A stretch of 33,772 nucleotides of DNA from Pirellulales bacterium (GTDB lineage Bacteria > Planctomycetota > Planctomycetia > Pirellulales > S012-138). The stretch is from positions 1 to 33,772 of the forward strand of contig JALCBR010000052.1 of NCBI GenBank assembly GCA_028066245.1. Direction: 5' to 3'. The translations under genes and the position numbers were made by a program. A model generated the notes under the pieces. The model had not been told where the DNA came from and did not search any database. It saw only the letters and a list, made by a program, of their open reading frames with translations. This document shows, piece after piece, positions 1 through 33,772 of the stretch (its first letter is position 1; each line of letters begins with the position of its first letter).

Positions 1-7
1 GCTTTAG

Positions 8-49
8 CCGACTGCCGGCGAACCCTCCGGCTTCAGCCGGTGGTTACTT
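8..49. repeat. GC-rich palindromic (REP-like) sequence at the protease breakpoint
   Basis: This short GC-rich stretch contains the perfect hairpin CCGGCTTCAGCCGG at 28-41 and further CCGGC/GCCGG pairs around it. It has the look of an interspersed palindromic repeat. It sits exactly where the following protease frame loses family resemblance, so it may mark the junction of an insertion or deletion. Only one copy is visible in this window, so its repeat status is inferred. Confidence 0.35.
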
Positions 50-91
50 CAGTTTCTTCCCGAGCACGAGTCGACTGACATAGGCGACCAT

Positions 92-1696
92 GTGCGACCA
101 GGCGGGCACGGCACACGTGTTGCCGGCGCTGTGCTTTACGGGGAGCAGATTCCAACAGAGGGAACGGCTCAGTCGCCGTGCTGGATTCAGAATGCACGCG
201 TGCTTGACGCGAGCTGCAAGATGCCTGTTGAGTTGTTCCCGCCGGTAGCGCTGCGAGCGACCATTGAGCGGTATCATCGGGGGCGACGAAAAACCCGAAT
301 CTTCAATCACTCGATCAACGCCTATGGTTTTTGTCGCACTCGTTACATGTCGGCTTGGGCCGCAGAAATCGACGTCATTAGCGCCCAGTTGGACGTGCTG
401 GTCATCCAGAGCTCGGGCAACTTACCCGACAACGGCGTAGGTCCCTACTTGGGGACTGCTGACCATCTGTCGGCGGGTAGAGTCTACCCCGACTATCTCC
501 AACAGAACTCCTGCCGCATCGCGAACCCCGCACAAAGCCTTCAGGCGCTGACGGTCGGCTCTATCGCTTACGGCCCGTTTGAACAAGAAGCTTGGAGGTC
601 ATTCGCTTCCGAACCCAATCAACCGTCTGCGTTCAGCAGAACCGGGTTTGGGATCTGGGGAGTCATCAAGCCTGAGGTAGTCGAGTATGGTGGGGACTGT
701 CTCATCAGTGGGACAACTGAACCGATGGTCGACACACCACAACTTGGCCGAAGCTGCTATCCAGAACTCGTCCGCTCAACCATGTTTCCTCCTGGCCCAG
801 CTGTAGACCGGGATGAGGTCGGAACTTCCTTCGCCGCTCCCAAGGTCGCTCATATCGCGGCCATGCTTCAGCAGATTCTCCCCGACGAGTCCTCACTGCT
901 TTACCGCGCGCTCATCGTTCAATCAGCCAACTGGCCAGACTGGGCAGCTCGTCTACTGTCGCAACTCTCTGAAGATGATGTCGACATTGATCAAGAGACT
1001 CGCCAACGTCTTCGCGCCCAAGCGAGAGCCGCTTTGCGATGCCTTGGTTTCGGTATCCCGGACGAAAGTCGCGCCACGGCAAACGATGATTATCGAACCA
1101 CCTATATCACCGACGGTGAACGTTTCATTAAGGCGAGAGAGTGTCACATTTATCAAGTGCCTATTCCATCGGAGCTTCGTGGACAAGCCGATGAATACGA
1201 CATCAAGATCGAGGTAACCTTGTCTTATGTAGCACAGCCCCGCCGCACTCGCCGAAATCTACGGAGGTACTTATCAACGTGGGTTGACTGGAAAAGTAGC
1301 AAGTTAGGAGAGCCGCTTGACGTATTCCGACGTCGAGCAATTCGGGACGAGGACACCGGTTCTCGCGAAGGTGGCGAGGTGTTTCCGTGGGTGCTCCATG
1401 AATTGCCACAAGCAGGCATCATCCGAGACGCCAAGCGAAATGCTGGCACGGTACAAAAAGACTGGGCGGTCACAAAATCAAACCGATTGCCAGATCATTT
1501 CTGTATTGCAGTCGTAGGGCACGAGGGCTGGAGTAAGGATCCTGATTCAGCAGCGAGCTATGCACTCGCCGTAAGCTTTGAAATCCTGGGGCAAGAGATC
1601 CCAATCTACGAACCAATGCTCATCGCGCTGGAAGAGCTCCAGGCTGAGGTTGAGGAAGAAGTTCAGGCCGAAGTTGCGATTGATATTGAAGAGTGA
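92..1696 (+). CDS. Subtilisin-like (S8) serine protease, 5'-truncated
   Basis: This is a subtilase-fold protease. The visible catalytic elements are the histidine box GGHGTRVAG at the very N-terminus, the oxyanion asparagine in IQSSGN near residue 108, and the nucleophile box GTSFAAP near residue 245. The aspartate box that should lie 30-60 residues before the histidine is missing. The frame is open upstream only to a TAG at 5-7, and family-like sequence (STDIGDH) can be followed only to about position 50. The GTG at 92 is simply the first possible start and lies inside the catalytic domain. The last ~250 residues are a C-terminal extension ending in a Glu-rich tail. Layout and motif style resemble the IetS-type subtilases paired with an AAA ATPase (IetAS defence/stability pairs), but no ATPase is visible here. 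It is probably a non-functional remnant. It converges with the RepB-like gene with a 34-bp gap. Confidence 0.75.
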   Translation: MRPGGHGTRVAGAVLYGEQIPTEGTAQSPCWIQNARVLDASCKMPVELFPPVALRATIERYHRGRRKTRIFNHSINAYGFCRTRYMSAWAAEIDVISAQLDVLVIQSSGNLPDNGVGPYLGTADHLSAGRVYPDYLQQNSCRIANPAQSLQALTVGSIAYGPFEQEAWRSFASEPNQPSAFSRTGFGIWGVIKPEVVEYGGDCLISGTTEPMVDTPQLGRSCYPELVRSTMFPPGPAVDRDEVGTSFAAPKVAHIAAMLQQILPDESSLLYRALIVQSANWPDWAARLLSQLSEDDVDIDQETRQRLRAQARAALRCLGFGIPDESRATANDDYRTTYITDGERFIKARECHIYQVPIPSELRGQADEYDIKIEVTLSYVAQPRRTRRNLRRYLSTWVDWKSSKLGEPLDVFRRRAIRDEDTGSREGGEVFPWVLHELPQAGIIRDAKRNAGTVQKDWAVTKSNRLPDHFCIAVVGHEGWSKDPDSAASYALAVSFEILGQEIPIYEPMLIALEELQAEVEEEVQAEVAIDIEE

Positions 1697-1730
1697 GTGA
1701 TCTCTGGCTTGCGTTGTTACGGACTAATCA

Positions 1731-2609
1731 TCATAGCATTATATCTGTTGCTCTTTCGTGACCGGCTTCTTTCAGCCGCGGGCCGACTGGCCATCTTGCT
1801 TGGTCCAGCATAGCTAAGACGCACTCAAGTAAGCGTCTGAGCGCCTCAGCTCCACCGCAGAGCTTCGCCTTCTGGATCACCATCCGTTGCCGCGTGGTTT
1901 CTTCCTCATAGGCCTGCAAGAGTTTCTTGGATGACATCGGATCCGTTGCGGACCGCTTCACTCGACCGCGCATCTTCTTGCCAGCGGTACGCCGGGTCTC
2001 AATCAAACGCCGGGCCGCTAGCAGTCGCTTGCCGCGCAAATCGTTCTTCTCATAGGCTTCCGTTAGCGCTCTCTGCACGTCGTGGTCCTCCGCCGTCGCA
2101 ATCGTGATCGCGATGTCGATCGGAATCTTGCCCTGCTCCACCGCAGTCAGTAGACGTTCTTCGCCTTTCTTGATCAGTTTGACGATGCTGCGGACGTAGC
2201 CGATATGGATGTCGGTCTTCTTGGCGATCTCGCTAAACGTGTATCCCCGGTCGCGTAGCGCTCCGATCTCGCTCAAGAGTTCGACCGAGGACCGCTGTCG
2301 CCGTGCAAGGTTCTCAACCAGGCTCATCAGATAGAGTTCCTCCCGCGACGCCTCGACGATCAGGGCAGGAATTTCGGTCTGTCCCAGGAGCTGGTACGCC
2401 TCCAGCCGGCCTTGCCCACACACCAGGTAGTAGTGGCCATTGGGTTGCTCTTGGTTCTTGGGGGTGACGGTAATCGGTTTCTTCAGGCCCAGTTTGGCGA
2501 TGTTGTCGACGATCTGGCGGAACTTCTTTTTCCCGCGTTGGCGTGGGTTGACGACCTCGATGCTGTCGACCGGCAGCATATGCACCTTCGAGTCACGACG
2601 TTTTTTCAT
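1731..2609 (-). CDS. ParB/RepB-like DNA-binding partition protein
   Basis: The 292-aa protein has an N-terminal ParB/Srx-type domain (VDSIEVVNPRQRGKK near residue 15; VCGQGRLEAYQLLG near residue 63; LVENLARRQRS near residue 96). A helix-turn-helix follows (YTFSEIAKKTDIHIGYVRSI, near 118-137). The C-terminal half resembles the RepB C-terminal domain of plasmid partitioning proteins. It is not closely related to the two ParB proteins at 4990 and 19584. Its ATG overlaps the TGA of the serine recombinase (ATGA, 2606-2609), so the two are translationally coupled. In other bacteria such RepB-like genes often follow large serine recombinases, which suggests a role with the recombinase rather than in plasmid segregation. 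That role is inference. Confidence 0.8.
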   Translation of the reverse strand: MKKRRDSKVHMLPVDSIEVVNPRQRGKKKFRQIVDNIAKLGLKKPITVTPKNQEQPNGHYYLVCGQGRLEAYQLLGQTEIPALIVEASREELYLMSLVENLARRQRSSVELLSEIGALRDRGYTFSEIAKKTDIHIGYVRSIVKLIKKGEERLLTAVEQGKIPIDIAITIATAEDHDVQRALTEAYEKNDLRGKRLLAARRLIETRRTAGKKMRGRVKRSATDPMSSKKLLQAYEEETTRQRMVIQKAKLCGGAEALRRLLECVLAMLDQARWPVGPRLKEAGHERATDIML

Positions 2610-4183
2610 GCCGCCACCTCCAACCGACGCCTCATGGCCAACGAAGCGAAGTAGTCGAGGTTGTCGAACTGATAGGTATCGAGATAAGCGCCGTTTTCTT
2701 CACAGAGGAGTAGTCGTGGCGACTCGATGTCCATAATTGGCAGCAGATAGTAGTCCGCCGGGACGCTGTTGCTGCTGTCCATACGCGCCAAGATCGTGAT
2801 GTCGGGCGCGAGCGCCGTGTCGAAGCGGGCTTGCCAGCGCAGCGCTCCGCCAGGCGTCTTGCGGCAACGAGACAACACGACCGAGGCGCTATACTCCCCG
2901 TTGATCATCAAATACCCAGTGCCCGAGTCTTCTGAGACTGATGCCCCCACCGCCTGCAGCCGCCGCTGCACATCGCTGACCATGGTGGGCCACTTTTCGC
3001 GAAGACGACGATTAGTTTCCACATACTCGTAATTGCGGTCGGGCATGCAGTCCGCCCGACGATAGGCCGTCAGCAGGCTCCCAAACCGAGAGCGAAACGT
3101 CGCGGCGGGCGGTAATCCGTCGGCCGCATCGATCGCGGCGGCAGAAATCGCCTCGCTGCGCTGGGCCAATCGCTTCAACATGTCGATCAGCTCGTCTTCG
3201 GTGTACCTGCGGTTTCGTTCTTGAACAATTCCACGCGCCGTATAGAACAGCTCGTCACTCACGACGGCCTGAAAGGCGCCGTCTTTGCGCACCCACATAT
3301 CCGGGGCGTTGAGGACATGCTTTTTCTTGAGCTTGAAGGACGTGCGGTTGTAGACGTTGTTGCCGATATACTTTTCGTTGGTGAGTATTTGGCGTACCGT
3401 GCCCCGATTCCATTCCCGTCCTAGATCTGTCTTGACACCTCGTTGGTTGAGTTCGCTGGCGATCTCGCCTTCCTGCTTTCCTTGATTGACGAATTGGTCG
3501 TACATCCAGCGAACCGTCGCTACTTCCTCTTCGGGGCCGGGCACGAGGATCACCCGATCGGTTTGCAGGCTCTTCTGTTGGCCGCGATCGAGCGTGCCTT
3601 TTTCTTGACCCGTTTGATCGATCAACATCCGGCGGAGGCCAAATCCTGGTGCACCCCCTTGCCGATAGCCGAGTTCGATCAACCGGCACTGTCCTTGGAA
3701 CACCTTCGACGACAACTCCCGGCTATACTCACCGGCCATCGCGCGCTTGACACTCTTGATAATCGTGGACGTGGGGCCGCCGTCGTTTTCGAACTGTTCG
3801 GCGCAATAGTGCACCGCGATGCCCGCCTGCTTGCAGAGGTATTCGTAGTAGGCGCTTTCGTCGGCGTCCTGAAAGCGTCTCCAACGGCTCACGTCGTAAA
3901 CGAGAATCACGCTGTAATCGGTCGCTCCACAGGTCACGTCAGCGATCAACCGCTTCAGCGAATCTCGCCCCGCCACGCTCAATCCACTCTTTCCCTCGTC
4001 CGCGTATGTTCGCACGATTTCGAATCCGCGCTTTGCTGCATAGGAATGGATAATGTCTTCCTGGTTGGCTGTTGAGTACTGCTGATGCTCGGTCGACATG
4101 CGGACGTACTGCGCTGCGCGGACTAGTGGACCTCGCGCGTCGGCAGCGGCGGACGTAGCGGGGGTGGAATCGTGTGTCGGCAT
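2606..4183 (-). CDS. Large serine recombinase / resolvase family
   Basis: This is a site-specific recombinase of the large serine class (525 aa from the chosen start). The N-terminal resolvase domain begins at RAAQYVRMSTEHQQYS, with the catalytic serine near residue 30. It continues through YADEGKSGLSVAGR and VYDVSRWRRFQD. The Recombinase domain (GGAPGFGLRR, LNQRGVKTDLGREWNRGTVRQILTNEKYIG) follows, and then a long C-terminal region. I prefer the ATG at 4183, preceded by CAGGAACAACGT with an AGGA at good distance. An in-frame start at 4213 adds ten residues that do not look family-like. It is coupled to the RepB-like gene downstream. An orphan winged-helix regulator lies upstream, with phased GGTTTGA boxes between them. 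No attachment site could be identified. Confidence 0.88.
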   Translation of the reverse strand: MPTHDSTPATSAAADARGPLVRAAQYVRMSTEHQQYSTANQEDIIHSYAAKRGFEIVRTYADEGKSGLSVAGRDSLKRLIADVTCGATDYSVILVYDVSRWRRFQDADESAYYEYLCKQAGIAVHYCAEQFENDGGPTSTIIKSVKRAMAGEYSRELSSKVFQGQCRLIELGYRQGGAPGFGLRRMLIDQTGQEKGTLDRGQQKSLQTDRVILVPGPEEEVATVRWMYDQFVNQGKQEGEIASELNQRGVKTDLGREWNRGTVRQILTNEKYIGNNVYNRTSFKLKKKHVLNAPDMWVRKDGAFQAVVSDELFYTARGIVQERNRRYTEDELIDMLKRLAQRSEAISAAAIDAADGLPPAATFRSRFGSLLTAYRRADCMPDRNYEYVETNRRLREKWPTMVSDVQRRLQAVGASVSEDSGTGYLMINGEYSASVVLSRCRKTPGGALRWQARFDTALAPDITILARMDSSNSVPADYYLLPIMDIESPRLLLCEENGAYLDTYQFDNLDYFASLAMRRRLEVAA

Positions 4184-4263
4184 ACGTTGTTCCTGGTCTA
4201 CTATGCGACGCACTGATGGTTTCCGCCGCCGGGTTGCTATCAGGTTGTATTCTGCCAGACCCC

Positions 4264-4334
4264 GGTTTGATCGCGGCGCGATGGCGGTTTGATTTCGGTT
4301 TGATCGAAAAAGATTTTCAAACCAGTTTCAAACC
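4264..4334. promoter_or_regulatory. Phased GGTTTGA boxes upstream of the recombinase
   Basis: GGTTTGAT occurs at 4264, 4286 and 4297 on the plus strand. Its inverse, read as GGTTTGAAA on the minus strand, occurs at 4315-4323 and 4326-4334. Start-to-start distances are 22, 11 and, for the inverted pair, 11 bp, i.e. helical phasing. OmpR/PhoB-type winged-helix proteins bind direct repeats with about 11-bp spacing, and such a protein is encoded next door. I infer an operator for the recombinase promoter. The last two boxes overlap the 3' end of the regulator gene. Confidence 0.45.
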
Positions 4335-4775
4335 GTAGTAGCCTGTCACGCTTCCATCGATCGCTTTGGCAAGTTGCCCCATCCCTTCTTCCTGCAGTCG
4401 GTCACGGAGCCGTTTCGCCACGCCACGTATGGTGGAGGCCTGTCGCTCTCCGCCCCATACTTCGTCCATGAGGTCGAGATGCGAGACATATCGGTTAGGG
4501 GAACGGGCAAGCCGTTCAAAGAAGTAGAACAGCAGCGTGTTGCCCAAGAAGCACGACTTGTCTTTCCAGACAACCGACAACGTCTCGCGGTCCGCCCGTG
4601 GCCGCTGTTTACTTCTACCCGGCTTGATTGAATCGTTCTCGATATGCTCTTCAAGTTCCAAGACGAGGCTGAGCCCATTGATCGCATTCTCGATTTCCGC
4701 CACCGCGTGGCTGTGGGCTACCGCCAGTGCTTTTAGCGCCTCTCTGATTTGTCGTTTCTTACTCGTGTTGGTCAT
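4317..4775 (-). CDS. Orphan OmpR/PhoB-type winged-helix protein
   Basis: The 152-aa protein has a Lys/Arg-rich N-terminal ~65 residues (KPGRSKQRPRADRE). A C-terminal domain from about residue 70 resembles the DNA-binding domain of OmpR-type response regulators (LLFYFFERLARSPNRYVSHLDL, VWGG, STIRGVAKRLRDRL, GYYGL). There is no receiver domain. It lies upstream of the serine recombinase on the same strand. The phased GGTTTGA boxes between the two genes make it a candidate regulator of the recombinase. That is inference from spacing. The family assignment rests on the wing and recognition-helix pattern. Confidence 0.65.
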   Translation of the reverse strand: MTNTSKKRQIREALKALAVAHSHAVAEIENAINGLSLVLELEEHIENDSIKPGRSKQRPRADRETLSVVWKDKSCFLGNTLLFYFFERLARSPNRYVSHLDLMDEVWGGERQASTIRGVAKRLRDRLQEEGMGQLAKAIDGSVTGYYGLKLV

Positions 4776-4924
4776 GGTTGTCGCTCACTGAAGGGTCATG
4801 CGCCCTTCCTTTTAGGGTAAGCACAACCATCCTGCTGGTTTCACAAGCCAGGATATGTGGCAACGAATCGAATCAACGGTGATGTGAAAACAGCGATCAG
4901 CTCCGCGCAGGAACCCGGTCGGAC

Positions 4925-4975
4925 CGAGCCGCCCGGCGCGGCGGAACGAGTCGGCGCGTCTACGCGGAGCGAGTC
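4925..4975. repeat. CGAGYC direct repeats downstream of parB A
   Basis: The hexamer CGAGCC/CGAGTC recurs at 4925, 4947 and 4970, spaced 22 and 23 bp (about two helical turns), within a GC-rich spacer just beyond the parB stop. A centromere-like site next to parB is possible. The repeat is short, and module B has no obvious counterpart after its parB. Confidence 0.25.
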
Positions 4976-4989
4976 GTCAGCTGGTCTAG

Positions 4990-5892
4990 CTAATAGAGCT
5001 GAACGCCTCCATCGATGCGGTGACGGACCTCTTCCAAAGCCAGCAGCAACGCTTGCTCCACTTCGTGGTAGTTGCTACCAGTCCCACGGACGACGACATG
5101 CCAGCTATGAGAAGCGGCGAAGCTGAGTTTATGAGTTTTTGTCTTTCGTGTGCGTGATCGTCGCTGCTGCTGAACTTTCTGAGCGATGTCCTGATGCGTC
5201 AGCCGTTTTGCTGCTGCTTGCTGTGCCAGTCTCTGCTGCTGGTCAGGGTCCTCAATACGAGAAATCTCATACGCCGTGCGAGGAGCGATCTGTTCGGATT
5301 CGACCAGCGTCTGGATTTCTTCCGGCAGCCGCAGCAGCGCCAACGATCGGGTCACCTTGGATTCGGGAACCGATAAGGCTCTGGCGACCTGCTTGCCGGT
5401 ATAACCGTGAATCTGCATCATCCGCTCAAACCCGCGTGCTTCTTCCAGTGGTTTGAGATTCTCACGCAGCAGATTCTCGATCATCTGCGCCTGCAGCACT
5501 TCGCCCTCCGACAGTTCTCTTTCGTGGCAGAAGCAGTCAATAGCCGGGAGTCCCGCCAGTTTCGCCGCCCGCCAGCGACGCTCCCCGGCGACAATGAGCC
5601 ATTTGCCGGCAGGCTCCGACCAGCGGACACGGATCGGTGCGAGTTGCCCCGCATCTCGGAGGCTGTTTGCCAACCGCTCGATCGCCTCCTCTGAGAATTC
5701 CGTCCGTGGTTGATCAGGGTCGGGAAGAATCTGATCGGTCTGGATGCTTCCATATTCTTGAAGTGGTCGGCGGCCCACGTCGCGGAGCTGAGCGACCGGG
5801 CTGAGCCGGACGTCGGCCACGCCTGTCCGTTCGCCCATCGACTCCGACAAGTTCTGTTCGACAAGTTCGAGCGTGCTACGTGTCGAAGCCAT
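4990..5892 (-). CDS. parB: ParB partition protein, module A
   Basis: This 300-aa ParB/Spo0J-family protein would bind centromere sites of the plasmid and stimulate the ParA ATPase. Visible blocks are the N-terminal LPDPDQPRTEFSEEAIERLANSLR (about 56-80), the CTP-binding-type motif GERRWRAAKLAG (about 103-114), and MIENLLRENLKPLEEARGFERM (about 136-157). The helix-turn-helix GKQVARALSVPESKVTRSLALL and the basic linker QQQRRSRTRKTKTHK follow. Its ATG overlaps the parA stop by one base (TGATG), indicating one operon. A homologue of identical length, with the same N-terminus MASTRSTL, is encoded at 19584-20486 but is clearly diverged. Confidence 0.9.
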   Translation of the reverse strand: MASTRSTLELVEQNLSESMGERTGVADVRLSPVAQLRDVGRRPLQEYGSIQTDQILPDPDQPRTEFSEEAIERLANSLRDAGQLAPIRVRWSEPAGKWLIVAGERRWRAAKLAGLPAIDCFCHERELSEGEVLQAQMIENLLRENLKPLEEARGFERMMQIHGYTGKQVARALSVPESKVTRSLALLRLPEEIQTLVESEQIAPRTAYEISRIEDPDQQQRLAQQAAAKRLTHQDIAQKVQQQRRSRTRKTKTHKLSFAASHSWHVVVRGTGSNYHEVEQALLLALEEVRHRIDGGVQLY

Positions 5893-6698
5893 CAGGCTAC
5901 CCGCTGGTCGCGTTCGGTTTCGTCGCGCCGACGAATCAACTCATGCCCCAACTCGGCTGTCATCAGTGCCGCTTTGGACCGAGGGCTGGAGTGGGTGACC
6001 GGCTGCCGGCAAGAAAGCGCTACCTTGAACGCTGACGCCTCGGGGATAATGGTCGTCAACACCTGCCCGACGTAAAGCTTCCGTAGTTTCTGCTCGTAAG
6101 CTCGGTGGACCAAGAGCCGGCCGTCGTAGCGCGTCACGACGTGACCCAACAGCTTGAGTTTGGGGTTGAGGATCTGCGCGCTGGTGATCGCCTGGTGTAC
6201 TGCCCGCAAGCCCTGCGTGCCAAAATCCTCAGGAGGCACCGGCACCAACACATAGTCCGCCGCCAGTAGCGCGTTCCAGCTGCAGGCGAAGAGGTTCGGC
6301 GGGCAATCGATTAACACGACATCGTAGTCTGGCAATCCTGCGAGCAACGAATCGAGCCGATATTGGGCCAGTCCCTGCATCTCTGGTTCTGGAACGTTGA
6401 ATCGAGCCAGGTGTTGATTCGCGGGCACTAGCTCAACACGTTCAATCGATGTCTTAATCGGCGAGCAGGAGCCTGCGGTCGTTGCGCTGGTAAGAAATGC
6501 ACTCGCGAGAGTCTGATGCGGCTTCAGCGTCTCTACAAACTGGGAGCCGAAGAATCCTTGACTGAGCGACCCTTGCGGGTCGGCGTCGACGAGCAGGACC
6601 TCAAGACCTTGTTGAGAGAAGTGGCCCGCCAGATGGAAGCAGGTAGAGCTTTTGCCGCAGCCTCCCTTCTGGTTGATCATGCAGATGGTTGTTGCCAA
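5892..6698 (-). CDS. parA: ParA partition ATPase, module A
   Basis: This ParA/Soj-type ATPase drives plasmid segregation together with ParB. The deviant Walker A motif is MINQKGGCGKSSTC near the N-terminus. Walker A' lies in LLVDADPQGSLSQGFFG, and Walker B in YDVVLIDCPPNLFACSWNAL. The chosen start is a TTG at 6698 (LATTICMINQKGG), which aligns with the module B protein. The frame continues upstream to a TTG at 6743, but that would run through a conserved palindrome at 6730-6744. There is no N-terminal DNA-binding domain, so autoregulation would have to involve ParB or another factor. It is divergent from rep. Confidence 0.9.
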   Translation of the reverse strand: MATTICMINQKGGCGKSSTCFHLAGHFSQQGLEVLLVDADPQGSLSQGFFGSQFVETLKPHQTLASAFLTSATTAGSCSPIKTSIERVELVPANQHLARFNVPEPEMQGLAQYRLDSLLAGLPDYDVVLIDCPPNLFACSWNALLAADYVLVPVPPEDFGTQGLRAVHQAITSAQILNPKLKLLGHVVTRYDGRLLVHRAYEQKLRKLYVGQVLTTIIPEASAFKVALSCRQPVTHSSPRSKAALMTAELGHELIRRRDETERDQRVA

Positions 6699-6729
6699 GC
6701 GCTCACCGTTGTTGACTGTGGTCAGTCCG

Positions 6730-6744
6730 ATTGCCACTGGCAAT
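6730..6744. promoter_or_regulatory. Conserved palindrome ATTGCCACTGGCAAT (module A)
   Basis: A 15-bp perfect palindrome (ATTGCCA-C-TGGCAAT) lies 31 bp upstream of the chosen parA start. The same palindrome with G at the centre occurs twice upstream of parA in module B (21322-21336 and 21458-21472). A half-site ATTGCCA lies at 6878-6884, near the rep start. The conserved location suggests an operator or a parS-type ParB site shared by both modules. Confidence 0.55.
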
Positions 6745-6893
6745 TCCTCGCTAACCGCTGGTTATCCTTACCGATACGTTGCCACGATTTGCCTGGAGGC
6801 GTCAACGAAAATTCCGTCTCAGGCAAGTTTTCGCTTTCGGGATTCCCGCGCCGCTGCTACGGGAGTTGAAAGAAGCAATTGCCATCTTTGACG

Positions 6894-8249
6894 ATGCCGC
6901 CACGAAACCGACTAAATACAGAGCAAACTGCCCTCTCTGCCGGCCTGAGCCAACTCTCGCTCGTCGAGCACGCGCTCTGCCCACTCGACACCCGCAAATC
7001 ACTGCAACAGGGGCTCGTTCACGAAAGCAGTTATCGCTACACAGACGCCAACGGCAAACGACAACTGGCCCAAGTCTGTATCGAGTGTCCACGAGGGCTA
7101 TCGGCGGCAGACGAGTTATATCTGTGGGGCCTGCTGGCTCTGACACTGGCTGAGGAGCAACCCTCGTTCGACTTCTACGCAACGCCACATTACTGCCTCC
7201 GGCAGCTGGGCGTTGTGGGGCCGAAGTCCAAGGGCGGCAAAAACTATCGGCTGTTCCGCGAATCGCTACGGCGATTGGCGGCGGTTTGCTACCAGAGCGA
7301 TCACTTCTACGACCCGGTGCGCAAAGAGCACCGTCGTGTCGACTTCGGGATGCTGAGCTATAGCCTGCCACTCCGCGATGATTCTTCTCGCGCTTGGCGG
7401 ATCGTATGGGACCCGGTCTTCTTCGAGTTTTGTCAGGCTTCGGGGGGACGGCTGCGATTCGATCTGGATGTCTACCGTCGACTCGACCCGGCCAGCAGGC
7501 GACTCTTGCTATTGCTGACCAAGGTGTTTTGGCGGCGAAGGTATTCGCCCTGGTTCGACGTGCGGGAACTTGCTGTACAGGTACTCGGCGTGGCTGATAC
7601 CTTGCCTACGAAGCGGCTCAAGGAGAAAGTCGAACGATGCGCCAGCGTGCTCGCCAAACATCAGGTGATAACGATGACTGAAAACAGAGATCTCTTTATC
7701 CGGCGAAAGCAGGGAGTGTTTGCGGTGCGTTTCGAGCGCGGACCTCGGGGTCAGCAGCAAGGTAGCGCAAGTAGCATGAATGTGGAATCGCCGTTGTGGG
7801 GACCTTTGCAGTCGATTGGGCTCGACCGCCAGGCGATCCGGCGGACTTTGAATCAATACCCGCACCAACTCGTGCGGAGATGGTCGGACGTCACGCTAGC
7901 TGCGATGGAACGCAAAGGGAACGGGTTCTTTCGCAAGAGTCCGGCGGCCCATTTCGTAGACAACCTCAAGGCAGCTAGCCGAGGCGAGCGGGGATTGCCC
8001 GACTGGTTTCTCGATCTCCAGAAACAGGAGCAAGCCCGCTTCGCCGAACGGGCTAGAAAGGTACAGCGCCGACCTGCCGGCGAATCACCCACTCGGGTGA
8101 CAACACCAGGACGCGCATTCCCGCTCAGGCTTTCACGGTCCGCGACGATCTCGGAGATGACGGCCCAGTTCATCGCGGCGGGTCAAAGCGAAGCCGACGC
8201 AAAGAAGAACGCGCACCGATTCGCAGCGGCGATGGTTGTAAAAGAGTAA
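6894..8249 (+). CDS. Plasmid replication initiator, module A
   Basis: This protein (451 aa from the ATG at 6894; a TTG at 6879 is also possible) resembles RepA-like plasmid initiators found with ParAB in planctomycetes. Landmarks are LSLVEHALCPLD near residue 20, the hydrophobic ELYLWGLLALTL, SRAWRIVWDPVFFEF, and the DNA-binding-like region YRRLDPASRRLLLLLTKVF. The C-terminal ~130 residues are basic and carry WGPLQSIGLDRQAIRRTL and HQLVRRWSDVTLAAMERKG. The protein is expected to bind the iterons that start 165 bp after its stop codon. It is homologous along its length to the protein at 21635-22882. The role is inferred from the rep-par-iteron context and general resemblance. Confidence 0.8.
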   Translation: MPPRNRLNTEQTALSAGLSQLSLVEHALCPLDTRKSLQQGLVHESSYRYTDANGKRQLAQVCIECPRGLSAADELYLWGLLALTLAEEQPSFDFYATPHYCLRQLGVVGPKSKGGKNYRLFRESLRRLAAVCYQSDHFYDPVRKEHRRVDFGMLSYSLPLRDDSSRAWRIVWDPVFFEFCQASGGRLRFDLDVYRRLDPASRRLLLLLTKVFWRRRYSPWFDVRELAVQVLGVADTLPTKRLKEKVERCASVLAKHQVITMTENRDLFIRRKQGVFAVRFERGPRGQQQGSASSMNVESPLWGPLQSIGLDRQAIRRTLNQYPHQLVRRWSDVTLAAMERKGNGFFRKSPAAHFVDNLKAASRGERGLPDWFLDLQKQEQARFAERARKVQRRPAGESPTRVTTPGRAFPLRLSRSATISEMTAQFIAAGQSEADAKKNAHRFAAAMVVKE

Positions 8250-8299
8250 CTGCTGCACACTCTAACTCGACCTTCTTCTCCGCAGCCTCTTTGATTACA

Positions 8300-8322
8300 A
8301 GGTACTTGAAGCAGGTACTTTG
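8300..8322. repeat. GGTACTT tandem repeat after rep A
   Basis: GGTACTT occurs twice 15 bp apart, about 50 bp after the rep stop, with the second copy running into TGAGG. Module B has a closely similar element at 22924-22950, at nearly the same distance from its rep stop (AAGTACTTTG and GTACTTTGGGG). Conservation of both sequence and position suggests an origin component or a regulatory element rather than chance. Confidence 0.4.
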
Positions 8323-8363
8323 AGGGCTGCGTGCCGCGCTGTTTGGAACCGCCGAAAACAACC

Positions 8364-8499
8364 GCAAGTCCGCCGAGGTACGAGCTTGGTCGGCGTGAAG
8401 ACGCTAGTGTTCGGGTCCCGGCAAGTCCACCTCCACTAGAGCATGAGGTCCCAGCGAGTCCACCCTTTAGCGTCTTGGGAAGGTCCCACCAAGTCCACC
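8364..8499. repeat. Iteron array, probable oriV of module A
   Basis: Three 18-bp direct repeats of GGTCCCNNCRAGTCCACC lie at 8414-8431, 8447-8464 and 8482-8499, with starts 33 and 35 bp apart. A partial copy (GCAAGTCCGCC) lies at 8364-8374. Location directly after an initiator gene, and spacing near three helical turns, fit an iteron-type replication origin. Module B has three iterons of different sequence with exactly the same 33/35 spacing. Confidence 0.75.
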
Positions 8500-8502
8500 T
8501 GC

Positions 8503-8832
8503 TTACGCGGCAGCACTCGGGGCTTCTGCACCGTTGCGAGCCTGCGCGCTGACATTCGCGTGCAACTCGTGTTCACGGATGAATCGGCTCGCCTCGGCGA
8601 TCACCTCGACCAGCGCCTCTTCATTGTTCTCGAAGAAGTTCTGTGAGTAGCCTTCTTTTTCGCCGCTCTTGAGCTTCCAGCTGCGGCTCAGCGAGAAGTC
8701 GAGATACTCAAAACCAGTGGGGGTTTGCCGTCTCCAGATGCTCGCCGCGATCGCGCCGACGCGGATGACCTTCAGCGGCTTCTGGTTGCGTTGGTCGCTT
8801 GATTTCGCTTTGGAATTTGCGTTGTCGTTCAT
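8503..8832 (-). CDS. Small conserved hypothetical protein next to oriV A
   Basis: This is a 109-aa soluble protein with a basic N-terminus (MNDNANSKAKSSDQRNQK). The compact middle contains KVIRVGAIAASIWRR, GFEYLDFSLSRSWK and GYSQNFFENNEE, and an acidic/Ala-rich helical C-terminus follows. I recognise this pattern as a small family found near planctomycete mobile or plasmid genes but know no function for it. The gene converges on rep, and its stop codon falls 3 bp beyond the last iteron, so the origin sits between two gene 3' ends. In module B the convergent gene at this place is an unrelated exonuclease. Confidence 0.7.
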   Translation of the reverse strand: MNDNANSKAKSSDQRNQKPLKVIRVGAIAASIWRRQTPTGFEYLDFSLSRSWKLKSGEKEGYSQNFFENNEEALVEVIAEASRFIREHELHANVSAQARNGAEAPSAAA

Positions 8833-9140
8833 CGTCGTATTCCTCCATCTCTGAGGTCAGTTTCTATTCTTGAGGAGTCGACTACCACAACTTGGAGAAA
8901 ACCGCAAAGTACGCTAACGAACCTGACTATCGGGGCTTCTCCGGCTTCGATGGTCGTTGGCTCATGCCGAAGCGCAGCCGTCTGAATCGTCGCCAGTCAT
9001 AAAGCGGCGGATAAGGGCGGTGTGCTGACGTCTCTTGACGGGGACAGCAGATCCGGGAATCTCGGTCTCATCAACCGGGGATAAGGATCGGAGGCTTGCC
9101 AGCCTCCCGGTGTTCGCAAGAGCACTCGTGCTGACCCTTC

Positions 9141-9174
9141 GAGCTGAGTGCCATGAGAGTGGCTCGCTCAGTTC
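9141..9174 (+). ncRNA. Group II intron domain V, copy A
   Basis: This 34-nt hairpin has the canonical length of domain V. It starts with GAGC (AGC catalytic triad) and ends with GTTC. The 8-bp lower helix GAGCTGAG/CTCAGTTC contains the typical G-U in the triad. A TCG segment on the 3' side supplies the 2-nt CG bulge. The upper helix GCCAT/GTGGC is capped by a GAGA (GNRA) tetraloop. The position normally occupied by a U-A pair beside the bulge is U-U here. Confidence 0.93.
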
Positions 9175-9274
9175 AATGGAGGCTCGTTGGAGTAAACTCC
9201 GCACGCGGCGCAAACTCTCGTTGTCAGAGAGAAGCGATCCGCTCCACGGAAACAATCCCAGCGTTCTATCCAAT
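9175..9274 (+). ncRNA. Group II intron domain VI and 3' splice site, copy A
   Basis: The helix pairs TGGAGG with the segment ending TCTATCCA, and CTCGTTGG with CCAGCG, enclosing a variable internal loop. In copy B one pair has changed from T-A to C-G. The adenosine at 9268 is bulged and lies 7 nt from the predicted intron end AT at 9274. This matches the branch-point geometry and the terminal AY of group II introns. Domain VI is longer than usual because its distal end carries an extra hairpin. Confidence 0.78.
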
Positions 9275-10565
9275 TGAGTTTGTCGAGCCCGCTTTGCCGT
9301 TGGCGAGGAGTCCGGGCGTTGACTAATCTTGGGCGCGATGACGCTCAAGCGAAGACGGGCGATGCGGACAAACCTTGCTCCGTTCCAATTGAACGATTCA
9401 AGGCCGTGTCGGTGACGCGAGCGTCTTTTGCTCGTGTCTGCGTTGGCACGCAAGCGTGACAATGCACAAAGCGGGTGCAAATCCCGTCCGTGGGGTTCGT
9501 GGCTTGCCTGCTTTGGCAGGTGAGTTCGTTCAACGCGGCTGGCGTGGGGAGTTTTGAGTCTGGCGACAGGCCAAACCGGAGTCGACCGCTCCGGGGATCG
9601 GGTTAACGGCCCGACCATGAAAAGCTCAACCATGAAAGGCGCAACCGAATACGTGAGGGAGCGCTTGCCAGTGAGATTCTGAGGAGACGGAGCCGAACCG
9701 CGAATATCCGTGCGGGGCTCGGTACCCCGAGCTTCTGGTTTCGTAGGGGGAAATCCGGCAGCATTGTTGTCGGTAAAGTAGGACTGGTCGGAAGGCCTCA
9801 CCTACCCACACGGACCGGGTGGTAACACACCCTAGCCACGTGACCTCAGAATCGAAGACCGACACTAACACAGGAACCACTGCGGCCTCCGGGTTTGGCA
9901 ACTCGGCGCCTCGTTTGGTCAACGAGGTAGTAGTAGCACGCGCGTCGTGCGAAACGCCGTAGTGGGGGAGAGTGGCCTGAGTAGAACGAGAACGGAAGTT
10001 CTCACGGAGGTCTGGGCGAAGGTTCAGACATGATTTCCCTGGGGAAATTGTGCGCGGCAAGGCAGTCGCGACCCGTCGACGTTGACCTGGGAGTGATGCC
10101 CCAGCGAGTCGGAACGAAAGGGCTGAGGGGTAAACGCGTTGCCATGCGCAACCGAAGCCCCCGTCAAGAGATGTTTGGTCGGCGCAGTCTTGCGCCGGCA
10201 AATTGCCTGGCTGGCAGCGATGCGGCTAGAGGTGGCTGTTCGGAAGAGCAGCTTCCTCTGGCGGCAGACTGACGACCGACGCTACCCGTGCGTTCTTCGC
10301 AGGGACAAGCGTCGGGCGAAGGTTTTGATCTGCGGGCACTATGAATTGGGCGTGTGCACTGACGAAACCAGTGCCGAATACGCCTATCGTGCCCGCTCGC
10401 GGGAGCAGCTGTCTGCGTCGCGGCGAGGATGGCCTTTGTCTGGTCGTCTCACTTGCGCACGCTATGATTGTTCTGTTGCCAGTAAGGATCTTCAAAACGG
10501 CATTCGTGGGATTGGCCGCAACCTAATCCCACACCCATTACGAACGAGCAACGAAGCGGAGGCCC

Positions 10566-11261
10566 ATGCAGTATCGGTGCGTCGCGTCATCCCCTGAAGG
10601 ACTCGTGCAGCAAGTCGCTGTGAGCTACCTGCGACACGGGTACTGGTACTACGTCACCGGTAGGATTCCGTCCCACAAAGATCCCGCTGTGGTTGATCGG
10701 AAGATCCTCGATAAGTACCAGGTCGCCATCAGCGAACGCGAGCGCTGTCGTCGCAAACGCCGCGGCCTGGCGAACCTACAATACATCCGCTACGGGAGTT
10801 GGTTCATTATCTTGGCGACCGATGGTCATCACCCGGTCAAGCAGCAGGAGCGTAGCCAGATCAAAGATTGTCGCCGTGTTCCTATCAAGTTCGAGGGCTA
10901 CTCGATCAGTTATCGTCGCAGCGGTGTAACGCCCAAGGGGGGAGGACCTCCGAAGTGGCACGCCTGCGTGCGGATCGACCAAGAGACCTACCGCGACCTG
11001 AAGGCATTTTTTCTTGAGCGAGCATGTCACCGGTCGATCGAGAACCTGGCAAGAGATTTTGCAAAAGTGCCCTATGCGCGATATGCACCTGTTCGCCGGC
11101 AACTGCTTGCTTTACTTCGGCAGGTAAACACAGCACGGGCGCGAACCGGTTTCCAGCCCGTGCCAACATCTGCTCTACGACTTCGTCGCAAGATAGTGAA
11201 GCCATTCGCCGGTGTCGAACCTGCAGTCTGGAGCGATCGCACGATGGCCAAAGCGACTTGA
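10566..11261 (+). CDS. Basic protein encoded downstream of the permuted intron, copy A
   Basis: This 231-aa, strongly basic protein is of unknown function. Its sequence is closely similar to the 216-aa protein at 25441-26091. Shared blocks include MQYRCVASSPEGLVQQVAVS at the N-terminus, RRKRRGLANLQYIRYGSWF near residue 65, IKFEGYSISYRR near 115, and YARYAPVRRQLL near 180. The last homologous residues are LRRKIVKPFA, after which this copy has ~15 extra residues, probably from loss of the ancestral stop. There are no reverse-transcriptase, LAGLIDADG or HNH motifs. The start is fixed by conservation and by GCGGAGG just upstream (only 3 nt from the ATG). A covarying hairpin of the RNA (10506-10532) lies directly before it. 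The gene occupies the position equivalent to domain IV, so an RNA-binding or splicing-helper role is plausible but unproven. Confidence 0.85.
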   Translation: MQYRCVASSPEGLVQQVAVSYLRHGYWYYVTGRIPSHKDPAVVDRKILDKYQVAISERERCRRKRRGLANLQYIRYGSWFIILATDGHHPVKQQERSQIKDCRRVPIKFEGYSISYRRSGVTPKGGGPPKWHACVRIDQETYRDLKAFFLERACHRSIENLARDFAKVPYARYAPVRRQLLALLRQVNTARARTGFQPVPTSALRLRRKIVKPFAGVEPAVWSDRTMAKAT

Positions 11262-11491
11262 GCTGATCCTGTCGCGCTTCACTATTTTCGTCTCGTCGCG
11301 TAAGATTGACTTACCGCGGTGCACGGCGCCCGATGTGGGCCCGGCGGTCGAGCTTTATGCTCGTTGCCTTCGATTCGCGTTCAAGCGGCCCGTGATCAGG
11401 ACTACCGTCGGCCATTGGCGGGCAGAGGGTAGCCACCGAATAGAGGCAGGTTGAGCCTGCGGGAATAAGGTGGTCCGGGTCGCTTACGCCT

Positions 11492-11806
11492 TTAGTCGTC
11501 CGGCTGCTGCATAACTCTTCGATACGCCTCGTGGCCCTCGGCGCAATCGACCAGTTTCTCCGTCAACGCCACAAACTCTGGGCTGCAAATGTAGGCGTCG
11601 ATCTTGGCTTTCTCGACGGGGTCTTCCAAACGCTTGAGGAATTCAGCTTCGCACTCGGGGCACAAATCGGGAATAAACCATCCCGGTCCCTCAGGCTGAT
11701 TCTCACGCCAATGGGCTGCGGCTAGGTGCTTGCCTTCTTCGAGGACGTTTAGGTCGTTGTCCCGGCCGCATTGGGCCACCATGATTCTCTTCTCATTGGG
11801 TTTCAT
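11492..11806 (-). CDS. Small hypothetical protein with CxxC
   Basis: The 104-aa protein has single cysteines near both ends (MVAQCG and VDCAEGHE) and a DLCPECEAEF motif at about residue 48 that could bind a metal ion. The rest is helical and acidic. I do not recognise the family. The ATG at 11806 is preceded by GGGAAAGGCCCAGCG. The 230 bp between this gene's 3' end and the basic protein gene hold nothing I can support. The integrase gene follows on the same strand after ~150 bp upstream of this gene. Confidence 0.55.
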   Translation of the reverse strand: MKPNEKRIMVAQCGRDNDLNVLEEGKHLAAAHWRENQPEGPGWFIPDLCPECEAEFLKRLEDPVEKAKIDAYICSPEFVALTEKLVDCAEGHEAYRRVMQQPDD

Positions 11807-11960
11807 CGCTGGGCCTTTCCCTGAACGCTCGGACGCTCCTCGCTGCCTCTTATTCTTGCCGTGACGAAGAACTAGGCAAGCAGTAGCAAAGCCGTTTTTT
11901 GACTAAGAACGTGCTGGTCTACTCCGTTTAGCTGCTTGATAGCTCACAGTTGTATGAGGG

Positions 11961-12968
11961 CTAGATCGAAATCCGCTCGACGATGTTCCGGGTTACCTGA
12001 CGCTTGCGGCGGTCGTAGAGTCGAGTGGTCCGAGGGTCGGCGTGCCCGGCTAGATTTTGCACGTCTTCCAGCGGGACACCTTGGCTCAACAGATCGGTAA
12101 TTGTCGCCACGCGGAAGGAATGCGCCGTGAGCCTCGCCGGCAAACCCGCGTCGCGCATTCTTCTGCGGACCATGCGGCCAATGTCATCGCCCGTCATCGG
12201 GTTAGACGTCAGGCACCGGGTTCTTATTCGCGTGGTGCGGAAGAGCGGGGAGTCGAGTGGCATGGGGGAATCAGCGGCATAACTCGCCAGCAGCGCATCC
12301 CGGTAGCTGGCTAACAGGACGTGCAGGTCATGCCGCACCGGGATCTCTCTCGGCTTGCCCCCTTTTTCTTGGAAAGCGAGACAGTGTTGGTCTCCCATGT
12401 CGTAGTAGTCACCGAGCCGGAGACCCGCCACCGCGCCGACTCGCGCGGCAGTGTAGATAAGAATTGCGATGATCGACTTGTCCCGCAGGCCAACCAGATG
12501 CGACGTGTCGATGCTGGCCAGCAGTCGGCGGGCCTGATCGGGCGTGATCTCCGGGGTTCGCCCTTCGAGAACTTCCAGCCGCTCGCCCCGAACACTCGCC
12601 GCCGGATTCAAGATCACCGCATGACGCTGCACGAGCAGGTCGAACAGATGGCGAATCGCCGCCAGATAGACTTTTTTTGAAGAGGCTGCAGCGGGGAGCG
12701 CGTCGAGATAGCGACCGACATCCGATGGTGCAACACGCTCCAGCATCAATCCACGACTGGAACACCAATCGGCGAACCTGCACGTCGCGCGGGTGTAGCT
12801 GCGGCGGGTGTGGGGATTGCGGACAGCGGCGTAAACGAACTCATCCCAAGCAAACCTTGCCGCAGGAGTGGACTGCAAGATCAGCCGTGGCGGGGCGATT
12901 TCGCACTGGATTGGTGACTCGCTATCAACGACCACTGCTACCTGGTTTGTCGTTGGCTCGTTAGGCAT
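11961..12968 (-). CDS. Tyrosine recombinase / integrase
   Basis: This phage-type integrase would cut and rejoin DNA at specific sites through a tyrosine nucleophile. An N-terminal SAM-like core-binding domain (NPHTRRSYTRATCRFADWC) precedes a catalytic domain. The catalytic domain shows the first Arg in TAARVGAVAGLRLGD, the Lys in EKGGKPREIPV, HSFR, LAGHADPRTTRLYDRR with the second His, and the terminal Tyr. The ATG at 12968 (MPNEPTTNQ) is preferred. An in-frame TTG at 13043 would add 25 poorly family-like residues. It is not of the IntI class. It lies in the segment between the two replicon modules and could have mediated their fusion, which is inference. Confidence 0.88.
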   Translation of the reverse strand: MPNEPTTNQVAVVVDSESPIQCEIAPPRLILQSTPAARFAWDEFVYAAVRNPHTRRSYTRATCRFADWCSSRGLMLERVAPSDVGRYLDALPAAASSKKVYLAAIRHLFDLLVQRHAVILNPAASVRGERLEVLEGRTPEITPDQARRLLASIDTSHLVGLRDKSIIAILIYTAARVGAVAGLRLGDYYDMGDQHCLAFQEKGGKPREIPVRHDLHVLLASYRDALLASYAADSPMPLDSPLFRTTRIRTRCLTSNPMTGDDIGRMVRRRMRDAGLPARLTAHSFRVATITDLLSQGVPLEDVQNLAGHADPRTTRLYDRRKRQVTRNIVERISI

Positions 12969-13119
12969 GTACCCCGTTGTTGAAGTCGGCGCGATCGGTT
13001 TCTTGAGGGGCCGTCTGCTTGAATCACGCCATGGCCTTGGCAAACAGAAATCTTGTCAAGACGTTTCTTACTCGCCAACACTTCAGTGCCGCAGGCACTT
13101 GATGCCGTTGATTCATTCA

Positions 13120-13190
13120 CAATCCGCATCAGAAACTGATAACGCCTGATTATGTCCTTAATCAGCTCTTACCTACCACGATGCGGATTG
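13120..13190. repeat. Inverted repeat upstream of the integrase
   Basis: CAATCCGCATC (13120-13130) and its exact inverse GATGCGGATTG (13180-13190) flank 49 bp. Those 49 bp contain a second hairpin, CTGATTATGTCCTTAATCAG at 13146-13165. The nested symmetry beside an integrase could be a recombination or regulatory site, or a terminator for the neighbouring gene at 13209, whose stop is just beyond it. Confidence 0.35.
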
Positions 13191-13208
13191 CTCCCGAAAG
13201 CGGGAATC

Positions 13209-13727
13209 TTACCTCGCTGAGAGAGAATCCAGCACTTGTTTGGTGCGTTCAATGGCGTACTGGTACTCGTTGCGTTTCAGCGGATTGCGGTTGAGCCGGT
13301 GGTGCAGCGCCGGCAGGTTGGGGGTGGCGACGCCGCCGAAGTCGGGGAGCATGAACTGGATGTCTTTCACCATCTCGTTGACCGTGCCGGTCATGCTCCG
13401 GTCGGCAGTCGCCGCGTAGCGAATGGTGCGGCACTCGTTAAAGACAGGCGTGGCGTGGTCTGGCTGAAAGCCTTCGTCCAGCAGCAGGCGGAACAAACCG
13501 TCGCGGAAAACCTCGTCGAGTTTCCTGATGCGGTCCCGCGAGAGCGCCGGCGCCAGAAAACAGAGCAGCGTCTTCTCACTCACAAACAGCACGCATTTCT
13601 TGCGCTCCTCGAAGAAGAGGTGCGCGTACCAAGCGCCCAGCAGCGAATCGTCAGCCGACTCGCACAAGTCGGCCGGCTTCAGTCCCATCTCTTTGCGGAG
13701 TTTTTGGGTACAGCGGATCAGAGTCAT
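13209..13727 (-). CDS. DUF6933-like protein
   Basis: The 172-aa protein opens with MTLIRCTQKLRKEMGLKPAD and continues with SLLGAWYAHLF and FVSEKTLLCFLAPAL. I associate this pattern with the DUF6933 family of small soluble proteins of unknown function. The C-terminal part (NEMVKDIQF, LNRNPLKRNEYQYA) looks helical. It follows the gene at 13743-14291 with a 15-bp gap on the same strand. The pair looks like an operon. I know of no established function. Confidence 0.6.
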   Translation of the reverse strand: MTLIRCTQKLRKEMGLKPADLCESADDSLLGAWYAHLFFEERKKCVLFVSEKTLLCFLAPALSRDRIRKLDEVFRDGLFRLLLDEGFQPDHATPVFNECRTIRYAATADRSMTGTVNEMVKDIQFMLPDFGGVATPNLPALHHRLNRNPLKRNEYQYAIERTKQVLDSLSAR

Positions 13728-13742
13728 CGTTATCGCCGCTCA

Positions 13743-14291
13743 TTACCTTTCGTCTTCCAGCGCCTCGTGAGTGAACATCCACCGCACGATCTCCATGATC
13801 TTGGTGGTGCTTGGTCCATTCAGCGTGTTGCCATACTTGGGGTCGTAGTTCTGACAGTAGTCGGCGGCCAGCTTGTAACCGTCGGACGGACGCGGATGGC
13901 GCTGGAGGGCAATGGTCAATCCTTTTTCCACCAGGAGCAGCTGCCAGTTGTGAACGATTCGGATACGGCCCCAACGGTCGTTGCGATACTCGTTTTGAAA
14001 GGCTTGCAATCTTTGATGCAGCGCCTCCACTGCCGACGTGTCGAGATCGTCGTCAAATCGGTCTAGGTTGGCCAGCAGTTTTCGTGCTTCACCAAACAGC
14101 TTGCCGGCTTCGCCCTTGGTCTTTCCTTTGCGAGACGTCGCCCGTGCGGCAACCCATAACGCGAATGGCTGGAGTCTTCCCGGCGTCTGAAACCACTTTT
14201 TGAGCACGGTCAACCGGGTCAGCGTCGCGTCGCCTTTCGACTCGATATCATCGACAATCTTCAGTAGCCTCTCGGGGACTCCAGTTCGCAT
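13743..14291 (-). CDS. Hypothetical partner of the DUF6933-like gene
   Basis: This protein of about 182 aa starts most likely at the ATG at 14291 (MRTGVPERLLKIVDDIESKG), with GGAAGGAA about 11 nt upstream. A start at 14354 would add 21 residues that cross a direct-repeat region. Blocks include LTRLTVLKKWF, SAVEALHQRLQAFQNEY and NWQLLLVEKGL. It is predicted soluble and helical, with no motif I can name. It precedes the DUF6933-like gene in the same direction, which suggests linked function such as a two-component accessory module. That is inference from arrangement only. Confidence 0.55.
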   Translation of the reverse strand: MRTGVPERLLKIVDDIESKGDATLTRLTVLKKWFQTPGRLQPFALWVAARATSRKGKTKGEAGKLFGEARKLLANLDRFDDDLDTSAVEALHQRLQAFQNEYRNDRWGRIRIVHNWQLLLVEKGLTIALQRHPRPSDGYKLAADYCQNYDPKYGNTLNGPSTTKIMEIVRWMFTHEALEDER

Positions 14292-14333
14292 CTTCAGTAA
14301 GATTCCTTCCCTGACGCCCAGCTCGGCGTAATC

Positions 14334-14369
14334 ATGTCGCGATTCGTGTCGCAATTATGTCGCGATTCG
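14334..14369. promoter_or_regulatory. ATGTCGCGATTCG direct repeats
   Basis: ATGTCGCGATTCG occurs at 14334-14346 and 14357-14369, and an intermediate TGTCGC lies at 14347. The three TGTCGC units are therefore 12 and 11 bp apart. They lie 43 bp upstream of the preferred start at 14291 and could be an operator for that two-gene unit. Confidence 0.35.
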
Positions 14370-14530
14370 CTATAAGCCCTTGGAAGACAATGAGTAACGG
14401 GTCGCCCTGGCTTCTCCTTGCGATTGCAAAAGCCCCTTGTCGACCAGCGACTTGAGGTCACGCTGGAGCGAGCGGCGGTTGGCGTCGGGGCAAAGCGATT
14501 GGAACTGCTCGATGTCGAGGTACTTGTGCT
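14370..14530 (-). pseudogene. C-terminal remnant of a winged-helix-type regulator cut by the RIT element
   Basis: Read on the minus strand, an unannotated frame gives a helix-turn-helix-like tail ([20 protein letters not shown], then [12 protein letters not shown]). It ends at a TAG at 14372-14370. Upstream it meets an in-frame TAA just at the RIT element boundary. It looks like the end of a gene whose front was lost when the RIT element arrived or when flanking DNA was rearranged. The original protein cannot be named. Confidence 0.5.
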
Positions 14531-14557
14531 CTTATGTGCTGAGGGTTCTTATGTGAA
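14531..14557. repeat. RIT left terminal inverted repeat
   Basis: CTTATGTG at the outer edge, then a second TTATGTGAA 17 bp inside. The inverse arrangement is at 17984-18010. Confidence 0.75.
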
Positions 14558-14635
14558 TTCTGCGAACCTTCTGCCCCTGTGTTGGTCTCTTGCTCATCTT
14601 GATTGACCACATAACCGGCGAAACAACACGGGCGG

Positions 14636-15982
14636 ATGTTCGAGAAGCTTGCGAAAGAGGCCGTGCATTTGGAGCGGTACCGGACTGGCCCGTATGCGGA
14701 TGAACGGCGGCGATTTCTTGCGTATCTCACGGAGAGGGGATTGGGACGTAGTCGATTGGAGGGCATCAATCGTCTGCTGCTGAGTGTCGCCCGGCACATC
14801 TGCCTCGACGGCGATGCGAAGTATTCGGCCCGCCAACTGGCGTCCCTTGCGAAGGACTGGATTCGCAACGAGCCGAAGCACGGAGGTTCTCAGAAGTCCA
14901 TCCGCTCCCGAGAGCTGGACTTCCTGTTCGTAGCGAAGCAATGGCTGAGCTATTTGAAACGCCTCGACACAAGCGAGCCACCAAGACCGTTTGATCGCGA
15001 GTTGTCGCAGTTCCTCTCGCACCTCCGCACGGAGTGCGGATTCGCCGAGGCCACGATTGAGAACCGTCGAAACAGCCTGGCGCTGTTCTTCGGTTGGCTG
15101 AGCGAACGGGGTCAGACCTTGTCGGAAGTGGGGCTCGATGAGATTGGCGATTACCAGAAAGCGTGCGGACAACGAGGCTGGAAGCGGACGACGCTCTCCC
15201 TTCATGTGCAGGCGTTGCGGGCGTTCTTTCGATATGCCGCCTCACAGGGCTGGGCACACGACATCGCACCGGGCATCGGAGCGCCGAGACTCTATTCGCT
15301 CGAATCGATCCCCGAAGGTCCCAGTCGGGACGACGTTCGAAGCCTGCTGAGCAACGAATCCGGCAATTCACCCGTCCAGATCCGCAACCGGGCCATGCTG
15401 TTGCTGTTTGCCATCTATGGCTTCCGATTGAGTGAGGTACGCCACCTGCGATTGGAGGACGTGGACTGGGAGAATGAGCGGATCATGTTGCACCGAACGA
15501 AAGTGCGGAAGGCGCAGGAATACCCGCTGGTGCGCGAGGTCGGAGAGGCGATTCTTTGCTACCTGAAGGACGTTCGGCCACAGTCAAGTCATCGCGTGCT
15601 GTTCCTGACATTACGGCAGCCCCATCGGCCGTTGAGTCGCGGGGGTCTGAGCGCCATGGTTCAGAAGCGGATGCGGGCTGTAAATCCCCGGCTGACGCAC
15701 AGCGGGCCACATGCGCTGCGGCATGCCTGCGCAACGCACCTCCTCGCCCGAGGATTGACCCTCAAGGAAATCGGCGATCACCTGGGCCATGTCTCGGTGG
15801 CAGCCACGAGGATGTATGCCAAGGTCGACATCCTCGCCCTGCGGAAAGTTGCTGCGTTAGATATGTCCGAACTGGTTGCGTATGCACAGCGGGCGGACGA
15901 AAGTCAAACTCCCATCATTGCGTGTGGCGATCTTGCGGGTCTGCGGGAGGTCGCCAAGCTCCATCTGGGAGTTGTCCTGTGA
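14636..15982 (+). CDS. RIT tyrosine recombinase A
   Basis: This 448-aa recombinase has an extended N-terminus, a SAM-like core-binding domain (GFAEATIENRRNSLALFFGW) and a full catalytic set. That set comprises Arg in YGFRLSEVRHLRLEDV, Lys in TKVRKAQEYPLV, HALRHACATHLL, LGHVS and the nucleophile in TRMYAKVD. It is the first gene of the trio. Its stop overlaps the GTG start of the second (GTGA at 15979-15982), implying coupled translation and probably a complex of the three proteins. The ATG at 14636 is the first in frame after the left inverted repeat. Confidence 0.9.
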   Translation: MFEKLAKEAVHLERYRTGPYADERRRFLAYLTERGLGRSRLEGINRLLLSVARHICLDGDAKYSARQLASLAKDWIRNEPKHGGSQKSIRSRELDFLFVAKQWLSYLKRLDTSEPPRPFDRELSQFLSHLRTECGFAEATIENRRNSLALFFGWLSERGQTLSEVGLDEIGDYQKACGQRGWKRTTLSLHVQALRAFFRYAASQGWAHDIAPGIGAPRLYSLESIPEGPSRDDVRSLLSNESGNSPVQIRNRAMLLLFAIYGFRLSEVRHLRLEDVDWENERIMLHRTKVRKAQEYPLVREVGEAILCYLKDVRPQSSHRVLFLTLRQPHRPLSRGGLSAMVQKRMRAVNPRLTHSGPHALRHACATHLLARGLTLKEIGDHLGHVSVAATRMYAKVDILALRKVAALDMSELVAYAQRADESQTPIIACGDLAGLREVAKLHLGVVL

Positions 15983-16923
15983 CGCTGGGAGAACTCATCG
16001 ACGAGTACGTCGACTACAAACGCTCATTGGGGATGTACTTCCGCAGTCCGGCGGTACGCCTGAAAGCCTTTCTGGCCGCGGTCGGCGATGTCAAACTGGA
16101 TGCGATCACACCGCAACAGGTGCGGAGCCATCTCGACGGAACACCGGGGCCCATCACCAGTTTTTGGTTCGCCAAGTATCAGGCGCTGCGCCCATTCTTC
16201 GCTTACGCGATCGATCGCAACTATCTGCAATCGTGCCCTCTGCCGAAGGTTCTCCCCAGCAAGCCGCCGAAATTCGATCCGTACATTTACACGGTCGCCG
16301 AAGTGAAGCGTCTTCTGGATGCTGCCGACTCCAGGCACCAATCGGACTGGCTGCTTGATCCGCAAACCGCCCGGACACTGATTCTCCTGCTGTATGGGAC
16401 CGGCCTGCGCATCGGGGAGGCCACGCGGCTGAAGCTGAGCGACGTCGACCTGAATGACCAGATTCTGACGGTGAGGGAAACCAAGTTCTTCAAGTCGCGG
16501 TTGGTGCCGATCGGAGATGATCTGGCAATGGCACTTCGCAGCTACCACGCCTATCAGTGGGGTTCATGGACTCCCACTGACGAATCGACATTTCTCTCAT
16601 GCCGAGCGCGCCAGCCGATCAAGCACCAGACGGCACGACTGGTCTTCTATCGGATGCGCACGGAGGCCAACGTTCGCCGTGAAGAGACCGCCAGATACCA
16701 GCCAAGGCTTCACGACTTCCGTCACACCTTCGCCGTCACTCGGCTGGTGACCTGGTATCGGGAAGGCAAGAACGTCCAGCGTCTGCTGCCGCACCTCTCC
16801 ACCTACCTTGGTCATGCGCGTCTTCAGGAAACGACGCGATACTTGAACATGACGAAAGAACTCTTGCAGGAAGCCAGCCAGTGCTTCCTGCAGTACGCGC
16901 TGCCGGAGACGCCCGATGAATGA
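15979..16923 (+). CDS. RIT tyrosine recombinase B
   Basis: This 314-aa recombinase starts at a GTG overlapping the stop of gene A. The frame is open far upstream, but that part is a shadow of gene A. Residues 1-100 form the core-binding domain (VTLGELIDEYVDYKRSLGM). The catalytic domain has YGTGLRIGEATRLKLSD, ETKFFKSRLVPI with the Lys, HDFRHTFAV, YLGHARLQETTRYL with the second His and the Tyr. It overlaps gene C by 8 bp. All catalytic residues appear present, so all three members of the trio could be active. Confidence 0.9.
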   Translation: MTLGELIDEYVDYKRSLGMYFRSPAVRLKAFLAAVGDVKLDAITPQQVRSHLDGTPGPITSFWFAKYQALRPFFAYAIDRNYLQSCPLPKVLPSKPPKFDPYIYTVAEVKRLLDAADSRHQSDWLLDPQTARTLILLLYGTGLRIGEATRLKLSDVDLNDQILTVRETKFFKSRLVPIGDDLAMALRSYHAYQWGSWTPTDESTFLSCRARQPIKHQTARLVFYRMRTEANVRREETARYQPRLHDFRHTFAVTRLVTWYREGKNVQRLLPHLSTYLGHARLQETTRYLNMTKELLQEASQCFLQYALPETPDE

Positions 16924-17914
16924 CGCGATACTCGGTACGTGGATGCGGCGGTTCCTGGTGGAGCATCTGATCGCCGAACGCAACCTCTCGCGAAATACCC
17001 AGCGGAGCTACCGCGACACATTCTGCCTGCTCGTCCCCTTCGTTTCGAAACTCCAGAGGAAGCCGAACGATCGATTGTTAGTGGAAGATGTCACCGGCGA
17101 TTGTGTGCGCAACTTCCTGGGGCACTTGGAATCCGAGCGCAGTTGCAGCGTTCGGACACGAAATCAGCGGCTGGCCGCGCTCCATGCGTTCGCGCGATTC
17201 GTGGGTGATCACAATCCCGAACTCGTTCCGTGGTGCCGGGAAGTTCGCCTGGTGCCGTTCAAACGTGCGGACAAGAACCCGTTGTCCTATCTCGAAAAGA
17301 AGGAGATGGATGCCATCCTGGCATCGGCCAACTTGGCCACGAAACAAGGTCGGCGCGATCATGCCGTTCTCCTGTTCCTGTATAACTCGGGTGCCCGCGC
17401 GAGTGAGGTAGTGGGCGTCACCATCGGTGACATCGAGCAAGACCTGAGCGGCTCAGGAACGGTGACGCTCCGTGGCAAAGGCGGCAAGTCACGATTCTGT
17501 CCGCTGTGGGAGAAGACGATGGGCGAGCTGGCACCACTGATGCAGCAGCGCCCGTCGACCGAGCATCTCTTCCTCAATCGTTACGGGAGGCCGCTGTCAC
17601 GATTTGGGCTTCGCGATATTGTTCGCCGGCATGCGCACCTAGCAGAAGCGACTGCCCCCTCCCTGGCCAGAAAACGCGTCAGCCCCCACACCATCCGGCA
17701 CACCACCGCCACACATCTGCTTCGATCCGGTGTTGACATCAATACAATTCGCGCCTGGTTGGGCCACGTCTCCCTTGAGACGACGAACATCTACGCTGAG
17801 ATCGACCTGGAAGCGAAAGCCAAAGCGCTGGCGGCATGCGAGCTGGAAGATGTCAAGCCGGCGAAGCCGTGGCGCGACGATCCCACCCTGATGGCGTTCC
17901 TCAAGTCACTCTGA
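16916..17914 (+). CDS. RIT tyrosine recombinase C
   Basis: The 332-aa third recombinase is the most XerC/D-like of the trio. It has an N-terminal LVEHLIAERNLSRNTQRSYR core-binding domain, YNSGARASEVVGVTIGD, RGKGGKSRFCPL with the Lys, HTIRHTTATHLL, LGHVSLETTNIYAEID with the nucleophilic Tyr. The ATG lies within the last codons of gene B. The C-terminal tail (KPAKPWRDDPTLMAFLKSL) reaches almost to the right inverted repeat. About 35 bp later a small hairpin, GGCTG/CAGCC, may end transcription. Confidence 0.9.
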   Translation: MNDAILGTWMRRFLVEHLIAERNLSRNTQRSYRDTFCLLVPFVSKLQRKPNDRLLVEDVTGDCVRNFLGHLESERSCSVRTRNQRLAALHAFARFVGDHNPELVPWCREVRLVPFKRADKNPLSYLEKKEMDAILASANLATKQGRRDHAVLLFLYNSGARASEVVGVTIGDIEQDLSGSGTVTLRGKGGKSRFCPLWEKTMGELAPLMQQRPSTEHLFLNRYGRPLSRFGLRDIVRRHAHLAEATAPSLARKRVSPHTIRHTTATHLLRSGVDINTIRAWLGHVSLETTNIYAEIDLEAKAKALAACELEDVKPAKPWRDDPTLMAFLKSL

Positions 17915-17949
17915 GTGGAGCCCACGTTATGTGCAGATGGCTGCTGCAA

Positions 17950-18576
17950 TCAGCCGACGAACGCCAGTGCCGACCATGTCATCTTCACATAACCGCTCCT
18001 GACACATAAGTGCGCCAGTTCATGGGCCAGGACGGCAAAGTGTTCCGCGTCGCCGAGTCCTTCGGTAATCGCGATCGCGCCGTTTCGAGACACGCCTTTC
18101 GTTCCAAGGGGCAGTTCCTCGTAGGTCAGCGTGATGCCAGAATCTCGAACAACTGCTTCCAGTCGTCGGAGGAGATTGCCCGGTTCACCGCTGATCTGGG
18201 CGAATTTCGGCAGGTCGTCGCCATCGGTTTGACTGACGTCGAAGACGTGGACGACCTTGAAGCCCGAGATTCCGCAGACCGTTCCCTCCTCGGAGTCATC
18301 GCTTTTTTTGCGAAACTTCAGCGGGGCAAAGATGGCGATTCCTTTCTCGCCTTTGCGAACATGTCGACCGAGCTTCAGCCAGTTCCGAAAACCAGCCACA
18401 TGGGTCGCTTCCGGGTACTGGGCCGCGATCAGCATGCAGTTGTTCCACGAATACTTGTGGAAGCGACTCATCACGTTGAGATAGCGTTCCAATGCCTCGC
18501 TCCGTCCGGCCTTCAGGGCTTCCTGCAGGTCTTTCAGAGCGTTGTTCGCGAGCTTTTTTGCTTCGTCTCGTTTCAT
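17950..18576 (-). pseudogene. ArdC-like antirestriction protein, 3' end lost to the RIT element
   Basis: The N-terminal ssDNA-binding-type domain of ArdC/DUF1738-like proteins is recognisable (MSRFHKYSWNNCMLIAAQYP, RKGEKGIAIFAPL, FKVVHVFDVSQT). A zinc metallopeptidase motif, AVLAHELAHL, follows. Five residues after HELAH the gene runs into the RIT inverted repeat at 18010 and then reads ~20 foreign residues to a stop at 17950. The metal-ligand Glu expected further downstream is missing. The chosen start is the ATG at 18576, preceded by CAAGGAGATC. ArdC proteins protect incoming plasmid DNA during conjugation, so its presence supports a plasmid origin. It is probably non-functional now. Confidence 0.75.
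17984..18010. repeat. RIT right terminal inverted repeat
   Basis: Inverse of the left end: CACATAA at 17986-17992 and CACATAAG at 18003-18010, with the two heptamers 17 bp apart as on the left. Confidence 0.75.
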
Positions 18577-18666
18577 GGGATGATCTCCTTGAGGGTGATT
18601 CTGCATCCGGCAAATGCAGAGCGATCATTTCGAAACGGGCCTGCCGGCGGCCCGCATGAGGAAGGA

Positions 18667-18752
18667 GCCACGGCAGGTCAAGGTGGAGACTTTCGCGCAG
18701 GCGAAAGCAGCAGCGAACGCCGGAGGCGGTCGCGGACCTTGACCGCCGTGGC
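18667..18752. promoter_or_regulatory. Large nested inverted repeat in the ArdC leader
   Basis: GCCACGGCAGGTCAAGGT (18667-18684) pairs with ACCTTGACCGCCGTGGC (18736-18752), with one unpaired base. The enclosed ~50 nt contains a perfect hairpin, CTTTCGCGCAGGCGAAAG (18690-18707). The fold would be a branched structure in the leader of the ArdC-like gene on the minus strand. It could be a transfer-origin-like or protein-binding site, or a leader RNA. The sequence shows the structure but not its role. Confidence 0.55.
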
Positions 18753-18775
18753 AGAATTGGAGGGACCGAGCGGCG

Positions 18776-19345
18776 TCAGCGGCCGTGCGTTACCTGGCAC
18801 TCCGGGCAGACACCCAGGTGCGTGTACCACTCGGTGGGTGAACGTGTTGTGACTTCAGGCGTCACTTCTTCGAGTGACTGCTCGTAAGACTGAAACTCAT
18901 CAACATCGGTCCAATCGGCGGGAATCCGGTCGATTCCATCCCAGGCATCGGTGTCGCAGTGGACGCAAGCCAGTCGTATCCGGCCGGCACCGTGACGCTC
19001 GTATTGAGATGGGCGATCGCTGCATCCGTTTGATTGGCTCAGCTGCACGAATCGGCGCGCTTCAGCTGGCGTCAATTCCCGTCCAAAGCACGTACTGCGA
19101 CTTCGCCAGAACAAGCGCACAGGGCTTCCATCGCCACCGCACGCGAACGCACTGCCATTTGTCCAGAGTGGTAACGCCAGGGAATGTGAGTAAATCTCCT
19201 GGGAGACTTCACAAACGACACCCGCTTCAAACCAGGGTGGTCGAGACGTATCGTCGAGTCGGATCGGCTTGCCGCGCATTAGCTCGGCCAGGAGTCGCTG
19301 AAAGTCGCGAGCCCGCGAGGCGCGAGAAGAGGGTGGTGATGCCAT
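18776..19345 (-). CDS. Hypothetical protein with paired cysteine motifs
   Basis: This protein of about 189 aa starts at the ATG at 19345 (MASPPSSRASR), with GGAGGTGCTCC immediately upstream. A longer frame to 19429 lacks such a site. Recognisable pieces are PPWFEAGVVCEVSQEIY, ELTPAEARRFVQLSQ, RLACVHCDTDAWDG and, at the C-terminus, LGVCPECQVTHGR. The CVHC and CPEC pairs could together bind one zinc ion. I do not recognise a family. It lies upstream of the ArdC-like remnant on the same strand, separated by the large inverted repeat. The 150 bp before it, up to parB B, show nothing I can support. Confidence 0.55.
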   Translation of the reverse strand: MASPPSSRASRARDFQRLLAELMRGKPIRLDDTSRPPWFEAGVVCEVSQEIYSHSLALPLWTNGSAFACGGDGSPVRLFWRSRSTCFGRELTPAEARRFVQLSQSNGCSDRPSQYERHGAGRIRLACVHCDTDAWDGIDRIPADWTDVDEFQSYEQSLEEVTPEVTTRSPTEWYTHLGVCPECQVTHGR

Positions 19346-19583
19346 GGAGCACCTCCTTTTCGTCTTGAGGAACAAACTACAACCACAGACGAAAACCGGT
19401 GCACGCCACCGGCTTCGCTCCAACAACACGACGCGTGGAACGAAGCCGTTGGGTTGGCATCTCCCCGAGCTACCAGCGAAAAGGAACAGACAAATCCGAC
19501 TGGTTTGGCATCAATACCACATTGATGGGCAAATGCCAAAATCGGCAAAGTTCGGTAGATTGGCGGCGATCAAACCGCGAGTG

Positions 19584-20486
19584 TCAGTAGCGGATGTTGC
19601 TCTTGATGCGAAGTCGGACTTCGTCAAGGGCTTGTTCGAGGGCCTCTTCGAGATGGTGGTATGTGCCCTCTTGTGGCCCTTTGACCAAGACTTCCCAGCC
19701 GTTTTCTGCCCGAAACGAAAGCGTTTTCGTTTGTGGCTGGTTCTTGGGCTTACCGCGCCGCTTACGTACGGCGCTTGCAGCCTGTGTGTGGGTCATGCCA
19801 CCGTTGGCCGCTTGTGACGCCAACTTGCGGCGAGCGTTTTCGTCGGGGAGCTTGCTCACTTCGTAGGCCGTCCGAGCCGAAAGCTCGCCGTTGTGCACGC
19901 GCTGTTGGACATCCTGCGGCAAGTCGAGCAACGCCAGCGCTCGGCTGACGGTGGACGGGGTGATGTGTAGCGCCTCGGCTAATTGTCTTCCGTTCCAGTC
20001 ATTCAACTCCATCAGTGAGGAGAATGCGCGCGCCTGCTCGATTGGCTGCAGGTCTTCGCGAAGCAGGTTTTCGACCAGTTGTTGTTCCAGGATCTCCGAT
20101 TCGGACAGCTCACCGTCGTGGAAGAAACAGTCGACAGTTGCCAGGCCAGCGGCCTTTGCGGCTCGCCAGCGGCGTTCGCCGGAAACAATCATCCATTGCT
20201 GCTGGTCCTCCGACCAACGCACGCGAATCGGGAACAACTGCTTTGTGTCTTGCAGGCTCCGGGCAAGCCGGTCAAGCGACTCTGGGGTGATCTCCTTTCT
20301 CGGCTGCTTCGGGTCCGGCGTCAGCAAGTCGACAGGAATCTGTCCAAAACTACGCAGCGGTTTGCGGCCGATGTCCTTGGGGGAAGGAACGGGGCTCAAC
20401 TGAGGTCGATGGTCAACGGTGCGGATGCCCATTGACTCATTCAGATTTGCCGAAATCTCTTGAAGTGTGCTCCTGGTACTGGCCAT
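19584..20486 (-). CDS. parB: ParB partition protein, module B
   Basis: This 300-aa ParB/Spo0J-family protein has the same length and N-terminus (MASTRSTL) as the module A protein but is substantially diverged. The blocks are TPDPKQPRKEITPESLDRLARSLQ, SGERRWRAAKAAG, LVENLLREDLQPIEQARAF, a helix-turn-helix NGRQLAEALHITPSTVSRALALL and a basic linker RKRRGKPKNQPQTK. Its ATG overlaps the parA stop by one base (TAATG), as in module A. Similar proteins with a shared palindromic site in both modules raise the question of cross-talk between the two partition systems. Confidence 0.9.
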   Translation of the reverse strand: MASTRSTLQEISANLNESMGIRTVDHRPQLSPVPSPKDIGRKPLRSFGQIPVDLLTPDPKQPRKEITPESLDRLARSLQDTKQLFPIRVRWSEDQQQWMIVSGERRWRAAKAAGLATVDCFFHDGELSESEILEQQLVENLLREDLQPIEQARAFSSLMELNDWNGRQLAEALHITPSTVSRALALLDLPQDVQQRVHNGELSARTAYEVSKLPDENARRKLASQAANGGMTHTQAASAVRKRRGKPKNQPQTKTLSFRAENGWEVLVKGPQEGTYHHLEEALEQALDEVRLRIKSNIRY

Positions 20487-21301
20487 TACGCGACGTGTCG
20501 TTGTCCGTTTCTCACACTGATGCGGTCGAGAATCTCACGACTCAGCCGGGCTGTCAAATCGCTGGCAGGCGACTTGGGGCTATGGTGCTGAATTGGCTTG
20601 CGACAGGCCACGGCGACTTTGAATGCCGAAGCCTCGGGAATGACCGTATCCAGGACCATGTCGCCGTAAAGCTCGCGCAGACGCTGCTCATAGGCGCGGT
20701 GGATGAGCAAGCGACGGTCAGAGCGGGTTACCAGGTGGCCCAGACAATACACCCTGGGGTTTAGCACGTGGGCGTTCTGAATCGCCTGATGAACCGCCCG
20801 CAAGCCCTGCGTTCCAAAATCTTCCGGTGGCGCAGGAATGATGACCCAATGGGCAGCGATCATCGCCGCCCAGCTGCAACGGTACAGATTCGGCGGGCAG
20901 TCAATCAGGATGATGTCGAACGCTCGCTGTCGACCCGTAAACTCCGCGAGAGCGTGCTGCGACAATCCCGTCGTTTCCGGCCCGGGTGTGTTGAGGGGCC
21001 CGGCGTGATGGTTGCACGGGCAGATCGAGATACGGTCAAACACCGTGGGACGGATCAATCGCTCATCATTCACGAGAAGGTCGCTGCCTTCACCCAGCAG
21101 CGCCGCTACGGTTTGCTCGACCGGCAGAGATTCGACCAGCTCGGAGCCGAAGAACCCGCGGCTGAGCGAGCCTTGGGGATCCGTATCGATGAGCAGCACG
21201 TTCAGGCCGGCTTGGGCAAAAGCGCCGGCCAGATGAAAGCACGTTGAGGACTTGCCGCAACCTCCTTTTTGGTTGATGAGACAGATCGTCGCTGGCCGCA
21301 T
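20486..21301 (-). CDS. parA: ParA partition ATPase, module B
   Basis: This is a ParA/Soj ATPase of about 271 aa, starting at the ATG at 21301 (MRPATICLINQKGGCGKSS) with CGAGGATTC upstream. Frames further upstream cross a regulatory palindrome and lack a ribosome site. It carries the deviant Walker A KGGCGKSS, LLIDTDPQGSLSRGFFG and FDIILIDCPPNLYRCSWAAM. The C-terminal segment (VIPEASAFKVAVACRKPIQHHSPKS) matches module A closely. It is divergent from rep, as in module A. Confidence 0.92.
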   Translation of the reverse strand: MRPATICLINQKGGCGKSSTCFHLAGAFAQAGLNVLLIDTDPQGSLSRGFFGSELVESLPVEQTVAALLGEGSDLLVNDERLIRPTVFDRISICPCNHHAGPLNTPGPETTGLSQHALAEFTGRQRAFDIILIDCPPNLYRCSWAAMIAAHWVIIPAPPEDFGTQGLRAVHQAIQNAHVLNPRVYCLGHLVTRSDRRLLIHRAYEQRLRELYGDMVLDTVIPEASAFKVAVACRKPIQHHSPKSPASDLTARLSREILDRISVRNGQRHVA

Positions 21302-21634
21302 GAATCCTCGTGGATGAAGGAATTGCCAGTGGCAATTCCGCGTAACTCTCCGAAATCGTTTCCGATACCGTGGCACAAGCCTTGAAAGGTCGTCAAGGAT
21401 TTTTGTGGGCAAGCCGCGGGTACCCGGGATTGCTGGCGGGTGGAGTCTCGTATTGCGATTGCCAGTGGCAATTCTGTGCAAGTCCCGGGAACTTCAGGTG
21501 AATTTGGTGGCTTTGGAACGGAAGGTGGTCTCTTGGGTTTTTCCTGTTCTGGATCGTCCATACGTGTTACGTGAAATGTAGTTTAACGCAATTAAAGTCG
21601 TTGACCGTTGAAACGCGACATCCATTCTCCGGCC
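21302..21634. promoter_or_regulatory. parA-rep divergent control region, module B
   Basis: This 333-bp gene-free region holds two identical palindromes ATTGCCAGTGGCAAT at 21322-21336 and 21458-21472, 136 bp apart. A hairpin CCTTGA/TCAAGG followed by TTTTT near 21383-21408 could act as a weak terminator or attenuator. TACGTG is repeated near 21560. The palindrome nearest parA lies 20 bp before its start codon, where it could control that promoter. Confidence 0.5.
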
Positions 21635-22882
21635 ATGTTGAATGGTACGGGGCAGCTCACGCTTGTCGAGCATTCTCTCTGTCCACTCGACCCGCGCGCA
21701 TCGCTGGTTAAGAACCTCGTCCACCACACGCAGTATCAGTTCAGCTCTCCGGACAAAAAACGGCAGACATCGCACGTACAAGTATTCTGCCCGCTCGGAC
21801 TCACGGCGACGGATGAGTTCTTTCTCTGGGGCCTTTTGGCGCTCACGATGCAGCAGCGACCTGAGGATCGGGCAGAGTTGCGTGCCACGCCACACTGGTG
21901 CCTCCGCCGGCTGGCGATCATAGACGAGCTCTCGCGGCGGGGCGGCCGGCAGTATCGCCAATTTCGCGACACAGTTCGCCGGTTGTCCACAGTCGCTTAC
22001 GTCAGTGACGAATTCTACGATCCTGTTCGAGGTGAGCACCGGGAGATCGCTTTTGGATTCTTCAAACACTCCCTGCCGAAGGGCGAGCAATCCAAACGCG
22101 CCTGGCGAATCGTCTGGGATCCGCTGTTCATGGAAATGGTCCAGCCGGCGGCGGGCCAGCTACGGTTTGACCTGCATACCTACCGGCAACTCGATCCGGC
22201 GAGTCGCCGGCTGTTTCTGTTTCTTTCCAAAGTGTTTCCCCGAAAGAGTCTATTGGCGTCGCTCGATTTGACGCACTTGGCTGTCAATCTCCTGGGGTTT
22301 TCCGAAACGCTGAATCGGCGCGTGCAGAAAGCCAAGGTCAAACGGTGCTTTGACCGGCTCCAGCGTCTGGACGTGGTCTCTCGAGCTGAGTTCACAAAGA
22401 GCGGCAGAGGCAGCTACCGAATTCGTGTCGAGCCGGGTGGGTATTTCAACAAGAAGCAAGGGAGGATTGTCATGACAGAGTTCGATGAATTGCCACTGTG
22501 GGATACGCTGCTGCAAATTGGCTTTGAGCCAGCCGCTGCGGCGCGGCTGATGAAACGCTATTCGCACCGGCTGCTGGAAGAGTGGGCCGATATCACACAA
22601 GCCGCTCAGGAACGGTTTGGAGCCTCCTTCTTTCACGCGAGCCCAATGGCATTTTTGGTCGATTCGGTGAAGCATGCCGCTCGCGGGCGCCGTACACCAC
22701 CAGACTGGTGGCTGGAGCTCAAACGACAAGAGGCTGCCAAAGAACAACTGGACCAACAAAGCCAGCAGTTCCTGGCCCGCGTTCGCTGTCATGTGTTCGG
22801 CCCGTCCGTCGACGACGAATCCACGCGGGTCCAGTCCGGTCCCGGGCTGTCGAGCGCGGCAGATGTGCTCCGAAACGGGTAA
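21635..22882 (+). CDS. Plasmid replication initiator, module B
   Basis: This protein (415 aa from the ATG at 21635; a TTG at 21608 is possible) is homologous to the module A initiator. Shared landmarks in order are LTLVEHSLCPLDPR, DEFFLWGLLALTM, ATPHWCLRRLAI, YDPVRGEHREIAFGFF, KRAWRIVWDPLF and YRQLDPASRRLFLFLSKVF. The middle basic segment SETLNRRVQKAKVKRCFDRL and the C-terminal LWDTLLQIGFEPAAAARLM also align. The protein should recognise the iterons at 23039-23126. Sequence divergence between the two initiators is matched by different iteron sequences, as expected for two compatible replicons. Confidence 0.8.
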   Translation: MLNGTGQLTLVEHSLCPLDPRASLVKNLVHHTQYQFSSPDKKRQTSHVQVFCPLGLTATDEFFLWGLLALTMQQRPEDRAELRATPHWCLRRLAIIDELSRRGGRQYRQFRDTVRRLSTVAYVSDEFYDPVRGEHREIAFGFFKHSLPKGEQSKRAWRIVWDPLFMEMVQPAAGQLRFDLHTYRQLDPASRRLFLFLSKVFPRKSLLASLDLTHLAVNLLGFSETLNRRVQKAKVKRCFDRLQRLDVVSRAEFTKSGRGSYRIRVEPGGYFNKKQGRIVMTEFDELPLWDTLLQIGFEPAAAARLMKRYSHRLLEEWADITQAAQERFGASFFHASPMAFLVDSVKHAARGRRTPPDWWLELKRQEAAKEQLDQQSQQFLARVRCHVFGPSVDDESTRVQSGPGLSSAADVLRNG

Positions 22883-22923
22883 CAACTCAACCTTCCATGG
22901 GCAATGAATCTTTTTGCTTTTAA

Positions 22924-22950
22924 CAAGTACTTTGTACATGTACTTTGGGG
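22924..22950. repeat. GTACTTTG repeat after rep B
   Basis: AAGTACTTTG and GTACTTTGGGG occur side by side about 45 bp after the rep stop, matching the GGTACTT pair at 8300-8322 in module A. It is an origin-associated or regulatory element shared by both modules. Confidence 0.4.
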
Positions 22951-22987
22951 ACGACCTCGCTGGCCGACGGAGGGTTGAGATTTCGCA

Positions 22988-23126
22988 GCAAGCGCGGGCA
23001 GTTAGACGGCAATCGTTGGCATTTCGCGCTCAGAAAGCGTAACGCAAGAGACACGTCTAACGGCCGAAAGTGTAACGCAAGCGACACGTGTCGAGAGGCA
23101 AGAAGCGTAACGCAAGCGACACGTCT
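22988..23126. repeat. Iteron array, probable oriV of module B
   Basis: Three near-identical 20-bp direct repeats (GTAACGCAAGCGACACGTCT with few changes) lie at 23039-23058, 23072-23091 and 23107-23126, with starts 33 and 35 bp apart, exactly as in module A. A partial copy, GCAAGCGCGGG at 22988, mirrors the partial copy in module A at almost the same offset (56 versus 57 bp). The core GCAAG is the only sequence common to both iteron sets. Confidence 0.75.
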
Positions 23127-23811
23127 ACGCGGCAAGACTGCTACCCCGGGCTGCGCGCTGAGCGGTTGATGATTGTTGGATTTCTTTCATTTCACGATAG
23201 AGCGACACGGTGGCTCGGACGTCCGCCAGAGCGTCGTGGGCGTCTTCGCTCCGTAAAGGAACATCAAAATACTGGCAAAGGGTTTGCAGCTTGAAGTCCA
23301 CTGGTGGCGTGCAGGATTTATTTTCGTGAAAGAGCCAGATCGCTCGCTGCAGGGTGCACAGCACGCGCGGCGAGGCGGGAAGGAACAGCTTCATCCGCGA
23401 AAACCATGCGCGCAAAAACGCACCGTCGAAAGCGGCGTTGTGTGCGACGAGTTGAGCCACCTGAAATACGCGACCTGAGGCTGCGGTTTGGTCCACGGTT
23501 GCATGCCGCCTGAGCAACTGCTCAAAGTCCTTGGCGACTTCTCGCGGGTTTCGCGCTTCGGCGTCCCAGCGTTCGCTGGAGTAGTGGTTCTTTCGCAGCG
23601 ACTCCGGCGAGGCAACGGATTCCGAGAAGCGGATCTTCGCCTCAAACGATTCCAGTTCCTGCATGTCGCTGTTCACCGCGATGGCGGCGATCTGGATGAT
23701 TGGGCGCCAGGTCTCCAGCCCGGCAGTTTCGAGATCGACGAAGACCAGGCGTTCGTCGGGATTGAGATACGACATCATTCTTGACTCAGTTACCACGGAA
23801 ATGACATCCAT
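23125..23811 (-). CDS. DnaQ-like 3'-5' exonuclease
   Basis: This 228-aa exonuclease of the DEDDh type is like the epsilon subunit of DNA polymerase III. It carries ExoI FVDLETAG (Asp and Glu near residues 26 and 28), ExoII AHNAAFDGAFL and ExoIII DAHDALADVRAT with the catalytic His. It probably trims DNA or RNA 3' ends. The start may be the ATG at 23811 or one of the two ATGs at 23778/23775, where family-like sequence begins. It converges on rep B across the origin, and its stop overlaps the last iteron by 2 bp. Its place next to a plasmid origin and a permuted intron suggests an accessory role in replication or repair. The conserved neighbour in module A is unrelated. Confidence 0.85.
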   Translation of the reverse strand: MDVISVVTESRMMSYLNPDERLVFVDLETAGLETWRPIIQIAAIAVNSDMQELESFEAKIRFSESVASPESLRKNHYSSERWDAEARNPREVAKDFEQLLRRHATVDQTAASGRVFQVAQLVAHNAAFDGAFLRAWFSRMKLFLPASPRVLCTLQRAIWLFHENKSCTPPVDFKLQTLCQYFDVPLRSEDAHDALADVRATVSLYREMKEIQQSSTAQRAARGSSLAA

Positions 23812-24072
23812 GTCAAAGAGCTCTCGAAATCATTACGACAGGATGACTTTTCCGTTGGTACTGGTAAGGTTCGTGTCATAGGCGAGTGACTCCGCTCGCC
23901 GGTCGTCATGCTCATGCACAACGCATTCGTTCGAAACTCGGTGCGCCATAAAGCCGGGCATAAGGGCGATTGAGCTGATGTCTCCTGGCGGGGACAGCGG
24001 GTCCAGGAATCTTGGTCTCATCAACCGAGGATAAGGATCAGGAGTTGCCAACTCCTCTCGCGCTGGCCCTTC

Positions 24073-24107
24073 GAGCTGAGTTGCCATGAGAGTGGCTCGC
24101 TCAGTTC
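24073..24107 (+). ncRNA. Group II intron domain V, copy B
   Basis: This hairpin is identical to copy A except for one extra T at the base of the upper helix (35 nt). It has GAGC at the start, GTTC at the end, the lower helix GAGCTGAG/CTCAGTTC, and a GAGA tetraloop on GCCAT/GTGGC. Confidence 0.92.
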
Positions 24108-24200
24108 AATGGAGGCTCGTCGGAGTAATCCCGATGATTGCACGCTTCCTTTGTCTGGAAGAAGCAATCTGTTCGGCGTAATCCCGGCGTTCTATCCAAT
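24108..24200 (+). ncRNA. Group II intron domain VI and 3' splice site, copy B
   Basis: The basal helix TGGAGG/TCTATCCA matches copy A, and the helix CGTCGG/CCGGCG has a compensatory C-G in place of T-A. The bulged adenosine at 24194 lies 7 nt from the predicted intron end AT at 24200. The distal hairpin differs in sequence from copy A (TTCC/GGAA within TTGC/GCAA). Confidence 0.78.
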
Positions 24201-25440
24201 AGGTTCTCCATCAGACAACTGAAGAACGGGAAAACGGGCGATGCGGAAAGACCTTGCTTCGGCAAGGCCGTGTCGGTGAAGCGAATCGTTTGTGCTGATT
24301 CGTTTCCCTGCGAGGGCCACCTGGTTCTGGCAGGCAAAGCGGGTGTAAATCCCGTCCGCGGGGCTCGGGCTTGCAACAGCGAGTTCGTTCAACGCGGCTG
24401 GCGTGGGGAGCTGCTGTCCGGCGACGGGCAGTACCGGGGCGTGATCACTCCGGCGACTATCGGCAAATCCGATGGCGGTGAAAAGCTCAACCATGAAAGG
24501 CGCAACTGAATACGCAAGGGAGCGCTTGCCAGTGAGGTTCTGAGGAGACGGTGCCGAACAGCGAACATCCGTGTGGGAGCGGTACCCCGAGCTTCTGGTT
24601 TCGTAGGGGGAAATCTGACTTGCGAAGTTGGGAAAGTATGGCCGGCCGGAAGGCGGCACATACCCATGCGGACCGGGCGGTAACATGCCCTAGCGACGTG
24701 AACTCAGAATCGAAGACCGATGCTAACGCAGGAGCCACTGCGGCCTCCGGGTTTTGGCGACCCGGTGCGTGGATTGGTCATCCACGTGGAAGTAGCAGCT
24801 TCGTGCTGCGAAAAGCCGTAGTGGGGGAGAGTGGCCTCAGTAGAACTCGCGCGGAAGCGCGGGCGGTGATCCAGGCGAAGGCTTGGGCACGACTGCCGCA
24901 AGACCAATGCGGTGAGTGTGCGCGGCAAGGCAGTCGCGACCCGTCTGCAGTGATTCGAGGGTGATGCCTCGATGAGCAGGAACGAAAGGGCTGAGGGGCT
25001 TGAGGTCGCCGCGGTGGCGACCGAAGACCCCGCTGGGAGATTTGTCGCCGGTTGCTCTTCGGAGCGCCGGCGTCCTTGGCGGGCAGCGATGCGACTAGAG
25101 GTGGCTGCTTGGGAAAGCGGCTTCTTCTGGTGGCGGACTGACGACGGACACTCGGCGTGCGCCTTCTGCACGCGCGAGTGTCCGGCCGAGGTTTTCTTAC
25201 GCAGGCACTATGTATTGTGGCAGTGCACTGACGAAACCAGTGCATAGACGGCCGACATGAATAGTGCCTGCGACATGCTCGACTCGATTGCTGGCCGTCT
25301 GCTGCGACTTCTGTATGGTCGCGGCGGGACGAGCCGGTGGTTGCGCGAGCAGCGCTGTCGCCAAGGATTTGATGAGAGAGCCGGCTTCGTGGGGTGGCCG
25401 TAAAACAACCCCACACTTTTGTTCTGCAATGCGGAGGACC

Positions 25441-26091
25441 ATGCAGTATCGGTGTGTCGCATCATCGCCCGAAGGGCTCGTTCAACAAGTCGCCGTCAGC
25501 TACCTGCGTCACGGCTACTGGTTCTACGTGACCGGCCGGATTCCGCGAGGAAAGGATCCGGAGGCGGTCGACCGGAAGCTGATCGCGAAGTACGACATTG
25601 CCGTCAGCGAACGTGAACGCGCCCATCGCAAACGTCGCGGTCTCGCCAACATGCAATACATTCGTTACCAGGATTGGTTCCTGCTGCTCGCGACCGAGGG
25701 CCACCATCGGTTTAAACAGGAGGAACGCAAACAGATTTGCGACTGTCGCCGGCACCCAATCAAGTTCGAAGGATACTCGATCAGCTACCGCCGCGGTGGC
25801 CAGACGCCGCCTGGTGGCGGCCAGCCGAAGTGGCACAGCTGCGTCCGCATCGATCCGGCGACCTACAAGCAGCTCAAGGAGTTCTTCCTCGATCGTGCCT
25901 GCCACCGTTCCGTCGATAACCTCGCCAGCGACTTCGCTCGTGTGCCCTATGCTCGCTACGCTCCGGTGCGCCGACAATTGCTGACAATCGTGCGGGCGAC
26001 CAACGATGCCCGAGCTCGCATGGGATTCGATTCCCTGCCGTATACGGCCCTTGGTCTTCGTCGTCGAATCGTGAAGCCGTTCGCCCCGTGA
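25441..26091 (+). CDS. Basic protein encoded downstream of the permuted intron, copy B
   Basis: This 216-aa basic protein is homologous along its whole length to the one at 10566-11261. The start is the ATG directly after GCGGAGGACC, as in copy A. A frame open further upstream (25264) runs through the RNA and is not conserved. Conserved blocks are SYLRHGYWFYVTGRIP, KRRGLANMQYIRYQDWF, LLATEGHHRFKQEERKQI, IKFEGYSISYRRGG and RRQLLTIVRATNDARARMGF, ending LRRRIVKPFAP. Aromatic and Arg residues dominate the conserved positions, as in many RNA-binding proteins, but no known fold is recognised. It ends 2 bp before the convergent methyltransferase stop. Confidence 0.85.
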   Translation: MQYRCVASSPEGLVQQVAVSYLRHGYWFYVTGRIPRGKDPEAVDRKLIAKYDIAVSERERAHRKRRGLANMQYIRYQDWFLLLATEGHHRFKQEERKQICDCRRHPIKFEGYSISYRRGGQTPPGGGQPKWHSCVRIDPATYKQLKEFFLDRACHRSVDNLASDFARVPYARYAPVRRQLLTIVRATNDARARMGFDSLPYTALGLRRRIVKPFAP

Positions 26092-26093
26092 CA

Positions 26094-28049
26094 TCAAGAC
26101 ACCTCCGGAGTCGAATCGCCTGCGCGGATGCGAGGGACCACGTGGGCGTCCCAATAGCTCTTTCGTCCAATTCGTGCTGTGTCAACATTTGAGAGTGACA
26201 TCCAGTGCAACGATCGATGCCTGCTCGCGGCAACGTCAAACCCATGGTAAGTGTCTTCGACCATCAGCCACTTGTGATGGTATATGTACGGGTCATCGAG
26301 CTGTTTTCGGTCTTGAGTCGTGCCGTCTGCACGGACGAGGATGTGACGACCAACGACCGGTTCATCTGCGGTGTCGAAGTCCGGGGAGGAGACGAATGTT
26401 AGAGCTTCAGTTTTGATGTTGAGCTTCACGACGGTGTACTCAAAGCCCTCGGGGATACACTTCTTCGCCGTTTGTACACGTTCTCCGAGAACGTCTTCAT
26501 AATCGCGATGAACGTAGACATTGCCGCCAATCTCCTTCCCGACCCCGAAGCGTTTGGATCGAATCGGCAAGCCGTTGAGTTGCGGAGTCTGCTCACCCCG
26601 CGCAGCGACTCGGGCCAATCGATGGCCGCGAAGTTCACAGCCGAACGCCGCCAGTTGCTCGGACCACTGTCGTCGCGATCGAATATCCCAGCTTCGCTCC
26701 ATTAAGCCTCTCTTGAACTCTTGCTTTGTCAGCCTCTCGAACTTCGCGCGCAAAGGATGGTCGGCGCCAACCATCTTTTCCTTCTGGTCGAGGAGCAATG
26801 GATTCTCCGATTTGGCATGGTCAAAGTAGTCCAGCTTCAATGTGCGGAGGGACAGTTTCACCGTTGAGGTGACCGCCGGATGTGCGTCGCGATCGAAGTT
26901 TGGGCACGACAGGTATGACAGCTTGCCCGAGAAACGGTGGAGCTTGACGATATTCATGTCGTCCATCGAACCCACGTAGGCCTGGGCACAGCCCTCATAG
27001 ATGCGGAGGATCGGACAAAGCAGCGGAACAGCGTCCCGATGCAACCACAACGCATTCGATGTCAGTCTGCCGATTTGGGACTCGCGGCAAGCTTGATCGA
27101 TGTTGTCGGCATCACCTGCCTGAAATAACAATGCGTCAGCAGTCTCACATGCGTTCTTGTAGGAGCCGAAGAATGCCTTGATGTCGCGTTGCGTCCTCTT
27201 TGGAAGTTGCGCCATCTTTGGCCGCTTACCGAACTTGGACAGAGCGATGTAGACCGTGAGGTCCTCGACGCGCGCCGTGTGAATCGAGTCCCAGTCTTCT
27301 TCTCCCGTCACCTTCTTCACAAGTGCAAACGCTCGCTTGAGCGAGCCGAACACTTCAACGACCTCAGCCGCGAGAGCGAACTCGTCCTCGGCGGGCAGCC
27401 TCCCGAGTGAAAGAACCGTTTCAATCAGCGGCTCCAAAATCTCTCTGTTTTCCTCAAACCGAACTTCGGCGATTCGCTTGCGTGGCGCAGCGATGGATCG
27501 GCGAACGCGATCCGACAAGAATTGGCTTTTGAGCTTTTCGTCACGAAAGACATAGAAGACACCCGGAGCGGCAGGGAGTGCTTCTTCTCCGGTAGCGTCC
27601 TCGATGTATTCACGCAGCTCCGCTTGCGTGTAGTATTTTTGGAACGTCCCAATCGAGGTGACCAAGCCGTCACCGTACACAACCTCTCGCCCGCTTGTTT
27701 CTCCCATCACGACACGAGCGGCGACACAAAGCAGTCGATTGGCAAGCGACCACGCCTTGCATAGTGTTTGCCGGCGCTCATTGAGGTTCTCGATGACGTT
27801 TATCACGTAGCCGAGATTGACGATATCGGCCTGCTGTGGCTCAACGTCTGGTCGGAAGACAGGATCGAACCCCTCGCAGTCGATCCCTTCCTCACCGAGT
27901 GCAACCAGGTCGTCTCCGTGGCCGCAACCGTAGTCAAACACCGTTCGCTCAGGTGCGATCATCCGGTCTCGCCACAGACACTTGACCGGACGCGAGTAGT
28001 CGTAACGCTTGATTGCGGCCTTGTGGCGTTTGATTCGTGCGTGATCCAT
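26094..28049 (-). CDS. DNA phosphorothioation-associated putative methyltransferase
   Basis: The 651-aa protein has a SAM-dependent methyltransferase-like N-terminus. MDHARIKRHKAAIKRYDYSRP is the family's characteristic opening, and motif I is DYGCGHGDD at residues 39-47. GYVINVIEN and the RLLCVAARV strand follow. It then has a long non-catalytic C-terminal region with YEGCAQAYVGSMDDMNIVKLHRFS and many helices. I recognise it as the dnd-related putative methyltransferase often encoded beside phosphorothioation genes. Its substrate is not established. The start ATG at 28049 lies 195 bp from the divergent HsdR_N-NTPase gene, a shared promoter region. Confidence 0.85.
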   Translation of the reverse strand: MDHARIKRHKAAIKRYDYSRPVKCLWRDRMIAPERTVFDYGCGHGDDLVALGEEGIDCEGFDPVFRPDVEPQQADIVNLGYVINVIENLNERRQTLCKAWSLANRLLCVAARVVMGETSGREVVYGDGLVTSIGTFQKYYTQAELREYIEDATGEEALPAAPGVFYVFRDEKLKSQFLSDRVRRSIAAPRKRIAEVRFEENREILEPLIETVLSLGRLPAEDEFALAAEVVEVFGSLKRAFALVKKVTGEEDWDSIHTARVEDLTVYIALSKFGKRPKMAQLPKRTQRDIKAFFGSYKNACETADALLFQAGDADNIDQACRESQIGRLTSNALWLHRDAVPLLCPILRIYEGCAQAYVGSMDDMNIVKLHRFSGKLSYLSCPNFDRDAHPAVTSTVKLSLRTLKLDYFDHAKSENPLLLDQKEKMVGADHPLRAKFERLTKQEFKRGLMERSWDIRSRRQWSEQLAAFGCELRGHRLARVAARGEQTPQLNGLPIRSKRFGVGKEIGGNVYVHRDYEDVLGERVQTAKKCIPEGFEYTVVKLNIKTEALTFVSSPDFDTADEPVVGRHILVRADGTTQDRKQLDDPYIYHHKWLMVEDTYHGFDVAASRHRSLHWMSLSNVDTARIGRKSYWDAHVVPRIRAGDSTPEVS

Positions 28050-28244
28050 TTTGCCGGATGTGGGCAGTGCGAGAATTCCTCGCTAAGATACTCGCAGAGT
28101 CTGACTTCTGACTGCAGTTGGATTGTCCACCGCCGATGGTTTCAGAAAAGCAGTTTACCCCAAACCCAGACGCCATTCGCTCCCGTTGTAGGTGGAATCA
28201 CTTCCGCCTCCGGATTTTTCACATGCGCTGAAGGATCAGGCCAA

Positions 28245-30743
28245 ATGTCTCTCGTGTGGTCAGAGGACGATGTTCGCACAAAGGTTGTTTACTCCTGGCT
28301 ACGTGAGCATGGATTCGCACCCCAAGATATTCGCATCGAGTTCGGATTCAAGATCCGCGCGGGCCGGCAAATCATTTCGACTCCTCGAACTGATGCTCTG
28401 GTGTCAAACGCGCAGGGGCAAAACCTGCTGGTCGTGGAAGTCAAAGCTCCAGATCTGCCGCTGACGGATGCTGATCGAGACCAAGCGATTTCCTACGCCG
28501 GCATGGTCGCAGCAGGCAATCAAGTGCCATTCGTCGTTCTAACCAACGGTGTTGACACACGGTTATATGAGTCTGCCACTCGGGAGCTACTGAATGGCGA
28601 AAGCGTGCCGACTAGCCATAGATATGCCAAGGCTGGCTATGTCATTTGTGGTGACGACCTTGGTTTGCTGAAGGAAGTCATTGATTCGTTCGTCTCTCTT
28701 TGTCCGGAAAACCTGCACAAGTTCTGTGCTTCTCAGGTCGACTCCCGTATGAATGTGCTTCGGGGAAGCGACCTTCACTGTGGGAAAAAGTACATACCGG
28801 ACCTTTACGTAAAAAGACCGCGCGTCTCTGACCGGCTGCGCAACCTTCTCGACAGCGACAAGAGGCCAGTTGTTTTGCTGTTTGGGCGCCCTCAAGTCGG
28901 GAAGACCAATTTTGTTTGCCACGAGGTAGAGACACGATTGTCATCCGGGCAGCCAGTTCTGTTTTATCCCGCGATCGGAATGCTGGGACGACTCACCTCC
29001 GAAATAGCGAACGATTTCGGTTGGTTGTTCAATGGAGCGGCCGTCAATTCTGTTGAGTGCTGGACGCGGCTACTGCGAATCGTTGAAAAATCGAGCGAGA
29101 GACTCGTGCTCTTCGTCGATGGATGGAATGAAGCGACGCAGGAGATTGCTCAGTCGATTCACCGGGATTTTGATTTATTGCAGGGCCGTCAGGTGCAGCT
29201 TGTCGTCTCCCTGACCAGTACGTCATGCAAACGCCTGCTGCAGGATGACGCCGGAAACGTGGAATCTGTTGCGGATGCGTGCGGAATCCCGCGCTCGGCC
29301 CTCGACCTGTTGGAGGCGAACCCCGAGATTTCAGACCGGCGTACATGGAGCATAGCAAACTGCGATTCTTTCTCGGAAGACGAAACGAAGAATGCATACG
29401 CGACGTACTCTCGAGCGTTCAACGTCTCCGTTCCTCCTCAGCACGTCTCGACTCACGATCCGTATACTTTGCGAATTGCAATGGAGCAATGCAAAGACAG
29501 TGTGTTGCCCATCAGCATTTACGAACCGCCCCTGGTGTGTGAGTCGATTCGACGAAAGGCGGATCGCGCGGTTGGGCTGGATGGAAACTCGGTCATTTCT
29601 TCACTGCAAACTCTTGGCCAGTCCCTCATCGAACAAGGCGCACCACTTCCCGAGCATCAGGCAAAACGGAGTCTCGGCTTGTCGCTGTCGGACGCTTTTC
29701 CGTGCGGACTCTTCGACGCTGCGCTCCTGGCAAGGGTACCGACAAAGTCCCTTGAGGCCGGTGTTGATTTCTACTACGGACGCGAACGCGACTACGTGAT
29801 ATCCCACCTTTGCTGCAAATGGGACGTGAAGCTGGCTCAGCTATCGACCGTAGCCAAGGAGTTCAGTAACACTGTTAAATCTGCCGTCGGCCGCGAATCG
29901 TTGACGTGGTTCCTATCGCAACCAGTCTATCTGAAGGAGTTGCTGACTTCTTCTAAACCGATCGTCTTCCCAACTCCAGTGCTTCAACTTGTTCTTATGG
30001 GGCTTTCATCATCATGGCGGCAGCTTGATCAGGAAGCAGCGCTTCAGTTCTCGCTGGATTGCTCGATCACAGCAGATGATCCAAGAGTCGTTGTGGAAGC
30101 AGCGCGACTTGCCATTGAGATGACAGAAGAGGATGATTCTCTGACGTCCGCCGTTGAAGAATACGAACAGATGGACGTGTGGCTCTCACGCGCACTAACA
30201 ATTGGGAAGCTTGACAAAGATGCAATCAGCGCGGGGCTTTTGGAAGCACTGAAGAAGCATCATTGGCAGTATGAACAGGGCGCAGCCGTCCACGAGTCGG
30301 ACATCAGCCAAGTCCTGATACAATGTATGACCGCGAGTTCTTCAGCCACACGTGCAGCTGCCTCAAAATGCTTCGGATTCATCGATCCACTGCTTTACTT
30401 CGACAGCATTGGATCAATAGTCGAGGCCGGAGTTGATCCAGCCGAATTGCTGGACGGTCTCGAATTCGCAGAATCGGAATTGGCTGAACGGTACTACGGT
30501 AGCTACTGTCCAGGAGCCATGGAGTATCTGAAGGACTGTCCTGAGTCGCTCAAATGCGAGTACTTGGATGTTCACGAGTATCTCGAAAAAGCGATCCGCC
30601 ATCTCCCGTGGGAAGATACGGAGTTCATTCGCGATCTCCTTGAAAAATTAACTCCGCCGGATATTGACTCCTGCGATGAACCGTTCAAGCACGATCCCAA
30701 CAACTTGCTGCTGCCATTCATGGGCGACTGTGATGATGGGTGA
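28245..30743 (+). CDS. HsdR_N-like nuclease fused to a STAND-like P-loop NTPase
   Basis: This 832-aa protein (ATG at 28245 with AAGGATC upstream; the frame open from 27768 is antisense to the methyltransferase) begins with an HsdR_N/PD-(D/E)xK nuclease-like domain. Candidate catalytic residues are Asp50 in PRTDALV and Glu65/Lys67 in VVEVKAP. A P-loop ATPase follows: Walker A GRPQVGKT at 214-221 and Walker B LVLFVDGWNE ending near 296. The remaining ~530 residues are helical and could be a sensor. Nuclease-NTPase-sensor order is that of antiphage STAND proteins (Avs-type) and also suits the restriction partner of a DNA modification system. It precedes dndA by 21 bp on the same strand, suggesting one operon. 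Confidence 0.75.
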   Translation: MSLVWSEDDVRTKVVYSWLREHGFAPQDIRIEFGFKIRAGRQIISTPRTDALVSNAQGQNLLVVEVKAPDLPLTDADRDQAISYAGMVAAGNQVPFVVLTNGVDTRLYESATRELLNGESVPTSHRYAKAGYVICGDDLGLLKEVIDSFVSLCPENLHKFCASQVDSRMNVLRGSDLHCGKKYIPDLYVKRPRVSDRLRNLLDSDKRPVVLLFGRPQVGKTNFVCHEVETRLSSGQPVLFYPAIGMLGRLTSEIANDFGWLFNGAAVNSVECWTRLLRIVEKSSERLVLFVDGWNEATQEIAQSIHRDFDLLQGRQVQLVVSLTSTSCKRLLQDDAGNVESVADACGIPRSALDLLEANPEISDRRTWSIANCDSFSEDETKNAYATYSRAFNVSVPPQHVSTHDPYTLRIAMEQCKDSVLPISIYEPPLVCESIRRKADRAVGLDGNSVISSLQTLGQSLIEQGAPLPEHQAKRSLGLSLSDAFPCGLFDAALLARVPTKSLEAGVDFYYGRERDYVISHLCCKWDVKLAQLSTVAKEFSNTVKSAVGRESLTWFLSQPVYLKELLTSSKPIVFPTPVLQLVLMGLSSSWRQLDQEAALQFSLDCSITADDPRVVVEAARLAIEMTEEDDSLTSAVEEYEQMDVWLSRALTIGKLDKDAISAGLLEALKKHHWQYEQGAAVHESDISQVLIQCMTASSSATRAAASKCFGFIDPLLYFDSIGSIVEAGVDPAELLDGLEFAESELAERYYGSYCPGAMEYLKDCPESLKCEYLDVHEYLEKAIRHLPWEDTEFIRDLLEKLTPPDIDSCDEPFKHDPNNLLLPFMGDCDDG

Positions 30744-30764
30744 CGCGAGGACAATTGGACAGAT

Positions 30765-31916
30765 ATGAAACCAATCTACCTCGACCACTGTTCCACGACG
30801 CCAATCGACCCCAGTGTACTGGATGCGATGCTTCCTTTCCTGCGCGAGTCGTTCGGGAATCCGGGAACACCGCACGAGTTGGTGGGCGGAGTTGTGCAAA
30901 GGGCTGTACGTGAGGCCCGCGAAGCCGTCGCAGAACTAATCAACTGCCGGGCAAACGAATTGGTTTGGACCAGCGGTGCAACCGAATCCAACAACTTGGC
31001 AATTCTGGGGCTTGCCGAGAGTGTACCGCCTGCGAAACGGCACGTGATCACTCAAGTGACGGAACACTCATCGGTACTGGAACCGTGTCGGTACCTTCAG
31101 GAGCGCGGATGGGCAGTCACCTATCTGCCTGTCGATTGCTTTGGACAGATCAACGTTGACGAACTCACGGAGGCCATCAATGACGCCACAGCGATTGTAT
31201 CAGTCATGTGGGGCAACAACGAAATCGGCACGCTTCAACCGGTAAAGGAGATCGCCGCTGTTTGCGCCGGTCGCGGCGTTGCCTTTCACTGCGATGCGGC
31301 TCAGGCGGGAGGGAAAGTGCCGATCGACGTAGAAGACGTTGCAGTGTCGATGCTGACGCTTTCGGCACACAAGTTTTACGGGCCGAAAGGGGTGGGGGCA
31401 TTGTTTATTCGGGACTTGACCAAGAAAACGCCGCTGTCAGCTCGCGTCTTCGGTGGCGGCCAAGAAAAGGGAGTGAGGGCTGGCACTTTGAACGTTCCGT
31501 GCATTGTTGGCATGGGGGCCGCGTCTTCGTTGGCATCTTCGAACATCGATGCTTGGTCCCGTCACACTCACCACCTTCGCAGGCATTTTGAAGCGGCGCT
31601 ATTCGAGCGGTTGAAGGACATTTCGGTCAACGGTAGCCAGCATGACCGGCTTCCACACATCAGCAACATCGCGTTTTTTGACACCGAGAATGAAGGGTTG
31701 CTCACGATGCTGCATGAACTCGTTGCGAGCACTGGTTCGGCATGTCATGTCGCTGATTTTGCCCCCAGTCATGTATTGGAAGCACTCTCGCTGTCCCGAC
31801 CTACCGTGGACTGTTCGTTACGGTTCGGGTTCGGCAAGGACAACACAACAGAGGAAGTCGCCTTGGCGGCCGATCTGACTGTAGCGGCCGTAAACCGCTA
31901 TCGTGCTGAAGCGTAA
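30765..31916 (+). CDS. dndA: DndA/IscS-type cysteine desulfurase
   Basis: This 383-aa PLP-dependent enzyme takes sulfur from L-cysteine as a persulfide. Here it is likely to supply sulfur for DNA phosphorothioation. The N-terminus is MKPIYLDHCSTTPIDPSVLD. SGATESNN, TEHSSVLEP, and HCDAAQAGGKVPID follow, then the PLP lysine Lys203 in SAHKFYGPKGVG, and the catalytic Cys327 in the loop STGSACHVADFAPSHVL. Length and loop type match DndA/SspA/IscS-like enzymes. The gene converges with the DndC/SspD-like gene with an 8-bp gap. IscS itself cannot be excluded by sequence alone; the context favours DndA. Confidence 0.85.
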   Translation: MKPIYLDHCSTTPIDPSVLDAMLPFLRESFGNPGTPHELVGGVVQRAVREAREAVAELINCRANELVWTSGATESNNLAILGLAESVPPAKRHVITQVTEHSSVLEPCRYLQERGWAVTYLPVDCFGQINVDELTEAINDATAIVSVMWGNNEIGTLQPVKEIAAVCAGRGVAFHCDAAQAGGKVPIDVEDVAVSMLTLSAHKFYGPKGVGALFIRDLTKKTPLSARVFGGGQEKGVRAGTLNVPCIVGMGAASSLASSNIDAWSRHTHHLRRHFEAALFERLKDISVNGSQHDRLPHISNIAFFDTENEGLLTMLHELVASTGSACHVADFAPSHVLEALSLSRPTVDCSLRFGFGKDNTTEEVALAADLTVAAVNRYRAEA

Positions 31917-31924
31917 TGCCACAG

Positions 31925-32770
31925 CTATAGCTGACAGATGAGGCAGCCTTCTTCCCTGCCCGGATCGTCGTCAAATTCCACGTCCGTTAGAATCTGGACC
32001 AACTTCGTCGCCTTCCTCTTCTTGCTCTTTTTATCCTTCCACTGGCGCTCGATCTCCGCCATCCGTTCTGGTTTCTCAAGCTCTTCAAGCGGCTCGTCGC
32101 CACACCAGTAGAATGCACTGCCGCCGCCGTCAATGTGTTCTGAATACTTTAACTGTTCGTGCTCATACGCCTTGGCCAGCTCAAAGAGTTCGGGATACGT
32201 TTGCTTGAGCCGTACCCATTCGATTTTCTGCTGGTAGAAGCAGAAGTAGCAACCGGACCGAGTTCTGCCCCAGTCTGTGTACTTTGGCAACCCCAATCCC
32301 GACTCCTCCAAGATGCGGATCACATCTTCATACACAATGCCATCTTCGCGGAACGGAAAGACAGTCTCTACGTTCGGCTTTGCACTGATGTAACCAGACC
32401 GGCTCTCGTCGGCACGAAGCGCGATGTAGTTCACAACTGGGTCATCGCCAATCCACTGTTCAAACGGCTTGAGCTTCAGATTCTTGGTGCACCATCGCCG
32501 CATGTTTGACGGAATCATCCCACGGTAAACTTTGAGCCAATGGTCGAATCCCTTCTTCGGATTGCTTTTCAGGATCGGTTTACCAAGGAGGGCTTCCAGC
32601 CGGTCGAGGTACTCGTAGGTCTCGTCGAGTTCCATAAAGGTGTCATGGAAGATGTACTCCATCTCGGGAACGCGGTCGCGCATGTAAATCGCCAGTGCTG
32701 CGCTATCCTTTCCACCGGAGAGGCTCAAGATGTGTCTAGCGTCTCGTGTTGCGGCGTTCCTCGTCATCAC
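31925..32770 (-). CDS. DndC/SspD-like ATP pyrophosphatase (PAPS reductase family)
   Basis: This 281-aa adenine-nucleotide alpha-hydrolase has the PP-loop LSLSGGKDSAALA (residues 16-28). Cys94 (MRRWCTK), the pair Cys174/Cys177 (RSGCYFCFY) and the C-terminal pair Cys276/Cys279 (EGCLICQL) could hold an iron-sulfur cluster. The family activates a substrate by adenylation before sulfur or phosphate transfer. DndC is usually longer, about 500 aa. The short form resembles SspD or the PAPS-reductase-like proteins of BREX-type systems. It overlaps the upstream gene by 4 bp (ATGA), so the two are coupled. Confidence 0.8.
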   Translation of the reverse strand: MMTRNAATRDARHILSLSGGKDSAALAIYMRDRVPEMEYIFHDTFMELDETYEYLDRLEALLGKPILKSNPKKGFDHWLKVYRGMIPSNMRRWCTKNLKLKPFEQWIGDDPVVNYIALRADESRSGYISAKPNVETVFPFREDGIVYEDVIRILEESGLGLPKYTDWGRTRSGCYFCFYQQKIEWVRLKQTYPELFELAKAYEHEQLKYSEHIDGGGSAFYWCGDEPLEELEKPERMAEIERQWKDKKSKKRKATKLVQILTDVEFDDDPGREEGCLICQL

Positions 32771-33772
32771 GCTTCCTTCGGCAGTTCGACTTCAGTTGGC
32801 GCAAGTTCCAAGATATTCAGCGCGATCGGCGGGCCTGACCCAAAGTTCGACGTGTAATCTGCCGCCAAATATACCCAAAGAAGTCTCGCGTCGATTTCCA
32901 CGCGGGCACCCGTTCTTGGCAGCGACCGCGGCGACTCAACCGACGCCAACCATTCTTTATGTGCTTCGCCAATCTGCTGAATCTTGCGTCTGCGTGTGTG
33001 CAGCCCAGTCAACTGTCCTTCGAGCTTCTTAAGCTGATTGTTGGCCCCCTTGAGATCTTCAGGCGACAATCCGTCAGCTTCGACGGCAGCTTTCGCCGTT
33101 TCGATCGCGGCGACCAAATCAGCTTCTGGGTCATCAAGTGTCGCTTGGACGCGATCCGCGGACCTCACCAACGCGAGGATCGTGGATTTCGATAGGACGA
33201 AATGCTCTGTGTACTGCTCCTCGCCGGTCCGCTTATGAATCAGCTGCACTCCGTTGCGAACGACTTCAAGTTCACTCCATTTACCATCGTCTTTGGCGCA
33301 GCAGATCGCCACGGAACGCCAGCGAGCCATGGGAGGCTGCACAGGCATGCCGATTCGTGTGATATGGTTTGCGAAGGACTTTTGTAGTTCAAGCGCGTAC
33401 GGCAAGGCCAAACGCGTTTTCCGGTCGTAATGCTCGGCTTCTAACCACTCGCCGCACTCACTGTATTTCTTCCAAATCGCTTTTTGGTGCGTCCAGTTGA
33501 TTCGATAAACGCAGCCATCGTCCGGATGCAAGAAAGGTTGCGTGCACATCGACGCACTGTCTGGATCGTCATCAATCGGCTGCAACCGACCGTACTCGAA
33601 GAGAACGTATCGGTCGGCCGGAAAACTCCTGTTCGACTTTGGCGAGTACGCGAGATCGCACGCAGCATTCAAGACGATTAGAACTTCCTTCAAGGAACCT
33701 TCCCCGTCGCGGCGGAAAAACATGTCGCCTAGGCTCAGATGCAAGTCAGTACCTTCTTCGCCAGAGCGAGGG
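32767..33772 (-). CDS. Unknown defence-island protein, 5' end beyond the window
   Basis: The frame is open to the window edge and continues upstream of the TTG at 33744 (read as SGEEGTDLHLSLGDMFF), so the gene is incomplete and that TTG is unlikely to be the start. Visible features are VLIVLNAACDLAYSP (a hydrophobic strand with a CDL motif), LPYALELQKSFANHITRIGMP, and a coiled-coil-like stretch around LKGANNQLKKLEGQLTGLHTRR. A C-terminal domain of about 60 residues follows. I do not recognise the family. Translational coupling to the DndC/SspD-like gene indicates a shared pathway. It could be part of the DNA-modification machinery or a response-regulator-like sensor. Confidence 0.6.
   Translation of the reverse strand, partial: PRSGEEGTDLHLSLGDMFFRRDGEGSLKEVLIVLNAACDLAYSPKSNRSFPADRYVLFEYGRLQPIDDDPDSASMCTQPFLHPDDGCVYRINWTHQKAIWKKYSECGEWLEAEHYDRKTRLALPYALELQKSFANHITRIGMPVQPPMARWRSVAICCAKDDGKWSELEVVRNGVQLIHKRTGEEQYTEHFVLSKSTILALVRSADRVQATLDDPEADLVAAIETAKAAVEADGLSPEDLKGANNQLKKLEGQLTGLHTRRRKIQQIGEAHKEWLASVESPRSLPRTGARVEIDARLLWVYLAADYTSNFGSGPPIALNILELAPTEVELPKEA

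Follow-up and report, generated by a model that had tools for sequence, protein, structure and literature searches.

The window analysed here is a 33,772-nucleotide stretch of DNA from a Pirellulales bacterium (assembly GCA_028066245.1, contig JALCBR010000052.1). It contains two copies of a conserved RNA, each upstream of a gene that we assign by profile comparison to the AcpG family, all on the forward strand. The following features were placed in copy A, whose RNA runs from 9021 to ~10374.

9061–9079 (+): P2 hairpin, conserved 5' of domain V in 69 RNAs; in its loop (9067–9073, CTCATCA), positions 9069–9073 pair with the D2 loop and covary with 10094–10098
9141–9174 (+): domain V (D5), 34 nt, with AGC triad, GAGA tetraloop and UC bulge (Rfam match, homologue alignment, covariation)
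9177–9272 (+): domain VI (D6), with branch-point A9268 and the 3' splice site after U9274 (covariation, invariant A, terminal AT)
9275–9356 (+): linker between the splice sites, the predicted 82-nt RNA circle, with IBS1 at 9351–9356 (circularisation by analogy with Roth et al., 2021)
9357–10374 (+): D1-D2-D3(-D4) body, opening with the 5' splice site motif GGGCGAUGCGGA (GGGCGA, conservation profile; limit of 10374 from similarity between copies A and B)
9737–9742 (+): EBS1 loop GGTTTC, partner of IBS1 (covariation test)
10094–10098 (+): D2 terminal loop TGATG, in a pseudoknot with the P2 loop (covariation with the P2 loop)
10114–10130 (+): conserved purine-rich segment ACGAAAGGGCUGAGGGG (conservation profile), from its position probably J2/3
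10566–11261 (+): acpG, 231 aa, AcpG family; predicted fold of a group II intron reverse transcriptase (RT) palm and thumb, catalytic aspartates absent

The RNA of copy B occupies 23971–25243.

24071–24200 (+): D5-D6 (covariance model, 116.5 bits)
24201–24235 (+): predicted 35-nt circle (splice-site alignment)
24236–25243 (+): D1-D3 body (copy comparison, splice-site alignment)
25441–26091 (+): acpG of copy B, 216 aa, 75% identical to that of copy A (sequence comparison)

Each copy follows one of two similar ParB-ParA-Rep-like modules (4990–8249 and 19584–22882), in agreement with the near-origin site of the related RNA on plasmid pPNAP05, and the window resembles two fused plasmid-type replicons or an integrated element. 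Among the related loci described below, the 4-kb flanks contain a relative of the Rep-like gene of the window in 24 cases and ParA in 13. A small reverse-strand ORF between the Rep gene and the RNA of copy A (8503–8832) matches SSB weakly and has relatives in seven loci. Pattern scans of 8250–11400 for promoters and terminators gave nothing above chance. Elsewhere in the window are three consecutive tyrosine recombinase-like genes that resemble recombinase trios (14636–17914), with a fourth integrase nearby on the opposite strand (11961–13043); a gene group resembling DNA phosphorothioation (26094–33744), which includes a dnd-related methyltransferase (TIGR04096), a DndA/NifS-like cysteine desulfurase, a PAPS reductase-like protein and a large ORF of unknown family (27768–30743); and an S8 peptidase (92–1696) with partial similarity, under the family cut-off, to the anti-phage peptidase IteS.

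A covariance model of D5-D6 recovers known permuted ribozymes

Positions 9139–9274 match Rfam family RF00029 with a score of 39.9 bits (E 7e-6), narrowly under the gathering score of 40, and no Rfam family scores above its own threshold anywhere in the window. D5 has the length, the GAGC...GUUC ends and the GAGA loop described in a first-pass annotation of this DNA. That annotation had read the bulge as CG; the consensus fold gives U9164-C9165 instead, which matches the "UN" bulge of the circularly permuted (CP) group II class of Roth et al. (2021; PMC8637638). Across 32 homologues, 97.6% of cells in the D5-D6 structure pair, compared with 76% for shuffled sequences, and 210 cells are altered on both sides, compared with 60. 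Compensatory changes abound in the D6 helix, whose outermost pair is found as C-G, U-A, G-C and A-U in homologues. The bulged A9268, which lies seven nucleotides from the terminal AU (9273–9274) as had been proposed, is invariant in the 32-sequence alignment, as is U9164.

Relatives were collected with the ORF at 10566–11261 as bait; a first profile, of 11 proteins, proved too diverse for scanning. Of the 294 genomes of the phylum, 7 encode relatives of the bait protein. Others lie on six plasmids from cyanobacteria and planctomycetes and in another 80 loci, most of these from Planctomycetota and a few from Thiocystis, Nitrospira, Acidobacteria and a Bdellovibrionales bin; viral contigs and phages yielded none. 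A covariance model of D5-D6, a check that the first-pass annotation had suggested, was built from 32 sequences that include no known class member. Its best match in the 59.8 kb of Polaromonas naphthalenivorans plasmid pPNAP05 (137–212, E 2.5e-6) is the CP RNA tested from that species, and GGGCGA stands 32 nt past the 3' splice site there; the published circle is 32 nt (Roth et al., 2021). On Thermus plasmid pTT8 the best match, though weak (E 0.018), falls in the right place. Within the host genome of the window, the model matches only copies A and B. Calothrix plasmid5 has two tandem matches on the same strand (1628–1731 and 3779–3873) upstream of a single acpG. Matches of 28–47 bits in the phylum scan were rejected as CP RNAs and left out of the counts. 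Those examined have no downstream GGGCGA, several of them with a YADD protein upstream, and on this basis we treated the matches as canonical introns, although some short loci were ambiguous.

Splice sites and long-range contacts are conserved by covariation

D6 ends in AT in 71/71 RNAs, and GGGCGA marks the 5' splice site in 67 of the 69 RNAs for which the pattern search found that site. In copy A it stands at 9357, placing the splice site at 9356/9357. Another candidate for this site, the GGGCG at 9314, was rejected because the alignment of 71 RNAs sets the conserved motif, GGGCGA[N]GCGGA, at 9357. Linker sequences diverge between relatives, whereas the splice motifs do not, and linker length is mostly 12–110 nt, with one of 163 nt; the linkers of 82 and 35 nt in the window both fall inside the range of circles in the published class. 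The last six nucleotides of the linker pair with a D1 loop, NNNTTC. When linkers were compared with their own D1, this EBS1-IBS1 contact gave 206 pairs in four positions; shuffled linkers gave 151.6 +/- 6.6, and none of 2000 shufflings exceeded 177. A second contact spans a greater distance: the P2 loop, 5' of D5, covaries with a hairpin loop ~1 kb downstream, in D2, as CACCA/TGGTG (26 RNAs), CATCA/TGATG (17) and, more rarely, TATCA/TGATA and TACCA/TGGTA.

The CP class, also called T-large RNAs, is defined by the order D5-D6-linker-D1-D2-D3, a bulged branch A, a 3' NU and 5' GGGCG, and circles of 15–86 nt; the P2-D2 loop-loop pseudoknot was named as unique to the class, whereas pseudoknots of P1 with the 3' end and of D3 with D1 are phylogenetically restricted (Roth et al., 2021). 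The RNA of the window shares with these RNAs the domain order (P2-D5-D6-linker-D1-D2-D3 in copy A), the UN bulge, the branch A, the splice motifs, the EBS-IBS and P2-D2 contacts, the linker length and a nearby AcpG gene. With its anatomy and covariation established, copy A is a CP group II ribozyme, and its membership of the published class, which is known but rare, is supported over the new subclass that had been offered as an option. The first-pass annotation had correctly stated that permuted group II RNAs making circles have been reported in bacteria, and its reversed domain order holds, with D1 and EBS1 coming after D6. Of the two findings that it had named as counting against it, a D6 helix lacking compensatory changes in homologues and a complete standard intron ending at 9274, neither was made. 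Its extent of 8952–10565 is corrected: the RNA begins at about 9021, and similarity between the two copies reaches 10374, with conservation across phyla stopping near 10140. The main text of Roth et al. (2021) lists Deinococcus-Thermus, Firmicutes and Proteobacteria; to these our set adds Planctomycetota, cyanobacterial plasmids, and single Nitrospira, Acidobacteria and Bdellovibrionales assemblies.

The partner gene belongs to the AcpG family and is linked to the RNA

The ORF downstream of copy A has GGAGG just 5' of its ATG. A BLASTP E-value of 0.05 had suggested a new protein unrelated to AcpG, a reading overturned by profile comparison and by a match on pPNAP05. The profile of the window protein is collinear with that of Thermus AcpG over 164 columns (hhalign probability 78%), and the AcpG HMM matches a hypothetical protein of pPNAP05 (57909–58718, E 8e-9) that adjoins the CP RNA across the record origin. 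Judged by these sequence profiles, the window partner protein is a member of the AcpG family, which Roth et al. (2021) left without function or relatives. As in the window, AcpG of Thermus plasmid pTT8 (TTHC007) has a CP RNA adjacent to it; unlike the profile search, BLASTP with the window protein did not detect it. Thermus members are ~260 aa and divergently oriented, whereas the loci read in this analysis have acpG downstream and on the same strand.

We measured the linkage in those 66 loci whose acpG is preceded by 1.7 kb of DNA or more. A CP RNA lies upstream on the same strand in 61 of them, including loci outside the training set of the model. In the flanks of the other five (L025, L034, L067, L083 and L085), no CP RNA was detectable, even with filters off; the acpG relative of L025 has an internal stop. 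In the phylum sample of 294 genomes, all seven genomes with acpG are among the eight with a strong RNA match, and the contig of the eighth ends ~400 nt past D6. AcpG is not universally required, because CP RNAs without acpG have been reported (Roth et al., 2021).

AcpG is predicted to adopt the fold of a degenerate group II RT

AlphaFold2 models of the window protein and of a Thiocystis protein are confident (pLDDT 90 and 95); they represent different lineages but are not fully independent, because their alignments share many sequences. In Foldseek searches of the PDB, the top ranks went to a retron RT (E 2.7e-4) together with a group II intron RT for one model and to three group II intron RTs for the other. 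VIA-align placed group II intron RTs at ranks 1–7 for both models, with Z reaching 9.8 (196 residues) and 9.6 (193 residues). The higher value is not far above the 7–8 typical for unmatched models, and palm folds are common. Residue 1 of AcpG aligns to RT residue 102–154, indicating that the RT0-RT2 finger region is absent. In the register of the hhalign profile alignment, the YADD turn is Y/H-G-R-x in AcpG; the second aspartate is absent in 78/78 AcpG sequences and the first in 71/78, being kept in the other seven. The hhalign match to group II intron-encoded proteins is in the expected register, but it falls short of significance (E 0.25; 11 of 118 shuffled profiles did as well), and we rejected it as proof. 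Weak Pfam matches, DUF4685 among them, were likewise dropped. Since the sequence match is not significant, the case for homology to RTs is made by the fold, the partner RNA and the gene linkage.

AcpG resembles group II intron RTs and maturases (8h2h, 8fli, 8t2s, 6me0) in a predicted palm and thumb that cover nearly the whole chain, and in having a group II partner RNA. It differs from them in lacking the fingers, the YADD aspartates and significant sequence similarity, and in being encoded outside the ribozyme. The RT-like domain of Prp8 is a further case of an RT fold that lacks catalytic aspartates and lies beside a group II-like RNA core. Its match to the first AcpG model (Z 7.9) is weaker than those of the group II RTs and tied with common palm folds, and it is absent from the rows of the second model. 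On these models, a maturase-like protein supplied in trans is the best explanation for AcpG. We think it reasonably likely that AcpG descended from a group II intron RT by loss of the fingers and the polymerase site, and now serves as a dedicated trans-acting maturase of the permuted ribozyme.

AcpG could instead be an unrelated RNA- or DNA-binding protein, such as a plasmid maintenance factor, whose palm-like fold arose by convergence beside what is still a CP ribozyme. In favour of this, RRM-like palms are widespread, Rep and ParA genes adjoin the module in many loci, and sequence similarity to RTs is not significant. We consider convergence unlikely: both models rank group II RTs, thumb included, above other right-hand polymerases, and the partner RNA is itself a group II RNA.

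Predicted reaction of the ribozyme

Other CP members react in vitro (Roth et al., 2021), and by analogy with the tested members the reaction of copy A would proceed in two steps. The 2'-OH of A9268 would attack the phosphate between C9356 and G9357, and the freed 3'-OH of C9356 would then attack the bond after U9274, closing nt 9275–9356 into an 82-nt circle. The second product would be a T-shaped branched RNA in which P1-P2-D5-D6 is linked 2'-5' to D1-D4, and which would also carry the acpG message if the two are co-transcribed. Because the model recovers tested class members, copy B is likewise predicted to release a circle, of nt 24201–24235 (35 nt). AcpG probably binds the ribozyme and stabilises its fold, as maturases do with canonical introns.

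It is improbable that the ribozyme is inactive or a relic whose transcript is nothing more than an acpG leader or a component of a plasmid replication region. In cells, expression but not processing of CP RNA was seen (Roth et al., 2021), and the RNA sits between the Rep gene and acpG in the window and near the origin on pPNAP05; however, the splice sites, branch A and the EBS1-IBS1 and P2-D2 pairings have all been maintained under compensatory change, and splice motifs persist while linkers diverge. There is next to no chance that a canonical group II intron ends at 9274, followed by an unrelated conserved RNA or a second intron: although D5 and D6 look canonical and match RF00029, no D1-D4 lies upstream of D5, D1 comes after D6, each locus has one strong D5-D6 (two on the Calothrix plasmid, L015) and none 3' of the body, and this reading is refuted because P2-D2 and IBS1-EBS1 covary across D5-D6, the P2-D2 pairing joining the 5' part and the 3' body in one molecule and thereby excluding an intron plus a separate RNA.

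Discussion

The explanation that we hold to be very likely is that each module combines a CP group II ribozyme with acpG, and that AcpG is a reduced, catalytically dead group II RT acting in trans as a maturase-like cofactor. We infer the maturase role of AcpG, and with it the biological purpose of the system. The one paper that we found on the class left two matters open: what AcpG does, and the seeming lack of any intron protein near CP ribozymes (Roth et al., 2021; PMC8637638). What is new here is the partner gene: on the structural models, AcpG is probably a shrunken group II RT-like protein that helps the RNA to fold. With a degenerate RT/maturase fold, AcpG acquires a testable role and a tie to the ancestry of the ribozyme. 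The ~70 RNAs with covarying splice-site contacts extend the class to Planctomycetota and cyanobacterial plasmids, and fix its splice sites.

If AcpG did descend from a group II intron RT in this way, it and its RNA would illustrate in bacteria the path that is usually suggested for Prp8 and the spliceosome, in which an RNA core and a degenerate RT become independent genes. The pair would then offer a simple bacterial parallel to Prp8 and the spliceosome.

Follow-up and report, generated by a model that had tools for sequence, protein, structure and literature searches.

Two circularly permuted group II ribozymes of a Pirellulales bacterium, their plasmid-type surroundings and their companion protein AcpG, a possible maturase relative

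Introduction

Circularly permuted (CP) group II ribozymes, formerly known as T-large RNA, were published as a class in 2021 by Roth et al. (PMC8637638). According to the main text of that paper five members of the class that were tested are active in vitro, the linker between their reversed splice sites spans 15–86 nt, and in Polaromonas no in-vivo processing of the CP RNA was detected (PMC8637638). The RNAs are described there as residing on plasmids, the copy of pPNAP05 being located near the origin, and deletion of the CP RNA leaves plasmid pTT8 able to replicate (Aoki and Itoh 2007, cited after PMC8637638). The protein associated with these RNAs was named AcpG by the same authors, who reported no homology to known proteins; some CP RNAs are found without acpG nearby, which makes the association frequent, not universal (PMC8637638).

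Here we compare with this class two RNAs of a Pirellulales bacterium (assembly GCA_028066245.1, contig JALCBR010000052.1, positions 1 to 33,772 of the forward strand); this whole stretch of 33,772 nt is referred to below as the window. The ribozyme class itself is known, and what is new concerns its occurrence in planctomycete and cyanobacterial phyla (as compared with the main text of the cited paper), the size of the RNAs, the gene order and a maturase-like reading of AcpG.

Results

Anatomy of the two RNAs

Both copies belong to the + strand and are 15 kb apart: copy A occupies ~8998–10535 and copy B ~23947–25417. They share 71.6% identity across 1478 positions of a pairwise alignment, and a blastn search of the host genome (4.94 Mb, 186 contigs) with copy B as a query returned these two copies only. 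It is near certain that A and B are CP group II ribozymes built in the order D5-D6-linker-D1-D2-D3-D4, with the following elements (the basis of each assignment is given in brackets).

8998..9140, +, copy A: conserved 5' segment before D5 (A/B identity, family alignment)
9141..9174, +, copy A: domain 5 (Rfam RF00029, 12-sequence consensus, single-sequence fold)
9177..9274, +, copy A: domain 6, including the bulged branch-point A9268 and the 3' splice-site motif (consensus structure, single-sequence fold)
9275..9356, +, copy A: linker, predicted 82-nt RNA circle (motif spacing)
9357..10400, +, copy A: domains 1-4 with GGGCG (5' splice site) at the start (covariation, A/B comparison, family alignment)
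10506..10532, +, copy A: terminal hairpin (family alignment, single-sequence fold)
10566..11261, +, copy A: acpG (ORF directly downstream of the RNA)
23947..24072, +, copy B: conserved 5' segment before D5 (A/B identity, family alignment)
24073..24107, +, copy B: domain 5 with AGC triad, GAGA tetraloop and two-nucleotide bulge (consensus, fold z −4.67)
24110..24200, +, copy B: domain 6, including the bulged branch-point A24194 and the 3' splice-site motif CTATCCAAT (consensus structure)
24201..24235, +, copy B: linker between the reversed splice sites, predicted 35-nt RNA circle (motif spacing)
24236..25275, +, copy B: domains 1-4 with GGGCG (5' splice site) at the start (covariation, A/B comparison, family alignment)
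24636-24663, 24768-24786 (TGGTC loop), 24847-24862 (GGAA loop) and 25201-25271, +, copy B: hairpins of D1-D4
25389..25414, +, copy B: terminal hairpin, shortly before acpG (10-row alignment, RNAalifold)
25441..26091, +, copy B: acpG, an AcpG homologue with predicted RT-like palm and thumb lacking the catalytic DD (profile and predicted fold)

In the consensus as well as in single-sequence folds of A and B, D5 shows the AGC triad and a bulge and D6 carries a bulged adenosine; folded alone, D6 of copy B has the same single-A bulge as the consensus. The segment preceding D5 takes the place of P1/P2 in CP group II RNAs, and a P1/P2 pairing within it is putative. The terminal hairpin lies ~30 nt before the acpG start codon.

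Compensatory changes between the copies

The first-pass annotation of this DNA read copy B as a second permuted intron-type ribozyme with compensatory stem changes. This reading is supported, and all the changes it listed were found by sequence comparison at the coordinates that it gave. In the stem GTAGG/CCTAC (9778-9805 in A), represented by GTATG/CATAC in B (24636-24663), one pair changed from G-C to T-A and four remained the same. Three double changes convert CCTCGTT/AACGAGG of A into CGTGGAT/ATCCACG of B around a constant TGGTC loop, four convert GAGAAC/GTTCTC into a CGCGC/GCGCG stem around a constant GGAA loop, and one was registered in the stem formed by 10332-10396 in A and 25201-25271 in B. 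The terminal hairpins (10506-10532 and 25389-25414) differ on both sides and both fold, the fold of copy B being not better than that of its own shuffles (z −0.92). Judging by position, the mid-RNA helices of that list are hairpins of the D1 region.

Altogether 47 pairs were compared, including the five listed helices, D5 and GGGTG/CACCC. Eleven of them changed on both sides and still pair, one changed on one side, 31 are unchanged and four were scored as broken, the latter all in the terminal hairpin, where the pairwise alignment shifted by one base. The statement that two copies already prove selection on RNA structure was too strong for 11 events from two sequences; it became firm with twelve. 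The same annotation set RNA against protein as the object of selection, and here the codon phases agree with it: mismatches are distributed as 136/134/150 in the RNA and as 41/29/121 in the adjoining acpG. This lack of codon periodicity also bears on the opposite reading, in which the sequence is kept for a protein that it encodes and the stems have no significance of their own. Mechanical ORFs do overlap the RNA, but with such a distribution of mismatches the probability of this reading is negligible. The exact class, the anatomy of splice sites and branch point, the protein partner and enough sequences for covariation were absent from the annotation.

Covariation and splice-site motifs in relatives

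Since two sequences make a thin proof, relatives were collected. Covariation in the larger alignment was well above that of shuffles: for helices of the D1 region in twelve sequences covariation was 0.477 versus 0.187 in shuffled alignments, none of 500 shuffles being as high. Slid partners reached at most 0.135, in a comparison that favours the structure named from copy A over its slid versions. Double changes were found in 22 of 31 pairs of this region, and 86.8% of cells are paired. The D5/D6 consensus of the same twelve sequences consists of the D5 hairpin and D6 with one bulged adenosine, with double changes in 18 of 33 predicted pairs. For the terminal hairpin ten of the twelve rows were used, because automatic alignment misplaced the hairpin of L003 and L007, where it is present by eye; in all ten the stem is rebuilt (by eye), although RNAalifold kept only four pairs, each with double changes.

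Directly behind D6 the aligned copies carry CTATCCRAT, and GGGCGA opens D1 within 100 nt. Reversed internal splice sites (the 3' motif, then GGGCG) are present in 19/19 CP copies from four phyla, that is in 12/12 aligned sequences and 7/7 further matches of the covariance model, and the linker between them varies within about 12–100 nt. Covariation located no convincing partner for an EBS1-IBS1 pairing at the 5' splice site: the lowest mean energy was registered at 9723-9740 of copy A, where the own-versus-swapped signal is absent (z about −1), and the best z of 225 windows (−2.55) belongs to another place.

Assignment to the class

At gathering thresholds Rfam finds no match in the window. 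D5-D6 of copy A scored 39.9 bits with RF00029 (gathering 40, E 6.4e-6), and in relatives L009 (49.4 bits) and L010 (47.6 bits) the cut-off was exceeded. A single snoRNA match of Rfam in copy B (E 0.46) was rejected as chance. The absence of matches at gathering thresholds and a size of ~1.4 kb could be expected from some other type of large structured RNA, akin to riboswitches or OLE, whose resemblance to a group II intron does not reflect membership. Against it stand the RF00029 matches to D5-D6 in A, L009 and L010, as well as the branch adenosine and both splice-site motifs placed as in the CP class; this reading is very improbable and already close to being refuted.

Canonical group II introns have splice sites at their ends. 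As an explanation of A and B such an intron was rejected, because D1-D6 order, terminal splice sites and an IEP in D4 were not found. One canonical-type group II intron is present elsewhere in the host genome (G000 contig C79:25299-27266, −; locus L096), with a 619-aa RT ORF containing YADD and, by eye, an HNH-like C-terminus. Like other canonical introns it has D5-D6 homologous to those of CP RNAs (43.8 bits with our CP model), and differs from them by the usual order of domains, with the RT upstream of D5-D6. Zero matches of the GIIM profile in the host genome had raised the idea of a host lacking any group II maturase. It was dropped, since RVT_1 gave four matches in three ORFs, one of which is the intact group II RT of contig C79. 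An ordinary maturase is, thus, available in trans.

Our own D5-D6 covariance model gave 82–123 bits for close members, 37–65 for diverged ones and 30–45 for canonical-type D5-D6; the ranges of diverged CP and canonical units overlap, so that low-scoring units are told apart by domain order and splice sites and not by their score. With model R1 copy B, which belongs to the training set, scored 115.9 bits over 24060-24201. Copies outside the training set were detected in Planctomycetota, Cyanobacteriota, Planococcus and Paraburkholderia with E from 1e-21 to 4e-7. Thermus CP RNAs and bases 1-50000 of the 58808 of pPNAP05 received no score; for the RNA of Thermus pTT8 this is explained by the model being too planctomycete. 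Read directly, the pTT8 sequence contains CTATCGCAAT, a 35-nt linker, GGGCGACCCGGACAGG and the TGGTC loop.

Predicted reaction

What follows on the reaction and its products is deduced from the class as published. In D6 the bulged adenosine (A24194 in B) would attack, with its 2'-OH, the 5' splice site before GGGCG (24236), and the freed 3' end of the linker would then attack the upstream 3' splice site behind CCAAT (24200). The linker should thereby be back-spliced into a small RNA circle of 35 nt in B and 82 nt in A, the other product being a branched RNA in which D5-D6 would hang on D1 by a 2'-5' bond. By analogy with the five class members tested in vitro (PMC8637638), A and B should perform this back-splicing.

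Distribution of the RNA and of acpG

Relatives of acpG were found in five loci on planctomycete genome contigs and in seven plasmid records (Planctomycetes K2D, Leptolyngbya, Calothrix, Planococcus); 8 of 392 planctomycete genomes, the host included, contain them. A D5-type hairpin together with the rest of the ribozyme precedes acpG in 15/15 loci outside the window that have enough upstream sequence (scored by hairpin scan or by the D5-D6 covariance model), and in both window copies. These loci were collected through the AcpG protein, and their count does not give the frequency of RNAs without acpG. Locus L006, cut off at the 5' side, matches the D1-D4 part. The reverse search of 149 genomes with our D5-D6 model yielded four matches of CP strength (>100 bits) in three genomes, all with acpG. 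On the chromosome of Planctomycetes TBK1r (L004) a second, N-terminally truncated acpG (7933-8451) follows the intact one after ~2.3 kb, and the hairpin scan found no D5 upstream of it.

In plasmid5 of Calothrix sp. NIES-4101 (L011) two CP D5-D6 units (1616-1732 and 3767-3874) are spaced by ~2 kb and accompanied by one acpG. Two copies in one genome were encountered in four cases: the window, L011, SJ586 (L003, L007) and, as described in the main text of PMC8637638, T. thermophilus HB8. Plasmid pPT65 of Paraburkholderia terrae (L088, 3223-5007) carries an unannotated CP group II RNA divergent from an AcpG homologue; this locus bridges the planctomycete and Thermus branches.

AcpG as a family and as a maturase candidate

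Proteins encoded by the two acpG genes of the window are 75% identical and belong to no Pfam, NCBIfam, PHROGs or PDB-sequence family; among the viral contigs and phages searched no AcpG relative was found. In direct BLASTP the window ORF has no similarity to TTHC007 of Thermus, and the two are connected only by profiles. Profile-profile comparison of the planctomycete-centred AcpG (17 sequences) with TTHC007 (6 sequences) gave a probability of 95% and E 3e-8 over 171 columns, while 100 column-shuffles reached at most 0.9% and reversal 0.5%. An ORF of the Paraburkholderia plasmid was matched by both profiles (E 1.7e-11 and 1.8e-6), and it adjoins a divergent CP D5-D6 (E 1e-8). At the level of sequence profiles the window ORF is, thus, a remote homologue of AcpG.

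Its structure was predicted by AlphaFold in two models: model 1 for AcpG P0001 (pLDDT 81.9, pTM 0.72) and model 2 with L005 in front (pLDDT 75.7); the two overlap and have one six-sequence alignment in common. VIA-align was run on the first 1000 PDB matches of Foldseek. For model 1 its rows 1-10 (Z 8.0–9.3) were taken by RTs of group II introns in nine cases and by the group II-like G2L4 RT in one (rmsd 4.2 over 200 residues for 8h2h_D), followed by Prp8, DRT9 and other RTs. For model 2 the structures 6me0_C, 8fli_B and 8h2h_D scored Z 9.3, and the rows were again mostly RT-type folds. The best superpositions of these predicted models on group II RTs have Z 9.3 and rmsd 4.0–4.2 over 182–200 residues. 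A best Z of 7–8 is usual also for models without a clear match, which makes the level for AcpG moderate and leaves the uniformity of the rows as the argument. In Foldseek itself neither model reached a match at E ≤ 0.001: model 1 was closest to a GGDEF domain by E-value (E 9e-3, prob 0.35), followed by a group II RT (E 0.017, prob 0.91), and for model 2 a retron RT was first (E 2.4e-3) and group II 8t2r_D third (8.7e-3, prob 0.96).

Support from sequence for a relation of AcpG to RTs is marginal. The catalytic YxDD of motif 5 is absent from all 17 AcpG sequences as read from the alignment, and no match to RVT_1 or GIIM of Pfam was found up to E 10. The hhalign register aligns QYIRYGSWFIILAT with the YADD hairpin, FEGYSI with FLGY and the helices that follow with the thumb, i.e. 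in the order RT5-RT7-thumb. With 13 RTs this comparison gave E 0.005 (0/400 shuffles as high) and with 12 RTs, taken from loci L042-L086 as those having an ORF of 350–700 aa with [YFWL]ADD (other loci being dropped), E 0.065, or 0.22–0.29 if restricted to palm and thumb; no signal appeared with 5 RTs or with all 24 AcpG sequences. Leave-one-out scores (20.1–30.8) overlap the shuffle maximum of 26.5, and the hhalign match is, therefore, not robust alone.

Based on the RT-like fold rows, the RT5-RT7-thumb register and the missing DD, AcpG is read here as a probable RT-dead group II intron maturase trimmed to palm and thumb; both its maturase-type origin and its role are deduced from the predicted structure. 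Most likely such a protein would bind the ribozyme and stabilise its fold, as maturases do. One can also assume that the RNA is a CP group II ribozyme and AcpG an unrelated small alpha/beta protein, for instance DNA- or RNA-binding, that rides along. The absence of any known family, the weak Foldseek E-values and the marginal comparison with RTs fit this assumption, and since some CP RNAs have no acpG nearby (PMC8637638), RNA and protein need not interact. However, the best rows of both models are group II RTs aligned over ~180–200 residues, above Prp8, DGR and retron RTs, AcpG and RTs share the RT5-RT7-thumb register in sequence, and the RNA adjoins acpG in every full locus found through acpG. 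An unrelated protein is, therefore, in our estimate unlikely, though it keeps an appreciable share of the probability.

Genes around the ribozymes

Both copies sit in modules of the same order: parB and parA on the − strand, then a Rep-like gene, the ribozyme and acpG, all on the + strand.

4990..5892, −, parB of module A (Pfam ParB_N, E 2e-21)
5892..6743, −, parA of module A (Pfam AAA_31, E 7e-33)
6879..8249, +, probable replication initiator of module A (shares 46% identity over 379 aa with its counterpart in module B)
19584..20486, −, parB of module B (Pfam ParB_N, E 7e-20; 49% identity with ParB A)
20486..21481, −, parA of module B (Pfam AAA_31, E 2e-25; 56% identity with ParA A)
21608..22882, +, probable replication initiator of module B, first codon uncertain (pairwise match to a pK2D_1 protein)

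The Rep-like gene of module B has no Pfam match; its product is 26% identical over 174 aa (pairwise E 2e-8) to the annotated "Replication initiator protein A" of pK2D_1. A tblastn search of plasmids with the Rep-like P0005 (E 1e-3) gave no match, and the Rep assignment rests, therefore, on one pairwise comparison, local tblastn and gene position. The order parB-parA-Rep-like gene-ribozyme-acpG was also found in L004, G307 and plasmid pK2D_1. Of 11 planctomycete loci outside the window that lie in mapped genomes, 6 have a ParB gene no farther than 6 kb away (G307, G216, G266, G397 and both loci of G396, for which contig numbers were equated with record numbers and which have ParA inside; G105, G002, G270, G242 and G398 have no ParB at that distance), as compared with roughly 0.1 of 11 expected according to our own estimate (1–8 ParB matches per genome of 3–11 Mb). 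Near the CP RNA of pPNAP05 the annotation contains trfA and a ParA-family gene. Together with ParA/ParB and a probable replication initiator, the RNA and acpG move as a pair in elements that are plasmid-type or integrated, and this neighbourhood directs the search for function to plasmid maintenance.

Other genes of the window were registered as well. Between the two modules three tyrosine recombinases stand in a row on the + strand (14636-17914; individually 14636-15982, 15556-16923 and 16916-17914), which we take to be the layout of a recombinase-in-trio (RIT) element. An ArdC-type anti-restriction gene is located at 17950-18606, and a large serine recombinase adjoining a RepB/ParB-type protein at 1731-4213 (−). 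With its serine recombinase, RepB/ParB-type and ArdC-type genes, the contig has the appearance of a mobile element, or of two. Downstream of module B there are HsdR-N-type and methyltransferase-like genes (26094-30743), then a DndA/SspA-type cysteine desulfurase (E 8e-142) beside an SspD-type protein (E 6e-113) at 30765-32770; genes of 26094-32770 probably form a phosphorothioate-type DNA modification or defence locus.

Discussion

Taken together, the data make it likely that a CP group II ribozyme acting by back-splicing, AcpG as an RT-dead relative of maturases and a ParA/ParB/Rep-type element belong to one system; its anatomy, covariation, class membership, remote AcpG homology and gene neighbourhood were observed. 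As to the protein, we lean by a small measure to the view that AcpG is a dead maturase cut to palm and thumb, in parallel with Prp8, which would serve a rotated ribozyme in plasmid-type partition/replication modules of Planctomycetota and Cyanobacteriota. In the literature searched we found no paper making a maturase-like reading of AcpG. If AcpG is indeed a reduced maturase, the missing protein partner of CP ribozymes is encoded next door, and experiments could address directly where it binds, how it affects the Mg2+ requirement and which phenotype its loss produces. AcpG would then join Prp8 as the second example of a reverse transcriptase of introns that has been retained solely to scaffold a catalytic RNA.

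Compared with group II intron RTs/maturases (8h2h, 8fli, 6me0, 6ar1) and Prp8, AcpG has a similar predicted palm and thumb (Z 7.4–9.3) and, like them, a beta-hairpin with conserved R, the F.GY motif and thumb helices in the order RT5-RT7-X. It differs by its length of 216–231 aa and by the absence of recognisable finger motifs, catalytic DD or a Pfam match. With the AcpG/TTHC007 family of Thermus it has remote homology and the same gene association in common, and differs by the lack of pairwise BLASTP similarity.

The closest system is the CP group II class of Roth et al. 2021, as presented in the main text of PMC8637638. The RNAs of the window resemble it in the D5-D6-D1..D4 order, reversed NU and GGGCG sites and short linker, in the bulged branch adenosine, absence of an internal ORF and acpG nearby, in the plasmid-type context and in the presence of two copies in one genome, which is also the case in T. 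thermophilus HB8. A term search of this main text found neither Planctomycetota nor Cyanobacteriota named. The window RNAs are also longer, ~1.4 kb from D5 to acpG against ~900 nt on average, a typical value of the class (PMC8637638); in the Planococcus copy D5 is located 789 nt before the acpG match. In planctomycete, cyanobacterial and Planococcus loci acpG lies downstream on the same strand, whereas in Thermus and in the Paraburkholderia locus it is divergent, and RNAs of the window type differ from the described class by their position within a ParA/ParB/Rep module.
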